A stretch of DNA of 64,000 nucleotides. Source: Cellvibrio sp. PSBB023 (GTDB taxonomy: Bacteria > Pseudomonadota > Gammaproteobacteria > Pseudomonadales > Cellvibrionaceae). A program made the position numbers and the translations under genes. The stretch covers positions 2,520,001 to 2,584,000 of the forward strand of contig NZ_CP019799.1 in assembly GCF_002007605.1 (NCBI RefSeq), written 5' to 3'. Under the pieces are notes generated by a model. That model was not told where the DNA came from, made no database searches, and worked only from the letters and a program-made list of their open reading frames with translations. This document shows positions 1 through 64,000 of this stretch, one piece after another; position 1 is the stretch's first letter, and every line of letters starts with the position of its first letter.

Positions 1-1
1 A

Positions 2-1381
2 TCGACCCTTTTGGAACACGTGCCGCGTGGACATCTCGCTGCGGCAGCGTTGATTTCTGCGGGCTTGTTGATTCTTATTGGTAGCAGCAACGATTCCAGC
101 CCCCAAGCGGTTAGTGTACAAAGCGTAAATATCCCCGGCCTTGAGATACAGGGCACCGAAACCCAAGCAACCCCCATCGCTATACCTCCAGTTGAAGCAA
201 TTATCCAGGAAGTAGCCGCCAAAGCTGAAACACCTGTTGCGGAAACTCAAACACCCATCGGGCCGCAATGGAAAGAGTTTACTATTCAAAATGGCGATAA
301 CCTGTCCATTTTGTTTAAACGAGCAGGACTCAATGACCGCTCAATTTATGAATTATTTAGCGATGCCAAAGACGCCAAAGATTTACGCCACATTCGCCCC
401 GGCCAAAAAATGTCCTTTTTGGTTGAGAACGGCCGACTAACTGGGCTCAAATATGTCATCAATGAGCTGAACAGCCTTACTTTTGAGCGCGGCAATAAGG
501 GCTTTACCGGCAAGCAGATCGCACTTAAGCCCGATATTAAATATGCATTCCGCCAGGCAACCATCGACAGCTCTCTTTATATGGCAGGTAAACGTGCAGG
601 CATGCCCAGCAACCTGACCATGGAAATGGCAAATATTTTTGGTTGGGATATCGATTTTGCATTGGACATCCAAAAAGGCGACAGCTTTAAGGTGATGTAT
701 GAAGAGCAATTTCTGGACGGTAAAAGAATTGGCGTCGGCAAAGTCATGGCAGCCGAATTTACCAATGGTGGCAAAACGTTTAAAGCAGTGAGATATACCG
801 ATAAAGAAGGCAATAGCGCCTATTACACACCTGATGGCCGTGGCATGCATAAGGCATTTCTGCGCACCCCGATTGAGTTTGCCCGCATTAGCTCCCACTT
901 CAATCTGGCACGTAAACACCCGGTATTACATATTATCCGCGCGCACAAAGGCACCGACTATGCTGCCGCACGTGGTACGCCAATCCGTGCAACAGGTAAC
1001 GGTAAGGTGTCATTTGCAGGCGTTAAAGGTGGATATGGCAACGTGGTTATTATCCAGCACGGCCAAGGTATAGCGACACTGTACGGACACATGAATGGAT
1101 TTGCCAAGGGTGTCCGCAATGGTTCACGAGTGAGTCAGGGTGATGTTATTGGTTACGTGGGCTCTACCGGTTTGGCTTCTGGCCCACACTTGCACTATGA
1201 ATTCCACGTCAATGGACAGGTGCGCAACCCAGTGACCGTCCCGCTTCCTAAATCGATTGGTATAGAAAAAACAGAAATTGCACGTTTTACTGAAACTACG
1301 CGCCCATTAATTGCCAAGCTGGATCAGTTCAAATCGTCTAACCGCCTCGCCATTGCGAACAACAGCACCAACAGCAATTAA
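2..1381 (+). CDS. M23 family murein DD-endopeptidase (MepM-like), 5' end cut by window
   Basis: Periplasmic, membrane-anchored zinc endopeptidase expected to cut peptidoglycan cross-links. Counting from a TTG at 11, there is one hydrophobic segment (about 8-25), a LysM/OapA-like region (about 87-140) and a C-terminal M23 domain (about 300-410). The zinc ligands are visible as HKGTD (H312, D316) and HLH (H393, H395). The frame stays open to base 2 and the hydrophobic segment begins unusually early, so the true start probably lies upstream of the window. anmK follows within about 50 bp on the same strand, which links cell-wall cutting with recycling, an arrangement also seen in Pseudomonas. The family assignment is secure; the exact cross-link specificity is inferred. 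Confidence 0.9.
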   Translation, partial: STLLEHVPRGHLAAAALISAGLLILIGSSNDSSPQAVSVQSVNIPGLEIQGTETQATPIAIPPVEAIIQEVAAKAETPVAETQTPIGPQWKEFTIQNGDNLSILFKRAGLNDRSIYELFSDAKDAKDLRHIRPGQKMSFLVENGRLTGLKYVINELNSLTFERGNKGFTGKQIALKPDIKYAFRQATIDSSLYMAGKRAGMPSNLTMEMANIFGWDIDFALDIQKGDSFKVMYEEQFLDGKRIGVGKVMAAEFTNGGKTFKAVRYTDKEGNSAYYTPDGRGMHKAFLRTPIEFARISSHFNLARKHPVLHIIRAHKGTDYAAARGTPIRATGNGKVSFAGVKGGYGNVVIIQHGQGIATLYGHMNGFAKGVRNGSRVSQGDVIGYVGSTGLASGPHLHYEFHVNGQVRNPVTVPLPKSIGIEKTEIARFTETTRPLIAKLDQFKSSNRLAIANNSTNSN

Positions 1382-1434
1382 CCCTCGGCATGGCGCTATA
1401 TTTAGTCGCGCCAACCTATCGCGGGAACAATTCG

Positions 1435-2544
1435 ATGTCCCACCCCCACTACTATATTGGCCTTATGTCAGGCACCAGTGCAGATGCAATCGATGCTGTA
1501 CTGGTAACATTTGATGAACATCCACGCCTGATTGCCCATTACAGCGAGCCATTATCCGATAGCCTGCGCGAACAAATTCATGCCCTTGCCCTACCGTCAG
1601 ATAATGAGATTGATCGCGTAGGTGCGCTAGACATCTCACTGGGGCAGCATTTTGCCCGGATCAGCCTGACACTCCTGCAGCACGCAGAGGTAGATCCCGA
1701 GCAGGTAATGGCGATAGGCAGCCATGGGCAAACCATCCGCCATAGGCCGCCCGGTTCCCCGCAGGGTTGTTTTACCCTGCAGATTGGCGACCCTAATACG
1801 ATTGCCGAACTTACCGGAATAACCACTGTGGCTGATTTTCGGCGACGCGATATGGCGGCTGGTGGACAGGGCGCGCCACTGGTTCCTGCATTTCATCGCG
1901 CGATTTTTCACTCTACCGAAGAGCCTCGGGTAATCGTAAATATTGGCGGCATGGCAAATATTACCTGGCTCCCCAAGCAAGAGGCAACACTCGGGTTTGA
2001 TACCGGACCAGGCAATGTGTTGATGGATGGCTGGATACTGGCACATCACGGCAAGAGTTATGATGAATCCGGGACCTGGGCGGCAAGCGGCACAATCAAC
2101 CAAATGCTGCTTGATAAACTATTACAACACCCCTTTTTTACCCAAGCTGCACCCAAGAGCACCGGACGCGAGACATTTAATCGCCAATGGCTGGAAGATG
2201 CCTTACAGGGTATCGCCCTTGGTGCTGAAGATGTACAGGCGACCCTGCTGGAATTAACCGCAATCACCATTAGCGATGCGATCCATTCCTTAAGTAGCGA
2301 ACCCAAGGCTGTATTTGTCTGCGGTGGTGGCGCTTACAACATGCAACTGATACGTCGTTTGCAAGCCCTGTTGGCTAGCGATAAGGTTGAGAGCACAGCA
2401 AGCCTCGGCATTCATCCACAGTGGATAGAAGCTATGGCATTTGCCTGGCTGGCACGGCAAACCATGAACCGTCAGTCAGGCAATGTAAAAGAAGTGACAG
2501 GCGCACAGCGGGAGGTCATTCTGGGGGGCGTGTATTACGCCTGA
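1435..2544 (+). CDS. anmK: anhydro-N-acetylmuramic acid kinase
   Basis: Cytosolic kinase that opens and phosphorylates 1,6-anhydroMurNAc to MurNAc-6-phosphate during murein recycling. From this ATG the protein is 369 residues, the usual family length. The N-terminal glycine-rich motif is GLMSGTSADAID, followed by GSHGQTIRH, DFRRRD, GGQGAPLVPAFH, NIGGMANI, GFDTGPGN and a C-terminal CGGGAYN. An in-frame ATG at 1390 would add 15 residues that do not resemble the family, and a GGGAA stretch precedes the chosen start. It lies just behind the M23 endopeptidase gene. The window also holds amgK and murU, the other branch of MurNAc salvage. Confidence 0.95.
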   Translation: MSHPHYYIGLMSGTSADAIDAVLVTFDEHPRLIAHYSEPLSDSLREQIHALALPSDNEIDRVGALDISLGQHFARISLTLLQHAEVDPEQVMAIGSHGQTIRHRPPGSPQGCFTLQIGDPNTIAELTGITTVADFRRRDMAAGGQGAPLVPAFHRAIFHSTEEPRVIVNIGGMANITWLPKQEATLGFDTGPGNVLMDGWILAHHGKSYDESGTWAASGTINQMLLDKLLQHPFFTQAAPKSTGRETFNRQWLEDALQGIALGAEDVQATLLELTAITISDAIHSLSSEPKAVFVCGGGAYNMQLIRRLQALLASDKVESTASLGIHPQWIEAMAFAWLARQTMNRQSGNVKEVTGAQREVILGGVYYA

Positions 2545-2568
2545 TGTGATATTCACACCAAGCGAACA

Positions 2569-2922
2569 CTAGACAGTAAACGAGGAACCACAGCCGCAAG
2601 TGCTGGAAGCATTAGGATTTTGGATAACAAATTTGGAGCCTTGCAGCCCCTCTTCGTAATCCACTCTGGCACCCACGAGATAGGGATAGCTCATCGCATC
2701 GACAACGACCTTGACACCGTCTCGCTCAACAATTGAATCATCATCGGCGACGGCTTCATCGAAGGTAAATCCATACTGGAAGCCGGAACAGCCACCACCG
2801 GTTACATAAACACGCAGCTTGAGGTCCGGATTGTCCTCTTCCTCAATCAGGCTTTTGACCTTGGCAACCGCACTGTCGGTAACAGTGACGACTTGAGGGA
2901 TATAAATTTCAGCGGTAGACAT
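2569..2922 (-). CDS. erpA: iron-sulfur cluster insertion protein ErpA
   Basis: A-type Fe-S carrier that passes clusters to apo-enzymes, including those of isoprenoid synthesis. It is 117 residues with the three invariant cysteines C45 (GGGCSGFQY) and C109/C111 (TCGCG) near the C terminus. The start chosen is the ATG giving MSTAEIY, preceded by GGAGTATC as ribosome binding site; the upstream in-frame start would add ten non-conserved residues. It is convergent with anmK and separated from it by 24 bp, and lies downstream of the bactofilin gene in the same direction. Confidence 0.95.
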
Positions 2923-2996
2923 AGATACTCCGGATAACAACAAAGCCCGCAAGGGCGAGATTTATTATCCCTTTACCCTAGTAAAACAGTCAACTA

Positions 2997-3377
2997 TTAA
3001 GCTTGATCAGCCGCAATTTCCAGTGCGCCCACGGCTTGCTGCTGGGTATTGATCATACTGCCATTGACCTGTGAGCCCTTCACCATCTCAATTGAGTGAT
3101 AGTGAACAGTCCCCACTACATTGCCTTTGGCAGCCAACTCGAGGTGTTTGGTGGAGTAGATATTACCCAACACCTTGCCATTGACTACCACCACCGGAGC
3201 GCGAATCTCGCCTTCGACCAAGCCGGTATCGGCGATAACGACTTTAGCATCCTTCTCATTCTCGGCAATGATATTCCCCGTCACCTTGCCCTCCAGTTGC
3301 AATTCACCGGTAAAGTGCAGGTCGCCAACCACTTTGGTCGCTCGGGATATCAAGGTGTGATTATTCGAAAATGCCAT
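2997..3377 (-). CDS. bactofilin (polymer-forming cytoskeletal protein)
   Basis: Small nucleotide-independent cytoskeletal filament protein of the DUF583 family. It is 126 residues with the central right-handed beta-helix repeats recognisable by regularly spaced Gly/Val runs (GELQLEGKVTGNI, GLVEGEIRAPVVVVNGKVLGNI, HLELAAKGNVVGTV). Short unstructured ends flank the core, as is usual. A GAGGAG ribosome site precedes the start. Bactofilins often work with M23 endopeptidases and coiled-coil partners at the envelope; here a coiled-coil membrane protein lies 21 bp upstream and an M23 gene is about 1.6 kb away. The link is inference from position. Confidence 0.92.
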   Translation of the reverse strand: MAFSNNHTLISRATKVVGDLHFTGELQLEGKVTGNIIAENEKDAKVVIADTGLVEGEIRAPVVVVNGKVLGNIYSTKHLELAAKGNVVGTVHYHSIEMVKGSQVNGSMINTQQQAVGALEIAADQA

Positions 3378-3398
3378 CAGGGGCTCCTCAGTAAAGGT

Positions 3399-4157
3399 CT
3401 ATTTGTGTTCAGGCCATTCCAGTTGCGCTTCCACGGTTATCGGATTGCGGCGCGCATTGGACTTTACCGCCAGCTCAAGGCGATCCGGAATAAAACCCTC
3501 TGGAATCAGGATTTCGGTATCCACATTCTGGAAGAATTTGAAATTCAGGGGGATAGTGGCCGCCATGGGCTCAGCCTTATTCACTGCCAGCTCGCGCAGG
3601 GAGAAGCGGACCTCTTTACCGTCTTGTTGACCAATTACCGTGGCACTGAGGTCGCCGACAAAGTCATCATCGCCCTCGGCGAGTTTTTGTATGACCAGCT
3701 TGAACAGATGCTTGCCTTCGGCAATAGGCGTGACGGAAAACACACCGAAGCTAATCCCCTTGGGATTGCTGTTCTTTTTCGATGTCATGATGCGATACAC
3801 ATCAATGTCACGCTGCAAGGCGGCTTTTTCTTCGCGCAGCTCCATCACCCGCTTGCGCAATTCCTCGCCAGCTTTGCGATCGACTTCAGCGCTGAGCTGA
3901 TAAGTGGCCAACTCGCGATGCAATTCTGCCGTCTCGGTACTGAGGGCTTCCAGCTTGGCACGCAGCTCTTTGCCCTCTTCGGGTGACAGCCGTTCGGCGC
4001 TGGTTTTGTATCCTGCATAGTGGTAACTGGTGACAACAGCACCAACGACCAATGCGAATAAAAGCAGGGCAATCAATGCTGACCTGAGCGGACGATGCGG
4101 CACAATTTTGAGTCGATAAACGGGCGAACCTTTGACTTTAGCCATAGCAAATTTCAT
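3399..4157 (-). CDS. DUF6776-like single-pass membrane coiled-coil protein
   Basis: Protein of unknown function, 252 residues. It has a short cytoplasmic basic head, one transmembrane segment (about 28-48), a charged heptad-rich coiled coil (about 60-120, many E/L/R) and a C-terminal beta-rich domain of about 130 residues ending in EWPEHK. The topology suggests an inner-membrane anchor with a periplasmic domain. It sits directly upstream of the bactofilin gene and downstream of argC, a conserved position in Pseudomonas-related genomes. A role as bactofilin partner is inference. An alternative start is the ATG at 4145 (MAKVKG); neither has a strong ribosome site. Confidence 0.7.
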   Translation of the reverse strand: MKFAMAKVKGSPVYRLKIVPHRPLRSALIALLLFALVVGAVVTSYHYAGYKTSAERLSPEEGKELRAKLEALSTETAELHRELATYQLSAEVDRKAGEELRKRVMELREEKAALQRDIDVYRIMTSKKNSNPKGISFGVFSVTPIAEGKHLFKLVIQKLAEGDDDFVGDLSATVIGQQDGKEVRFSLRELAVNKAEPMAATIPLNFKFFQNVDTEILIPEGFIPDRLELAVKSNARRNPITVEAQLEWPEHK

Positions 4158-4178
4158 TTGTCGTCGTTTTTATTCTGT

Positions 4179-4200
4179 GCGGGGTAGCGAACTACCCCGC
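4179..4200 (-). other. strong UUCG-loop hairpin between argC and the DUF6776-like gene
   Basis: A perfect 9-bp stem GCGGGGTAG/CTACCCCGC with, on the transcribed minus strand, a TTCG loop. It lies 15 bp after the argC stop. No T-run follows on either strand, so it is not a standard intrinsic terminator. It could be an mRNA processing or stability element, or a Rho-related end. Confidence 0.6.
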
Positions 4201-4214
4201 GCAAGGAAGAGCAA

Positions 4215-5261
4215 TTACGGCATTAAGGCCACAACATCCAGACCGGCGGTTTCCTCAAAGCCAAACATAATATTCATGTTTTGGATCGCTTGTCCGGAGG
4301 CGCCCTTAGTGAGGTTGTCGATCACCGATAACACCACTACGGTATCGCGCTGCTGTGGACGAACAATGGCGATACGGCAAACATTGGAGCCTTTCACGCT
4401 ACGCGTTTGCGGCAGGTTGCCAGCGGGCAATACATCCACGAAGGGTTCATTGGCATAACGCGCTTCGTAAAGCGCCTGCAAATCAGGCACATTGTTGGCA
4501 TCCAGCAGGGTTGCATAGAGGGTTGCATGAATACCCCGAATGATCGGCAGCAAATGCGGTACAAACGTCAGGGCTACCGGTGCTGCACCTGCAGGCTGCA
4601 CATCGCGCAGGCCCTGTTCGATTTCCGGCAAATGGCGATGACCGGCAACACCATATGCCTTGAAGCTATCACTGATTTCCATCAACAGGTTATCGATTTT
4701 AGCCTGACGCCCGGCACCACTGGCACCACTGGCGGCGTTGGCGATCAACCGAGTTGGATCGACCAGATTATTCTCAATCAGTGGCAGATAGCCTAATTGG
4801 GTCGCGGTGGGATAGCAGCCAGGGCATGCAACCAGCTTGGCGGTACGAATCGCCTCGCGGTTTACTTCTGGCAGGCCATAAACGGCTTGGGCGACCAGAT
4901 CCGGCGCGCCATGCGGTTGGTTGTACCATTTCTCCCACAGGGGAACATCGCGGATACGGAAGTCAGCAGACAGGTCGATGATACGCGCCTTGGTATTCAT
5001 CAGGCCGCTCATCATGTTCTGCGCCACACCATGGGGTGTAGCAAAGAAGATGACATCGCACTCACCCAGCACAGCGACATCCGGTTCGGTAAACACCAGA
5101 TCGATATGGCCGCGCAGGTTGGGGTACATATCGGCCACCTTGGTGCCCGCCTCGGCACGGGAGGTAATCACTGTCACCTCAACCTGTGGATGTTTGGACA
5201 AGAGGCGCAGCAACTCAACCCCGGTATAGCCAGTTCCACCAACAATCGCCGCTTTAATCAC
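4215..5261 (-). CDS. argC: N-acetyl-gamma-glutamyl-phosphate reductase
   Basis: Third step of arginine biosynthesis: NADPH-dependent reduction of N-acetylglutamyl phosphate to the semialdehyde in the cytosol. It is 348 residues. The Rossmann motif [14 protein letters not shown] is at 8-21 and the catalytic cysteine is C149 in [19 protein letters not shown] and the Gly/Ser-rich [11 protein letters not shown] segment are also typical of the family. It appears to lead the minus-strand block argC, DUF6776-like gene, bactofilin, erpA; the 220-bp gap to the divergent chloride-transporter gene should hold its promoter. Confidence 0.96.
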
Positions 5262-5481
5262 CTCAACCCCCTATAAAGATTTGTTCAATATCAACGCTGT
5301 GTTTCTCACCCAAAGCGATCATAAGACGCGCATGACTCTGATATCCTGAGCGCGCCCATGCCATGGTTGGAAATAAAGAGGGCTATCATAAGAGCCTTAT
5401 TCATAAATCGAAAGTAAAAGCTGCCGCCTCATCAGGAAAACGCTGGTGGCGTCGCAGTTAACGCTTTAGCAGGAACAAACT

Positions 5482-7263
5482 GTGCCCGCCAATCGCCCCC
5501 ATAGACCTACCGACACAGCGCCAATCACTACAGCTTCGCGTATTAGCCATTATGTGGAGTCCCTGCGCGACCAACTGGCGGGGGCTGAAGCCTTACCGCA
5601 GCTGACACTGCTGGGCCTGCTGACCGGCATTATTGCCGGCGCGGTGATTGTGCTCTTTCGCTGGGCAGTAGAGTTGCCACTGGGATATTTCCTGCCCGAT
5701 AGCTTTGAAAACTTTGAGGCGATCAGCTCGCCCATGCACTTTGCCCTCCCCGTCACTGGTGCGATTGTGCTGGGGCTGGTATTACAACTGGTCGATAAAC
5801 GCCATCACGCCACCAGCATCGGCCATGTAATGGATCGCTTGCAGAATCATCAGGGGCGCATGCCACTGGGCAACGTAGTCACTCAATTCTTTGGCGGCGC
5901 GGCCTGTTTGCTGACGGGTCAATCCGTCGGGCGCGAAGGCCCAGCCGTACACCTGGGCGCAGGCAGTGGCAGCCTGCTCGGGCAGTGGCTGAAGTTACCC
6001 GCCAACAGCTTGCGTCCGCTGGCGGGCTGTGGCGTTGCAGCGGCCATTGCCGCCTGCTTTAACACACCCATGGCCGGGGTTATTTTTGCGATGGAGGTCG
6101 TGATTCTGGAATACACCATCGCCGGGTTTATTCCGGTCACCCTGGCCGCCGTCGCGGGGGCCACCATGACACGCCTCGCCTTTGGGCCTGAAATCGCCTT
6201 TATTAACGCGCAGTCAGTGATGGGCGATTTGCGCGAACTGCCACTGATGGGCCTGGTCGGCTTGGTCGTCGCCGTCTTTGCTGCCGCCTACATTCGCTTG
6301 CACGGCGCAAGCTGTCGCTGGGCATTGCATCGCCCCATCGCGCTGCGCTTTGCGCTTGCAGGGTTATTCACCGGTATATGCGCCCTGTGGATTCCGCAGA
6401 TCATGGGCGTGGGTTACGACACTATTAGCAGCGCACTGGCAGGCGAGATAGGTTTTGCATTGCTGCTGGCGATTGCCATTACCAAATTATTAGCCACCTC
6501 CCTCAGCTTGGGGATGGGCATGCCTGGCGGCGTGGTAGGCCCGCTGCTATTTATCGGCGCCTGTGTCGGCGGTGCGGTCGGTAGCGCAGCCCAACTACTC
6601 ATGCCCGGCTCCGCCAGCGCCATAGGCTTTTATGTGATCTTGGGTATGGGTGCCATGATGGGCGCCACACTCAATGCCCCGCTCGCGGCGATGATGGCGA
6701 TACTCGAACTCACTTATAACCCCAACATTATTTTCCCCAGTATGCTGGTGGTGATTGCCGCCTGCCTCACCACCCGCTGGGTATTCCGCTGCGATGGGCT
6801 GTTTCAGCATGTATTGCGTATTCAGGGCAAATTTCGCAGCGCCGAAGCAATGGAGCAATTACTCAGCCGTACCGGCGTGCGCGGTGCGATGGATCGCCAT
6901 CTGGTGGTGAGCGATAGCCAAATAAGCCTGCACGCTGCGCAACAGTTACTGGCGCGTCACCCACACTGGATTTTAGTGCGCGACAACAACCAACTGCTGC
7001 AACCGGCCGATTTACATACTTATCTGCAAACGCTGACGAGCCATCAGCCAACCGATGAACGCCAGGAGATGATCAACCTGCAGGAGATCCCCGCGCGCCG
7101 CTACGACCTTGCGCGCATTGCAGCGGATGCGAATCTATTTGAAGCACTGGAATTGATGAATCGCCAGCAACTGGATGCACTTTGGGTGGAATCACTTAGC
7201 GATTCGCACCAGCCACTGGGTATAATCAGTCGCCGCACTATCGACAACTACTACCGTATTTAA
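5482..7263 (+). CDS. ClC-family chloride channel/transporter with C-terminal regulatory tail
   Basis: Inner-membrane anion transporter, 593 residues. The gating-glutamate motif GREGP is at 150-154 (E152), and a GGVVGP segment stands in the place of the usual GxFxP motif. The first ClC signature GSGIP is replaced by TSIGH at 111-115, and the residue after FAME, which aligns with the internal proton glutamate of E. coli ClcA, is valine. About ten hydrophobic helices are followed by a cytoplasmic tail of about 150 residues resembling a weak CBS pair. The start is a GTG preceded by AGGAAC. Substrate and coupling are not certain. Confidence 0.88.
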   Translation: MPANRPHRPTDTAPITTASRISHYVESLRDQLAGAEALPQLTLLGLLTGIIAGAVIVLFRWAVELPLGYFLPDSFENFEAISSPMHFALPVTGAIVLGLVLQLVDKRHHATSIGHVMDRLQNHQGRMPLGNVVTQFFGGAACLLTGQSVGREGPAVHLGAGSGSLLGQWLKLPANSLRPLAGCGVAAAIAACFNTPMAGVIFAMEVVILEYTIAGFIPVTLAAVAGATMTRLAFGPEIAFINAQSVMGDLRELPLMGLVGLVVAVFAAAYIRLHGASCRWALHRPIALRFALAGLFTGICALWIPQIMGVGYDTISSALAGEIGFALLLAIAITKLLATSLSLGMGMPGGVVGPLLFIGACVGGAVGSAAQLLMPGSASAIGFYVILGMGAMMGATLNAPLAAMMAILELTYNPNIIFPSMLVVIAACLTTRWVFRCDGLFQHVLRIQGKFRSAEAMEQLLSRTGVRGAMDRHLVVSDSQISLHAAQQLLARHPHWILVRDNNQLLQPADLHTYLQTLTSHQPTDERQEMINLQEIPARRYDLARIAADANLFEALELMNRQQLDALWVESLSDSHQPLGIISRRTIDNYYRI

Positions 7264-7288
7264 GCTGCCTATTTATTGAGACATCACC

Positions 7289-7711
7289 ATGCTCTGGATA
7301 AAAGCCCTGCACATTATCGCCGTAATCACCTGGATGGCGGCGCTATTTTATCTGCCGCGCCTGTTCGTATACCACACCATGAGCGAAGACGAGATCAGTC
7401 GCGAGCGTTTTAAAATTATGGAGCGAAAATTACTGCGCGGCATCGCCAACCCCTCAATGATTGCGGTGTTTATTTTTGGTGTTTGGATGAGCTGGCTCGG
7501 CTGGGCTTACTATTCCACACAAGGTTGGTACTGGTGCAAATTGGTATTGGTCGCACTGCTCACCGGCTATCACCACGCGTGTATCGCCTACTTCAAACAA
7601 TTGCGCGATGACCGCTGCACCAAGAGCCATGTTTTTTTTCGTGTGTTCAACGAACTCCCGGTGTTTTTATTAATTGGCATTGTCATTCTGGTGGTGGTAA
7701 AACCTTTTTAA
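7289..7711 (+). CDS. hemJ: protoporphyrinogen IX oxidase HemJ
   Basis: Membrane enzyme (UPF0093/HemJ) that oxidises protoporphyrinogen IX to protoporphyrin IX late in heme synthesis. It is 140 residues with four hydrophobic segments. The start LWIKALHIIAVITWMA carries the conserved His of helix 1, and LPRLFVYH follows. hemL lies two genes downstream, giving two tetrapyrrole genes in one putative operon with thiE. It begins 25 bp after the chloride-transporter gene and is probably co-transcribed with it. Confidence 0.9.
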   Translation: MLWIKALHIIAVITWMAALFYLPRLFVYHTMSEDEISRERFKIMERKLLRGIANPSMIAVFIFGVWMSWLGWAYYSTQGWYWCKLVLVALLTGYHHACIAYFKQLRDDRCTKSHVFFRVFNELPVFLLIGIVILVVVKPF

Positions 7712-7712
7712 C

Positions 7713-8342
7713 ATGATGAATAAACTCTACGCGATTACCGACTCACAACTCTTACCCGGCGACACGCTGTTCACTGCCGTCGCTGCAGCCCTCAAGGGTG
7801 GCTGCAAGTGGGTGCAGTATCGGGATAAATCAACCGACCATCCACGCCGACTATCTGAAGCAAAACAGTTGCTCGCGCTATGTAATCAACATCGGGCGCA
7901 ATTATTAATCAATGACGATGTGAGTCTCGCACAAGAAGTGGGTGCCCACGGCGTGCATTTGGGCCAAGGCGATACCAATGCCCTTGCCGCACGAATTATT
8001 CTCGGCAGTAGTGCGATTATCGGTGTCACCTGCCATGACTCATTGGCGCTTGCACAACAGGCCATAAAAGACAGTGCCAATTACATTGCCTTTGGTCGCT
8101 TTTTTTCATCCAACACCAAACCCGATGCGCGCCCTGCGCCAATTTCATTAATCAGCGATGCACGCAAAGTATTTAGCAATACACCTATCGTTGTTATCGG
8201 CGGAATTACTCTGGATAACGGTAAACAATTATTAGACGCGGGGGCCGATATGCTTGCCGTTTGCCACAGTTTATTTGCAGCGGACGATATTGCCGTGCAA
8301 GCCAAAAAATTTATTGAATTATCTGTTAAAGGTCAGGATTAA
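7713..8342 (+). CDS. thiE: thiamine phosphate synthase
   Basis: Joins HMP pyrophosphate and the thiazole phosphate to make thiamine phosphate in the cytosol. It is a TIM barrel of 209 residues. Family motifs seen in order are WVQYRDK (substrate-binding, about 32-38), [28 protein letters not shown] and [10 protein letters not shown]. The gene starts one base after the hemJ stop, with two adjacent ATGs, and ends two bases before hemL. Tight spacing implies translational coupling. No TPP riboswitch is visible upstream. Confidence 0.95.
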
Positions 8343-8344
8343 TT

Positions 8345-9628
8345 ATGAGCCGCTCTGAAGAATTATTTTTACAAGCCCAAAAAACCATTCCCGGCGGTGT
8401 TAACTCGCCCGTGCGTGCCTTTAAAGCAGTAGGCGGTACGCCCGTATTTTTTGAGCGCGCGCTGGGTGCTTACGTGTGGGATGCAGACGGCAAGCAATAC
8501 ATCGATTACGTGCAAAGCTGGGGGCCGATGGTATTAGGGCACGCACACCCCGAGGTGATTAATACCGTTATCGAAACTGCAAAATTTGGTTTGAGTTTTG
8601 GTGCCCCTACTGAACGCGAAACAACTCTCGCCGAAAAACTCTGCAACCTGATTCCCAATATGGATATGGTGCGCTTTGTCAGCTCTGGCACTGAAGCGAC
8701 CATGAGCGCCATAAGACTCGCGCGCGCTTTTACCAAACGCGACAAAATTATTAAGTTTGAAGGCTGTTATCACGGCCACTCCGATTCGCTGCTCATCAAA
8801 GCCGGTTCCGGAGCACTGACCCTCGGTGTGCCCAGCTCACCGGGCGTACCTGCCGTACTCGCCGACCACACACTCACACTGGATTACAACAACGCAGAAC
8901 AAGTGCGTGAATGTTTTGCCAAGCTCGGCGACCAAATTGCCTGCATTATTGTTGAACCCGTGGTAGGTAATATGAATTGTGTTCCGCCCGTACCAGGCTT
9001 TTTGGAATGCCTGCGCGAGGTATGCGATCAATACGGTAGCCTGCTGATTTTTGATGAAGTCATGACCGGTTTTCGCGTCGCGCACAAGGGTGCACAGGGC
9101 CACTACAGCGTCAATGCCGACATCATCACCCTGGGTAAAGTCATTGGCGGTGGTATGCCGGTAGGTGCATTTGGCGGTCGTCGCGATATTATGCAAATGA
9201 TTGCGCCTTCTGGACCGGTATACCAAGCGGGCACACTCTCCGGCAACCCTGTTGCCATGGCTGCTGGTTTAAAAACCCTGGAGTTATTGGAGCAAGAAGG
9301 CTTTTACGACAATCTCTGCGCACGCACTACCGAACTGGTAGAAGGATTGCAACGCCTGGCCGATGAAGCAGGTATTCCTTTTACCACCAATCACGTTGGC
9401 AGTATGTTTGGTTTCTTTTTTACCAGCGAGAAAAAAGTCACCAACTTCAAACAAGTCATGGCCTGCGATATTCCACGCTTCAATGCATTTTTCCATGGCA
9501 TGTTAGCGCGCGGCGTTTATTTAGCCCCGGCCTCTTACGAAGCCGGATTCATGTCTGGTGCGCACACAGAGCAGGATATTCAGGCTACGCTGACCATTGC
9601 CGCTGAAGTGTTTGCCACTTTGAAATAA
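8345..9628 (+). CDS. hemL: glutamate-1-semialdehyde 2,1-aminomutase
   Basis: PLP enzyme that makes 5-aminolevulinate from glutamate-1-semialdehyde in the C5 heme pathway. It is 427 residues, the usual length. The PLP lysine is K265 in [36 protein letters not shown] and [11 protein letters not shown] are also clear. It is the last gene of the hemJ-thiE-hemL run and is followed by an intrinsic terminator. Confidence 0.97.
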
Positions 9629-9645
9629 ATAATCTCCGCAACCAA

Positions 9646-9687
9646 TAAAAAGTCGGGGCAGACTAACTGCCCCGGCTTTTTATTTTT
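9646..9687 (+). terminator. intrinsic terminator after hemL, probably bidirectional
   Basis: Stem AAAAAGTCGGGGCAG / CTGCCCCGGCTTTTT around an ACTAA loop, with one G-T pair, then a T-rich tract. The leading A-run gives a T-run on the other strand, so it can also end the convergent Yip1-family gene. Confidence 0.88.
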
Positions 9688-9716
9688 TAAGTATTACAGG
9701 TGCTTTTCAGCATAGA

Positions 9717-10313
9717 TTAGGCATGCACTGGCCCAAAACCAAAACTCCAAATCAATACAGTGATGGCAAGCAGTGCAACAAACATCACCAAGCCAATTGT
9801 TAAAATAGAACTGGAGTAAATAAAACCTTCATCTTCGGGAATTCTCATAAAAATCGGAATGCCGGTATAAAGTAAATACACGGTATAGAACACTGCACCA
9901 ATACCCACCAGCATGGTGAGAATCACGTTGGGGTAAAGTGCGCACAAACCGGCCACAAAGAGCGGTGTGGCAGTATAGGCAGCAAACACAATTGAACGGG
10001 CAAGCCCCGGTGCAGAATCATAGGTGCGCGACATCCAATCGATAAAGGCCCCTATCACACCCACACCAACCAACAACGCCAGGTACATTAGCGCGCTCAT
10101 GATAAAGGCGCTCGATTCTGTCAGCATAACCGGGGCGCGATCACCAATAACCCAGCCGACACGTGTAGTGCCAATAAACATGGAAACCGGTGGAATTAAC
10201 GCCAGAAACAGTACGTGTGCAAAATACAAATGAGACACGGATTCCTGGGTATCACGAATTTCTTCCCACTCTTTGTGGGGATGGGTAAATAGTCCTGCAA
10301 CATGAGAAATCAT
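9717..10313 (-). CDS. Yip1-family inner-membrane protein
   Basis: Protein of about 198 residues with five to six transmembrane segments, matching the bacterial Yip1 domain family. The N terminus HVAGLFTHPHKEWEEI is typical of these proteins. Function in bacteria is unknown. The start is the second ATG, chosen because GGAGGAAAAT precedes it directly; the first ATG at 10325 overlaps that ribosome site. It stands alone between the hemL terminator and the cytochrome oxidase assembly genes, with 237 bp of sequence upstream in which no gene was found. Confidence 0.75.
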   Translation of the reverse strand: MISHVAGLFTHPHKEWEEIRDTQESVSHLYFAHVLFLALIPPVSMFIGTTRVGWVIGDRAPVMLTESSAFIMSALMYLALLVGVGVIGAFIDWMSRTYDSAPGLARSIVFAAYTATPLFVAGLCALYPNVILTMLVGIGAVFYTVYLLYTGIPIFMRIPEDEGFIYSSSILTIGLVMFVALLAITVLIWSFGFGPVHA

Positions 10314-10550
10314 ATTTTCCTCCAAACACAGTGCGACTCGTTATTCACTCGGGGTTATACGACGCGTTACGGCAGAGCAAAAAAATGTATTCATCTTACT
10401 GAAATAGTATATAGCCAGATCAGGTCTCTCTCTCACAGCCTATTAGAACGATTGATGTTCAAAACACATGAACAGATAACCTCCTCGTCTTGTAATCAAC
10501 CTTCTGTGTATAAACACATTCAGCCTAAGCGCCAAGTGTGCTATAGCAAA

Positions 10551-11213
10551 CTATTGCCTAATCAGTTGTTTTATATCACCCCATAGTTGCGGAGCATCAA
10601 AGGGCGGCATGAAACTCCCGGCATAAGCACCTTGCGGATTCACAATAAATACCCTGGCAGAATGATTTACCTGATAAGCATTGCCTGCATTCACAGGCAT
10701 ATCAATGCCCGCTGGAACACTAAATAATTTACTCTCAATAATCACCGAGCGATCATAAGCAGCACCAAAAAAATTAGCCGTGTGCGCCAATTCCGCATTA
10801 CTGCCACTGAGTGCCACAATATCCGGATGGAAAAAATTAACATACTCACGCAACCTGGCAGGCGTATCGCGCTCCGGATCCACACTGATAAACACTACTT
10901 GTAACCTGGCTGACGCGTCGGCTAATCGCAGTAAAGACGCCAGTTTTTGTAGCTCCAATGGGCAAATATCCGGACAGGAAGTAAAACCAAAAAAAACCAA
11001 TGACCAGCGATTGCGCCACAGATTGTTACCGATGGATTTCCCCTGCTGATCCACCAATGCCATTTCAGGTAGTGCGCGTGGTTGCGGTAAGAGCTGTGCG
11101 TGGTGATACACAGGTTCACTTGTTGAATAATGGCTGGCGACAAAAAAGCCCAATGCCACACTGAGCACTGTCGCTACCGCATAAAACCAAATTGAATTAT
11201 TGCTGCTATTCAT
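10551..11213 (-). CDS. SCO1/SenC copper chaperone for cytochrome oxidase
   Basis: Membrane-anchored thioredoxin-fold protein that helps build the CuA centre of cytochrome c oxidase. It is 220 residues with an N-terminal anchor (about 10-27), the copper motif C80-x3-C84 (SCPDICPLE) and the distal ligand H184 in YQVNHSA. It is the last gene of the oxidase assembly run and overlaps the upstream PCuAC gene by 8 bp. The order matches the senC gene of the Pseudomonas aa3 locus. Confidence 0.92.
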   Translation of the reverse strand: MNSSNNSIWFYAVATVLSVALGFFVASHYSTSEPVYHHAQLLPQPRALPEMALVDQQGKSIGNNLWRNRWSLVFFGFTSCPDICPLELQKLASLLRLADASARLQVVFISVDPERDTPARLREYVNFFHPDIVALSGSNAELAHTANFFGAAYDRSVIIESKLFSVPAGIDMPVNAGNAYQVNHSARVFIVNPQGAYAGSFMPPFDAPQLWGDIKQLIRQ

Positions 11214-11652
11214 CTGCGGCGAGCTTCACAGGCGCGACAATAATTTGCTGTGTTCTATCGGCAAACTCTACTACAAAACTGACCTTGTCATTCATCGTCA
11301 GCGGCTTATGAGCCCCCATAAGCATTAAATGCAATCCGCCCGGAGCCAACACCAGTTCAGACTGTGCCGGAATCTCCAAACGCTCTTTGTGATCCATCAC
11401 TACACTGTCCCCTTCCAGCCGCGATTCATGCATCATTACCTGCGAGCAACAATCCGCACTCACTGCAATAATCGTCTGCGCAATGGGCGATTGATTTTGT
11501 AACCGCATATAAGCCGCGTTTACGGCAGCACCCGGCGGAGCTAATTTCACCCAAGCTTGCTGTACCGAGACAACCTCTCTGTCCGCAGAAAACACCGAGA
11601 CGGCTATAACTCCGAGCGACACAATAAATACGCCACGAATAAAACTGCTCAT
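11206..11652 (-). CDS. periplasmic PCu(A)C copper chaperone
   Basis: Periplasmic Cu(I) carrier (DUF461) that works with SCO proteins to metallate cytochrome oxidase. It is 148 residues with a signal peptide of about 23. The family motif H-x10-M-x21-H-x-M fits exactly: H75, M86, H108, M110. The start overlaps the ctaB stop by 4 bp and the stop overlaps the sco start by 8 bp, so all three are translationally coupled. The gene sits inside an aa3 locus that lacks it at this position in Pseudomonas as far as I recall. Confidence 0.9.
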   Translation of the reverse strand: MSSFIRGVFIVSLGVIAVSVFSADREVVSVQQAWVKLAPPGAAVNAAYMRLQNQSPIAQTIIAVSADCCSQVMMHESRLEGDSVVMDHKERLEIPAQSELVLAPGGLHLMLMGAHKPLTMNDKVSFVVEFADRTQQIIVAPVKLAADE

Positions 11653-12587
11653 AAAATCGAACCCTCATACCAAAAGATAAGTACATAATGGTCGACTAAT
11701 AAAGCCAGGAATAGCAGCATTAAGTGCAGGATAGAAAAGCGAAACGTATCCATAGCCGTTGTTGCTTGCGCAGCAAATTTCAACCGCCACGCGTGACGAA
11801 TAAAAAGCATGTTCAGCACCAGACTGGAAAGCAAATACAACAGTCCTGTCATGCCAATCAAGTAAGGCAACCAACACACGACCATGAGTAAAAAGGTGTA
11901 CAGCAGGATGAGTGTTTTGGTAAATGCAATCCCATGGGTCACAGGCAACATGGGAATATTCGCTCTGGCATAATCGTTGACGCGGTGAATAGCCAACGCC
12001 CAAAAATGAGGTGGCGTCCAGGCAAAAATAATCATCATCAATAAGAGCGCCTCACCACTGACGCTGCCAGTGACTGAGGTCCATCCAAGCACAGGCGGTA
12101 ATGCACCGGCCACACCACCAATCACAATATTTTGTGGCGTTGCGCGCTTTAATATCAGGGTATAAACAACCGCATAACCAAATAAACCGACCAGTGTTAA
12201 ATAAGCCGTTAATGTGTTCACCGCAAACAGTAATAATAAAAAACCGCTCATGGCGAGTATGCAAGCAAAAATAATGGCCTGTTGGTTAGTCAATCGCCCT
12301 TTGGGCAAGGGGCGCATATAAGTACGAGCCATTTGTGCATCAATTTTTTGATCCAGCACATGATTAAATGCCGCTGCAGCTCCCGAGACCAAAGCAATGC
12401 CACTGCTTGCCGTTACAATAAGCCAGGGATCAGGCCATCCAGGGCTTGCCAGCATCATTCCTACAACTGCCGTCAACACCAACAATGCTACAACTTTAGG
12501 TTTGGTTAGTTGATAGTAGGCCTGAAAAAGTTGATTTAACTGTGCACGTCCATTAACCCAAGGTGATGCTGTTTTCAGGGTGGTCAT
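11649..12587 (-). CDS. ctaB: protoheme IX farnesyltransferase (heme O synthase)
   Basis: Inner-membrane UbiA-family prenyltransferase that adds a farnesyl group to heme B, giving heme O. It is 312 residues with about nine hydrophobic helices. The prenyl diphosphate motif NHVLDQKID and the following RTYMRPLPKG are clear. ctaA, which converts heme O to heme A, is immediately upstream, so both heme A steps are encoded together. GGGAGA precedes the start. Confidence 0.95.
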   Translation of the reverse strand: MTTLKTASPWVNGRAQLNQLFQAYYQLTKPKVVALLVLTAVVGMMLASPGWPDPWLIVTASSGIALVSGAAAAFNHVLDQKIDAQMARTYMRPLPKGRLTNQQAIIFACILAMSGFLLLLFAVNTLTAYLTLVGLFGYAVVYTLILKRATPQNIVIGGVAGALPPVLGWTSVTGSVSGEALLLMMIIFAWTPPHFWALAIHRVNDYARANIPMLPVTHGIAFTKTLILLYTFLLMVVCWLPYLIGMTGLLYLLSSLVLNMLFIRHAWRLKFAAQATTAMDTFRFSILHLMLLFLALLVDHYVLIFWYEGSIL

Positions 12588-12637
12588 TTTATGTCTCCCG
12601 CTGAAATAAAAATGCTACAGCCATACAATCCCGCGCA

Positions 12638-13741
12638 TTAATTAATAATTGTTTTTCCCGGTGCAACCTGTGTAATAACAGGCGCTGTAACCGGCGTTGG
12701 ATTAGTCGCTATTTGACGCAACTGTATTTTTCGTAACTGCATTTGTCGCAAAAACACCAGCAACAACATCAATAACAGTGCCGCCACCAGGTTATGTGCA
12801 ACGGCATTCCACAGCGGCACCAACATGACAATATTGATTAGTCCCAGCATCACTTGAACCAATAATAATATTGCCATGGCGACTACCAGCCGCCTCATAA
12901 ATACACCTCGCGCACGGCGCCAAGACCATATTAAAAATGCGCCAAACACAAGAAGCGTGCATATAGCGCCGATACGATGCAGCACATGAATACTCATACG
13001 CGCCTCATAAGGCAGCACACCGTATTCATAGGTTTCATGCCCCAATGGCAAATGAAAAACCAGCGATAGCGAAAATCGCTCTTGCCAACCTGCCTCACAA
13101 AACGGTAATTGACTGCACACTGCCGCCGCATAGTTTGTTGATGTCCAACCTCCCAACGTAATTTGGGCAATCAGTACCAGTAACACCACATAACCAAACC
13201 CTAATCCAGCGGACAATGCTGGCTCTGTTGCACGTGTATTGCTACTGGTGGTTGCAGTAGCAATAACCTGCTGTTGACGCCAATAGATTTCTGCGCGTAA
13301 TAATGCCAATAAACACAACAGCGCAAATCCACCAAGCAAATGCGCTAATACAATCAGGGGTAATAAATTCAGTGTGACAGTCCACATGCCCAATGCCGCT
13401 TGAAAGATTACCAACAGCAATAATCCTGTCGCGAGCAAGCGATATTGTTTCAGGTAATAACTGCCAAAAAAAATCGCTGCTATCGCCAGACCGAGTAAAC
13501 CGGCAATATACCGATGCAACATTTCATTGCGCGCTTTATAAGGGTCAACCTCAAGGTGAGGAAACTGCGCCTGTGCTGCTGCAATATGGTGATCCAATAC
13601 CGGCGCGTGAAACTTTCCATAACAGCCCGGCCAATCAGGACACCCCAATCCTGCATCGGTTAGGCGCGTGTAAGCACCGAGCGCAATGACCATCAGGGTT
13701 AGCAGCAAAGTACAGTTGACCAGCACAGAAAAACGCTTCAT
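12638..13741 (-). CDS. ctaA: heme A synthase (CtaA/COX15)
   Basis: Inner-membrane enzyme that oxidises heme O to heme A for the aa3 oxidase. It is 367 residues with eight transmembrane helices. The diagnostic N-terminal GLGCPDWPGCYG follows helix 1, and heme-ligand histidines lie in the MLHRYIAG and VLHRIGA segments. AGGAG precedes the ATG by six bases. The C-terminal tail of about 35 residues is basic and cytoplasmic or disordered. Confidence 0.95.
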   Translation of the reverse strand: MKRFSVLVNCTLLLTLMVIALGAYTRLTDAGLGCPDWPGCYGKFHAPVLDHHIAAAQAQFPHLEVDPYKARNEMLHRYIAGLLGLAIAAIFFGSYYLKQYRLLATGLLLLVIFQAALGMWTVTLNLLPLIVLAHLLGGFALLCLLALLRAEIYWRQQQVIATATTSSNTRATEPALSAGLGFGYVVLLVLIAQITLGGWTSTNYAAAVCSQLPFCEAGWQERFSLSLVFHLPLGHETYEYGVLPYEARMSIHVLHRIGAICTLLVFGAFLIWSWRRARGVFMRRLVVAMAILLLVQVMLGLINIVMLVPLWNAVAHNLVAALLLMLLLVFLRQMQLRKIQLRQIATNPTPVTAPVITQVAPGKTIIN

Positions 13742-13777
13742 TGTTGACTCCTGTTGTTCCGATTCCTTTTTTGTTAT

Positions 13778-14311
13778 CTATGTCCCTTTTCTGTCATAGT
13801 TAAGCAATCGCAACAAATCCGTACGAATATCTTTTGTGACTATTTCCATGTGCGCGGCATCGCTATTAATCGGATAGCGCAACAACGCCAAGCCATCGCG
13901 ATTCACAATCACAATCTGGTCGTGCAATTCATCGCTCACATCTTTGTTAAGGTTATTTTCTGGCGATTGCCACACAATGGCAGAAAATTTTCCAAGTGCC
14001 ACTGGGCGATTATTGGCAATAACCAATGGTTGAATATTCACTTGCTTGCGCCCGAGGCCAGTGTAGAGCTGCTGCAAGCCATAAAGTGCCTGCTCGCAGG
14101 ATTGTGCGCAGTTTTCCGGTGCGATGTATACCAAACGCCACGCTGCCCCGTGCAGATCGGCATCGGGCAATAATTCAATTTCACGCTCTAACCAATAGCC
14201 TTTATTGACCGCACTGTGGCTGAACCAGCCCATAGCCAAGCTCAATTTGGCTGCAGCCAGTGGCACTAATGCACACAATAAAAACAAACTGAAAAATTTA
14301 CGACTTGTCAT
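13778..14311 (-). CDS. membrane-anchored CxxxC protein of the aa3 oxidase locus
   Basis: Protein of 177 residues, not a named family to me. It has an N-terminal anchor (about 5-27) and a domain with C68-x3-C72 (NCAQSC) after a predicted beta strand, in the place where SCO proteins carry their copper CxxxC. A homologue occupies the same slot between SURF1 and ctaA in Pseudomonas. The chosen ATG has GGGAG at the right distance and overlaps the end of the SURF1 gene by 14 bp; an ATG at 14338 is possible but poorly placed. A copper or thiol role in oxidase assembly is inference. Confidence 0.75.
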   Translation of the reverse strand: MTSRKFFSLFLLCALVPLAAAKLSLAMGWFSHSAVNKGYWLEREIELLPDADLHGAAWRLVYIAPENCAQSCEQALYGLQQLYTGLGRKQVNIQPLVIANNRPVALGKFSAIVWQSPENNLNKDVSDELHDQIVIVNRDGLALLRYPINSDAAHMEIVTKDIRTDLLRLLNYDRKGT

Positions 14312-15080
14312 GCGCCAACTCCCGGGTTGCACTTGCACTTAATGCAATCACAATAACGGCAATGGCCAGCAACGCCCATTGCACCGCATAAGCTGTGTGA
14401 CGCTCCGGGGGCAAAATCACCGGCTGATAATGCACATAAAAGGGAGATTGCTGTTGTTGGAATATCACACCGGAGCGGCTGAGCGAAGGAATATAATCGG
14501 ATAAGAGTCCAGCATCTATTTGCTGGATACGCATCGGCCATTGCCCTTTATCTTCAATATTTTTTCCAAGTAACAAGCCTTTTGCGTTAGCGCGAAAAAT
14601 ACCATTGACCATTAATTCTGCGGGCACATTTACCTCAGGTAATTGATCGCGTGAACCCTGTGCTGCAACCCAACCCAAATTCACCAGTAATGCCGGAGTT
14701 ATTGATGATGAAACTGCATGGTCTGTCGACCGTGTACTCTGTTCAGTCGGTCTTATCTGCTCGACAGCGATAACAACATCGTAGCCAATACGCCCATCAA
14801 CTTGCTGGTTATCCAACAGCCAAATCATAGGGGCGATCCAACGTGCAGGAAATTGCACGTCAATCGCGTCACGGCTTTTGGTATTCAGAGCCAATAATTG
14901 TTGTGCATCCAGCGGGCCAGCCGCTTGTGATTGCGCAATGCGTTGCAGGGTTTGTTTTTTTTCAGCCGCACGCGATAGCTGCCAGAGCGATAATGCCGTC
15001 AAACACGCAGCCACCAACAAGCTGACCAACACCCAGTGCCAGCGAATAACCCAATAGCGATTAAACGCTATAATTGTCAT
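14298..15080 (-). CDS. SURF1-family cytochrome oxidase assembly protein
   Basis: Inner-membrane assembly factor for the aa3 oxidase, thought to handle heme A delivery to subunit I. It is 260 residues with the classic two-helix topology: one helix near 13-34 and one near 233-252, and a periplasmic domain between. RHTAYAVQWALLAIAV near the C terminus is the family signature. GGAG precedes the start by seven bases. The start codon is only 26 bp from the start of the divergent DUF2909 gene. Confidence 0.92.
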   Translation of the reverse strand: MTIIAFNRYWVIRWHWVLVSLLVAACLTALSLWQLSRAAEKKQTLQRIAQSQAAGPLDAQQLLALNTKSRDAIDVQFPARWIAPMIWLLDNQQVDGRIGYDVVIAVEQIRPTEQSTRSTDHAVSSSITPALLVNLGWVAAQGSRDQLPEVNVPAELMVNGIFRANAKGLLLGKNIEDKGQWPMRIQQIDAGLLSDYIPSLSRSGVIFQQQQSPFYVHYQPVILPPERHTAYAVQWALLAIAVIVIALSASATRELAHDKS

Positions 15081-15106
15081 ACACCCACTCCTGCAAGGGA
15101 TTCATC

Positions 15107-15316
15107 ATGCTTATTAAAATTCTGTTGATTTGCTTATTGGCGCTGGTTGTTTTCAGTTTATTCCAAGCACTTTTTATCATGATCAAAAATGATGAAAATT
15201 CGCCAAAAATGTCCAAGTTCCTCGGGCGCCGATTGTTTTTTTCGGCCGCCGTTGTACTGCTGTTGATTATTCTCTTATTAACCGGTGTTATTACACCTCA
15301 CCCAAGACCCTATTAA
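15107..15316 (+). CDS. DUF2909 small twin-transmembrane protein
   Basis: Protein of 69 residues made of two hydrophobic helices (about 1-24 and 39-62) joined by a polar segment with KNDENSPKMSKFLGRR. It lies between coxC and SURF1, the position in which DUF2909 proteins occur in other Gammaproteobacteria, but on the opposite strand to all its neighbours. The start is the ATG after AAGGGA; an in-frame start at 15074 would add 11 residues and overlap the SURF1 start. A role in oxidase assembly is inferred from position only. Confidence 0.8.
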   Translation: MLIKILLICLLALVVFSLFQALFIMIKNDENSPKMSKFLGRRLFFSAAVVLLLIILLLTGVITPHPRPY

Positions 15317-15330
15317 GCTTGATCGCGGTA

Positions 15331-15365
15331 AAAAACTGGCATGACGAAAACCTTCGTCATGCCAG
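15331..15365 (-). terminator. intrinsic terminator of the cox structural operon
   Basis: Perfect 13-bp stem CTGGCATGACGAA / TTCGTCATGCCAG with a 4-base loop. On the minus strand it is followed by five T, placing it just after the coxC stop. On the plus strand there is no T-run, so it does not clearly serve the DUF2909 gene. Confidence 0.88.
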
Positions 15366-15369
15366 AAAA

Positions 15370-16251
15370 TCACAGCACATAGACAAAAATAAACAAGTTC
15401 AACCACACCACATCCACAAAATGCCAATACCAGGCCGCCGCTTGAAAGCCGAAATGGCGCTCAGGGGTGAAATGGCCTTTAACCAAAATACGTAAAAAGA
15501 TAATTAATAAGAAAATGGTTCCCAAGGTGACATGTAAACCATGAAACCCTGTGAGCAAAAAGAAAGTGTTGCCATAGACACCGGAATCCAACCGCAGCCC
15601 TAAGTCAGTATAAGCATGGATGTACTCATAACCTTGCAAACCAAGGAACAGTACTCCCAGCACAATGGTTAACATCATAAAAAAACCGAGCTGTGTATGT
15701 TTGTTCTGCTCTATGCCCAAGTGTGCAAACTGCAAGGTAATGGAGGAGGTCAATAAAATAAGCGTGTTGTAAAGTGGAATCCCCTCCCATGGCATGTACT
15801 GTGTTTCAACACCGCCCGGTGTTTTTTCCAGCGGCCACATGGCCTCAAAATTCGGCCAGAGAATTTCACCAGTCATAGCATTATTGCCAGCGCCATCCAA
15901 CCAGGGCACAGAAATCATTCGCGCATAAAATAACGCACCAAAAAATGCGGCAAAAAACATAATTTCCGAAAAAATAAACCAACTCATGCCCTGACGAAAT
16001 GACCGATCCATTTGTGAACTGTAAAGCCCGTCCATAGACTCACCGATCACATTCTTAAACCAGCCAAACAGCATATAAAACAGCAGTGAAAAACCCACCA
16101 GTAATAAATAACCACCGGCGCCATGCTGGTCTTTAGCCAAATCATTGATTAACAGGGCAGCTCCCATACCAATAAGAAACAGGGAAACCGCGCCTACAAT
16201 AGGCCAAATACTCTGTTCCGGTACGTAATAACGCTGGTGATGGACACTCAT
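15370..16251 (-). CDS. coxC: cytochrome c oxidase subunit III
   Basis: Integral subunit of the aa3-type terminal oxidase. It is 293 residues with seven transmembrane helices, the first separated from the rest by a longer loop containing WPNFEAMWPLEKTPGG. TGFHGLHVTLGTIFL and AAWYWHFVDVVWL are the family signature segments near the C terminus. It is the last gene of coxB-coxA-ctaG-coxC and is followed by a strong terminator. Confidence 0.96.
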   Translation of the reverse strand: MSVHHQRYYVPEQSIWPIVGAVSLFLIGMGAALLINDLAKDQHGAGGYLLLVGFSLLFYMLFGWFKNVIGESMDGLYSSQMDRSFRQGMSWFIFSEIMFFAAFFGALFYARMISVPWLDGAGNNAMTGEILWPNFEAMWPLEKTPGGVETQYMPWEGIPLYNTLILLTSSITLQFAHLGIEQNKHTQLGFFMMLTIVLGVLFLGLQGYEYIHAYTDLGLRLDSGVYGNTFFLLTGFHGLHVTLGTIFLLIIFLRILVKGHFTPERHFGFQAAAWYWHFVDVVWLNLFIFVYVL

Positions 16252-16278
16252 GGTGATTCCTCCATTAACACAAGCAAA

Positions 16279-16806
16279 CTAGCGGCTAACAACCTGTGGT
16301 GTATGTCGATACAAACGATACGAAAGCGTAATAGTCGTAAATTGTGCAGGCAATTCAGCATCAACATAAAACTGAACTGACATTGCACGACGCTCATGAG
16401 CATCCAAAGGCTGCTCGGAAAAACAAAAACATTCTATTTTTTTAAAATATTTAGCCGCTTCACCTGGAGATACCGATGGCACAGCACGGCCAATCATCGC
16501 CTCATCGGTAGGATTCTCAACTATAAAGTTCACCAGGGTTACCTGCCCGGGATGCAACGTTATATGCGCCATTTCCGGTTCAAAAACCCAGGGAATAGAA
16601 GCATCGCGATTCGCCAAAAACTCAACGGTAATGTCTCGTGATTCATCGATACGTTTAGCGGCTACAGCGGCGCGATTACTGGTTTTCCCATTAATGCCAG
16701 TAATTTCACAAAACACGTCATACAAAGGTACCAATGCATAACCAAATGCAAACATGGCGATACAGATAAGTATCAACTTACGCATTAATACTTTATGCGA
16801 AACCAT
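16279..16806 (-). CDS. ctaG: cytochrome c oxidase assembly protein CtaG/COX11
   Basis: Membrane-anchored periplasmic copper chaperone that installs CuB in subunit I. It is 175 residues with one anchor near 9-27, the PLYDVFCEITG motif after it, and the copper-binding pair in ECFCF. The start chosen (MVSHKVL) has GAGG six bases upstream; a start at 16836 would add ten basic residues and nearly touch coxA. It lies between coxA and coxC, as in related loci. Confidence 0.93.
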   Translation of the reverse strand: MVSHKVLMRKLILICIAMFAFGYALVPLYDVFCEITGINGKTSNRAAVAAKRIDESRDITVEFLANRDASIPWVFEPEMAHITLHPGQVTLVNFIVENPTDEAMIGRAVPSVSPGEAAKYFKKIECFCFSEQPLDAHERRAMSVQFYVDAELPAQFTTITLSYRLYRHTPQVVSR

Positions 16807-16840
16807 TCTCCACCTCATTCGACGTGAAGCAGCCAATCAC

Positions 16841-18445
16841 CTATTTCACCGGCGGTGGTGTTTGAAAGGTGTGATAAGGCGCAGGCGATGGAATGCCCCA
16901 CTCCAAACCTTGCGCACCTTCCCATACCCGATCAGTCGCTTTTTCACCCTTGCGACGCATACAGCGCACAACAGTCCATACAAAAATTAATTGCGACAGA
17001 CCAAATAAAAATCCACCAATACTAATAAAGGCATTCATATCCGCAAACTGCAGGGCATAGTCAGGAATACGTCGTGGCATGCCAGCCAACCCCACAAAGT
17101 GCATAGGAAAAAACAATAAATTCACAGAGATAATGGAGCACCAAAAATGGCATTGCCCAAGCCGCTCGCTGTACATCACGCCGGTCCATTTCGGAATCCA
17201 ATAATAAACACCGGAAATAATGCCAAAGACTGCCCCTGTCACCAGTACGTAATGAAAATGTGCCACTACAAAATAGGTATCGTGATATTGAAAATCTGCT
17301 GGCACTATCGCGAGCATCAAGCCGGATAAACCGCCAATGGTAAACAACACAATAAATGCCAATGCAAACATCATAGGCACTTCAAAAGTCATCGAACCGC
17401 GCCACATAGTGGCAACCCAATTAAATACTTTTACACCGGTGGGCACGGCAATTAACATGGTGGCGTACATAAAAAATAATTCAGCCGCCACCGGCATACC
17501 CGTAGTGAACATATGGTGCGCCCACACAATAAATGACAGCAGCGCAATACTGGCGGTGGCGATTACCATAGACTCATAACCAAATAAGGGTTTGCGTGCA
17601 AAGGTAGGAATAATGCTGGAAACAATACCAAAGGCAGGCAAAATCATGATGTACACTTCGGGGTGACCAAAGAACCAGAAAATATGTTGGAACATCACCG
17701 GATCACCGCCCCCCGCCGCCTCAAAAAAACTGGTACCGAAATATTTATCGGTAAGCACCATGGTCACTACACCAGCAAGCACGGGCATAACGGCAATGAG
17801 TAAAAAGGCGGTAATAAGCCAGGTCCATACAAACAAGGGCAATTTCATCCACCCCATTCCCGGCGCGCGCAAATTAAAAATGGTGACAATCACATTCATC
17901 GCCCCCATGATGGAAGAAATACCCATGAGGTGAACGGAAAACACAAAAAAAGCCGTGCTGTCGCTGCTGTAGGTAGTTGATAAGGGAGCATAGAAAGTCC
18001 AACCCGCTGCTGGAGCACCACCCTCCATAAAAAAGGTGGACAGCAATATCGTAAAAGCGAAGGGTAATATCCAAAAACTCCAGTTATTCATGCGCGGCAA
18101 CGCCATATCAGGCGCGCCAATCATTAGCGGAATCATCCAGTTTGCCAAGCCAACAAACGCAGGCATCACCGCACCGAATACCATCACCAAACCGTGCACT
18201 GTGGTGAGCTGATTAAAAAAGTGGGGATTCACAAACTGCAAACCAGGTTGAAATAATTCTGCGCGAATCATCATGGCCAGTGTGCCGCCAATGAACAACA
18301 TCAGCAGTGAAAACAATAAATAAAGTGTGCCTATATCTTTGTGATTGGTGGTAAAAAGCCAACGGCGAATGCCAGCAGGTTTGTGATCATGCGTATCGTG
18401 ATGATCAAGCCTTGTACCCAGTGCTCCGGTATTTTCTATACTCAT
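16841..18445 (-). CDS. coxA: cytochrome c oxidase subunit I, aa3 type
   Basis: Catalytic subunit holding heme a, heme a3 and CuB; reduces oxygen and pumps protons in the inner membrane. It is 534 residues with twelve helices. GHPEVYIMILP carries the CuB His and the cross-linked Tyr, WAHHMFTTG gives the CuB His pair, and HFHYVL the heme ligands. It starts two bases after the coxB stop. Gene context (aa3 plus heme A synthesis) matches a canonical mitochondrial-type oxidase. Confidence 0.97.
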   Translation of the reverse strand: MSIENTGALGTRLDHHDTHDHKPAGIRRWLFTTNHKDIGTLYLLFSLLMLFIGGTLAMMIRAELFQPGLQFVNPHFFNQLTTVHGLVMVFGAVMPAFVGLANWMIPLMIGAPDMALPRMNNWSFWILPFAFTILLSTFFMEGGAPAAGWTFYAPLSTTYSSDSTAFFVFSVHLMGISSIMGAMNVIVTIFNLRAPGMGWMKLPLFVWTWLITAFLLIAVMPVLAGVVTMVLTDKYFGTSFFEAAGGGDPVMFQHIFWFFGHPEVYIMILPAFGIVSSIIPTFARKPLFGYESMVIATASIALLSFIVWAHHMFTTGMPVAAELFFMYATMLIAVPTGVKVFNWVATMWRGSMTFEVPMMFALAFIVLFTIGGLSGLMLAIVPADFQYHDTYFVVAHFHYVLVTGAVFGIISGVYYWIPKWTGVMYSERLGQCHFWCSIISVNLLFFPMHFVGLAGMPRRIPDYALQFADMNAFISIGGFLFGLSQLIFVWTVVRCMRRKGEKATDRVWEGAQGLEWGIPSPAPYHTFQTPPPVK

Positions 18446-18447
18446 TA

Positions 18448-19611
18448 TTATTCGCCCCCTTTAATAGCAGCAACATCCGCCACTTGGACCAATTCACCGG
18501 TGTTATTGCCCCAGGCATTGCGCTCATAGGTAATCACCGCCGCTAATTCGCTATTGGTTAATTGTTTGCCATAGGCTTGCATTGCCGTGCCGGCCTTGCC
18601 GTTGACAACAATGTGAATGTGGCCGGGAATATCCTTTGTAGCTATTACACTGCCTTTGAGTGCAGGAATGACGCCAGGTAAGCCTTCACCAGACACCTGG
18701 TGACAAGCAGCGCAATGAGCTTCGTAGGTTTTTTGTCCTTGCGTCATCAACTCCTCCAGTGTCATCTCGCCACGGGCTGCTTCCGCCGCTTTTTCCTGTG
18801 CTTGCCGCTCCAACTCTTGCGCAACCCACCGATCAAACTCTTCCGGTGTGCGCACATCGACAACTACCGGCATAAATGCATGATCCTTACCGCAGAGCTC
18901 TGCACATTGACCGCGATAAATACCCGGCTTGTCTATCCTCGCCCAGGTTTCGTTAATGAACCCGGGGTTTGCATCTTTTTTCACTGCAAAAGCAGGCACC
19001 CACCAGGAGTGGATCACATCATCCGCCGTGACTAAAAACCGTATTTTTTTACCGGTAGGTAACACCAGTGGCTTATCCACATCGCGCAAATACAAATCGG
19101 TTTTCTCTGCTTGATTGGCAATCGCTTCGCGGGAGGTCGCCAACAGGGAATAAAATTCAATGGGGTGTTCAAGGTATTTGTAATGCCACTTCCATTGCGA
19201 ACCGGTAACCAATACGGTGAGATCCGCTTTGGAGGCATCTTCCATGGCGATCAAGGTTTTACTGGCGGGAATTGCCATGGCAATCAAAATGACAACGGGA
19301 ATAGCTGTCCAGATAATTTCTATTTTTAAGCTGCCATGAAATTGCGCAGGCTCTATGCCTTTGGATTTACGATGATGCAAAATGGACCAAAACATCAAAC
19401 CAAATACAATGGCGGCGATAGCGCAGCAGATATAAAAAATAATCATGTGCAGATCGTAAACCTGCTCGCTGATTTCCGTTACACCGCGAGTCATGTTGTA
19501 ACGCGTATCGACCGCCAGCAATATGGCAGGATAAATTAGCAAGAGGATTGCCAGTGCGCAGCGCACCGGTTGCCGATAGAAATAGCGCAGGCTGGGTAGA
19601 CAATATTTCAC
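18448..19611 (-). CDS. coxB: cytochrome c oxidase subunit II with fused cytochrome c domain (caa3 type)
   Basis: Accepts electrons through CuA on the periplasmic side. It is 387 residues: signal or first helix (about 17-34), two membrane helices (about 52-76 and 97-116), a cupredoxin domain with CuA ligands H201, C236, E238, C240, H244 and M247, then a C-terminal cytochrome c domain with C300-A-A-C-H304 and a likely Met ligand near 344. The fused heme makes it a caa3-type subunit. The start is GTG, supported by AAGGAG seven bases upstream. Confidence 0.96.
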   Translation of the reverse strand: MKYCLPSLRYFYRQPVRCALAILLLIYPAILLAVDTRYNMTRGVTEISEQVYDLHMIIFYICCAIAAIVFGLMFWSILHHRKSKGIEPAQFHGSLKIEIIWTAIPVVILIAMAIPASKTLIAMEDASKADLTVLVTGSQWKWHYKYLEHPIEFYSLLATSREAIANQAEKTDLYLRDVDKPLVLPTGKKIRFLVTADDVIHSWWVPAFAVKKDANPGFINETWARIDKPGIYRGQCAELCGKDHAFMPVVVDVRTPEEFDRWVAQELERQAQEKAAEAARGEMTLEELMTQGQKTYEAHCAACHQVSGEGLPGVIPALKGSVIATKDIPGHIHIVVNGKAGTAMQAYGKQLTNSELAAVITYERNAWGNNTGELVQVADVAAIKGGE

Positions 19612-20116
19612 TGCACAACTCCTTGATCCCGTGGGTTATCATTTTTATAACAGGCAATTGAGAATTGAGCGAAACCCTCCAGACCATCAAGGCCGGAAAT
19701 ACGAGTCACGCAGCAGATGCCACGCAAAAAATAGACTCACAACATAGACGTCGAGCTTCAACTCAACACAGGAATCAGGTGTTAAATCCCAACACAGGCG
19801 CGACCTGACAACAGAACAGCCAACTGGCAAAAGACGGGGGGAGCGATTAATCAGCAACCGATACAGCTGAACTCCCTAACTACACAGCCAGAATACAGGA
19901 CGTACCAGAACAAAAACCGGACACCTCAATTCCAAGACTTCTCGGGCAATACATATAACGCTCCTATTCATACTCAACACCAGTTCGCCAACAACTTAAA
20001 CGGAAAAGTGCTGAGAAAATAATAGCGCCCGATGGATTAACTATAACCCCATCAACTTAAAACGCAAGTACGAAAGTAAAACAACAAACTGAGCTTAAAA
20101 AAATCCTCTATATAAC
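19612..20116. other. non-coding interval upstream of coxB
   Basis: About 500 bp without a convincing reading frame on either strand. The minus strand near coxB should hold the cox promoter; a TATAAA on that strand near 19643 is a possible -10 but no good -35 pairs with it. The far part has an A/C-rich composition on the plus strand and no repeat or stable hairpin that I could find. Confidence 0.5.
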
Positions 20117-20149
20117 AAAAAACGCCAATGCAATGCATTGGCGTTTTTT
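20117..20149 (-). terminator. bidirectional intrinsic terminator
   Basis: Nine-bp stem CGCCAATGC / GCATTGGCG around AAT, flanked by six A on one side and six T on the other, so it works in either direction. It lies about 85 bp after the outer-membrane protein gene on the minus strand. Confidence 0.85.
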
Positions 20150-20232
20150 GTGGTGAACCATACAAGGAGTAAACTTTTCTATCCCTTTATTAATACACCG
20201 ATCAGTAATAAATATTTTCTTAACTACCGATT

Positions 20233-21051
20233 CTAGAAGCGGATAGTTCCACCGATTAACAAACTATTTTCCACTTCACCATCAACGTAACTCAACTCCA
20301 GGCTAGCCTTGTCAGTAAAGAAATTACGCGCACGTACAAAATAATCCGTCTCGGAGTTATTACTCACGTTTGCAGCATAAGATGTATTTACAAAGCCACC
20401 ACCCACACTTAAATTGCGATCAATGTAGTAATCAGCCGCCATACTGATAGTGTCATCAGTGAAACCCAATTTTGACTTCTCATAACTGGCTTCCAGATTC
20501 AATGCTTGCTCACCTGACAATGGCAATACGTATTTACCATTAATATTCCACTGATCAGAGATATCCACATCTTCCTCAAATTCAGACCATACCAACAGTC
20601 CGGTAATGGGCGCCACACCGGCTTTTACGAACCAACTGGAATCCCAGTCTGATGATACACCAAGGCCAGGGGTAGATCTCACTTTGGATTCAGAGACTCC
20701 GGCACCGAGATAAAAAATAGAATTGGGAATATAAAAATCTATGCCGATGGAACGCTCATAAAAATCAATTTTTTGACCAGCATCTTTCAATTCTGCCGTG
20801 CCGAGTTGCACATAAACATTGCTGGATTTTTCAATAAAAGCCGCTTCAGCAAGCGGGTTATTCGCGGTATTCACCGGGGAGAAATGATATTTTCCTTCAA
20901 GCACGACCCCATAGCCGTCAGCACTGGAATTATCAACATCGATATCGACATAACCTGCAGATAATTCACTTTGATAGGTTGCAGAAAGTGCAAAAGGTGC
21001 GCTTAAAAAACCAGCAGCAGCGATAATGGCGGGAAGCAATTTAATTTTCAT
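20233..21051 (-). CDS. outer-membrane beta-barrel protein (YfaZ/porin-like)
   Basis: Secreted protein of 272 residues with a signal peptide of about 23 (FALSA cleavage region) and a run of amphipathic strands alternating aromatic and polar residues. It ends in GGTIRF, the terminal Phe expected for BAM-inserted barrels. ADYYIDRNLSVGGGFVNTSY resembles YfaZ-type putative porins. No substrate can be named. It is monocistronic, with its own terminator and a 171-bp upstream gap. Confidence 0.7.
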   Translation of the reverse strand: MKIKLLPAIIAAAGFLSAPFALSATYQSELSAGYVDIDVDNSSADGYGVVLEGKYHFSPVNTANNPLAEAAFIEKSSNVYVQLGTAELKDAGQKIDFYERSIGIDFYIPNSIFYLGAGVSESKVRSTPGLGVSSDWDSSWFVKAGVAPITGLLVWSEFEEDVDISDQWNINGKYVLPLSGEQALNLEASYEKSKLGFTDDTISMAADYYIDRNLSVGGGFVNTSYAANVSNNSETDYFVRARNFFTDKASLELSYVDGEVENSLLIGGTIRF

Positions 21052-21222
21052 AATCTATCCTCTGAGAATTACAGCGGCATCTGCATTGATGCACGGTTTC
21101 ATACTAGCGATAGAAAATTGAATCAAAACTGAATGAAACAGTTTTTTACAAACCACAAATAGCGGGCAAACACCAAACAACATTAATTTACGATCAAATA
21201 GCACGCAATCCTGACGTGTTAT

Positions 21223-22035
21223 TTATGCCATGCAATGACAGGAAAATAACATTTCATCTTCCAATCGCAACGCGGTTAATTCACCACCCCATACACAACC
21301 TGTGTCCAGTGCATAAATATTTTTGGTGTTGGCGCGCCCTTCAAGCGCAGCCCAATGGCCAAAAATAATTTTTTCATTACGCATTTTCCGTCCGGCAAGC
21401 GAAAACCAGGGAGCAAAACCAATAGGCGCCGCATCTGCACTTTCTTTAGTTTGCAATTCCAATTCGCCTTCAGCAGAACAAAAACGCATGCGCGTAAAAT
21501 AATTGGTAATCACTCGTAAACGTTCAGCGCCTTGTAAATCATCGTGCCAGCGCGCGGGAAAATTTCCGTACATATTTCCCAACAAATATTCCGGTACATT
21601 ACTTTGCAATACTTGTTCAACTTCACGTGAGCGCATTAACGCCTGCTCCAGCGACCATTGCGGAGGAATGCCTGCATGAACCATAGTAAAACCGAGTGTG
21701 GCATCGTGATGAACCAGTGACTGCTGACGCAACCAGTAAACCAAGTCCGCACGATCCGGAGCAATCAGCAATTGATCCAGCGTGTCGTTTTTACCGGCCT
21801 TACGCAAACCGTAATAAACAGCGATGAAATGCAAATCATGGTTACCCAGCACTAAGGTGATGGAATCGCGCAATTTGTACAGGAACCGTAAGGTTGCCAG
21901 TGAATCGGGGCCGCGATTAATCACATCGCCAGCTAGCCACAATTTGTCTTTAGCGGGATTGAAATTAATTTTTTTTAACAGACATTGCAGCGGCTCAAGG
22001 CAGCCTTGAATATCACCAATTGCGTAAGTAGCCAT
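21223..22035 (-). CDS. apaH: symmetrical diadenosine tetraphosphatase
   Basis: Cytosolic metallophosphatase that splits Ap4A to two ADP and also decaps Np4-capped RNA. It is 270 residues. The metal-binding motifs are GDIQGC (7-12), GDVINRGP (near 36-43) and GNHD (near 64-67), with HAGIPP later. It ends the conserved run lptD-surA-pdxA-rsmA-apaG-apaH and starts 12 bp after apaG. Confidence 0.95.
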   Translation of the reverse strand: MATYAIGDIQGCLEPLQCLLKKINFNPAKDKLWLAGDVINRGPDSLATLRFLYKLRDSITLVLGNHDLHFIAVYYGLRKAGKNDTLDQLLIAPDRADLVYWLRQQSLVHHDATLGFTMVHAGIPPQWSLEQALMRSREVEQVLQSNVPEYLLGNMYGNFPARWHDDLQGAERLRVITNYFTRMRFCSAEGELELQTKESADAAPIGFAPWFSLAGRKMRNEKIIFGHWAALEGRANTKNIYALDTGCVWGGELTALRLEDEMLFSCHCMA

Positions 22036-22047
22036 AGTGTTTACGGA

Positions 22048-22425
22048 TTAATGAATCGCATGGGGAGGCACGAGTGCAAAGGTTGGAATAGTGGCATCAA
22101 ACATCGAGCCATCATCGGCACGCATTTGATAACTTCCTTCCATAATGCCCGTCTCAGTTTCAAGAATAACGCCGCTAGTGTAGGTGTAACTTTCACCCGG
22201 CTTGATGTGCGGCTGCTCGCCCACCACACCAATGCCCTGCACTTCTTGCCGCTTTTCGTTGGCATCGGTGATCAGCCAATGGCGACTAATTAACTGTGCT
22301 GCCACATCACCTTGATTGGCAATAGTGATGGTATAGGCATACACATAACGATGCACTAGCGGCTCAGATTGGGCGGCAATATAAGTCGTTTTTACCGATA
22401 CCTGAATGGGAGACATTTTATTCAT
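22048..22425 (-). CDS. apaG: ApaG (Co2+/Mg2+ efflux-associated) protein
   Basis: Small beta-sandwich protein of about 125 residues. The N-terminal VSVKTTYIAAQSEP, the central ISRHWLITDAN and GVVGEQPHIKPGESYTYTSG are typical of the family. Its biochemical function is not settled. Its start region overlaps the end of rsmA by several bases; ATGs at 22425 and 22416 and GTGs just upstream are all possible, and the first ATG is given. Confidence 0.92.
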   Translation of the reverse strand: MNKMSPIQVSVKTTYIAAQSEPLVHRYVYAYTITIANQGDVAAQLISRHWLITDANEKRQEVQGIGVVGEQPHIKPGESYTYTSGVILETETGIMEGSYQMRADDGSMFDATIPTFALVPPHAIH

Positions 22426-23269
22426 CACCACTCACTGTACAGGGCTTTAATGACAGCTCGCCCAGTAAATTACTCATGGCAACGTATTCCGGCAAGCTGA
22501 TTTCCTCTGGGCGTAAACCAAGATCAACCGGCAAGGACTCCATTTGCTCCGCCGTTAATAATTGTTTGAGCGAGTTGCGCAGGGTTTTCCGGCGCTGCTG
22601 GAAGGCGACATTCACCAGGGTTTCCAAACTTTTTATATTGTTTGCTACATGCGGCAATTGCGCATAGGGGGTAAGGCGCACAATCGCAGAATCCACTTTC
22701 GGTGCCGGGTCAAACGAGGTGGGAGGCACATCAAATAAATCCTCTACCGCACAGTAATATTGCACCATAATTCCCAAGCGACCATAGGCGCCATCGCCCG
22801 GTTGTGCCGCCATGCGTTTTACCACTTCTTTTTGCAGCATAAAATGCATGTCTTGCACTTTATTCGCGTAAGTCAGCAGATGAAAAATCAACGGGGTGGA
22901 AATGTTGTAAGGCAAGTTGCCCACAATCCGCAACGGCTGTTGGTTTTTAATTAACTGATTAAAATCAAATTGCAGCGCATCGGCTTGAAACAATTGAAAG
23001 TTAGGGTGATGCTCAAACTTTACTTTCAACCAAGGCACCAAATCGCGATCCAGTTCAATCACGCTCAGGTTATCGCAACTGTCTGCCAGCAGTTGGGTAA
23101 TAGCACCTTTTCCAGGGCCAATTTCAACTATTTGATCGGTTTTTTGCGGGTGAATGGAGCGGACTATATCGCGAATAATACCGTGGTCGATTAAAAAGTT
23201 TTGGCCGAATCGCTTGCGCGCTTTGTGTTGAGACTCGGCATGTGCAGAAGAGTGTTGCTTGTTTTTCAT
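22418..23269 (-). CDS. rsmA: 16S rRNA dimethyladenosine transferase
   Basis: Dimethylates two adjacent adenosines near the 3' end of 16S rRNA during 30S maturation. It is 283 residues. FGQNFLID, the SAM loop EIGPGKGAITQLL and the catalytic NLPYNIS are present. The start (MKNKQHSS) follows AAAGG at six bases; an in-frame extension to 23326 would overlap pdxA and add no family sequence. Also known as KsgA. Confidence 0.96.
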   Translation of the reverse strand: MKNKQHSSAHAESQHKARKRFGQNFLIDHGIIRDIVRSIHPQKTDQIVEIGPGKGAITQLLADSCDNLSVIELDRDLVPWLKVKFEHHPNFQLFQADALQFDFNQLIKNQQPLRIVGNLPYNISTPLIFHLLTYANKVQDMHFMLQKEVVKRMAAQPGDGAYGRLGIMVQYYCAVEDLFDVPPTSFDPAPKVDSAIVRLTPYAQLPHVANNIKSLETLVNVAFQQRRKTLRNSLKQLLTAEQMESLPVDLGLRPEEISLPEYVAMSNLLGELSLKPCTVSGDE

Positions 23270-23288
23270 GAATAACCTTTCCAATAAT

Positions 23289-24284
23289 TTAGCGCGCGCT
23301 TTTCGCTTGCACCATTGCCAGTGCATAAGCCAATGCGGTGCGCAGGCTGCCTAAATCGGCCTTACCTGTACCCGCCAAATCCAATGCCGTACCGTGATCA
23401 ACCGAGGTGCGAATAATCGGCAACCCCAGCGTCACATTGACTGCCTGACCAAAACCTTTGTATTTCAATACAGGCAGTCCCTGATCGTGGTACATCGCCA
23501 GTACGGCGTCGGCCTTATCCAAATATTTCGGTGTAAACAGGGTATCTGCCGGTAGCGGGCCAATCAGGTTCATACCACGCGCGCGCAGTGTTTCCAACAC
23601 CGGTTCGATGACCTCAATTTCTTCGCGCCCGAGATGCCCGCCTTCACCGGCATGGGGGTTCAATCCACACACCAAAATGCGCGGCTGCGCTATACCAAAT
23701 TGCACTTGTAAATCGCGCTGCAAAATTTCCGTGACTTGCGTCAGCTCATCATGGGTAATGGCTGCGGCCACATCTTTCAGCGGTAAATGGGTTGTGGCCA
23801 GTGCCACACGCAGCCCCTCTGTGGCCAGCATCATCACTACTTTGTGGGTATGGGTTTTATCGGCGAGATATTCGGTGTGCCCACTGAAAGGAATACCCGC
23901 ATCATTAATCACACTTTTTTGCACAGGGCCTGTCACCAGTGCGGCAAAGTCACCTGCAACACAACCATTAATGGCCGCATCCAATGTGTGCAAAATATAG
24001 GGGGCATTATTCACATTGAGCTTACCCGGCTCTGCGGGCTCCGCCAGCGACACAGGCAACACCGCTAATTCACCCACCTTGGTAGGGCGCGGAGGCTCCT
24101 GCAAATTAACCAGACGCAATTGCAGCGGTAAACCTAATTGTGCCGCACGCGCTTGCAACAACTGCACATCGGCAATAGCCACAATTTCATGGGCTTGTGG
24201 CTGCTGGGCGAGCGTGATCACCAGATCCGGGCCAATACCCGCCGGTTCGCCGGGCGTTAGAGCTATGCGATAACAGCTAGTCAT
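23289..24284 (-). CDS. pdxA: 4-hydroxythreonine-4-phosphate dehydrogenase
   Basis: NAD- and metal-dependent step of the DXP-dependent vitamin B6 pathway. It is 331 residues. [31 protein letters not shown] and [11 protein letters not shown] hold the substrate and metal ligands. It lies between surA and rsmA in the standard order; the 174-bp gap to surA is larger than usual and contains a small inverted repeat ACCGC/GCGGT near 24437. Confidence 0.96.
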
Positions 24285-24458
24285 AAATATCCGTTACTTG
24301 AACAAATCGTGTAAAAAAGGATGTGTAATGGCAGACAAATTTGATTGCGCAAAAAGCACTGCGGCCAAAAACAAAATTGCACCAGGCAATCCCGTTTTCA
24401 GCCGCACTTTTTACGATTGCCCGAGAGTTACAATTGACCGCGAGCGCGGTAGACTCGC

Positions 24459-25763
24459 TTAGAGTTTAATTTCGACGTAGGCCTCTTCGCGGATTTGAGT
24501 TAACCACAACTGGAACTCTTCATCAAAACGACGCGCACGCAACACATTTGCCGCTTGATTGCGCTTCATTTTATCACTCATGTCTTCTTTGCGACGCTCC
24601 AGCACTTGCAGTATGTGCCAGCCAAATTGGCTTTTGAACGGACGGCTGATGCCATTGATCGGAGTGTCTTTCATCGCCTCTTCAAACTCGGCAACAAACA
24701 TGCCCGGCATGGACCAGCCCAGATCACCACCACTGAGCATTGAGCCTGTATCTTCCGAGTTTTCACGCGCCAGCTTGGCAAAATCTTCACCTTTTTCAAT
24801 GCGCGCTCTCAGATCCAATAACTTTTGACGCGCTTGAGCGTCATCCATGATTTCGGATGTTTTCACCAGAATATGGCGCGCATGGGTTTGCTCAACCAAT
24901 TGTTCACCGCCGCCGCGCTGTTCAATATTTTTCAGGATATGAAAACCCGCACCACTGCGGAATGGTTTGGAAACTTGCCCCTCAGCCAAATTCAGCATCT
25001 GGTTACCAAACAACTCAGGCAACTGGGCAAGCTTGCGCCAACCAATATCGCCACCTTGCAGTGCGGCCTGATCGTTAGAGTAACTGATCGCCATTTGCGC
25101 AAAGTCGCTACCGCCAACCAGTTTTTGGTAAATATCGTTGGCCTGTTTTTCTGCATCCGCGATAGCATCCGCATCGGCACTACTTGAGACAGCAATCAGT
25201 ATGTGGCCAATGTGATAGTCAGGAGAGGTTGCATATTTACCATCGCTGGACGCCAGGAAGTTATTAATATCCTGCTCGGTGATTTTAATGCGGCTATTCA
25301 CCACACCTTGCTGCAAATTACTGATGGTCAGCTCATTGCGCATCTGCTTACGCAAACCGTCCATATCCAGCCCTTGGCTGCGCAAATCTGCATCCAACTG
25401 CGCCAGGGTAATTTGGTTTTTCTGCAGGACACGGCCAATCGCCTGGTCGATCTCTGCCTCTTCGATGCTGATGTCATAACGCTCTGCCATGCCCAATTCA
25501 ATTCGTTCGAGAATCAATTGGTCAAGGATTTGTCGATTGAGCACGTCTTCCGGAGGCAACTGCTGGTATTGACCACGCAACCGCTCAAGGATTGATATTT
25601 TACGGGCGTTCAACTCACTTTCCAGCACCACGTCTTTATCGACAATGGCGACCACGCGATCCAGTGATACGGCACCGTTTTGTGCCATGCCGAGCTGGCT
25701 GCCAATTAATAACAGGCCACCCAATACTACTTTCCAGCCCAGAGGGGTTTGACGCTTACTCAT
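24459..25763 (-). CDS. surA: periplasmic chaperone and peptidyl-prolyl isomerase SurA
   Basis: Escorts outer-membrane proteins, including LptD, to the BAM complex. It is 434 residues: signal peptide of about 27, an N-terminal SurA domain (about 33-155) and two parvulin domains (about 175-278 and 288-390), each with the GGDIGW/GGDLGW signature. It starts 15 bp after the lptD stop, so client and chaperone are co-transcribed. Confidence 0.96.
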   Translation of the reverse strand: MSKRQTPLGWKVVLGGLLLIGSQLGMAQNGAVSLDRVVAIVDKDVVLESELNARKISILERLRGQYQQLPPEDVLNRQILDQLILERIELGMAERYDISIEEAEIDQAIGRVLQKNQITLAQLDADLRSQGLDMDGLRKQMRNELTISNLQQGVVNSRIKITEQDINNFLASSDGKYATSPDYHIGHILIAVSSSADADAIADAEKQANDIYQKLVGGSDFAQMAISYSNDQAALQGGDIGWRKLAQLPELFGNQMLNLAEGQVSKPFRSGAGFHILKNIEQRGGGEQLVEQTHARHILVKTSEIMDDAQARQKLLDLRARIEKGEDFAKLARENSEDTGSMLSGGDLGWSMPGMFVAEFEEAMKDTPINGISRPFKSQFGWHILQVLERRKEDMSDKMKRNQAANVLRARRFDEEFQLWLTQIREEAYVEIKL

Positions 25764-25778
25764 AATTCAATCACTGTT

Positions 25779-28394
25779 TTATTGTAAAGATGCTTCACGC
25801 TCACCATAGCCGTGCATGGCTTTGTCGAGCAGGTTACTAATACGTTGGCTCAAGGTGCCAAAACCACGCAGTTGCACTTCCAGGAAAATGCCGCGGTCAT
25901 AGTCATCGCTCTTGAGCTTGGCCATAAAGTCCTCGCTGAGATCAAAATCCACCCACTGGCGAGCCAGAATGCGAACCCGGTAACAGCAATCGGTATATTC
26001 GAGCCCGGCAAAGGTGTCGAGTTCCGCATTGTACGTAAAATCGTAGTTAGCACGGGCAATTACCGCCCATTGGTTGCTGATTGGCCAGAGACTGGTGATA
26101 TCCACCTGATTCAGGGTTTCGCCCACCGCCGTATTCACATCCAACGGACTGAGCGAGACAGGGTCGCGGCTGTAGCGATAACCAATGTTCAAGATGCGGT
26201 ATTGATCATCCATGTAATGCAGGCTGGAGCTGACAGCACTGATTTTTTCGGCTTGATGATCGTAGAGCACATCATTGGTCAGGCGCAGATGATCGCCCAC
26301 CTGCGCGCTTAGCTCGCCGGCGATAGCCGAGCTGGTACGGGTATTGGCATAGTCATCTGCTTTATTCAGGATACTGACACGGCGATCATCAAAATAGGTG
26401 ACTTGACCGATACTCATCCGCAACCGCTCGATACCGGAGTCCGACTCGACAAACCGGCTGGTCACCCCCAAGGTGAGCTGATTGGCATCATCGATCCTGT
26501 CACCGCCGGAAAAACGGGTATCGCGGAACAACTGGTTATAGGTAAACACGATATCCGAGGTATCAAAGTTGACATAACTGGCATCAGTCGTCAGGCCGTA
26601 AAGGGACGATTGATCTTCGTAGTCGCGGTACACATAGTAGGCACGCGGCTCAAGGGTCTGGGTAAAGTCAGTCGCAAACAAGTTCTTGTCGCGCTCAAAG
26701 AACAAGCCCATATCCAGGGTGCCCTGGGGAGCCAAGAACTGCGGCTCAGTTTCCGCATCGGCGCGCATATTATTGGCGTCCAACTTGTAGGCCAATGTTT
26801 TTACGGCAGCACCGGGCTTGATGTAACCCGAACTAAACTCTTTGTCCCACTCCAAACCATAATTAGTACGGAGCCGCTCCCCCACGATCAGGTCGCCCAA
26901 ACGCGAAGCATTGTTAGGGTCATCACTGAAATAACGATTCATGGAGAAGTTGGTGTATTCGTTATCCAGCGTCACCACCCAGTCGCTGACACGGTAGCGT
27001 CCATTTGCTTGGAGGCGCGGCAACTCCCGATAAGGAAGTTGACTAGTGGTAAGCAAGCGAAACTCTTCCGCCTTACCACTCAAGCGCCAATTATCGGTGC
27101 GATAACCCGCCGAAAAGGTTTGACGAATATAGGCCTGGCGATTCAGATCTACCGCGCCGCGATCAACATCGCGGATATAATCGGTGTCGCTGACCTCGGT
27201 GTAATCAATTAAGCTCGACCAACGCTGGTTGCGCCCTCCCGTCTGCAACAGGTTGTACTGCCAACGATCGCGCCCCTTGTAGGGATAGGCCTCTGCTTCA
27301 TCAATCTCACCGGCCTCAATTTGATCTTGCAGCCGCTCGCTAAAACCACCGCGATCATTATTGAGCGAGCTACCTCTCAATTCGGTATCAAAATAGACCG
27401 ACTTGTGCCGAAACTCGCTCTGCAACAGATAGCCATGATCGGCCAAATAACGAGGCGTAAATGTAGCGTCGTAGTTGGGCGCAATATTCCAATAAAACGG
27501 CACAGTAAACTCATCGATTCCCTCATCAGTATCAATACCAATGGAGGGAAACAGGAACCCGGTCAGGCGATCCGGGCCAATCGGGAAACGAAAATACGGC
27601 GCATAGGCGACAGGGATATCTTTGATCTTCAAGCGCATGTGGCGCGCCGTACCATAGTGTTTGTCGTTGTACAGGGTGATGTTGGAGCCTTCAATCAGCC
27701 AGGTATTATCGCCCGGCTCACAACTGGTAAAGGTGCCCTGATCCAGACTGATCACTTGATCGCCAAACTTTTGCAGGTTTTCCGCTCGCCCACGCACGCG
27801 CGTCTCGTAGAGGACAAAACGGGCATTATCGAGGCGAGCATCGCCACTTTCGGTGTCAACGTAAGCGCTGTCGGCACGCAACAGCAAGCCCGGCTCACGA
27901 ACCTGGATATTGCCTTCCAGCTCGGCTTCGCGGCTGACCTTATCGAACGTAAAGGTATCTGCATGGAAGGAGCGGCGCCCCTGCGTCAGGCGAACATTGT
28001 CGCGCATAATAAATTTGGTCTGTTTTTCTGACTCGGAATAGTCGGCAGTGCCAAAAATATTGGCTCGCTCAGGGTCGAGTTCAGACTCGGCGTCATCGCG
28101 CGGCGGAGCGATGTAAGCGCCACAGCAGGCTGTGGGGACCAATGCTTTTTGCTCATCGGTCAACTCTTCCATAGGCACCCAATCCAACTCGCGTAATTGC
28201 TCATTGGGGTCCGCTTTCACGGCAGGCTTGTCGACAACGGTCGCATCACCCTGCGCATAAACCAAAGGGGCAAACGACAAAATCGCACCGGCACATTGCG
28301 CCGCAATAATGAGCGCAAGACGGGAACGAGAGAAGTGACGACGCAATTTCTGTGTGGAGTAATTCTGGGTTGGAGCCATTAACCGCGGTCTCAT
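25779..28394 (-). CDS. lptD: LPS-assembly protein LptD
   Basis: Outer-membrane barrel that inserts lipopolysaccharide into the outer leaflet. It is 871 residues. After a signal region of about 48 comes the periplasmic OstA/jellyroll domain (about 110-260) and then a large barrel. Cysteines sit as expected for the disulfide pair: C90/C91 (TACCGAY), one in TSCEPGDN and a CC pair in TDCCYRV. An internal ATG at 28379 is an alternative start. It is divergent from amgK. Confidence 0.96.
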   Translation of the reverse strand: MRPRLMAPTQNYSTQKLRRHFSRSRLALIIAAQCAGAILSFAPLVYAQGDATVVDKPAVKADPNEQLRELDWVPMEELTDEQKALVPTACCGAYIAPPRDDAESELDPERANIFGTADYSESEKQTKFIMRDNVRLTQGRRSFHADTFTFDKVSREAELEGNIQVREPGLLLRADSAYVDTESGDARLDNARFVLYETRVRGRAENLQKFGDQVISLDQGTFTSCEPGDNTWLIEGSNITLYNDKHYGTARHMRLKIKDIPVAYAPYFRFPIGPDRLTGFLFPSIGIDTDEGIDEFTVPFYWNIAPNYDATFTPRYLADHGYLLQSEFRHKSVYFDTELRGSSLNNDRGGFSERLQDQIEAGEIDEAEAYPYKGRDRWQYNLLQTGGRNQRWSSLIDYTEVSDTDYIRDVDRGAVDLNRQAYIRQTFSAGYRTDNWRLSGKAEEFRLLTTSQLPYRELPRLQANGRYRVSDWVVTLDNEYTNFSMNRYFSDDPNNASRLGDLIVGERLRTNYGLEWDKEFSSGYIKPGAAVKTLAYKLDANNMRADAETEPQFLAPQGTLDMGLFFERDKNLFATDFTQTLEPRAYYVYRDYEDQSSLYGLTTDASYVNFDTSDIVFTYNQLFRDTRFSGGDRIDDANQLTLGVTSRFVESDSGIERLRMSIGQVTYFDDRRVSILNKADDYANTRTSSAIAGELSAQVGDHLRLTNDVLYDHQAEKISAVSSSLHYMDDQYRILNIGYRYSRDPVSLSPLDVNTAVGETLNQVDITSLWPISNQWAVIARANYDFTYNAELDTFAGLEYTDCCYRVRILARQWVDFDLSEDFMAKLKSDDYDRGIFLEVQLRGFGTLSQRISNLLDKAMHGYGEREASLQ

Positions 28395-28579
28395 ATGCGT
28401 GACACTACTGATGCCACCTAAAAAATTGCAGCGATTCTACTGTAAAGCCGCTGTACAGGGAATGAATTGGGGGAAATGATCCGGCTGGGGTAGAATCTTG
28501 CCCATGGCCGCCCTCTGCGATGGGCACGGCATTGCAACACACCAACCACTTCGCTTCACTTATCCAATGCGGATTTTGC

Positions 28580-29668
28580 ATGTCATCGACGATTACAAAC
28601 AGCAACGCGCAACAGACCACTCAATCGCCACAAGATTCCCGTGAGCGTGCTCTAGCAGAATGGGTGTCACACCAAATACCGGACACCAACACCCCCATAA
28701 CCTTGCGCAGCCTGGGTAGCGATGCCGGCTTTCGCCGCTATTTTCGCTTCGACCAAGGCCAGAACCTGCTTGCCGTCGATGCACCACCAGCCACAGAGGA
28801 CAGCAGTCAGTTTGTTGCCATCGCCCGGTTTATTCGCGACCAGGGCGTGCGCAGTCCGCGCATTATCGCAGCCGACACCTCTCAGGGCTTTTTACTGGTA
28901 GAGGATTTTGGCGATCAACTGCTATTCCGCGTTGCCAACACTCACAATGCTGATTCACTTTACCAACTGGCACTGGACAGCCTGCTCAAATTGCATCGAA
29001 GCACCGATGACCCGGCATTGATTCCGCGCTACGACCGCGCGCTATTGCGTCGCGAGCTGGATATTTTTAGCGACTGGTTTGTCAGCCAACTGCTCGATCA
29101 CACACTCACTGCCGATGAACACGCACTGCTGGACAGCACCTTTACCCAACTGGAAAACATCGCCCTCGCCCAGCCGCAAACTTTTGTGCACCGCGACTAC
29201 CACTCCCGCAACCTGATTCTCTGTAACGATGGAGGGCTGGGCGTGATTGATTTTCAAGGCGCCCTCTGGGGTGGAATCACCTACGATCTGGTTTCACTGC
29301 TGCGCGATTGTTACTTACGCTGGCCAGCACCGCAGGTCAAGGCTTGGGCATTGAGCTATCGCCAGCAAGCGATAACCAGCAAACTTATTGATAGCACCAT
29401 CAGCGAAACCGAATTTCTGCGCTGGTTTGACTGGCTCGGGCTACAGCGCCATATCAAAGTATTGGGGATCTTCGCTCGCCTCAATCTGCGCGACGGCAAA
29501 ACCGGTTACTTGCAGGATTTGCCCCTTGTCATACGCTACACCCTGGAGGTTGCCGAGGCCTACCCCGAACTTCGCCCCTTTGCCGACTGGTTCAAGGCCA
29601 CACTCTTACCCATCGCCAAGACGCACCCCTGGTATAGCGACTACCAGTGTGCAGGAGCGCACGCATGA
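28580..29668 (+). CDS. amgK: N-acetylmuramate/N-acetylglucosamine kinase AmgK
   Basis: Aminoglycoside-phosphotransferase-fold kinase that makes MurNAc 1-phosphate from recycled MurNAc. It is 362 residues from this ATG. LRSLGSDAGFRRYFR is the nucleotide-binding start, HRDYHSRNLIL the Brenner catalytic motif and VIDFQGALWGG the metal-binding motif. The ATG giving MSSTITN is chosen; a start at 28520 would add 20 non-conserved residues. It overlaps murU by 4 bp and is divergent from lptD, the same arrangement as in Pseudomonas, where the pair bypasses de novo UDP-MurNAc synthesis. Confidence 0.93.
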   Translation: MSSTITNSNAQQTTQSPQDSRERALAEWVSHQIPDTNTPITLRSLGSDAGFRRYFRFDQGQNLLAVDAPPATEDSSQFVAIARFIRDQGVRSPRIIAADTSQGFLLVEDFGDQLLFRVANTHNADSLYQLALDSLLKLHRSTDDPALIPRYDRALLRRELDIFSDWFVSQLLDHTLTADEHALLDSTFTQLENIALAQPQTFVHRDYHSRNLILCNDGGLGVIDFQGALWGGITYDLVSLLRDCYLRWPAPQVKAWALSYRQQAITSKLIDSTISETEFLRWFDWLGLQRHIKVLGIFARLNLRDGKTGYLQDLPLVIRYTLEVAEAYPELRPFADWFKATLLPIAKTHPWYSDYQCAGAHA

Positions 29669-30384
29669 AAGCCATGATTCTTGCTGCGGGCCTTGGCAAT
29701 CGTATGCGGCCACTCACCGACCACACACCCAAACCGCTCTTGCACGCTGGCGGGAAGCCGCTTATCGAATACCATCTACTTAACCTTCAGCGCGCAGGCA
29801 TTCACGACGTTATTATCAACCTGGCCTATCTGGGCGATAAGATCCGCGCTTATCTGGGCAATGGCAGCAACTTTGGAGTCAACATTCACTACTCGACAGA
29901 ACCGGAGCCACTGGAAACCGGCGGCGCTATTGTCCATGCAAGCCAACAACTGGGGCCAGAGCCCTTTTTGTTAGTGAATGGCGATGTCTGGTGCGATATT
30001 GAATTGGGTGACTTTATCCAACATCACTATAAATACCCTGATCGCCATGGCCATTTGCTGCTGGTTCCCAACCCGGACTTTCACCCTAAAGGTGATTTTG
30101 CGCTGTCCACTGACGGAACACTGCTGGATACCCCAAACGACATCACCCTACCGCGCTTTACCTTTGCTGGTATCAGCCTGCTCAAGCCGGAGCTGATCAA
30201 TCATTATCCGCATAAACGGCAAAAATTCCCGCTGGTTGAAGTATTCCGCCACGCGATTAGCCAGGGACAACTCAGCGGGGAGGTGTACAATGGCCGCTGG
30301 AGCGACGTAGGCACCCCCGAGCGCCTCTATGACCTCGATACTTACCTGCAATACCAAAAGGCTGGCATGGTGCGGGATCGCTGA
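29665..30384 (+). CDS. murU: N-acetylmuramate alpha-1-phosphate uridylyltransferase MurU
   Basis: Converts MurNAc 1-phosphate plus UTP to UDP-MurNAc, completing the AmgK-MurU salvage route. It is 239 residues. The nucleotidyl-transferase signature LAAGLGNRMRPLTDHTPKPL opens the protein, followed by NGDVWCDIE and a C-terminal WSDVGTPERL. The start overlaps the amgK stop (ATGA). Together with anmK at the left of the window the cell has both anhydroMurNAc entry and salvage to UDP-MurNAc; the phosphatase MupP is not in the window. Confidence 0.93.
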   Translation: MKAMILAAGLGNRMRPLTDHTPKPLLHAGGKPLIEYHLLNLQRAGIHDVIINLAYLGDKIRAYLGNGSNFGVNIHYSTEPEPLETGGAIVHASQQLGPEPFLLVNGDVWCDIELGDFIQHHYKYPDRHGHLLLVPNPDFHPKGDFALSTDGTLLDTPNDITLPRFTFAGISLLKPELINHYPHKRQKFPLVEVFRHAISQGQLSGEVYNGRWSDVGTPERLYDLDTYLQYQKAGMVRDR

Positions 30385-30404
30385 ACAAAAAACGATATGT
30401 TTGG

Positions 30405-30433
30405 TTGACAAACCAATCGAACACGGCATAATG
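30405..30433 (+). promoter_or_regulatory. sigma-70 promoter for rpsT
   Basis: Perfect -35 TTGACA, then CATAAT/ATAATG as -10 at 16-17 bp spacing, about 65 bp before the rpsT start. No other gene lies between, so it most likely drives rpsT. Confidence 0.8.
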
Positions 30434-30499
30434 TCGCGTCCTTGAATTTAGACCCTTTTTCGATAGTTTTATCCAGAATTTATATATAGGAGCACTAAG

Positions 30500-30769
30500 G
30501 TGGCAAACTCACCCCAAGCCAAGAAACGCGCGCGTCAAAATGAAAAAGCTCGCAAGCACAACGCAAGCATGCGCTCTATGGGGCGTACTTACCTCAAGAA
30601 AGTGCTGAGCGCTATTCAAACTGGCGACAAAGAAGTAGCAACCGCTGCTTATGTATCAGCTGTTGCAGTGATCGACCGTATTGCTGACAAAGGCCTGATC
30701 CACAAGAACAAAGCTGCTCGTCATAAGAGCCGCCTGAACGCCAAAATCAAGGCAATGGCTGCTGCCTAA
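30500..30769 (+). CDS. rpsT: 30S ribosomal protein S20
   Basis: Primary 16S rRNA-binding protein of the small subunit. It is 89 residues, very rich in Lys, Arg and Ala, opening [20 protein letters not shown]. The start is GTG, with AGGAG seven bases upstream. A non-AUG start is also used for S20 in E. coli, where it is tied to autoregulation. Strong promoter and terminator bracket the gene as a single unit. Confidence 0.97.
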
Positions 30770-30786
30770 TTGTCGCTTTGGCTTCA

Positions 30787-30824
30787 CGCATAAAAAAACC
30801 GGCTAAGGCCGGTTTTTTTATGCG
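30787..30824 (+). terminator. intrinsic terminator of rpsT
   Basis: Perfect 17-bp inverted repeat with core ACCGGC/GCCGGT, loop TAAG, and seven T in the descending arm. It is 17 bp after the rpsT stop. Confidence 0.92.
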
Positions 30825-31053
30825 CGCAAGTTGCTCAAACTCTTGCCGTATTGCGCAGAAAGCACTCGTCTGGCTCTATACACTGCCATCAAAACAGATT
30901 ATCTTCGGCAGCAACTTTTAGCTGGAGCAAGAATCCGGCGCCATTTGAACGGACTTATGGGGCAAGAGCTGGTAAAAGCGGCCATCCCAAAAAGATGTAC
31001 CGCTTGCAACAGGCCTGCAACCAAAGTGCACATACTAATAATGGAGATAATCT

Positions 31054-31446
31054 ATGCTGCCACGCGAACACTATCTGAAACAAACCTTTCAGGATGCAGT
31101 GAATTTTCCCGAAGGATTTGAAAAAGGCGGATTGTCAGACATACAAGCACGACTGGTGCGCAAACATGGCGCGCTGATCAATGCAATCACCCAGGAAGAA
31201 GTATCGGACCCCACTACCGATGACTTACACATACTCAAAGTGATTGCCAACCAAAGCGTTCCCAAAAGCCCTGTCGAGCAAGCCTGGGTGAAATACGTTT
31301 CCATTGTTAAAGCACGGCAGGCGGCGGCACCGGCCAAAACCAGCAAGCCCAAAGCAACCAAAACCAAGTCACCTGAACCTGCCGCAGAACCCGCAGAGGC
31401 AGCCCCCAAAGCCACAAAGAAAACGAAAAAAACCGAAGCAAGTTGA
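31054..31446 (+). CDS. MaoP/YifE-like DUF413 protein with Lys/Ala/Pro-rich tail
   Basis: Protein of 130 residues. The first 86 match the DUF413 family that includes E. coli MaoP, the protein that organises the Ori macrodomain: NFPEGFEKGGLSDIQARLV and SPVEQAWVKYVSIVK correspond to the conserved start and end of that domain. Residues 87-130 are a low-complexity KPA-rich tail like histone H1 or the AlgP family, absent from MaoP itself. GGAG precedes the ATG. A nucleoid role is inferred from homology and from the basic tail. Confidence 0.72.
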   Translation: MLPREHYLKQTFQDAVNFPEGFEKGGLSDIQARLVRKHGALINAITQEEVSDPTTDDLHILKVIANQSVPKSPVEQAWVKYVSIVKARQAAAPAKTSKPKATKTKSPEPAAEPAEAAPKATKKTKKTEAS

Positions 31447-31564
31447 CAGCATCAGCGCCTTGCTGAAGAATTCACCTACCGAAGGGGAGTAGTTCCCGCT
31501 GTGGATGTCGTCATCACGAGCCAATAGCTCCGGCGCCACAGGCAGTTGCATTGCAGCTGTGAAC

Positions 31565-31593
31565 GAGACCTTTGTCGTAATGACAAAGGTTTC
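31565..31593 (+). other. hairpin upstream of the zinc-ribbon gene
   Basis: Perfect 9-bp stem ACCTTTGTC / GACAAAGGT with loop GTAAT, extendable by three pairs including one G-U. It is in the 200-bp gap between the DUF413 gene and the zinc-ribbon gene. No T-run follows, so it is not a clear terminator; the rest of the gap shows nothing. Confidence 0.5.
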
Positions 31594-31646
31594 GCGTGCC
31601 CGGTCGTTACGTATCTATGTTACGCGCAGACACCGGAGTATGAATA

Positions 31647-31994
31647 ATGTATTGCCCCAACCCCAATTGCAGTGAATCCCCCGATCGCCCCCACCTGCTT
31701 ATTGCTGATCGCAACGGCATTGAAATAGATTATTGCCCCAAGTGTCGCGGGGTATGGCTTGATCGCGGCGAATTGGACAAGCTTATTGAGCGAGCACAGA
31801 CTGATGCAGCTCCCGCACCACAGCCTGCACCGCAACGCGAAACCTACCGCGAACCAGAGCGCGATTATCGCCCTCAGGAGCGCCGCGATGATCGCCACTA
31901 CAACGATCACCGCTCACACCACAAAAGCCACAGTTACGATGGCTATGGCAAGCCCCGTAAAAAGTCTCTGCTGGGCGAGATTTTTGATTTTTAA
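31647..31994 (+). CDS. TFIIB-type zinc-ribbon protein with charged tail
   Basis: Protein of 115 residues. The N-terminal 46 residues form a zf-TFIIB domain: C3, C8, C30 and C33 with the typical CPKCRGVWLDRGELDKL. The remainder is low complexity, rich in Pro, Gln, Arg, Asp, His and Tyr (about 52-100), ending in KKSLLGEIFDF. The family is widespread and of unknown function. A long bidirectional terminator follows. Confidence 0.82.
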   Translation: MYCPNPNCSESPDRPHLLIADRNGIEIDYCPKCRGVWLDRGELDKLIERAQTDAAPAPQPAPQRETYREPERDYRPQERRDDRHYNDHRSHHKSHSYDGYGKPRKKSLLGEIFDF

Positions 31995-32030
31995 TATTCA
32001 CCGACAAGACCATTAAGCCCTGTTTCCAGA

Positions 32031-32068
32031 CATCAAAAAGGCGCACCATTTGGTGCGCCTTTTTGATG
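32031..32068 (+). terminator. bidirectional intrinsic terminator
   Basis: Long perfect inverted repeat (core AAAAAGGCGCACCA / TGGTGCGCCTTTTT, extending to CATC/GATG) between convergent genes. Five A and five T flank the GC core, so it can end both the zinc-ribbon gene and the GH94 gene. Confidence 0.92.
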
Positions 32069-32090
32069 TTGCCCAGGTATTTTTTAATGC

Positions 32091-34460
32091 CTAAGCCTGC
32101 GGAATCATTACTTCCAGTTGATATTCAGCACCTGCCTCAATCACTGTCACGCAATTTCCGGACAACCGCTCACCATTGCAACTCAACACCAGAGTATCGG
32201 TTGCTCCGCGAGTGATGGATAGGTGAAAAGTCGCGCCGCGAAATTGGCGTGTAGCCTTGGCCCCACTCCATGAAGATGGCAGTTGCGGTGCAACACGCAA
32301 CCCTTCATCACAGCCATGCAAACCAAACACTCCCTCGACTAGACAGCGATACACCCAGGACACGGTTCCAGTGTTGAATAACTGTGATGACCGCCCCGCT
32401 GTACGCGGATACTGGTGATAGGCGCCGCGATAATAGTTGGGGATATAGACCGGCAATTGGCCGCGCTGCACATAATCAGCTTCACTTGGACCGGGAATCA
32501 TTTGACGCAATAATTTATAGGCGCGATCCTGCTCGCCAACACCAAATAAACTGAACACGTAAAATATGGCAGCGTGATTGTAAACAGAGCCATTTTCTGC
32601 CGAACCGGGATGCTTCTGGGTGACGCGCCCCACATCGTCGCGCATGGCGGTGTAAGCAGGCGCAAGCATGGCAACCCCGTAAGGCGTTTCCAATTGCTGC
32701 TCTACGGCGGCGATCATTTTTTGGCGCTGTTCCGCATTTGCCGCACCGCCTAATATTGCCCAACTTTGTGGATTCAAAAAGATGCGCCCTTCCTCATCCT
32801 TACTGATACCAAATACCACATCGTCATCGGTAATACCGCGGCCAAACCAATTGCTGTCCCACAGGTATTTATTCACAGCGCTATTAATAGCCTGCGCACC
32901 GGCGATAAATTCCTGACGGCACTCATGCTGTTCCAACTTCGCGCAAACATCCGCCCACAAATTCAATGCATAGGCCGTTGCAACCGAGAGCCATCCGGAA
33001 ACACCCTTACCTTTGTAGCCCACCATATTCATGGGGTCACACCAATCGCCTTGGGCAATAAAACTCAAACCACGGTAATCACGCGCTTGCAACAGCCAGC
33101 GCATGGCATTACTAATGCGCTCAAATACGGAAAGATTTTTACCGTCGTGACCGGCAACTATTTCCTGCAGGATTGCATAGTCATTGGTTTCATCCAGGTA
33201 CACTTTCAAACACACCGGCAGCCATACACAGTGATCCGTATGGGGAATTTGGTTGATGTATTTCAACTCTGCTTCCTGGCTCAACAAAATACCATCAGGC
33301 ATTGCGCCCGACGCTTCCTGTTGGCTCAGCGCATGTAAAAAGGCGGCGCGGGTTACCTGCGGCTTGATAAAGGTCATGCCCATATTGTCTTGCAAGTAAT
33401 TACGCGTTTGCGGATCTGTGGTTAGGCGATTGACATCGCCGTGATAAAACACCTGCCGTGGCAACCAATGATTTACAAAATTATCCAACTCGGCATCCGG
33501 CGTTTCAATCTGTAAACAGCCACTGCCTTCGCGAATATAATTAGCGTACCCAGCTTGTGCTTGCACAAAGCCATCCGCGCTCAAATATTTTGCGCGCAAC
33601 TGTGTTATTTCTGCATCATCGAAGGCGGGGCCAAAAATAAACCGGTATTGCTGCTGCGCATCTGCTGCCAGCGCCAGACGATATTGCAATACTGCTGCAG
33701 GCGTTTCGTAGCGCGCATCACCGCCGCGCAATAACTCCTCTTGTAACGCCGACGGATTGTGCAAACCGCCTTCGCCCTCAAAGGTCTCCTGCTTGGCTTC
33801 CCAAGCGGTAGGGATTTGATCGTGCAAGAAAAATGTTTTGTCTTTGAAATTTTTATGTTTGAAATAATCGGTCACTTTTTGATACGGCGTAACACAACTC
33901 GCTACTATACCGCCCAAGTCAGGGCGATACTCTGCTGACTGATTCATCCATGACATATAACCCACCGGGAAATAAGGGTAAACGCTGATACGACGCGCCC
34001 TGCCCGAGCGGTTGACCACATTGACTTCCCACAACTCAACAACATCTTCCACTGGCAGGGAGAGCTTGATGTGCACCTCAATCCCCAGCGCGGTGATAGT
34101 CCAACACAAATCGCTTTTGCCCACAGAAAATACAAAATTTTCATAAGGTGCACGCACTGGTTCGTAAGGTGCCGAAAAAATTTCACTAGTGTCTTCATCC
34201 TTGATATAAAAAAAGCGGCCAGGATGATGTGCATAGTAGGGCTGCTCCGGCTGCATAAATGTTTTTGCTTCCAGATTCGGCGCGTAAGCATATTTTGCTG
34301 GCTCGGGCTGCATAAATTGAGCAACTGCGTAACCGCGACAAGTAACCTGGATCATCATGCGTTGATTCCACAAAAATCCGGCCGCACGCGGCAGCGCTGT
34401 CGGGGAATACAACTCATAGCGCTGCCCCTGCTGGGCGGGCTGCAATAATGGCTTGGACAT
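32091..34460 (-). CDS. GH94 phosphorylase, probable cellobionic acid phosphorylase
   Basis: Cytosolic inverting phosphorylase. It is expected to split cellobionate (glucosyl-gluconate) with phosphate into alpha-glucose 1-phosphate and gluconate. It is 789 residues, within a few residues of the Saccharophagus degradans enzyme. The catalytic acid is D475 in GDWCD. R612 and K616 (RVTQK) sit where the family's carboxylate-binding Arg/Lys pair lies, three residues offset from the numbering I recall (R609/K613) for the characterised enzyme, as is the catalytic Asp (D472). Substrate is supported by neighbours: a sugar permease, a LacI regulator and a gluconokinase. GGAG precedes the start. Cellobiose or chitobiose phosphorylase is less likely. 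Confidence 0.85.
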
Positions 34461-34537
34461 AACTCACTCCGGCAATAAAAACGGGCAAAAAAATGCCGCA
34501 ACTTTTTTACACAAGCGCGGCAAAGAGGGAAGAACGA

Positions 34538-35905
34538 TTAAGGATTCGGCGCTTCGCGATTTTTTAAATCCGCCTGGATCTGGGCGAGCGTGCTGTTGGT
34601 TAAGGGATAAAAACTAATGACCACTACTGCAACCAATGCAATCACACCAGGAATAACAGTTTGCAATAAAGCGATGCCGGTTTGCGAGGCATCGGACTGG
34701 GCCTCACGGGCGACATAACCTATGGCTGCCAATACCCACAACATCACGGCAGACCCTAGCGCACCACCCAACTTTTGCGCAAAGGTTGCCGCCGAAAATG
34801 TCATGCCTGTGGCGCGGCGACCGGTTTTCCACTCAGTGTAATCCGCCGAGTCCGCATACATGGACCAGGCTAATGGGGATTTAGGGCCAAGCGCCAGGCT
34901 AATTAAAATATTCAGCACAAAAATCACAGACACATATTCCGCTGGAACAAAATACATTGCGATGGAGAGCACGCCAACAATCGACATGAGCAACATTAAT
35001 AATTTGGTTTTATCGACATATTTCGTCAGTAGTGGAGTGATGGCTGCGCCCACACCCAGCGCCAAACCCTGCACAAATAAATAATCTGAAATTAATTCCG
35101 GGCGCTGCAAATAATATTTGAGGTAGTAGTAGCTGGAGCCGCCGCGCAGGGTGATGGTCATCATGATCACAATTGCCAAACCAATTAAAATCAACCAAGG
35201 GCGATTGTCGAGCAAATCTTTAATATCACCCCAAGGCGATGTTTTTTGTTGTGGCGGTGGCGCAATACGTTCGCGCGTGGAAAAAAAAGTAACGGCAAAT
35301 GCAATGCCCGCCACCAGACCATAAAGCGCCATGGTCAGTTGCCACCCTAATGACTCATCGCCCGCGCCTAAATACTCCACCAACGGCAAGGTAAATTTAT
35401 TGACAAGCGTAGTCCCTGCAAACGCGGCAATAAACCGGAAACTGACGAGGGTATTGCGCTCTTGCGGGTGTGCCGTCATGACGCCCGACAAGGATGAATA
35501 GGGGGTGCTGAGCACGGTGTAACACAACATCATCAGTGAGTAGGTAATGTAGGCATAAATAATTTTTCCGCTGTCACTTAACTCCGGCGTGCTAAAGGTG
35601 ATAACAGCAGCACCGGCCATAGGCGCACCGGCAAACAACAGGTAGGGGCGAAACTTTCCCCAACGGGTTTTGGTGCGATCAGCCACAGCACCCATGATGG
35701 GGTCGGTAATCGCGTCGACAATTTTGGTCACTAAAAACATTGTGCCCGCAGCAGCAGCCGGTATACCGAATACATCGGTATAGAACACCGCCAAAAAAGA
35801 GGCAATGCTGGCCCAATACAAGTTAAATCCCAAATCACCCAGTGCAAATCCCATTTTTTCGCGCAGGGAGAGCCGGGCTAATCGATCATTGGTTGGCGTG
35901 GTCAT
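34538..35905 (-). CDS. GPH-family sugar/cation symporter, probable cellobionate permease
   Basis: Inner-membrane carrier of 455 residues with twelve helices, of the MelB-type glycoside-pentoside-hexuronide family. The N-terminal KMGFALGDLGFNLYW and DAITDPIMGAVADRTKTRWGKFRPY are its signatures, the latter containing the cation-site aspartates. It lies between the LacI regulator (18 bp) and the GH94 gene (77 bp) on the same strand. Cellobionate as substrate is inferred from that context. The gap to the GH94 gene contains a 6-bp stem and T-run on the minus strand that may lower read-through. Confidence 0.85.
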   Translation of the reverse strand: MTTPTNDRLARLSLREKMGFALGDLGFNLYWASIASFLAVFYTDVFGIPAAAAGTMFLVTKIVDAITDPIMGAVADRTKTRWGKFRPYLLFAGAPMAGAAVITFSTPELSDSGKIIYAYITYSLMMLCYTVLSTPYSSLSGVMTAHPQERNTLVSFRFIAAFAGTTLVNKFTLPLVEYLGAGDESLGWQLTMALYGLVAGIAFAVTFFSTRERIAPPPQQKTSPWGDIKDLLDNRPWLILIGLAIVIMMTITLRGGSSYYYLKYYLQRPELISDYLFVQGLALGVGAAITPLLTKYVDKTKLLMLLMSIVGVLSIAMYFVPAEYVSVIFVLNILISLALGPKSPLAWSMYADSADYTEWKTGRRATGMTFSAATFAQKLGGALGSAVMLWVLAAIGYVAREAQSDASQTGIALLQTVIPGVIALVAVVVISFYPLTNSTLAQIQADLKNREAPNP

Positions 35906-35923
35906 AGGTTATCTCGATTCTGG

Positions 35924-36961
35924 TTATTGTTGACGATGTGTGGAGTCGCGCTGCTTGATGACATAACCCATATCGATTTGTTTGTTGTCGATGGGTTGCT
36001 GGTTTAACGCCTGAATAATCAATTCAGCCGCTTTCACGCCCATTTCATAGCGGCCTACCGCCACACTGGTGAGCGAGGGGTTCACATAGGCAGCGGCTTC
36101 AATATCGTTAAAGCCGCAAATCGCCAACTGCTTGGGAATCGCAATATTCATGCGCTGGGCTTCAAACAGGGCACCGAGGGCAAGGTCGTCGTTTGCGCAA
36201 AAGACAGCATCAATGCGCCCTTCATTGGCAGCCATCAGACTTTTGAACAATGCACCGCCCAGCGCAATTGATGAAGGCTCGGGAGAGGTGGCAATCAGGT
36301 TCGCTTCAAATAGGTCGCGCTTGGCAAGGGCTTGGGTGTAACCGCGAATACGCTGCTGTACCCGCGGGTCCATACGCGCGCCGATAAAACCAATCCGCTG
36401 GTAGCCTTGGGCAAGTAGATGCGCCACCACATCCGCACCGGCCAGCAGGTGGGAAAAGCCAATATTCATATCGATGGGATTGGGCAACAATTCCATGATT
36501 TGCACGAGGGGTATACGGGATTTGCGCAGCAACTGATCGCAGGCGGGAGTTTGGTCGCCACCGGTGATAATCAGCCCCTCCGGGGATTGGCTGAGCAGGG
36601 TGCGCACCATCTTTTCCTCTTCCAGCGGTGAGTAGTGGGTATCCACCAGCAACACCTTGTAACCCGCCGCCCCCATCACTTTGTAAATACCACGCAGCAC
36701 GTCGGTAAACACCACGTTGCTGAGCGAGGGAATGGCGACACCAATCACCCCCGAGCGCGAAGAGGCAAGTGAGCTGGCGTGCTGGTTGGGGATGTAACCC
36801 AGCTCATCTATGGCTTTCTGTACCTTGAGCCGCGCCGCCTCGGACACCTTCTCCGGCTGATTGATAACACGCGATACAGTGATAGGACTAACAGCGGCGG
36901 CAAGCGCCACATCGACCAGTGTGATTTTGCCGTCATAACTGCCTTTTTTTGATTTTTTCAT
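35924..36961 (-). CDS. LacI-family repressor (GntR-like)
   Basis: Sugar-responsive transcription factor of 345 residues. The N-terminal helix-turn-helix LVDVALAAAVSPITVSRVIN is at about 15-34, the hinge near 60-68, then a periplasmic-binding-protein-like effector domain. The sequence resembles gluconate repressors (GVIGVAIPSLSNVVFTDVL). It heads the operon with the permease and phosphorylase and is divergent from the gluconokinase. A palindrome overlapping its likely -35 region suggests autorepression; a -10 TATAAA lies on the minus strand at 37012-37017. Confidence 0.92.
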   Translation of the reverse strand: MKKSKKGSYDGKITLVDVALAAAVSPITVSRVINQPEKVSEAARLKVQKAIDELGYIPNQHASSLASSRSGVIGVAIPSLSNVVFTDVLRGIYKVMGAAGYKVLLVDTHYSPLEEEKMVRTLLSQSPEGLIITGGDQTPACDQLLRKSRIPLVQIMELLPNPIDMNIGFSHLLAGADVVAHLLAQGYQRIGFIGARMDPRVQQRIRGYTQALAKRDLFEANLIATSPEPSSIALGGALFKSLMAANEGRIDAVFCANDDLALGALFEAQRMNIAIPKQLAICGFNDIEAAAYVNPSLTSVAVGRYEMGVKAAELIIQALNQQPIDNKQIDMGYVIKQRDSTHRQQ

Positions 36962-37031
36962 GATTATTCGTGCTTTTTGGCAGACGTTATTAGTTGGTTG
37001 TGGATTATTGTTTTATACCCTATCACGATCA

Positions 37032-37051
37032 AAATGATTGCGCTATCATTT
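37032..37051. promoter_or_regulatory. candidate LacI-type operator
   Basis: The 20-mer AAATGATTGCGCTATCATTT equals its reverse complement at 18 of 20 positions, with central GCGC. It lies in the 165-bp space between the divergent repressor and gluconokinase genes, about where the repressor's -35 should be. Size, symmetry and position all fit a LacI-family site. Confidence 0.72.
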
Positions 37052-37126
37052 GATGGCTAAATCAGCGCTAACCCGCTAGTATCCACCCACTATTACGCCT
37101 TACAGCAGCACTCAGGAAGATCAGCG

Positions 37127-37702
37127 ATGCAACCGCACAACCACCCACAGCCCAGCAACCCGGACGCCAACACCTGTTTGATTATTGTGATGGGCGTGTC
37201 TGGTAGTGGTAAATCCACCCTCGCCCAGGCGCTGGCCAACCACTACGGTTTTGACTATCTGGATGGTGATGACTTCCACAGTCAGGAGGCACGTGATCGC
37301 ATGGCACAAGGCCTGCCGCTGGACGATACCATGCGCCTGCCCTGGGTGATGCGGATGCGCGATTACTTCAGCGCGCCCGCCAATGTTGGCAAACATGCCA
37401 CTTTGGCCTTTTCCGGCCTGAAGCGCGCCCACCGCAATGAGCTACGCAATGCCGGTCGCCGCACTCTGTTCCTGTTCCTTTATAGCGATATTGCAACCAT
37501 CCAGCACCGGGTTGATAACCGTGCCGGACACTTTATGGCACCCAGCCTGGTTACCAGCCAATTTGACAGCCTGGAGCGCCCGACCCAAGAAGCGGATGTG
37601 GTAGATATTGATGTGCGCGCTCCGTTCAACCAGGTGCTGCAGGAGGCGATTGCCGTCATCGACCAACACCTGCTCACCGCCCCACAAACACAGGATATGT
37701 AA
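37127..37702 (+). CDS. gntK: gluconokinase
   Basis: Phosphorylates gluconate to 6-phosphogluconate with ATP in the cytosol. It is 191 residues. The P-loop GVSGSGKST is at 23-31, followed by DYLDGDDFHSQEARDRMAQG and CSALKR-like FSGLKRAHRNELR, all typical of GntK. It would consume the gluconate released by the GH94 enzyme. It is divergent from the LacI gene and shares the candidate operator region. Confidence 0.94.
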   Translation: MQPHNHPQPSNPDANTCLIIVMGVSGSGKSTLAQALANHYGFDYLDGDDFHSQEARDRMAQGLPLDDTMRLPWVMRMRDYFSAPANVGKHATLAFSGLKRAHRNELRNAGRRTLFLFLYSDIATIQHRVDNRAGHFMAPSLVTSQFDSLERPTQEADVVDIDVRAPFNQVLQEAIAVIDQHLLTAPQTQDM

Positions 37703-37805
37703 ACCGGGTAAATGGTTGCTTGCATTCGCCGGCGCGCAGTAGAGAATAGGAACTTCCACCCGGCGGATTAATCCAATACATGCCACCCCTTTTACGGAGC
37801 AACCT

Positions 37806-38099
37806 ATGCCAGTCGCCAAAATACCTTATCTCAGCGCCCTGTTAATCATTGCCCTGTCACTGTCCGCTTGCGCTGGAAAAACCCAATACCGCACAGCATG
37901 CGCCAGCGAGGTGGACGCCGCCTGGAGTGAGTTATCCATCGCCAAAGCAGAGGGCTTTAGTGGTACGGTTAGCTACACCAAAGCTCTGGGGCTCATCACC
38001 AGCGCCCGCACCATGCAAACCGTGGAAAATTTTGACAACTGCTATCGCCACGCCAAAGACGCCCGCTTTTATATCCGCGAATCCCGCAAAGGCCAATAA
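37806..38099 (+). CDS. small putative lipoprotein
   Basis: Protein of 97 residues with a lipoprotein signal ending in SLSACAGK (lipid Cys near 22). The mature part is helical, with two further cysteines and repeated Ala/Lys, ending in KDARFYIRESRKGQ. Function unknown. It follows gntK by about 100 bp and precedes the frameshifted gene below by about 50 bp; TACGGAGC is a plausible ribosome site. Confidence 0.7.
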   Translation: MPVAKIPYLSALLIIALSLSACAGKTQYRTACASEVDAAWSELSIAKAEGFSGTVSYTKALGLITSARTMQTVENFDNCYRHAKDARFYIRESRKGQ

Positions 38100-38152
38100 A
38101 CGACTCACGCCCGCTTACTCGCTGACTTAACCGCAGAGGAGCTGCCATTGCC

Positions 38153-39045
38153 GTGAAATGCCATTCCATTATTGTCCGAGTGCTGTGCCTGATGCTATTG
38201 GTCGCAGTGCCCTGCCTTGCGGGGCAAACACTCACGGCCGCGGTGGATGAAGATATTATTGCGGACTATCAATTGTTTGTTGGCGAGCGCGACCCGCTGG
38301 ACATTATTCATTTCAGCGGTCCCGGCGCACGGCGCGATGTGGTTGAAATAGTGCTGTTGCAGCAGGCGCTGCATTTGGGGGATTCAAAAGCAAACTGGTG
38401 CTGCGACCGGAAAACAGTTACCTGCGCATTTTGCGTTTGGTGCAGGATGGCCAAGTCGCACTCTCTGCGGCATTGGTATGGAAAGCCGATCTCAAAAACT
38501 ATGAGGATACCCTGCTGATCAGTCCGGCACTGGTGCACGAAGGTGAGTTTATCGCCGGGATCTACACCCACGCCACCAACAGCAATGCCCTCAATGCCAA
38601 AACGCCCGAGGCACTACGCCAACTGAGTGCCGCCTCCAACAGCCACTGGAAGGCCGATATTGCCACCCTCCATCAATTGGGCATCAAGAAGATTTACTAC
38701 TCCACCTACTGGCCGCAAATCGTGCGCATGGTGGTTGCCAGGCGCGCCGATATTACCCTCGCCCCCTTTCAATCGAACCCAGATATGAAAGTACAGGTGA
38801 ATGATGTGGAGCTGGTGCCCATTCCCGGTATCAAGGTCAGCCTGCCCGGCAGCCGCCATTGGCCGATCAGTAAGAAGCATCCGGAATCTGCAGCTATTTC
38901 TGCCGCATTGGTACGCGGTATAGCGGCACTGGAGGCAAACAACACCATCCAGCGCGCTTATGAGGAATCCGGCTTTTTTCATCCGGCCGTGAAGCATTGG
39001 ACGCTGATTAATCCGCCTGACACTCATTCATCCACAGGCGATTAA
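38153..39045 (+). pseudogene. frameshifted periplasmic solute-binding-like protein
   Basis: Two overlapping frames together encode one protein of about 297 residues with a signal peptide (VRVLCLMLLVAVPCLA) and a solute-binding-like fold (QDGQVALSAALVWK, ISPALVHEGEFIAGIYTH, SAALVRGIAALEANNTIQRAYEESGFF). The frames join at a run of five G at 38377-38381; one extra G would restore VEIVLLQQALHLGGFKSKLVLRPE. The gene is therefore either inactivated or carries a homopolymer error. It starts with GTG behind GAGGAG. Ligand unknown. Confidence 0.75.
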
Positions 39046-39054
39046 TCAAACACA

Positions 39055-41838
39055 CTACTCAGCCGCCAAATTCAACGCGCGGCGAATTTTTTCCCAACTC
39101 ACGTATTTGAAATTTTGCGGGGCTTCCGGCATGACTTTATGGCCGTCCTGCACCACTAACATGCCCTCGGGAAATACGGCACCAAGATTCGCGCTGGTCA
39201 CTTCCAGCCCATCCGTTTCGGAAACGCCATCGATATTGCGGCCAGCATCCAGAGCGATGTGCACAATACCGCGCAGCGCATAGGGCGCCGTCGCATCCAG
39301 CACCACAAAACTGTTATTACCCTGACTGGAAACCACAAGGTAGGATTGATGCTTGCCCTGATAAACCCCCATACCTTCAATATCCGCCACCAGAATCTCA
39401 CCTGCCGCGAGCACTTTTCCCAAACGGGTTCCAGTGTCAGGCTCAGCGGGAATGGTCCAGAGCGCTACATCTTCCTCGCCCACAAACAAACGTTGATTTT
39501 TATCATCGGCGACACAACCTTCCGGCTGACTCTCCACATAAAAACGGCGCTTAACCTGCCCTTGCCATTGCACTGAATTTTTTTGTGATTCGCTCACATT
39601 TGCACTCAACAGAATTTGCTGGAACTCACCACTTTTATCATTGGGAATTGCATAGAGCGCGCCATCAGGTTGTGATGCACTGGCGGGCGATTGGTACATG
39701 CAAAACCCATAAATTTCTTTCATATCCGTAGCGATGCTACCGGAGAATGTTAATTTTCCGCTGCGTGGATCTATAGTGTAAATCGACAAGCTATTGTCAT
39801 CGCGATTGGTAGCCACAGCCAGATCGAACACTTTTTTCCCTACTCGAACACCGTAGCGCACATCCACATTATTTAATTTTCCGGTATTAAAATGCTGGAC
39901 CTCGCGTCCTTGCAAATCGTACACAAACAAACCCTGTTGTTTATTAGTGCCCAACACCAGACTTTTTTGCGGGCGTTTTTTATTCACCCACATTGCCGGG
40001 TCATCAGCGGCATCACCAAAGCGCAACATGGATTCGGTTTGTACGTCTGCGGTAACGGAAACAATTGGGTGTGCAGCAACGGCCGCAGGTGCAGCCTGCC
40101 ATGGCAACTGCAGTGAATGGCTACCGGTTTTTTCATCATTAACGATTAATGCCACGGCCTGCTGTTCAGCCATATAAACTGCTTTAACCACTTCCGGCTC
40201 ATCGGTTTGCGGCAAGTCAATCAATGGCAGCGGTTTAAATTCGCGCTGTTGGGTTGAATAAAAAGCGAGTTGTTTTTCCTCAGCAATCGCCGCGATCAAA
40301 CCTTGCGGCACTACCGCCAGCGATTCCACACTACCGGTTAATGTACCAAAAGGTTTTTGCATATCCACTGCAGTACGACCAGGCGATGACTCCTCACTCG
40401 CGCCCTGCGCCCAAATACCCACACCTTCTTCGGCGATAAATAAAAGATCCTGCTCGTCATCCACTGCACAGGCTTTACTGTTAGGTGCAATGGGTAGGCG
40501 ACGCAATAATTGTGCATGCGGATTGCCATTTGCATCCATCACCAACCAATGCTCTGCTGTACCGCGCTCATCCAATAAATACAAAGACAAATTGTCGCCT
40601 GCCGCGTGGCTCAAACATATATTTTCAATTTTAAATGCAGGGGTTGGCACACGCAGCAGTTCACGTAACTGACCGGTTGTTTCATCCAACACAATCAATC
40701 CGGGCTGTTGCTCCGGTAAAAATACCGTCGCCGCCACCAATGCTTGCGTTGTTTTACCTTGTAGCTGAACATTTACCGGGTAGCGCCAATCCACTAATTC
40801 CGCCGCTTGATCCAAATGCGCAAGGGATTCACCGTTTGTCGCACGCCAGTGGATTTGCTGATTATCGCCCACCGTCAAAAACGTGGATTGCTGATTTTTT
40901 TTCAAGGGCAAAGGAGCACGCAAGGCCGATGGTGATGGCGCAACGCGCGCTGAAACCGGCAGGGAAAAATGATAAGCGTGACGCGCCAGAGGCGCAGCAT
41001 TGCCAACCTGATAAGTATCCACGCTTACATTGCCTGCTGCGCTCAGCGTGAATAGGCGATACATGGGGTTATGCACAGATTCATCCGGTATTTTGGTGCG
41101 TTCCAAACCGGGAATATGTAAGTAATGCACCTGTCCGATTTTTTTTGAGTGTTGCACGCGGTCCATATCCATGTGTAAATCACCGGAAATAACGGCTGCC
41201 ACGTTAGGCTCGGCCACAATTGATTTGAACCCAGCATGCGCTATGCCTTTTTCAGCATTCTCAGGAAAAACTCCTTGCTGGGCACTGTGCACAATTAACA
41301 ATACCGGTTTTGGTTGCAAGCGCTTTACTTGTGCCTGTATCCAGGCAATACCCTGATCATTGAAATCGCGCCCGTGATCGGGTGATGCCAATACCAATGC
41401 AACCTCTGGAAACTCCAACACATATTTTGTGTGTGTAATATCCCCCTTACCCTGGTTCCACAGCGATGCAAATTGTAAGAAACGTGCCTCGGTACTTCCG
41501 TGCTCCTCATTGCCCATGATGGGGTAAAACGGTTTACGCAATTGCTGCAAGACCGGTGTGGCATTTTCATACTGTACCAACGTCCCTTTATGGGCGATGT
41601 CACCCACACCCACCACAAAATCCAAGCGGTTTTTGTCGGCAAATTTATTAATGTCAGCTACCGCGGCAGCAAGATTAGGAAACGCGGGCTCCGGTTTAGG
41701 CTCAGCATCACCTAACACCGCAAAGCGTAATACAACTTCATCAGCAATGGCATTTTTTGATTTTACATCGACCGCCAAGGCACCAATCGATAAGAGCAAC
41801 AATGGCAATAGAGCTATTTTTTTTAAAAACGTAGTCAT
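39055..41838 (-). CDS. metallophosphoesterase / double beta-propeller phytase fusion
   Basis: Exported enzyme of 927 residues. After a signal peptide (about 1-22) comes a calcineurin-like phosphoesterase domain (about 35-270) with D44, GD80, GN110-EE, H184 and GDLH222. Several usual histidines are acidic here (E46, E111, D220). A first, degenerate propeller spans about 315-590. The C-terminal 600-925 is a beta-propeller phytase with ADDPAMWV, LNNVDVRY, DIEGMGVYQ and SETDGLEV, the calcium and phosphate ligands of that family. Likely role: release of phosphate from phytate. The TonB receptor gene 130 bp upstream points to uptake of the substrate or products. The ATG with GGAA eight bases upstream is chosen over 41913. 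Confidence 0.88.
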   Translation of the reverse strand: MTTFLKKIALLPLLLLSIGALAVDVKSKNAIADEVVLRFAVLGDAEPKPEPAFPNLAAAVADINKFADKNRLDFVVGVGDIAHKGTLVQYENATPVLQQLRKPFYPIMGNEEHGSTEARFLQFASLWNQGKGDITHTKYVLEFPEVALVLASPDHGRDFNDQGIAWIQAQVKRLQPKPVLLIVHSAQQGVFPENAEKGIAHAGFKSIVAEPNVAAVISGDLHMDMDRVQHSKKIGQVHYLHIPGLERTKIPDESVHNPMYRLFTLSAAGNVSVDTYQVGNAAPLARHAYHFSLPVSARVAPSPSALRAPLPLKKNQQSTFLTVGDNQQIHWRATNGESLAHLDQAAELVDWRYPVNVQLQGKTTQALVAATVFLPEQQPGLIVLDETTGQLRELLRVPTPAFKIENICLSHAAGDNLSLYLLDERGTAEHWLVMDANGNPHAQLLRRLPIAPNSKACAVDDEQDLLFIAEEGVGIWAQGASEESSPGRTAVDMQKPFGTLTGSVESLAVVPQGLIAAIAEEKQLAFYSTQQREFKPLPLIDLPQTDEPEVVKAVYMAEQQAVALIVNDEKTGSHSLQLPWQAAPAAVAAHPIVSVTADVQTESMLRFGDAADDPAMWVNKKRPQKSLVLGTNKQQGLFVYDLQGREVQHFNTGKLNNVDVRYGVRVGKKVFDLAVATNRDDNSLSIYTIDPRSGKLTFSGSIATDMKEIYGFCMYQSPASASQPDGALYAIPNDKSGEFQQILLSANVSESQKNSVQWQGQVKRRFYVESQPEGCVADDKNQRLFVGEEDVALWTIPAEPDTGTRLGKVLAAGEILVADIEGMGVYQGKHQSYLVVSSQGNNSFVVLDATAPYALRGIVHIALDAGRNIDGVSETDGLEVTSANLGAVFPEGMLVVQDGHKVMPEAPQNFKYVSWEKIRRALNLAAE

Positions 41839-41968
41839 AAGGAATTTTCCAACACCAGATATTGTTGTGGCTGTTATTGTCTTGTTGAAACACACCGGCA
41901 CATTGAATAACACAATGCACAGGTGTTATTACAGCCACACAAATTACACACGCAACATTAATTCATTC

Positions 41969-44746
41969 TTAAAATTGCATAAAGGTAATACCCAATTTAT
42001 AGGTTGCACCGTAGCGCTCATATTGGGCATTGTAATTACGTGTATTGACATAGCTGTAATATACCTCGTCGGTTAAATTCAGCGCTTCAAAATGCAGTTT
42101 GATTGATTCAGTAACGTAATAGCGCAATGAGAAATCCAATTGGATCTGGTCATCCACATAGGTATCTTTTTTTGCATCCAAGGTATCAAGAACTTCCAAC
42201 AAATAGTTGGATTTATAATTTGCCGATAAACGCATGCTGATCAAATCAGACTCATACCCCACCATCAAGTTCGCCGAGGTGTCTGATTGACTAGGCAGGG
42301 GAATATCCCGTGCAATAAATTCACCCTCGTCATAACCGCCAATTTCTGCCGTGGAGTCAACAAACGTAGCATTACCACCAATTAATAATCCGTCCCAAGG
42401 GGCAGGTAATTGGGTAAATTGTTTAGAAGCAGCCAGTTCAATACCAAACAACTCAGCGGTTTTGCCATTAGCAAATGTCTGTGCTTTGTCAAACGCCTCG
42501 TAACCCGGCGTTTTTCCCAAGTCCACGTCGTAAACAAAGTTTTTAATATCTTTATAAAACACAAAGGCTGATATTACGCTGGCAACCCCAGGATAATGCT
42601 CAATACCCAGATCAAGATTACTGGACTCCAATGATTTTAAATCCGGGTTACCAAATTCCTTTTCATCACCTTCAATTAAGGTGCCGGGCGACAACTGTGC
42701 AAAACCGGGGCGAACTACAGAATTAGTCCATGCGGCACGCACCTGGGTTTTATCATCAACACTGTAGCGAATATGCAGTGCCGGTAAAAAATAATCGTCA
42801 GAGTTACTGAAGCGCTGGGCGGTTGCTACCTCGTCCTCACTATTATATGAAAACCCATCAGCAGTAAAATCGGTATTCTCGTAACGCACACCGGTAAGCA
42901 AGCGCCAGTTATCTATATCGATTCGCCCCATCACATAGGCAGCAGAAGTGTCTTCAGTAATATCGTAATCACCAATGACGCTCTCTTCCGGATTATCCTC
43001 CAGCGTATCTATTGCCGCTTTTACTGCACCGGCATTAATTTGATTGCCAAACTGGCCCAACTTGTAATCTACCGGTGAACCAGAAAATGCACTCAGTGAA
43101 GTATCGCCCAGAAATTCTTCACTCGCCCAAACCGTCACATCATTATCCTTGTTTCTTGCCTGATGTTTGGCTCCAAATTTTAGTTGCGCCGCATTGTTAC
43201 CTAGCTCCAGCTCGCGGGTGAAATCCAGATTCACCGCAGTGCTTTCATCATTGGTATTGGCACTACTCAACTCAACCTCATCCAATTTGTAACTGGCGCT
43301 TTGATAAAACTCGGCAGGAGCAGACAAACTTATTTTCTTGCTGTTGCTGTAGGAAACATCAAACGCCTCATCAGCAATCACGTCGTCATCAATTTTAAAT
43401 ACGGCGCCAGCAATGTTCTGCGGCTCGTCTTCGCTGGATTTGCTGTAAGCAACACGATAATCCACGGTCCAATTATCCAAGCGGGTTTGACCACCTAAAG
43501 ACGTCGACAGAATTTTTTGAGTTTCAGTACGATCCTTTAATTCACGCTGTACTTCTGCAGAATTAAATTCTCCCACTGCGACTGAGGTACCATCTCTTTC
43601 CCCCTCGTCATCTTCCTCAAAAAATTCAATGACATTCGCCAAGCGAATTTCCGAATCAGTATATTCACTGTATAGATTGCGCCAGTATAAATCTGTATTG
43701 TCGGTGGGCTTGTAATCCAGATTCAAGGTAACGCCCGAGCGCTCGCGGGTAATGCGATAGTCACGCTGCTCCAATTCTTCCAAACCCGCTTCACCGCCTT
43801 CAAAATCCCATGCGCCACCGGTCTCGACATTATCCGAACCAAATTTGCGTTTAAAAGAACTCACGCCAAACGCGATGCCAGCATTTTTTTCGCCATTGCC
43901 GATACTAAATTGGTTGCTTGCGGTAGCGGCCACTTTAGGGCTGTACTCTTCGGTATTTTCATCAAAACTACCTTCGGCGGTTAACTGGTAAAAAAATCCA
44001 TCGCGATCAAATGCTGACAAGCTTTGCACATCAATGCTGCCACCCAGTGAGTTGGCATCCATATCCGGCGTTAAGCTTTTGGTCACCGTCAGGTTTTCCA
44101 ATAAATCTGACGGAATCACATCCAATGCCACAGCGCGACGATCTGCATCCGGCCCCGGTACACCCACTCCATTAATAGTGACAGCGTTATAATCCGGGCT
44201 CATGCCGCGCACGCGCACATAGCGCCCTTCCCCTTGATCACGCTCAATAGACAAACCAGGCAAACGCTGTAGTGATTCGGAGACATTGGTATCCGGAAAT
44301 TGGCCAATTGCATCAGCGGATACAGCAGTAATAATATTGTCCGCACTGCGCTGTTTATTCAGCGATTTATTAATACCCGCAGCCTGACCAATTACAATCA
44401 CGTTTTCAACCAGACCCGACACACCCTGCAACTGAAAATTAGCGCGTGTGGTTTTTAAATCCTCGACGACTATAGCGCGCGCTATATTGTCAGCACCTAT
44501 GTAACTGGTCTCCAGGGTATATTGACCCGGTTTTATATCGGCAAAAACGAAACGGCCATCACGTTGACTTACCGCTTCGCGATTTAATTCTTTAATGCGT
44601 ACCTTAGCGCCTTCCAAGGCGATGCCTTTATCCGTAGCTTTTATTTGACCTTCAATGCGCCCATCGGCTGCTGCTTGAACAGCAACACCTGCGATAACCA
44701 ATGCCAGGCAGGTTTTATTAAACAAAGTCAGTGATGCGTTTTTCAC
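41969..44746 (-). CDS. TonB-dependent receptor paired with phytase
   Basis: Outer-membrane active transporter of 925 residues. Signal peptide about 1-27, a carboxypeptidase-regulatory-like beta-sandwich (about 30-110), a plug domain (SADAIGQFPDTNVSESLQRLPGLSIER... region, about 125-240) and a 22-strand barrel ending in GITFMQF. This is the long CarbopepD-plug type common in polymer-degrading bacteria. The start is GTG with GGGGA upstream. It is followed directly by the phytase gene, as in other Gammaproteobacteria, suggesting phytate or inositol-phosphate uptake; the ligand is inference. Confidence 0.9.
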   Translation of the reverse strand: MKNASLTLFNKTCLALVIAGVAVQAAADGRIEGQIKATDKGIALEGAKVRIKELNREAVSQRDGRFVFADIKPGQYTLETSYIGADNIARAIVVEDLKTTRANFQLQGVSGLVENVIVIGQAAGINKSLNKQRSADNIITAVSADAIGQFPDTNVSESLQRLPGLSIERDQGEGRYVRVRGMSPDYNAVTINGVGVPGPDADRRAVALDVIPSDLLENLTVTKSLTPDMDANSLGGSIDVQSLSAFDRDGFFYQLTAEGSFDENTEEYSPKVAATASNQFSIGNGEKNAGIAFGVSSFKRKFGSDNVETGGAWDFEGGEAGLEELEQRDYRITRERSGVTLNLDYKPTDNTDLYWRNLYSEYTDSEIRLANVIEFFEEDDEGERDGTSVAVGEFNSAEVQRELKDRTETQKILSTSLGGQTRLDNWTVDYRVAYSKSSEDEPQNIAGAVFKIDDDVIADEAFDVSYSNSKKISLSAPAEFYQSASYKLDEVELSSANTNDESTAVNLDFTRELELGNNAAQLKFGAKHQARNKDNDVTVWASEEFLGDTSLSAFSGSPVDYKLGQFGNQINAGAVKAAIDTLEDNPEESVIGDYDITEDTSAAYVMGRIDIDNWRLLTGVRYENTDFTADGFSYNSEDEVATAQRFSNSDDYFLPALHIRYSVDDKTQVRAAWTNSVVRPGFAQLSPGTLIEGDEKEFGNPDLKSLESSNLDLGIEHYPGVASVISAFVFYKDIKNFVYDVDLGKTPGYEAFDKAQTFANGKTAELFGIELAASKQFTQLPAPWDGLLIGGNATFVDSTAEIGGYDEGEFIARDIPLPSQSDTSANLMVGYESDLISMRLSANYKSNYLLEVLDTLDAKKDTYVDDQIQLDFSLRYYVTESIKLHFEALNLTDEVYYSYVNTRNYNAQYERYGATYKLGITFMQF

Positions 44747-44798
44747 AATAAGTCCCCAAGCGAATAATGAATTTCAACATCGCCAAACTAGGGTTCCT

Positions 44799-44816
44799 CT
44801 GTGACACTTCTGTTAC
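44799..44816 (+). promoter_or_regulatory. possible PhoB box
   Basis: CTGTGAC-ACTT-CTGTTAC: two 7-base half-sites 11 bp apart, 5/7 and 6/7 matches to CTGTCAT/C. It lies between the receptor-phytase pair and the GGDEF gene. Its direction points toward the GGDEF gene, not toward the phytase, so its target is uncertain. Confidence 0.35.
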
Positions 44817-44966
44817 CTCAATCAATAACCCGCACAAATATCCTGAGCTAATTTGCCTCCCCTACATCTCAATCAAGTCGACATTAAAATAATTTTCCGC
44901 CGTCATAAAAATGTCACTATTGTTTGCTAAGGGTGTCATCACTCAATTGCAGTGGACTCTCTTACC

Positions 44967-45896
44967 ATGCTCGCACTACACAAATGGAAATTACTTTTCC
45001 TTGCCTTGGTAACCAATCTGGCCTTGGTTGGCAGCCTTGCCAGTGGCGACATGAAAACTGCCGCCCAGTGGAATTGGCTGGATATTGTTGGCGAAGGCGG
45101 CCTGATACTGTTGGCGTTAATTTGGCTGCTACTGATTTTGCACAGCCGCCCCTCAGGGCGGGTAACACAATTTCTCAGCCTGGGGCTTAGCGCTATTTTT
45201 ATTGCCGGCTTTCAGGACTGGCTCGATGAATTTATTTCTTTTCCGGATAACGCCCTCTGGGATCACTGGATAGAATCCGGGTTTATGCCAATCGGCCTGG
45301 TATTATTAACCTTCGGTATTTACCACTGGCACAAAGAACAATTGCTGATCACCGAGCAATTGCGCAAGCGTGAACGTTTGTTCCGTGAACATCGCGGGCT
45401 GGATATCACCACCAGCTTAAGCGGCGCACATTATTTACGCGCGCAACTACAGCATGAACTGGCCAAAGGCGAGCATACAAACTCACTTGCATTGGTATTG
45501 ATTGATATTGATAATTTTGCGCAGATCAATCGCCACTACGGCAACCGTGAAGGAGACAATTTACTGCACGCATTGAGTGAATTATTGTTATTGAACATTC
45601 GCCGTAATGATTTACTTTGCCGCTACGCTGGTGATCGTTTTGCACTACTACTCCCCAACACCGGCACACTGATGGCCAATACGATTGCTGCCGAAATATC
45701 CCAAGCCGTGCGCCACTTTGCCTTCAAACCACAGCAACAACAGGACAGTATTTTTCATTCTGTAAGTATTGGCATTGCCTTTAGCAGTGGCCAAAGCGCC
45801 ACAGCGGACACACCAGACACGCTCATCGCTCGCGCCACCCATGCACTGCTACGCGCCAAAGAACAGCGCGATCTGCATCAACCACGGGCAGCCTGA
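44967..45896 (+). CDS. membrane GGDEF-domain protein with degenerate active site
   Basis: Protein of 309 residues: four hydrophobic segments (about 8-26, 42-60, 65-82, 107-120), a short coiled linker, and a GGDEF domain (about 145-300). The catalytic motif is AGDRF (221-225) in place of GGDEF, while the RxxD inhibitory c-di-GMP site (R212-D215) and the LIDIDNF metal motif remain. It is probably a c-di-GMP sensor and not a cyclase. Start could also be GTG at 44952. The AraC gene begins one base after its stop. Confidence 0.85.
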   Translation: MLALHKWKLLFLALVTNLALVGSLASGDMKTAAQWNWLDIVGEGGLILLALIWLLLILHSRPSGRVTQFLSLGLSAIFIAGFQDWLDEFISFPDNALWDHWIESGFMPIGLVLLTFGIYHWHKEQLLITEQLRKRERLFREHRGLDITTSLSGAHYLRAQLQHELAKGEHTNSLALVLIDIDNFAQINRHYGNREGDNLLHALSELLLLNIRRNDLLCRYAGDRFALLLPNTGTLMANTIAAEISQAVRHFAFKPQQQQDSIFHSVSIGIAFSSGQSATADTPDTLIARATHALLRAKEQRDLHQPRAA

Positions 45897-45897
45897 T

Positions 45898-46932
45898 ATG
45901 GTGGTGACAACTGAATTACCGCTGCGCCAGATGCCACAAGCTTATTACGAACGCGATACAGCCATCATTCCATCCAGCTATTGGCCTGCCACATTAATTG
46001 ATTTGGCCATCACTCGCGCCATACCGGAGCATAAACTGCTGCGCCATACTGGTATTTTTTGTGAGGATTTCTTTCACACAGATCACCGCATCTGTCCGGA
46101 ACAATTGCTGCAGTTGATTCATAATATTCAAAAAAATTACACTGCTCATGACATCAGCTTTTTATTAGGCCATCAATTGTTACCCAGCAATATGGCCAAC
46201 CTTAACCAGCAACTGGTAACAGCCCGTAATCTCATCGAACTAATCGATGAGTTGATTGAACATCAACACATAGCTTGTCCGCTTATTAATATCCGGTGCA
46301 CCTATGAAGGCGATCAATTAGTTATCTGTTGGCAAGATGCTTGCGGCGCAGAAGATGCATTCATATTTTTAGTAGAGACAATGACAACAGCTATTTGCAG
46401 CATGACTCGCTGGCGATCCAACACTCGCCTCCCCTGGACACTATACTTTGCACATAAAAAACCCGAGTACATTGAACAATATCAAGTGCATCTTGGTAGC
46501 GACTTGCATTTTGATTGCCAGCGCAATGCGATGAGCATTGCGCGCGATTATTGTTATCAGGCCTGGACAACAATACATACAACACACACTGATGATATGC
46601 TGCCATACCCTCTGGATATTCCCAGCAAAGGCTTTTTAACAGAAGTTTATGACTACCTGAATAACAATATTTCTACGGCACCAAATCTGGAACAAACCGC
46701 TGCCGATTTCGGTATGAGTTGCGCCAGCTTCAAACGCAAACTAAAAAAACACCGCAGCCACTTTCAAGCAATTTATGATGCAGTACGCAAGGATTTGGCC
46801 GTATATTGGATACACAAGGAAGGCTGGAGCAGCGAACAAGTTGCGCAACGATTACATTTTCACGATGTGGCAAACTTGCGCCGCGCCTTCAAAAAATGGA
46901 CAGGATTAACACTACTTGCCGCACGACATTAA
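45898..46932 (+). CDS. AraC-family transcriptional regulator
   Basis: Protein of 344 residues. The N-terminal two-thirds resembles the arabinose-binding-type dimerisation domain of OruR/ArgR-like regulators (SYWPATLIDLAITRAIPEHKLL). The C-terminal 100 residues hold two helix-turn-helices (LEQTAADFGMSCASFKRKL and SSEQVAQRLHFHDVANLRRAF). It follows the GGDEF gene by one base, so they are coupled; a longer frame to 45769 overlaps that gene and is rejected. The inducer is unknown. Confidence 0.9.
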   Translation: MVVTTELPLRQMPQAYYERDTAIIPSSYWPATLIDLAITRAIPEHKLLRHTGIFCEDFFHTDHRICPEQLLQLIHNIQKNYTAHDISFLLGHQLLPSNMANLNQQLVTARNLIELIDELIEHQHIACPLINIRCTYEGDQLVICWQDACGAEDAFIFLVETMTTAICSMTRWRSNTRLPWTLYFAHKKPEYIEQYQVHLGSDLHFDCQRNAMSIARDYCYQAWTTIHTTHTDDMLPYPLDIPSKGFLTEVYDYLNNNISTAPNLEQTAADFGMSCASFKRKLKKHRSHFQAIYDAVRKDLAVYWIHKEGWSSEQVAQRLHFHDVANLRRAFKKWTGLTLLAARH

Positions 46933-46942
46933 CCCGTAAAAA

Positions 46943-47341
46943 TCACAGGCGATCAGCCGGATGATTAACCCCATCATTCACCGGCACATCAGGGATAAGA
47001 AAAGGATTTACCCCTTCCAAACAACCAACGTTGTAGCCATAAAGATTAGTATCCGAACGGCGCTGGTGATGGGTATAAATACCGCACACAGAACAGAAAT
47101 AATGCTTGGCTTTATTGGTATTGAATTGATAAAGCTTAAGCACATCCTCACCTTTAACAACCCGTATACCCGACAAAAAAGCCGACGCCATCACCGTACC
47201 CTTTCGCCGACAGATAGAACAATCGCATCGACGTGGGTCAACAATGCCATCCGGCAAATCAATCTCTAATTCCACCGCACCACAATGACAAGTGGCTTTG
47301 TGTGTTAACTGAATATCAGTATCACCTACACGTTTAATCAT
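46943..47341 (-). CDS. GFA/CENP-V family zinc protein
   Basis: Protein of 132 residues of the glutathione-dependent formaldehyde-activating (GFA) fold. Zinc motifs are CHCGAVELE (near 18-20), CDCSICRRKG (near 38-43) and YFCSVCGIYTHH (near 84-87). Family members are annotated as aldehyde-activating enzymes, but few have proven function. The start overlaps the stop of a small Cys-rich frame upstream by 4 bp, and it is convergent with the AraC gene. Confidence 0.85.
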   Translation of the reverse strand: MIKRVGDTDIQLTHKATCHCGAVELEIDLPDGIVDPRRCDCSICRRKGTVMASAFLSGIRVVKGEDVLKLYQFNTNKAKHYFCSVCGIYTHHQRRSDTNLYGYNVGCLEGVNPFLIPDVPVNDGVNHPADRL

Positions 47342-47475
47342 AAGACAACTCTCTTTTCTGCACTATAAAATTCAATCACTTTTTCTTCACCACAAGAATC
47401 ACATGCACACCTTGTTGCATCATATCCATTGCCTATTTTGTTATACATTGCAGTCACGGGATTTCTCCCTGTCAT
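47338..47475 (-). CDS. small Cys-motif ORF coupled to the GFA gene
   Basis: A 45-codon frame whose stop overlaps the start of the GFA gene as ATGA. It contains IGNGYDATR followed by CACDSCGEEKVIEFY, a CxCxxC pattern of zinc-knuckle type. Inside it a GTG at 47457 has GGGAG at ideal spacing and would give 39 residues; ATGs lie at 47475 and 47448. The first half recalls the opening of some class I methyltransferases, so it may be a gene remnant. Coupling and the Cys motif favour a real peptide, but it is unproven. Confidence 0.4.
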   Translation of the reverse strand: MTGRNPVTAMYNKIGNGYDATRCACDSCGEEKVIEFYSAEKRVVL

Positions 47476-47500
47476 TGCATAGAATTTCTTAATTTATTAC

Positions 47501-47902
47501 TTATTCAAACCATACCAGCCCTTTATATGGACTAACTAATAATGAGTCCAAACGGCTTTGTAAGTTTCCTGAGTGAATTTCCAGTTTATGTCCATCAGGA
47601 TCAAGAAAATATAATGAGTTACCTTCACTTTTATTCTGCTTCCACTCCACTACATTTTCAGCACGCAGCTTATTTGCAAAGAAAGTAAAATCGTCTGCGG
47701 CAATATCCAGTGCGATGTGACTGTAATCCTGACTGGGTGCGACATTATCGCAAGATAGGCAAAACCAGATATTTCCTAGACACAGATAGGCACCACCATC
47801 CCAGCGAACGCGAGGTTTCATACCTAGAACTTGTGTATAAAATGCAAAAGAACGCTCCAAATTGCTTACCGCAATTGTGATATGGTTCAACCCAACCAGC
47901 AT
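47501..47902 (-). CDS. fosA: fosfomycin glutathione transferase FosA-like
   Basis: VOC-fold Mn/K-dependent enzyme that adds glutathione to fosfomycin. It is 133 residues. Counterparts of the Pseudomonas FosA site are all present with a two-residue offset: H7, T9, H62, K88, S92, S96, E108 and R117, and the K-loop reads WKQNKSEGNSLYFLDPDGH. The start follows GGAGGTGGAG. It stands as a single gene between the GFA and flavin-reductase genes. Activity is inferred from conservation. Confidence 0.85.
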   Translation of the reverse strand: MLVGLNHITIAVSNLERSFAFYTQVLGMKPRVRWDGGAYLCLGNIWFCLSCDNVAPSQDYSHIALDIAADDFTFFANKLRAENVVEWKQNKSEGNSLYFLDPDGHKLEIHSGNLQSRLDSLLVSPYKGLVWFE

Positions 47903-47940
47903 AACTCCACCTCCTTTTCGGTATTAACTACGATAAAAAA

Positions 47941-48543
47941 TTAAGGCCGCGATAACTCAATCAGGTTACTGGTAAGGCTGTAAAAATCGGCGCCCATTTT
48001 CCCCACGCTGTTCAAATCTGACTGGTTGATAAAGCCACCCTGCCAAAGAGAGTCATCCACAAAAATAGTTTTTACATCCAATAGTGCAGCACTGCCGCCC
48101 ATTGGTAGGCTGCTGAAACGAACCACTTCGCGCAGCGTGCATTCATAGCGCACTAATGCGCCTTTTACTGAGGGCGGTTTAACACTGTAGCTTGCACATT
48201 GCTCAAGCTGGGCAAACTCAAATTCACTTTGATCCGCAGGAAGTGAGGCGCAGGTTAAATTCATTTTTTCTAATAATTGCGCATTTACTATATGCACAAC
48301 ACACTCGCCGGTATCAAGCAAATTAACCAGCGTATCCTTATCGCCGCCAACACGCGGATTCACTTGGGAATACCAGAGGATTGGCGGATTGCAACTGGCC
48401 ACATTGAAAAAGGAGTAAGGCGCGATATTGGCAATGCCTGATTTGGACAAGCTACTGATCCATGCAATAGGACGCGGGGTGATACCGCCGACCAACAGGC
48501 GATAAATATCTTGCGGGTTTAACTGTGAGGTTTCAAACAACAT
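47941..48543 (-). CDS. flavin reductase-like (FMN-binding) protein
   Basis: Protein of 200 residues of the flavoredoxin/flavin-reductase-like fold. VGGITPRPIAWISSLSKSG, NIAPYSFFNVASCNPP and DTLVNLLDTGECVVHIV are the FMN-binding segments. Such proteins bind FMN and reduce flavins or small molecules; substrate not known. It starts about 90 bp from the tubulin-like gene terminator and is transcribed the same way as fosA. Confidence 0.85.
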   Translation of the reverse strand: MLFETSQLNPQDIYRLLVGGITPRPIAWISSLSKSGIANIAPYSFFNVASCNPPILWYSQVNPRVGGDKDTLVNLLDTGECVVHIVNAQLLEKMNLTCASLPADQSEFEFAQLEQCASYSVKPPSVKGALVRYECTLREVVRFSSLPMGGSAALLDVKTIFVDDSLWQGGFINQSDLNSVGKMGADFYSLTSNLIELSRP

Positions 48544-48601
48544 AATCGCACTCCAGGAATAAGCTACTGCTTTTCTACCCTAGTATGCCGATGATAACAA
48601 T

Positions 48602-48626
48602 AAAAAAGGAGCCTTGCGGCTCCTTG
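48602..48626 (-). terminator. intrinsic terminator of the tubulin-like gene
   Basis: Eight-bp stem AAGGAGCC / GGCTCCTT with a 4-base loop; on the minus strand a T-run follows. It is 17 bp after the stop of the tubulin-like gene. Confidence 0.85.
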
Positions 48627-48642
48627 GTGGGTGACTACGCGC

Positions 48643-50832
48643 TTAGTTCTTGCTGTCTTTCGGCAGCGAGTTGAGCGAGACAATGCGGGTTTTACTGATT
48701 TTGTGGCGATAGATTTCGCGCAGGTATTTGATTGCTTTTTTTACGCTGTCGCGCGACAGGCGAATATCATTGATTGAACAGAACTTCTCCGAGTCATTGA
48801 TGAGCTCACGGTATTTTTTCTCGTACATGGGTTTGATGGCATACCAGTTTGTATCAAGAATTTTTGCCGGATTTTCGTATTCGTTGAGCATTTTATCCAC
48901 CAGTGCCTCATCGAACTCGTCAGCGCGAATAAATTCGAGCATGGCGGCATCCAGTTGCTCATCAAAGCGATAGGCATCTTTGGCGAAGCAGCGCTTGATA
49001 AAGGCGACAATCAACGTCAGGAAATCATCGCTCAAGCAAGGGCTTTTTACGATCAGGGTGGTCAAGGAAATATTGGCTGATGCACCTATGACCAATGCGT
49101 AGCGCTTGAGCGTGGTATTGGGGAAAAGCGCATTCAAATGGGATTTGAGTTTATTCAAATCCATATAACTCAGTTTGTAATCTTTGGGCAGAGAGATAAT
49201 CGAGACAACGGACGAGCAGTTCTTGAAGAAATGCAGGTCTTTTAGTTCGTTCGCATCGTAACCTTTTTGCAAATACTTGCTGAGCGCTTCGCGATAGCGG
49301 ACAGACTCGATGGGTAACAAACTGATACCTTCAATTGCCTGGGTGACTTTATTGAAGTGCGGCAGGTCGATGGAGCGATAAAATAAATCATCGATATTCA
49401 GTTCACCGATTTTTTTAGTGTCTATGCCGCGCAATTTATCAACACCCTGCGGAATATTGGCGGGAATAACCGATTCAGCATAGGCAACCGCTACGGGGCC
49501 AGCCAGGCTCATAAACAGGTCATTGGCATCCAGGCGGATGGTTTCACCAATGTCGATACCGGCGCGGCGGAAATAGTTTTCGTCGTAATCGGTGGTTACG
49601 GCTTGGGCGGTGAGGATGTTAAAAATTTGCTGGGAAATATATTGGTTGGCGTATTTCTCCATGGCGTTAACATCGATGTGCTGGATGGCGCCTTCATCGG
49701 TTTCTTCGGCGTAGCGCATGATGTCGTTGGAGATCAGCATCATGGCATTCCAGGGACGAATGCGGTGCATTACGCTGGCTTCACTGCTGTCTTCATTGTC
49801 GAAGTTGTAGGAGAAGTCCCACTCTTCCGATAAATATTTACACAGCAATCGTCCGGCATTGATATGCAATGCTTCTGACATTTCCACGCCGTGATCGGAA
49901 ATATTGGGCAGGATACATATGCCGCTGGTGAAAATTGGCTCAAACACAAACGAGTGGCCGCGATTGGTATTGTCTTCGGTTTGGGCGCGCACGTCGAAGG
50001 TTTTGCTCATGTAGGCGTATTGCTGGGCCAAGCCAAATTCGCTGGCCATACCCGAACCGGTACCGCCGCCTGCACTGAAGATATAAAAATACAAACGCGA
50101 TTGGTTGGCTTTAATACCGCAAGAATCAATCAGGTACGAATGTACAAATTTCCAATCGGGATTGGAAAAGCGCTGGGTATCTTTGTTCAGGATAATTTTG
50201 GCCAGGTATTGCCCGAGAATGGGTGCGTTGCCTGAACCGCCAGCATGGACTTCAGACAAGTCCATGATTTTCATTTTGGTGTAATCCTTGAGGAAACCGG
50301 CGCGCTCACCCTTGTGCGAAAAGCGGATACGGCCTTCGATATCCTTATCCAAATCGCCCAGCATCACCAGCGGCTCAATTAAAAATACCGGTTTGAGTTG
50401 ATGCGAGCCTTTCAGGTGCAAACTGCGCTTGATCCAGCGCATGGGCATGTGATCAGGCTCGCGCACTTCTTTTTCTTCGCTGAGGAATTCATTCAGGTAA
50501 AAATTGCGCGCGTTGTAGACCAAACTCGCCACATCCAACGCAATATTGGAACCGCAGCGCCCCAAGCCAATCAGGCACACCGAAGGAAACTGCGGTTGTT
50601 TTTGATCGTCAACATCTTGTTGGTTGATCAGGTGCGGGTAGACGCTGGTGCGCAGGGTATCCAGGTTGTACAGGATTTTATTCAAATCCCGCTCAGTGAA
50701 ATACATGTAGCTATTGCCGTTGGCGTTGGTCAGCGGAGGGTGAATAACCTCCACTTCTACCTCGGGGCTGGCAGTGATGACATCGTCCTGTTCGGCAGGT
50801 TCTTGGGGGCGAGAGGTCTTTTTGGTAGCCAT
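48643..50832 (-). CDS. divergent tubulin/FtsZ-superfamily GTPase
   Basis: Protein of 729 residues. A disordered acidic N-terminal arm (about 1-40) precedes a Rossmann-like start CLIGLGRCGSN (87-96) that fits the FtsZ/tubulin T1 loop. SAGGGTGSG (253-261) is the tubulin signature T4 loop. SND at about 368 fits the guanine-contact region, and RLDANDLF (433-440) matches the FtsZ T7 catalytic loop with D435 and D438 three apart. A C-terminal region of about 260 residues has no recognised match and ends in a basic coiled stretch (YRELINDS..., KYLREIYRHK). It resembles the Pfam Tubulin_2 type and is not FtsZ or TubZ. No partner gene is adjacent; it has its own terminator and a 209-bp gap upstream. 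A GTP-dependent polymer is inferred. Confidence 0.82.
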   Translation of the reverse strand: MATKKTSRPQEPAEQDDVITASPEVEVEVIHPPLTNANGNSYMYFTERDLNKILYNLDTLRTSVYPHLINQQDVDDQKQPQFPSVCLIGLGRCGSNIALDVASLVYNARNFYLNEFLSEEKEVREPDHMPMRWIKRSLHLKGSHQLKPVFLIEPLVMLGDLDKDIEGRIRFSHKGERAGFLKDYTKMKIMDLSEVHAGGSGNAPILGQYLAKIILNKDTQRFSNPDWKFVHSYLIDSCGIKANQSRLYFYIFSAGGGTGSGMASEFGLAQQYAYMSKTFDVRAQTEDNTNRGHSFVFEPIFTSGICILPNISDHGVEMSEALHINAGRLLCKYLSEEWDFSYNFDNEDSSEASVMHRIRPWNAMMLISNDIMRYAEETDEGAIQHIDVNAMEKYANQYISQQIFNILTAQAVTTDYDENYFRRAGIDIGETIRLDANDLFMSLAGPVAVAYAESVIPANIPQGVDKLRGIDTKKIGELNIDDLFYRSIDLPHFNKVTQAIEGISLLPIESVRYREALSKYLQKGYDANELKDLHFFKNCSSVVSIISLPKDYKLSYMDLNKLKSHLNALFPNTTLKRYALVIGASANISLTTLIVKSPCLSDDFLTLIVAFIKRCFAKDAYRFDEQLDAAMLEFIRADEFDEALVDKMLNEYENPAKILDTNWYAIKPMYEKKYRELINDSEKFCSINDIRLSRDSVKKAIKYLREIYRHKISKTRIVSLNSLPKDSKN

Positions 50833-51041
50833 CGGTTGCGGATCCTTTTTACGAGCGACAAGGTTGTGCGCGACAATGCGCGATATTTTTTATGGGTATT
50901 CAACGGCCGACTATAGCCAGACTACTAAACACCCTTAACGCTAGTCGCGACTGGCAACAATTACAAATGCGCCAACCCTGTCACAGTAAAAAAAACCGCA
51001 ATAACAGCTAAAACTGGCCTATCACCGCCCTAAAAGCCTCG

Positions 51042-52877
51042 CTATTCCGTTATCACACTCAACAGCGGCTGGTTAACGCGCTGGTTCAGTGCCGCCAATA
51101 CCGCACCATCGCGGGCATAGATATCTGGCTTGAAAGCCACTTTTGATTCGCTCACGGCATCCACTGTCCAATAGGCGAGCATGATGGGCACCCGCTTGAC
51201 GAGTGTTACATTGCGGGTTTTACCGGAAGCGAGTGCAATGCGGGAACTGTTCCAGTCAGGGTTTTCTGACAGCAACAAATCCACCAACTCCAGCGCGCGC
51301 TCCACGCGGATGCACCCCGAACTGAAAGCGCGCTGGCTTTTGTTAAATAACTTTTGATGAGGCGTATCGTGCAGGTACACCGAATAAGGATTGGGGAAAC
51401 GGATCACCGCCTTGCCCAAGGCGGCATCCGGGCCCGCATCCTGACGCAGGGTGACATTACCGGGGCGATTCCAGTCGATCGTTGCCGGATCCAGCTGTTT
51501 GCCATTGCTATCGAGCACGCGAATATTGTGTTCACGCAGGTAGTTCAGATCCTTGCGCAGCTTGGGCAGGATATCCTTACGCAAAATAGTGGGGGGAACC
51601 GTCCAGGTAGGATTGAGAGTGATGTAGTTGACCTCGGATTTAAAGACAGGCGTAGTGCGATATGACATCCCCACCTGCACCCGCGATCGCCACGCTTCTT
51701 TGCCGCCTTTGAAATAGGTGATTTTGAAACCGGCGATATCCACCAATAACAAATCGTCAGGAATGTTGTGCAGCAGCCAGCGCGCACGGTCAAGATTGAC
51801 GCGGATTTGATCCACGCGGGATTGCGCCGACACATTTAACGCGGCGCGCGTCGCCGGGCCTATGGCACCGTCGTCATCCAGGTATTGATCGCGCTGGAAC
51901 TGTTTCACCGCGGCCACCAGGTATTCATCGAACACCTCATCGCTATTAACCGGCGCAGCACTACTGCTGCTCGCTGAACTGCTGTCGGTACTTGCGGCCA
52001 CCGATGTTACAACGGCATCAGCCGATGCATCGCCTTCGCTGCTAGCGGCCGAGCTGGCTTGCGCACTGGCGCTATTGGCGGCAATACACTTGGCCACGGC
52101 TTCGTCTTGCTCGTGTGGCGAGACGGGTAAATAGTCACCGGTTGCCAGTAAACGCTGACGTAAAAAACTCACCTGCGGATCAATCATACAGGGCTTGAGC
52201 GTAGGGCCCGCTGGCAGTGAAGGCCAACCGCCGGCAGCAGCCAGTTGGCGATAGCGCGCCAATCCAGCCTTTAAACTGGCATAGGCTGGATGCTGGGGGC
52301 GGGTCTGGGCAAAGATATCGGCAATGCGACTCGACTCAACACCTTCATTCATCAATCCCGCTACCACCAATGGCGAGAGTTCATTCAGCTCAAAGTTCCA
52401 CTGGGGGTCAAGTCCGGCCGGATTCACCTTGCCATTAAAAAGATGATAGAGCGCACGCAGATAGGCGTTGGTCGCCAGGAGCTCCCACTCCACCTGTTCG
52501 CTCGCTGGAGGCTGCCGATCTATTTGCAGCTGATCATGCATTTGGCGCAGGAAGGTGACGGAGTAATCCTCCGGTTCAAGGCCATCGGCAACCAGACCTT
52601 CCAGCGCCTCAATGAGCGCTTGCAAGCGTACCGGGTCTGTCCAGACCGGCTGATAACCGCGCTGCTCATAAAAACTGCCTACGGCCTGCGCCACCGGACT
52701 GACCGGTTTTATCGACAGCGGATCACCCACAGGAACCTGCAAGGCCAGCACACGTGATTCCAAGGCCTGCACTAACAGACTATTCGCCACACCGCGCAGA
52801 CTGGTGTCAGTCTCCCTGGCGTCTTGTGCCGTGACAGACAGGCTTATCACCAAGCCCAAGGTTAATAACAACCGCAT
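51042..52877 (-). CDS. L,D-transpeptidase (YcbB/LdtD type) with Ser-rich insert
   Basis: Periplasmic enzyme that makes 3-3 cross-links in peptidoglycan. It is 611 residues from the ATG giving RLLLTLGLVISLSVTA (signal peptide about 1-17). A scaffold domain (about 65-215), a peptidoglycan-binding domain (about 228-350) and a YkuD domain (about 375-540) with H503 and SSGCIR (C522, R524) follow. A 45-residue Ser/Ala/Asp linker (268-312) interrupts the peptidoglycan-binding domain. It is divergent from a second YkuD-type gene. A longer frame to 52952 has no signal sequence at its start and is rejected. Confidence 0.92.
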   Translation of the reverse strand: MRLLLTLGLVISLSVTAQDARETDTSLRGVANSLLVQALESRVLALQVPVGDPLSIKPVSPVAQAVGSFYEQRGYQPVWTDPVRLQALIEALEGLVADGLEPEDYSVTFLRQMHDQLQIDRQPPASEQVEWELLATNAYLRALYHLFNGKVNPAGLDPQWNFELNELSPLVVAGLMNEGVESSRIADIFAQTRPQHPAYASLKAGLARYRQLAAAGGWPSLPAGPTLKPCMIDPQVSFLRQRLLATGDYLPVSPHEQDEAVAKCIAANSASAQASSAASSEGDASADAVVTSVAASTDSSSASSSSAAPVNSDEVFDEYLVAAVKQFQRDQYLDDDGAIGPATRAALNVSAQSRVDQIRVNLDRARWLLHNIPDDLLLVDIAGFKITYFKGGKEAWRSRVQVGMSYRTTPVFKSEVNYITLNPTWTVPPTILRKDILPKLRKDLNYLREHNIRVLDSNGKQLDPATIDWNRPGNVTLRQDAGPDAALGKAVIRFPNPYSVYLHDTPHQKLFNKSQRAFSSGCIRVERALELVDLLLSENPDWNSSRIALASGKTRNVTLVKRVPIMLAYWTVDAVSESKVAFKPDIYARDGAVLAALNQRVNQPLLSVITE

Positions 52878-53093
52878 AAACGAGCGCTCCTGCACGCTTG
52901 AAAAAACAACATGAATCTCACAAAACGACAACAAACGGCCCAAACCCAGCATGATTTTTGACCAATTGTTATTTGCCGCACCTCTTTCATGATGCTAGCA
53001 TTCAAACGCTTACCGCTATAGTGCCGGTAACAACATAAGTTCACCTAGCAGGGCCGCTACAACTTTAATAACCCAGTGTGTCCGGGGATGTCC

Positions 53094-53849
53094 ATGTTGT
53101 ACTCATTTTTCAGGGCCTTGTCTTTTTCGGCCGGCCTACTGGCATTGTGTTGTGCCAGCGCTTTCGCTAATCAGGATCGTACGCAAAACCCGTTTATGCA
53201 TCCGGCGTTTGGCAAAGACCCATCCTTTCTGAATTTGGTTGATCGCCTGACCCGCGCAGCACCTGCCGCTAACCCCCAAGTGATAAACATGGCGCTCACC
53301 GCGCTTGATTGCGCCATCAAAAATGGCATGGAGCCTGCGCGCAACCTGACACTGATCGACTATTCCCTCGCTTCCACCCAAAAGCGCCTGTGGGTGTTTG
53401 ACTTGATTAATGGCAAGTTGCTGTTCCACGAACTGGTGGCTCACGGCAAAAATACCGGTGAGAACTTTGCCCGTCATTTCTCCAACACCTATGGCAGCTT
53501 GCAAACCAGCCTTGGCCTGTTCCGTACCAAAGAAACCTACATGGGTGCCAATGGCTATTCACTGCGGATGGAAGGATTGGAAGAAGGCTTTAACGATAAG
53601 GCTATGGAGCGCGCCATTGTTTTCCACGGTGCGCCCTATGTGGATTTAAAACTGGCCCAAAAGCTCGGCCATTTGGGCCGCAGCTATGGCTGCCCAGCGG
53701 TGCGTAACGGCATTGCCCGCAAGGTGATTGACACAATTAAGGGTGATCAATTCCTGTTTTCCTACTATCCTGATAAGCACTGGCTGGCATCATCCAAGTT
53801 TTTAAATTGCAGCGGTCGCGAACAACTGGCACAACAAGATTTCCGCTAA
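53094..53849 (+). CDS. YkuD_2-family murein L,D-transpeptidase-like protein
   Basis: Exported protein of about 251 residues with a signal peptide (ALSFSAGLLALCCASAFA). The catalytic-domain motif is HLGRSYGCPAVRN near the C terminus, with AIVFHGAPYVD before it giving the His, as in the YkuD_2 family. Several starts are possible (GTG 53076, ATG 53088, ATG 53094); the last is chosen for GGGG six bases upstream. It is divergent from the YcbB-type gene across about 215 bp. Exact reaction unproven. Confidence 0.85.
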   Translation: MLYSFFRALSFSAGLLALCCASAFANQDRTQNPFMHPAFGKDPSFLNLVDRLTRAAPAANPQVINMALTALDCAIKNGMEPARNLTLIDYSLASTQKRLWVFDLINGKLLFHELVAHGKNTGENFARHFSNTYGSLQTSLGLFRTKETYMGANGYSLRMEGLEEGFNDKAMERAIVFHGAPYVDLKLAQKLGHLGRSYGCPAVRNGIARKVIDTIKGDQFLFSYYPDKHWLASSKFLNCSGREQLAQQDFR

Positions 53850-54054
53850 ATACGCCTCCCCTCAATGGAGCCTGCACAGGACGATGCAGGCGCCAACCAG
53901 ATGTCTGTTAAGACATGTTAATCAAACCCTCATTAATCAGATTAATTTATCAAGCTGTGTAAAACCTGTCGCTGATCGACAGGCGAGCAGTTATATATAG
54001 TCAATGTGATTACAAGCATAACAACGATTAGATAGTTCAAGGGGAAAACACACC

Positions 54055-54843
54055 ATGAAAAACAACCCATTAAAAAATGCAGTCGCGCCGGTTTTATTGG
54101 CTTTTGCGGCTTGCTCCATCAGTACCCTCACCCTTGCTGCCGACGACAGCAAAAAAGAACCCTGGCAACTCGCCGAGGAAACCGAAGTATGGGAGCCTGT
54201 ACCGCCGGTAGTATCCACGCCGGTTAATGCAGCGCCCTCCGACGCCGTAGTGTTGTTCGATGGCAAAGACCTGAGCAAATGGGAGTCAGTCAACGGCGGT
54301 GCCGCGGCTTGGACTGTTGGGAAAGGCGCGCTGACAGTAGCGGCCGGTAAAGGCGATATTCGCACCAAAGAATCCTTCTGCGATGCGCAACTGCACATCG
54401 AATGGAAAACCCCGACCAAGATTACTGGTGCCGATGGCAAATTGCTGGAAGGCCAAGGCCGCAGCAACAGCGGTGTGTTCTTCCAGGAACGCTACGAAAT
54501 CCAGGTGTTGGATTCCTACAACAACAAAACCTACCCCAACGGTCAGGCCGGTTCGGTGTACAAGCAAACTATCCCGTTGGCAAACGCCACCCGTGCACCG
54601 GGCGAATGGCAGACTTACGACATTATTTTTACCTCGCCCAAATTTGATGGTGACAAGCTCACCAAACCCGGCTACGTGACTGTGCTACATAACGGTGTTC
54701 TGGTACAGAACCATGTTGAAATCCAGGGCGCTACCGCATGGATTGGCAAGCCGGTTTACGAAGCTCACGGCTGTGCGCCACTGCGCCTGCAAGACCACGG
54801 CAATCCAGTTAGCTTCCGTAATATCTGGCTGCGCAAACTCTAA
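54055..54843 (+). CDS. secreted 3-keto-disaccharide hydrolase-domain protein (DUF1080)
   Basis: Protein of 262 residues with a signal peptide (about 1-28) and one beta-sandwich domain of the DUF1080/3-keto-disaccharide hydrolase family (about 62-262). Typical segments are VVLFDGKDLSKWESVNGG, GRSNSGVFFQERYEIQVLDSY and FRNIWLRKL at the end. The family is common in Bacteroidetes and Planctomycetes and is linked to 3-keto-glycoside cleavage. The gap before it holds a perfect 7-bp hairpin at 53965-53983 and a TATATA near 53992. A terminator separates it from the next gene. Confidence 0.88.
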   Translation: MKNNPLKNAVAPVLLAFAACSISTLTLAADDSKKEPWQLAEETEVWEPVPPVVSTPVNAAPSDAVVLFDGKDLSKWESVNGGAAAWTVGKGALTVAAGKGDIRTKESFCDAQLHIEWKTPTKITGADGKLLEGQGRSNSGVFFQERYEIQVLDSYNNKTYPNGQAGSVYKQTIPLANATRAPGEWQTYDIIFTSPKFDGDKLTKPGYVTVLHNGVLVQNHVEIQGATAWIGKPVYEAHGCAPLRLQDHGNPVSFRNIWLRKL

Positions 54844-54902
54844 TTCCTCCCGTTTTATCTGTCCGCTGACAGTTTGATCTTGTAGAAACTGTCAACTTCT
54901 TT

Positions 54903-54932
54903 GCGCCGCAGCTAACACTGCGGCGCTTTTTT
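54903..54932 (+). terminator. intrinsic terminator after the DUF1080 gene
   Basis: Perfect 9-bp stem GCGCCGCAG / CTGCGGCGC, loop CTAACA, six T. It lies only 25 bp before the next start codon, so the next gene depends on read-through or on its own closely placed promoter. Confidence 0.9.
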
Positions 54933-54956
54933 CATGACATCGCACTGGTATAGATT

Positions 54957-57900
54957 ATGTCTCTACTTAAAAAAACCGCACTGCTAGGCTCGCTGATCGC
55001 CCTTGGCATGCCGCTCTATGCACAAAACCCCGCCGATTTTTTCAAGGCTAACAGCGCTTGGGTGACCACCACCAAAGCCAGTGCCGTAGGCAATAAATTA
55101 CAACTGGCTCCCACCAGCAAAGACGGTACTATTCTCGCTCTCAATGCCAGCAGCAGCGAACATCTGGTTGCCCACGAGTGGCTGGGCGATTCCGTGCTTG
55201 ATACGGAGTTTTTGGTCACTGAAGGCAGCGATGCAAAATTGTTTATTCAAGGCCGCTACTCGGTTGATTTAAAAAATATCACCAACGAATGGCAGCATTT
55301 GCGCGCTAAATTTCGCGCACCACGCTATAACGAAGCCAGTATCAAAACCGAACCAGCCTTGATTCTGGAAGTAACCATTAATGGCGAGCCGGTGTTGACG
55401 AATGACATCCGCACCGGCCTGAGCGAAGGCTCCAGTATTCCGTGGGAAGGTTCGGGCGGTCCGACCAGTTTTCTGGTCAAAAAAGGCCAGTTGGCACTGC
55501 GTAACTTCACCCTGGCAGGTGCCGATTTCTCGCTGGTTAAACCACCCAAAGCCTCAGGCGAAGCCACCAATGAAAAAGAGCTGGTGGATTTTGTCGCACT
55601 GGGTAAAGAAACCTTTGACTCTGTCGGCTGTAATGCTTGTCACTTGATTTCCAAGGATGACAGCGGTGTCAGCACCGGCCCTAACCTCTATGGTTTGTTC
55701 AAACGCGAACCGCGCAACCGCGAAGTCGTGGAAGGCGGCGAAGGTCATCGCTTCACCATCAAAGCGGATCGCCAATACCTGCACCGCAGCCTGCGTGAAC
55801 CGGAAGCACAATTAGCCATTGCCGAGAGCGGCGCTAAAAAAGGCGAAGCCTTCCTGCCGATCATGCCCGCGTTTTCCGCGCAGGTATTGAGTGATATGCA
55901 AATTGATGCGATTGGCGATTACCTCGCGACCCTGAACGTTCCTGCCGAACAGGGCCCGGCAATTAAACTGCTCGCACAGACCGGTGCCGAAGAATACGAC
56001 CCAGTAAAAGATCGCCTGCAATTTTTAGTGGGCGATGAAGTGCGCATCCAGCGCGGCCCCATGGCATTGACCGGCGAATTCGGCAGTTCTGGCCGCGCTA
56101 TTCATGTGGGCACTCCTTGGGGTGTGAACTACACCTTTGACCCACGCCTGCTCGCCATCACCAAAATTTGGCAAGGCGGCTTCCTGGACATGACCGGCGA
56201 GTTTTTGAATCGCGGCGGCAAAGGTTTAAAGATGGGCTACGAAAGCCGCGAAATTAATCTGGGTAGCAAGCCCTTTTTAATCGCGCCGCTGAATGCCAAA
56301 AGCGAAGCCATTGATTTCTCCTTCAAGGAAGCTCGCTTTGGCGATGCCGCTACCGTAAAAGCCTCACTCGATAGCAAAGAAGACCACTTGGCGCGCGTTG
56401 CCGCTATGGATGCCCAATTCCTGGGTTACAGCCGCGACTCCAAGCAAAAACAGCAGTTGCCGAGCTTCCAGTATCGCGTAGGCAAAAACACCCTGGACAT
56501 ACGCACAACTATCGCCGCCGATGGCACAGTAACCGTTAACCTCACGGGTGAGCTGGGCAGCCCACAAACCTTCGCGCTCAATAGTGATGCATTGCAAAAC
56601 ATTGCCAGCAAACAAGGTCAGCTTGCCAATCAGCAATGGACTTTACCCGCCGGTAAAACCAACGCCACCTTGACCGCCAAAATGACGTTGGCAAATAATG
56701 CCTGGCGCCCGGAAGCGGTGAAGTTTGACTATCGCAAACAGCCGGTAAAAATCACCGAATCCAAGGCCAATATGCCGGCAGGTTACAGCGTAGAAAGCTA
56801 CTACCCGCCCAAAGACAACTTTGGCCGCGAGCAATTATTTGAAGCGCTGGGCCTGAGCCTGACTGAAGACAACACGGTAGTAATTGCTACCCGTACCGCC
56901 GGTATCTGGCGCCTGGTGAAAGGCCAATGGCACCTGTTTGCCGACGGCACTTTTGACAGTCTGGGTGTAATCGCCGAGGACAAAAAAGGCCTTAGCGTGG
57001 TTGTGGGTCAAAAAGCCGAGTTGACGCGCATCAGCGACACCAACGGCGACGGTATTGCGGATAAATACGAAACCCTGTTCGATGCCCACTCCTATCACGG
57101 CAACTATCACACCTACATGCACGGCCCAACCCGTGGCAGCGACGGCGCCTACTACATCAGCCTGAACCTGGCCCACGACGACAGCGGCTCCAGCTACAAG
57201 GCTGGCGGTCAATACATGGGCACCCAGGGCGGCATGGGCGGCTGGAATATCCGCGTAGAACCCAATGGCAAATTCACCCCATGGGCTTACGGCCTGCGCA
57301 GCCCCGCCGGTTTGGGCACAGCGCCTGATGGTCGCATCTGGTACTCGGATAACCAAGGCGAATACATGAGCACCTCCAAGATTTTTGTGCTCGAAAAAGG
57401 CGCCTACTACGGCCATCCATCCGCGTTGGTTGACCTGCCCGGCGTAACACCGGAGATAGCCGAAAAAACCCGCGACAGCATGCTCGATAAACGCACCGAT
57501 GCGATTATTCTGTTGCCACACAACCGCGTAGCCAACTCGCCCGGCCACCCGGCGTGGGATACCACCAAAGGCAAATTCGGCCCCTTCACTGGGCAAATGC
57601 TGATGGGCGATCAAACCCAATCCAACTTGCTGCGCATTGCCGTACAAAATGTGGATGGCAAAGAGCAAGGCAGCGTTATGCCATTTATTGATGGTTTGGA
57701 ATCCGGTGTAATGCGTCCACTATTCCTGAAAGATGGCAGCCTGCTGCTCGGTCAAACCGGCCGCGGCTGGCAGGCAAAAGGCGGCCATGTCGCCAGCCTT
57801 CAGCGCATTGTGTGGGATGGCAAAACCGTCGCACCAGCGATTCACGAAATGCTGGCAACAGCGACCGGCTTCAGCCTGCAATTAACCCAGCCACTGGCGG

Positions 57901-58208
57901 CCTCCATCACCAGCGATGCGCTCAAGTCACTGCTGGCGCTGGAGTCCTGGGTATACCGTGATGCCGCCGAGTACGGTTCGGATGAACTGGGCATGCAGAA
58001 AGAAACCATCAGCGCCCTGCGCATCAGTGCTGATCGCAAAAGTATCGAGATTGATTTAGCATCGCTGGCACAGGCAAAGGTTCACCCACACCAAACTGCG
58101 CGGGTGTATCATGCCAACCTCGACAGCAAGACACTATTTACCAAAGATGCACCGGAAAAAATGGAAGCGTATTACACACTCTATAAATTTCCTGCTGCTA
58201 AAAATTAA
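54957..58208 (+). CDS. multidomain secreted cytochrome c / DUF6797 / beta-propeller protein
   Basis: Exported protein of 1083 residues, signal peptide about 1-22. In order: a DUF1080-like beta-sandwich (about 28-195), a cytochrome c domain with C225-N-A-C-H229 and likely Met ligand M303, a DUF6797-type region (about 335-600), and a glucose/sorbosone-dehydrogenase-like propeller (about 610-1000) with a calcium-type loop DTNGDGIAD. The architecture resembles the PVC-type heme-binding dehydrogenases of Planctomycetes and Verrucomicrobia. Substrate unknown; oxidation of a sugar linked to the 3-keto-disaccharide protein upstream is inference. Confidence 0.85.
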   Translation: MSLLKKTALLGSLIALGMPLYAQNPADFFKANSAWVTTTKASAVGNKLQLAPTSKDGTILALNASSSEHLVAHEWLGDSVLDTEFLVTEGSDAKLFIQGRYSVDLKNITNEWQHLRAKFRAPRYNEASIKTEPALILEVTINGEPVLTNDIRTGLSEGSSIPWEGSGGPTSFLVKKGQLALRNFTLAGADFSLVKPPKASGEATNEKELVDFVALGKETFDSVGCNACHLISKDDSGVSTGPNLYGLFKREPRNREVVEGGEGHRFTIKADRQYLHRSLREPEAQLAIAESGAKKGEAFLPIMPAFSAQVLSDMQIDAIGDYLATLNVPAEQGPAIKLLAQTGAEEYDPVKDRLQFLVGDEVRIQRGPMALTGEFGSSGRAIHVGTPWGVNYTFDPRLLAITKIWQGGFLDMTGEFLNRGGKGLKMGYESREINLGSKPFLIAPLNAKSEAIDFSFKEARFGDAATVKASLDSKEDHLARVAAMDAQFLGYSRDSKQKQQLPSFQYRVGKNTLDIRTTIAADGTVTVNLTGELGSPQTFALNSDALQNIASKQGQLANQQWTLPAGKTNATLTAKMTLANNAWRPEAVKFDYRKQPVKITESKANMPAGYSVESYYPPKDNFGREQLFEALGLSLTEDNTVVIATRTAGIWRLVKGQWHLFADGTFDSLGVIAEDKKGLSVVVGQKAELTRISDTNGDGIADKYETLFDAHSYHGNYHTYMHGPTRGSDGAYYISLNLAHDDSGSSYKAGGQYMGTQGGMGGWNIRVEPNGKFTPWAYGLRSPAGLGTAPDGRIWYSDNQGEYMSTSKIFVLEKGAYYGHPSALVDLPGVTPEIAEKTRDSMLDKRTDAIILLPHNRVANSPGHPAWDTTKGKFGPFTGQMLMGDQTQSNLLRIAVQNVDGKEQGSVMPFIDGLESGVMRPLFLKDGSLLLGQTGRGWQAKGGHVASLQRIVWDGKTVAPAIHEMLATATGFSLQLTQPLAASITSDALKSLLALESWVYRDAAEYGSDELGMQKETISALRISADRKSIEIDLASLAQAKVHPHQTARVYHANLDSKTLFTKDAPEKMEAYYTLYKFPAAKN

Positions 58209-58255
58209 TTTTCTACAAATTATCCACTTGCGATAAAAATGGAATCCGGCATTTG

Positions 58256-58408
58256 CTCCGGGACCATCGGAGACAGGATGTCGACGCTGAGCCTACAGGG
58301 GTGCAGTGCACGTTAAGCAAAACATGTTTTGCGTGCACGGAACGCCCACAATTTATTGTGGGCAGGCCCCGAAGGGAATTCACGGCGTGTCCCGGAGTGA
58401 ATGACGGA
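58256..58408. repeat. multi-hairpin intergenic element, probable dispersed repeat or structured RNA
   Basis: In the 252-bp gap before the receptor gene. A long-range pair CTCCGGGAC (58256-58264) / GTCCCGGAG (58389-58397) encloses GACA-GGA-TGTC (58272-58282), a nested hairpin with GTGCAC arms and palindrome GCAAAACATGTTTTGC (58306-58338), and GCCCACAATTTATTGTGGGC (58344-58363). CGGAG copies at 58268, 58393 and 58404 can all pair with CTCCG, so folds compete. The remaining flanks show nothing. No coding sequence is supported here. Confidence 0.6.
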
Positions 58409-58460
58409 GTCCATTTATCTATCAGCGAAGGTTTTTTGTAGATAGCGATTAAGGACATAC

Positions 58461-60323
58461 ATGAAACACTTCCGTTTGACCCCGCTAATTGCAGCACTAA
58501 TCACCCTGCCCGCTTTATCCGCCACCGAAGAATTAATCGTTACCGGCAGCTACAGCCCGGTCACGAATGAACAACTGTCCTCGTCTGTTTCGGTGTTAAA
58601 TCAAGAACAACTACTGCAACTAAGCAATCACAGCTTGATTGATGCACTGCGCCAAATTCCAAGCCTGTGGGTGGAAGAACAAGGCGGCCCCGGCGGCGTG
58701 ACCTCCATCAATTTACGCGGTTCGGAAGCCAACCACACACTGGTACTGCTCGACGGCGTGCAATTAAATGACCCCACCAATAGCCGTGGCGGCGCCTTTG
58801 ATTTAAAAGGCATTAATATCGAGTCCATCGAACGCATTGAAATTATTCGCGGCGCACAATCCGCCATCTACGGTTCCGATGCCCTCGCCGGTGTCATTCA
58901 CATCATCACTAAAACACCGGGCAAACAATCCACCACCTTGAATGCCAGTATCGGCGAAGACGATTACGCCAGCACCGGCGTGGCCGCGAGCGGCACAATC
59001 GGTCAAGTAGGTTATGCATTCAATATTCAAACCACTGATGCAGGTGAACCCGTTGTGGGCAGCACCGCAAAAAACAAAGAATTTTCGGGCCGTTTGAATT
59101 GGCAACAGGAAAACCATGCGTTGAATTTTAGTTATCGCTATTTTGATGGCGAACGCACCAGTTTCCCCGAGCAAAGCGGTGGGCCGGAATATGCACAGCA
59201 GCCAGATCTGGACAGCGGTGAATACACCGATAAAAGCGCAGCCCTTAGCTGGACTATGCAAGTTAACGATTTCTGGCAAAGCAAAACCAGCGCGAGCTGG
59301 TATCAGCGCGATGAAAATCAAACAACACCCGGCATCTTGCCGTTTGACCCCATACCACCTAACGGTGCAGTTATTGATTTTGAACGCACCCAATTCAGTT
59401 GGATCAACACCCTCGGCGATCAACAAAAAACCTGGGCGAACATTGGTGTAGAAACCAAACGCGAAGATGGTATTAGCCAGGGTTATTTATTCGCACCGGA
59501 TGTATTCCCCTTGAATTTCGCATTGGATCGCGAAATAAACAGCGCGTTTATCAACGTGAATAGCTATGTGGTCGATAACTGGCTGGTGCAAGCCAGCCTG
59601 CGCCGTGACGATGCCGATAATGTCGCCGCCAACGACTCCGGTCACATAGGAACACGCTACAAAATTAACGACCACATTTCCTGGTTTGCCAACTGGGGGC
59701 AAGGCTTTAAATTGCCCAGCTTTTTTGCACTCGGTCACCCGTTTGTCGGCAACCCCGATTTACTGGAAGAAACTGTCACCACCGCGGATACCGGTATTGA
59801 ATATACGCGCGACTTAATCAGCGCCCGCTTCAGCGTGTTTAATCACAAATACAAAAACCTGATTGATTACGACGGCGAGAACAATACCAACGTCAACCGC
59901 CCACCGGTAAAAACCCAAGGCGTGGAAGCAGAACTCAATTGGCAATTACTGCAAAACTTGCACTGGCGCCTCCACGGCAGCTACGCCGATATCGACATGC
60001 CCAGCTCAACCACCCACCTGCTTGGTCGCCCACAAGCCACCTACGGCAGCGCGCTCTACTACACCCTGAATGATGCATGGTCATTCAACCTTAACTACCT
60101 GCGTGTGGATGAACGCTTTGCGGTTAGCCGTTACACCGGAATTGGCGTAGAAGAAATTCTGGATGCCTACAACCGCATCGACGCTAACATCCGTTGGAAC
60201 ATCAACACCAATACCCAACTTGGGTTGACGCTGGAAAACCTCGCCGACGAAACCTACTACACCGACATAGGCTTCCCCGCTCCCAGGCGCTTGGCAAAAC
60301 TGAACCTGCGGTTAAGTTTTTAA
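58461..60323 (+). CDS. BtuB-like TonB-dependent receptor
   Basis: Outer-membrane transporter of 620 residues, close to the E. coli BtuB length. Signal peptide about 1-20, a TonB box in EELIVTG, a plug domain (about 40-155) with LRGSEANHTLVLLDGVQLNDP and GSDALAGVIHIITK, and a barrel ending in RLAKLNLRLSF. Plug and length favour a cobalamin-type receptor, but no cobalamin riboswitch is visible upstream and no B12 genes are near, so the ligand is open. It lies behind the structured intergenic element. Confidence 0.87.
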   Translation: MKHFRLTPLIAALITLPALSATEELIVTGSYSPVTNEQLSSSVSVLNQEQLLQLSNHSLIDALRQIPSLWVEEQGGPGGVTSINLRGSEANHTLVLLDGVQLNDPTNSRGGAFDLKGINIESIERIEIIRGAQSAIYGSDALAGVIHIITKTPGKQSTTLNASIGEDDYASTGVAASGTIGQVGYAFNIQTTDAGEPVVGSTAKNKEFSGRLNWQQENHALNFSYRYFDGERTSFPEQSGGPEYAQQPDLDSGEYTDKSAALSWTMQVNDFWQSKTSASWYQRDENQTTPGILPFDPIPPNGAVIDFERTQFSWINTLGDQQKTWANIGVETKREDGISQGYLFAPDVFPLNFALDREINSAFINVNSYVVDNWLVQASLRRDDADNVAANDSGHIGTRYKINDHISWFANWGQGFKLPSFFALGHPFVGNPDLLEETVTTADTGIEYTRDLISARFSVFNHKYKNLIDYDGENNTNVNRPPVKTQGVEAELNWQLLQNLHWRLHGSYADIDMPSSTTHLLGRPQATYGSALYYTLNDAWSFNLNYLRVDERFAVSRYTGIGVEEILDAYNRIDANIRWNINTNTQLGLTLENLADETYYTDIGFPAPRRLAKLNLRLSF

Positions 60324-60342
60324 TTTTAGATGCAGCATAAAC

Positions 60343-60381
60343 AAAAACGCCCAAGCATTTTTTTTGCTTGGGCGTTTTTTT
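60343..60381 (+). terminator. bidirectional intrinsic terminator
   Basis: Stem AAAAACGCCCAAGCA / TGCTTGGGCGTTTTT around a T-only loop, followed by more T. Five A at the other end allow it to end the convergent response-regulator gene as well. Confidence 0.9.
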
Positions 60382-60413
60382 ATGGAGAGCACTTCACAAA
60401 AAACAGCAACCAT

Positions 60414-61382
60414 TCACAGATCAATAGACAAAAAACTGTAGCGATTTCGACCGGCGTGTTTTGCGGTATAGAGTGCGCGGTCGGCTACGTCCAGCAGGTC
60501 TGTGGCGCTGTGGGGATTGGTGGTGTGGTTGCGGTCTTCTTTGCCGGCATTATCCCAGCATCGGCTGCTGGAGCAGAAGCTGGCAATGCCTATGGAGAGA
60601 GTCACTATGCCATTATCTGTCACGGCGTGGGGCAGTGCTAATGCTCGTATGTTGGCAATTATTTTTTCGGCAATTTCTACAGCGCCGCAGGCATCTGTTT
60701 CAGGCAAGAGCAGTGCAAATTCTTCACCGCCATAGCGAGCCACCATGTCGACGCTGCGATTTACGCTGGACAGCAATAATTTAGCCACGCTAATCAAACA
60801 GTCATCACCAGCCAAATGGCCGTAGGTGTCGTTGTATTTTTTAAAGTAATCAATATCCAGCAAGAGTAACGACATAGGGCGTTTGCTTCTCCGGCAGCGG
60901 AACCATTCTTTTTGAATGGCGGTATCCAGTGCGCGGCGATTTGCCAGGCCAGTTAGTCCATCGGTTTGAGCCAAATGATTAAGGCGATCCAATGCCAGTT
61001 TTAAATTGAGGTGTGTTTTAACACGGGCGGCAACAATAGCGGGTCGAATCGGTTTGCCAATAAAATCAACCGCGCCTAATAATAGGCCAGCCTCTTCCAT
61101 TTCAGATTCCGTATGACTGGTAATAAAAATCACCGGAACATGTTGCAAGGTGCTATCGCTTTTTAGCGATTTGCATACATCAAAACCAGACATACCCGGC
61201 ATTTCGGCGTCCAACAAAATAAGGTCGGGTAGCTTTTCCACGGCGAGCTGGATTCCCTCCTCACCCGAGGTTGCAAAACGAATTTCGCCCAAGCCGCCAA
61301 GCACTTTACTCAGCACGCGAATCGCAGATACATCATCATCAATAATCAGCAAGCGGGATTGTTCATTCATGAGGTCAGTCAT
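60414..61382 (-). CDS. REC-GGDEF response regulator (diguanylate cyclase)
   Basis: PleD-like output of the adjacent kinase; makes c-di-GMP. From this ATG it is 322 residues. The receiver (about 8-125) has acidic DDD at 15-17, phospho-acceptor D58 and K110. The GGDEF domain (about 140-322) has the intact active-site motif GGEEF (218-222) and the RSVD inhibitory site (209-212). The start overlaps the end of the kinase gene by 8 bp; the longer frame to 61553 lies inside the kinase and is rejected, and ATG 61370 is a weaker alternative. Confidence 0.92.
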   Translation of the reverse strand: MTDLMNEQSRLLIIDDDVSAIRVLSKVLGGLGEIRFATSGEEGIQLAVEKLPDLILLDAEMPGMSGFDVCKSLKSDSTLQHVPVIFITSHTESEMEEAGLLLGAVDFIGKPIRPAIVAARVKTHLNLKLALDRLNHLAQTDGLTGLANRRALDTAIQKEWFRCRRSKRPMSLLLLDIDYFKKYNDTYGHLAGDDCLISVAKLLLSSVNRSVDMVARYGGEEFALLLPETDACGAVEIAEKIIANIRALALPHAVTDNGIVTLSIGIASFCSSSRCWDNAGKEDRNHTTNPHSATDLLDVADRALYTAKHAGRNRYSFLSIDL

Positions 61383-64000
61383 CCTGTCGTATAACGCCCT
61401 GTTCTGATAACAAGCGTATGGCGTCCTGGAAACGTAAGTCGTCAACCGCGCCCCACAGATTGTCCACCCAAGCTTTACCACCAATAGATTCCAGTGCCTG
61501 CGCAGCGGGTGGGAACAGATCAATCGCGGCCATGTCTTTAGCGTGAAGAGCATGCAGCAGTTGCGTTAGTGCACTCTGCGATGCCTCCAGATTTTCGCTG
61601 GAAGCGGTGGGAGCCTGTGGTTGGGTGGCGATAAACTCTGCAGCCGCTAGCTGTAATGCGCCGAACCCCACCATTAATTCGTACAGGGATTGCCGTTGCG
61701 CCTCTATCGCTTCACCTTGTTTAAGGTTCTGTTCGATATCAGCAGCCGATGTACACAATTCGCTCGCGCCAATAACACCAGCCATACCGCGAAACTTGTG
61801 CAAGCGCGACAGTAGTTCACTTGTTTTTTCATGCGATAATTCATCCACCTGCGACGCATCTAACCAATCAGAAAATTCTGAAAATAAACGGCGCAGTGAT
61901 GATAAAAATAATTCAAAGTCATTGCCAAATCGCGCAGCTACACCATCGAGTTGCAAACCGGCAATGGAGGGCCAGGATGAGTTAGCTGGCTTATCGCTAT
62001 CCTCTGCGACTACGGCAATAGGACGCTGCTGATGTTGTTCAATTAATTTTCTTACCGCACGAATTAATACCGACAAATCCAGTGGCTTGCTTAAAAAATC
62101 ATTCATGCCCGCCGCAAGCGCACGCTGCTTTTCCTCTGCCAATGCACCTGCTGTTAGCGCAATAATCGGCAGCGTTGTGATGCCCATGTTATGGCGAATA
62201 ATACGAGTCGCTTCATAACCGTCCATTTCCGGCATTTGAATATCCATTAATACAGCATCAATTGCATCCGGGTGACTTGCCAACTGATCCAAGGCCTCTT
62301 GTCCCGTGCTGCACAATTGCACCTCGGCTCCCTGAAGGGTTAATAGCAAACTCCCCACTTCAAGATTAAGGTCGCTGTCATCCACCAATAATAATCTCAA
62401 ACCATTTAACCACTGAATATTTGCAGTATCCAATCTGGTGGCTGACATAACCTTGTCTGTCGTTTTGAGATGTTCGAGCAAACAGGTGTTAACCTGATTA
62501 AACAATGTAATAGCAGTAACGGGTCGCGCCAATATTCGCAGCGGCAATCTTCCATCAATCTCCGCGAGCGGAGCGTCTGCATCCTGAGGTGACTGGATAA
62601 CAATAATGGGAATAATGGCTGCGCGCTGCAATGCCTGCAGATTCTGATATTCCCGGCTTCCTTGCGCGCCCAATAACGTTCTATCGATTATCAATATATC
62701 GGGCAAGCCTATACCTTGAGCCAATTTTTCTTTTATATAGGTGATTAGCGCTTCAAGGCTAGGCATAAGTGATACCTGCCACCCCAATGCATGGCAATAG
62801 CTACTCAGGACGTGTTTTTCCGGCGCAACCCCCAACACCACAACTCTTAAACAATGGCTGGCCACTGACACATCAACATCAGATTCCAATAGCGGCAAGG
62901 GTAATATCACTTTGAATTCACTGCCAACACCCAGCTCGCTTTTTACACTGACTGTGCCGCCCATTTTTTCGGTGAGGCCACGAACCACAGACAAACCAAG
63001 ACCAGTGCCACCATACTTGCGGGTAGTAGAGTCATCCGCTTGGGTAAAAGGCGTAAATAGTTTTTCGATGGCAACATCATCGATACCGCAACCGCTATCC
63101 TTGACTGCCAACTGCAACAATTCGTGGTCATCGTATGCCACGTTCAATTCAACAAAACCCTCTGCGGTAAATTTGATGGCATTACCGATCAGGTTCATTA
63201 ATATTTGATTGACGCGCAGGCTGTCGCCCATCACCAAAAACGGCAGGCTCGCTACACCGCGAATAACAAAGTTCAAGCCTTTGGCATCAGCTTGTGGCGC
63301 AAACAGTTCACGAATATCCGATAACAACTGACGCGGATTAAATGGCGCTTTTTCAATGCGCATTTCACCGGATTCAATTTTGGCGATATCCAAAATGTCA
63401 TTAATAATGCCGAGCAAGGTGCGGCCGGCAATTTGTAATTTACCGAGCAGATTTTTTTGATGCTCATCCAGTTGGGTATTTTCCAGCAAATGGGCAATAC
63501 CAATCACGGCATTCATCGGTGTACGGATTTCATGGCTCATGTTGGCCAGAAATAAGCTCTTGGCCGCGTTTGCCCGCTCAGCAGTCGATTTTGCCAAATG
63601 CAACTCCGCGTTAATGCGCAGTCTTTCGGTAATATCCTCCGCCATACCCAAGTGGCCAATCAATTTACCATCAGCGGTTTGTATCGCGGTGACCACCAAG
63701 GATACCGGCACATAACTGCCGTCTTTTCGCACATAAGTCCATTGGCGTGTCTCAGCACCTTCTCGATCAGCCTTCACATAAAACACATCTGCATCGCGAA
63801 TGTCGTTGCCATATTCCGCACGCAACTCAACCAAGCGCTGATCGATTTCGTGTTGCAGATGAAAACAATGTGGCGTTTTTACATTGATCATTTCACTTGC
63901 ACTGTAGCCTAATAATAATTCAGCACCGCGATTAAAAATAATCACGCGGCCCTCAATATCCGTCGCCACAATAGATACCTCAGAAGAGGCATTGAGTACC
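61375..64000 (-). CDS. hybrid sensor histidine kinase (PAS-HisKA-HATPase-REC-HPt), 5' end cut
   Basis: Reading through from the right edge without a stop. Counting from a GTG at 63969: a PAS domain (about 1-115, opening VATDIEGRVIIFNRGAELLLGY), HisKA with H146 in NMSHEIRTP, HATPase_c with NLIGNAIKF and DSGCGID, a degenerate receiver (about 372-505), a true receiver with LLLVDDSD and LMDIQMPEMDGY, and an HPt domain with LHKFRGMAGVIG. This is a BarA-type phosphorelay protein. It overlaps the downstream REC-GGDEF gene and probably feeds it. The true start is outside the window. Confidence 0.92.
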   Translation of the reverse strand, partial: VLNASSEVSIVATDIEGRVIIFNRGAELLLGYSASEMINVKTPHCFHLQHEIDQRLVELRAEYGNDIRDADVFYVKADREGAETRQWTYVRKDGSYVPVSLVVTAIQTADGKLIGHLGMAEDITERLRINAELHLAKSTAERANAAKSLFLANMSHEIRTPMNAVIGIAHLLENTQLDEHQKNLLGKLQIAGRTLLGIINDILDIAKIESGEMRIEKAPFNPRQLLSDIRELFAPQADAKGLNFVIRGVASLPFLVMGDSLRVNQILMNLIGNAIKFTAEGFVELNVAYDDHELLQLAVKDSGCGIDDVAIEKLFTPFTQADDSTTRKYGGTGLGLSVVRGLTEKMGGTVSVKSELGVGSEFKVILPLPLLESDVDVSVASHCLRVVVLGVAPEKHVLSSYCHALGWQVSLMPSLEALITYIKEKLAQGIGLPDILIIDRTLLGAQGSREYQNLQALQRAAIIPIIVIQSPQDADAPLAEIDGRLPLRILARPVTAITLFNQVNTCLLEHLKTTDKVMSATRLDTANIQWLNGLRLLLVDDSDLNLEVGSLLLTLQGAEVQLCSTGQEALDQLASHPDAIDAVLMDIQMPEMDGYEATRIIRHNMGITTLPIIALTAGALAEEKQRALAAGMNDFLSKPLDLSVLIRAVRKLIEQHQQRPIAVVAEDSDKPANSSWPSIAGLQLDGVAARFGNDFELFLSSLRRLFSEFSDWLDASQVDELSHEKTSELLSRLHKFRGMAGVIGASELCTSAADIEQNLKQGEAIEAQRQSLYELMVGFGALQLAAAEFIATQPQAPTASSENLEASQSALTQLLHALHAKDMAAIDLFPPAAQALESIGGKAWVDNLWGAVDDLRFQDAIRLLSEQGVIRQDD

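Follow-up and report, generated by a model that had tools for sequence, protein, structure and literature searches.

A probable FtsZl2-type member of the tubulin/FtsZ superfamily in Cellvibrio sp. PSBB023, encoded by a patchily distributed and horizontally moved gene

The window analysed here is a stretch of 64,000 nucleotides from Cellvibrio sp. PSBB023 (contig NZ_CP019799.1, positions 2,520,001 to 2,584,000). On its minus strand, an open reading frame at positions 48643-50832 starts with ATG and has 729 codons for a protein of 729 residues. The sequence AAGGA, resembling a ribosome-binding site, is located 10 nt 5' of the start codon (50843-50847, minus strand). Further upstream, the promoter-like element TTGTAA-N17-TAGCGT at 50936-50966 on the same strand is probably the gene's own promoter and is common to other genera. 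Downstream, a stem-loop resembling an intrinsic terminator (48625-48606, minus strand) is followed by a run of T residues, which agrees with the original prediction that the gene has its own terminator. The next gene upstream (51042-52952, minus strand) encodes a YcbB-type L,D-transpeptidase with Scaffold, YkuD and PG-binding domains and precedes the reading frame by a gap of 209 bases. It is oriented divergently from the gene of a second L,D-transpeptidase of the YkuD_2 type (53076-53849, plus strand). L,D-transpeptidases form cross-links in the cell wall. The flanks were scanned with Pfam for 15 of the 16 ORFs of at least 90 codons between 38 and 64 kb of the window. Phage, plasmid or divisome genes were not found among these 15 ORFs, as had been claimed from the sequence, and the two nearest upstream are the L,D-transpeptidases. 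Around the locus (39055-46932 and 53076-63969), genes for a phytase/metallophosphatase, TonB-dependent receptors, a 3-keto-disaccharide hydrolase, GGDEF proteins and histidine kinases were also seen.

The conservation of the motifs was analysed in an alignment of 142 sequences, consisting of the window protein and 141 relatives; the coordinates that follow are on the minus strand. The protein has an N-terminal tail (residues 1-41; 50710-50832) that is variable between genera and nearly missing in the Marinomonas-type members, followed by a strongly conserved core (residues 42-722; 48667-50709). In the T1-type loop GLGRCGSN (residues 89-96; 50545-50568), all positions but L90 are invariant, i.e. 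G89, G91 and R92 to N96. The T3-type loop HAGGSGNAP (residues 196-204; 50221-50247), which was paired by hhalign with the FtsZ loop GAGANP, is invariant save S200, which is mostly alanine. The T4 tubulin signature AGGGTGSG (residues 254-261; 50050-50073), detected by Pfam, alignment and pattern, and the T7-type loop RLDAND (residues 433-438; 49519-49536), which has the DxxD spacing of the aspartates, are fully invariant. An arginine replaces the FtsZ asparagine two positions before the first T7 aspartate. The pattern GxGxxG[ASN]N ... GGGTG[ST]G ... DxxD covers residues 89-438 in this order. Its central part GGGTG[ST]G did not appear in any of 200,000 residue shuffles of the window protein, and of the 382 stop-to-stop frames with 60 or more codons in the window, this ORF alone contained it. 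The start of GLGRCGSN and the start of GGGTGSG are 166 residues apart, compared to 88 residues from GVGGGGGN to GGGTGTG in the FtsZ of the same genome, so that the T1-T4 region exceeds that of FtsZ by about 80 residues. The ORF of 729 residues with T1-like, GGGTGSG and T7-like motifs in the right order was confirmed by pattern and alignment, and the motifs proved to be conserved among the relatives.

The C-terminal region had been described as unassigned, and it gave no match to a Pfam family above cut-off when the window protein was scanned. Among the scanned members, the Pfam matches in this part were few, weak and scattered. It contains the signature ILDTNWYAIKPMYEKKYREL (residues 658-677; 48802-48861, minus strand), which is invariant at most positions and nearly reaches the invariance of the GTP loops. 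At the other end of the protein, some public annotations (683-695 residues, e.g. P0054 and P0078) begin about 40 residues later and lose the variable tail.

The relationship to the tubulin/FtsZ superfamily was analysed with profiles. The window protein matched the Pfam family Tubulin (PF00091) with E 0.0014 and 19.4 bits, which is below the curated cut-off of 33 bits, and Tubulin_2 (PF13809) with 11.1 bits, below the cut-off of 27. When 32 diverse members including the window protein were scanned singly, PF00091 was matched at E <=1 by all 32 (best E 3.1e-05) and Tubulin_2 by 31 (best 0.0012). The Tubulin_2 profile thus detected a weak similarity throughout the family and left the window protein itself under the cut-off. 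In the genomes of three relatives, the T1 part (positions 2-39) and the T4 part (112-129) of PF00091 matched one ORF in the correct order, each match being weak singly (E 2.1-4.5). A comparison of residues 80-305 with 33 FtsZ sequences by hhalign gave a value of 25.0, and the column shuffles (n=40) reached at most 20.5. In a forced full-length comparison with FtsZ, the T1, T3 and T4 loops were paired. When the whole-length alignment A2 (142 sequences, residues 40-729) was compared with the 33 FtsZ sequences, GGGTGSGMA alone was aligned with a probability of 5%, and the global mode returned nothing. Because the N-terminal profile scored above all shuffles and PF00091 was detected in 32 of 32 members, sequence comparison supports the predicted membership of the window protein in the superfamily.

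By eye, residues 541-597 (49042-49212, minus strand) have the look of the FtsZ C-terminal domain. Three cuts of this region gave 11.5, 11.9 and 11.7 in hhalign versus shuffle means of 11.8, 10.5 and 13.1, and the candidate was rejected. Neither a single-sequence nor a profile search found a tubulin or FtsZ chain in the PDB. The hits to cytochrome P460 in the single-sequence search (E 0.18-0.19) and to ribosomal protein L23 in the search with the A3 profile (four entries, E 0.17-0.57) were taken as chance. AlphaFold models had a mean pLDDT of 37.3 with alignment A1 (8 sequences) and of 46.6 with A2, both too low for the models to be usable. A Foldseek search with the second model gave 35 matches at E <=10, of which not one reached E <=0.001, and the longest helix in this poor model had 29 residues.

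A sole protein of this kind was found in Pseudomonas protegens FD6, with 79-80% identity over the core. The strain Pf-5, which provides the type sequence of the FtsZl2 family, is presumably also P. protegens. FtsZl2 was described by Makarova and Koonin in 2010 with PFL_1302 of Pseudomonas fluorescens Pf-5 as the type (PMC2875224). According to this paper, FtsZl2 proteins retain T1, T4, T6, T7 and H7, carry inserts between T1 and T4, have a C-terminal stretch of some 300 residues without recognised similarity and are without a coiled-coil domain. They are also given as proteobacterial, as co-occurring with FtsZ and as being without gene context, and the authors predicted that they form filaments. 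Marinomonas is included in the alignment of that paper, with a legend that is silent on the family of the sequence; our protein search found FtsZl2 relatives in Marinomonas.

The window protein resembles the published family in its T1, GGGTG(S/T)G and T7 motifs and in the extra residues between T1 and T4. Over roughly 250-300 C-terminal residues, it also shows neither a Pfam match above cut-off nor a likeness to FtsZ in hhalign. The family around it is proteobacterial, occurs beside FtsZ and shows no general gene association, and nothing was found that excludes the window protein from FtsZl2. We conclude that it is very probably an FtsZl2 member and hence belongs to a little-studied group of FtsZ/tubulin relatives. 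The assignment was made via the published description and the P. protegens FD6 protein. In the literature searched, judged mainly from listings, no experimental or functional study of FtsZl2 was found. In UniRef, some members are labelled 'Tubulin like' or 'Tubulin-like protein'.

The window protein shares with FtsZ the order of T1, T3, T4 and T7, but it has 729 instead of 391 residues and remains below the PF00091 cut-off. The gene is also not universal in Cellvibrio, and a canonical FtsZ is encoded elsewhere in the genome. TubZ and PhuZ are members of the superfamily that are not involved in division; the window protein differs from them in that its relatives were found in zero plasmid or phage records. 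We searched 50,697 phage and 72,556 plasmid records with tblastn and scanned viral contigs with two peptide patterns, and none of the three contained a relative. The prediction that the protein is neither FtsZ nor TubZ is supported by these searches and by the separate FtsZ in the genome. FtsZl1 proteins (Tubulin_2, PF13809) have in common with the window family the GTP loop of the superfamily and the weak Tubulin_2 similarity. The window protein differs from them by staying under the PF13809 cut-off and by having a T7-type loop, and genes for the FtsZl1-type vWA, GTPase and OmpA-like proteins were absent among the 15 scanned neighbours. Passages of a further paper discuss Tubulin_2 FtsZ-like proteins without the term 'FtsZl' (PMC9871819).

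Protein searches from three starting members, each with about 8,000 candidates scored and the best 120 listed, yielded 646, 647 and 644 clusters, i.e. at least about 645. The relatives are found in Pseudomonas, Rheinheimera, Alkalimonas, Paraglaciecola, Marinomonas, Cellvibrio and others. In a scan with one genome per species (84,980 species), 569 stretches encode a relative, and the best 80 of these, which are the closest ones, were examined. With the window genome included, the gene is present in 15 of 21 Cellvibrio genomes, in 2 of the 369 genomes sampled from the class and in 9 of the 398 sampled from the phylum, one of the latter copies being broken. None of the 15 other Cellvibrionaceae genomes sampled and one of the 21 other genomes sampled from the order had it. 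The six Cellvibrio genomes without the gene include five that are at least 96% complete and one that is 77% complete. FtsZ was detected with PF00091 above cut-off in all 21 Cellvibrio genomes. The window genome has one such match, the FtsZ, together with a single chromosomal FtsZl2 copy; in three relatives, too, one such match was found beside the FtsZl2 protein. The original prediction of a possible uncharacterised system of this clade was not supported, since FtsZl2 was published in 2010, is widespread in Gammaproteobacteria and was missing from the 15 other Cellvibrionaceae genomes sampled; the assignment to the superfamily outside FtsZ and TubZ was retained, and the predicted GTP-dependent polymer is plausible.

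The gene is patchily distributed and has moved horizontally between genera among the chromosomes of Gammaproteobacteria. Between Cellvibrio and Rheinheimera, the FtsZl2 core is 85.6% identical and FtsZ 67.9%. The values are 81.8% versus 63.2% for Rheinheimera and P. protegens, and 80.0% versus 75.4% for Cellvibrio and P. protegens. Within Cellvibrio, FtsZ is by a small margin more conserved than the FtsZl2 core in all 12 pairs with the window genome, the identities ranging from 97.4% (core) versus 98.5% (FtsZ) to 84.7 versus 89.7%. In a protein tree built by a quick method from 56 of 112 sequences, the Cellvibrio copies group with those of Rheinheimera, Alkalimonas, Arsukibacterium, Alishewanella and Paraglaciecola (SH-aLRT 99), apart from Pseudomonas. 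The forks inside this group are partly unresolved and several long branches occur elsewhere in the tree. On a Cellvibrio FtsZ tree of 20 of the 21 genomes (G002 was left out), the presence of the gene requires three changes. The gene is under strong purifying selection, with a dN/dS of 0.018 for the nearest relative and of 0.024-0.05 for seven others among eight Cellvibrio pairs; in these seven farther pairs dS is 1.3-2.2 and near saturation.

The promoter-like element was followed in the upstream regions of the relatives. The form TTGTAt-N17-TA(C/G)ntT is present in 27 of 43 loci of the Cellvibrio and Alteromonadales group (among L001-L051) and in 0 of the 53 other loci, at a shuffled rate of 0.4%. 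The -10-like half alone is found in 30 of the 43 group loci and in 1 of the 53 others, with a shuffled rate of 5%. The count omits L019-L022, which duplicate other Cellvibrio rows, and loci with an insufficient upstream stretch, such as L055. The element was detected in 11/13 Cellvibrio, 11/12 Rheinheimera/Arsukibacterium and 5/5 Alkalimonas loci, and in 0/8 of the R. tangshanensis group, 0/2 Alishewanella and 0/3 Paraglaciecola. These counts are descriptive because the pattern was derived from the same sequences. Since the element recurs in genera whose neighbour genes differ, it seems to travel with the gene. It was not among the promoters listed by a general sigma-70 scan, and its -10 hexamer is poor. 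The context of the -10 region resembles the sigma-S consensus, and the predicted promoter may be active in stationary phase or under stress. The spacer of the window's element contains the palindrome AGTCGCGACT.

To compare the neighbours, 98 loci were analysed, of which the first 18 had flanks of at most 1.5 kb. The longest-ORF rule hid the FtsZl2 gene behind an antisense ORF in 8 of the 98 loci, which left the flanking genes unaffected. Rheinheimera, Alkalimonas and Arsukibacterium have 16 neighbour clusters in common, which by eye include electron-transfer flavoprotein genes and others. No cluster among the 98 loci was common to these three genera and any of Cellvibrio, Alishewanella, Paraglaciecola or Pseudomonas. 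The main host groups have no partner gene in common.

In the superfamily, GTP occupies the pocket formed by T1-T4, where its hydrolysis is triggered by the T7 aspartates that the next subunit brings in. For FtsZl2, polymerisation and the cellular role are inferred. The protein would bind GTP in the T1-T4 pocket and its subunits would assemble head to tail, each one supplying its two T7 aspartates to complete the GTPase site of the following subunit. The invariance of these aspartates argues for such an assembly, which would yield a dynamic cytoplasmic filament. Since the gene arrives alone and works in many hosts, the protein most likely needs no dedicated adaptor. Together with the absence of a common partner, this argues for a self-contained scaffold, which may act on a component common to the hosts in envelope or intracellular organisation. 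The filament would be neither a division ring nor a DNA-partition motor. The absence of the gene from close relatives and the presence of FtsZ in 21/21 Cellvibrio genomes argue against a role in division, and segregation of mobile DNA is disfavoured by the lack of relatives in plasmid and phage records. We consider it likely that FtsZl2 is a stand-alone cytoplasmic GTPase that forms a T7-dependent polymer for neither of these two purposes.

Another explanation is that FtsZl2 is a GTP-binding regulator that has lost polymerisation, whose pocket would persist as a nucleotide sensor while the family-specific C-terminal region does the work. The near invariance of the C-terminal signature, the lack of a detectable FtsZ similarity in this region by profile comparison and the roughly 80 additional residues between T1 and T4 would fit such a protein. 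However, both T7 aspartates are invariant in the 142 rows and are known to act only in trans across the subunit interface, and we regard a regulator as unlikely. A filament that guides the adjoining YcbB and YkuD_2 enzymes in L,D-transpeptidation would give FtsZl2 a role in the cell wall. This is suggested by Cellvibrio, where one identical set of 13 of the 21 genomes carries both L,D-transpeptidases, adjoining the FtsZl2 gene, and the other 8 lack both. But 12 of the 13 could be placed on the FtsZ tree and fall into one group there (support 90/84), so that a single change suffices and the linkage counts as one event. Two further Cellvibrio genomes carry the FtsZl2 gene elsewhere and without YcbB, and six have none of the three genes. 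Of the 9 FtsZl2 carriers in the phylum sample (the window genome and the broken copy counted), 7 have YcbB, compared with 152 of 398 genomes overall. In the Pseudomonadaceae group g308, YcbB is present in 4 of 5 carriers versus 3 of the 5 non-carriers listed, and the neighbours in other host groups are unrelated. Coupling to YcbB as a general rule was rejected, since the tests at the genus and phylum levels did not support it. A functional pairing of FtsZl2 with YcbB is not supported, and we hold the cell-wall role to be very unlikely.

A second division FtsZ is hardly conceivable, even though the protein belongs to the superfamily and cell-wall genes adjoin it in Cellvibrio. All 21 Cellvibrio genomes have a PF00091 match above cut-off, whereas FtsZl2 was not found in six of them, five being at least 96% complete, and the surroundings of the window copy lack a division-gene cluster. 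A filament for DNA segregation of the TubZ type, or a phage relic, could account for the patchy occurrence and the horizontal movement. Against this, the tblastn searches of phage and plasmid records and the scan of viral contigs with two peptide patterns were empty, by which an origin from phages or plasmids was rejected, and mobile genes were not recognised around the chromosomal window copy; we give this explanation next to no weight.

Returning to the stand-alone polymer, a stronger version of it is possible, which we put forward tentatively and with more doubt than confidence. FtsZl2 could be a self-sufficient and transferable tubulin-type cytoskeleton, where one gene with its own promoter would bring a new type of filament into any host it enters. 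It would build this filament with a family-specific C-terminal domain (about residues 600-722) and be maintained by selection of roughly the same strictness as acts on FtsZ. FtsZl2 itself has already been published, and the interest lies in the easily testable question of its role. Among its carriers are named, harmless isolates from Cellvibrio, Rheinheimera and Pseudomonas protegens, and close relatives lack the gene. What is new here are the patchiness and transfer, the purifying selection, the promoter-like element, the own terminator, the neighbour comparison and the setting with the L,D-transpeptidases in Cellvibrio.

Two minor observations concern other members of the family. A sister clade (P0121, P0122, P0123 and L015) shares about 60% identity with the main FtsZl2 clade and is the deepest branch seen; its single named source is a Cellvibrionales MAG. 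A decayed copy of the gene (L107, L108 and L109, in genome G786, which is listed as a single contig) is split into pieces in several frames and has a gap of about 0.9 kb near residue 342.
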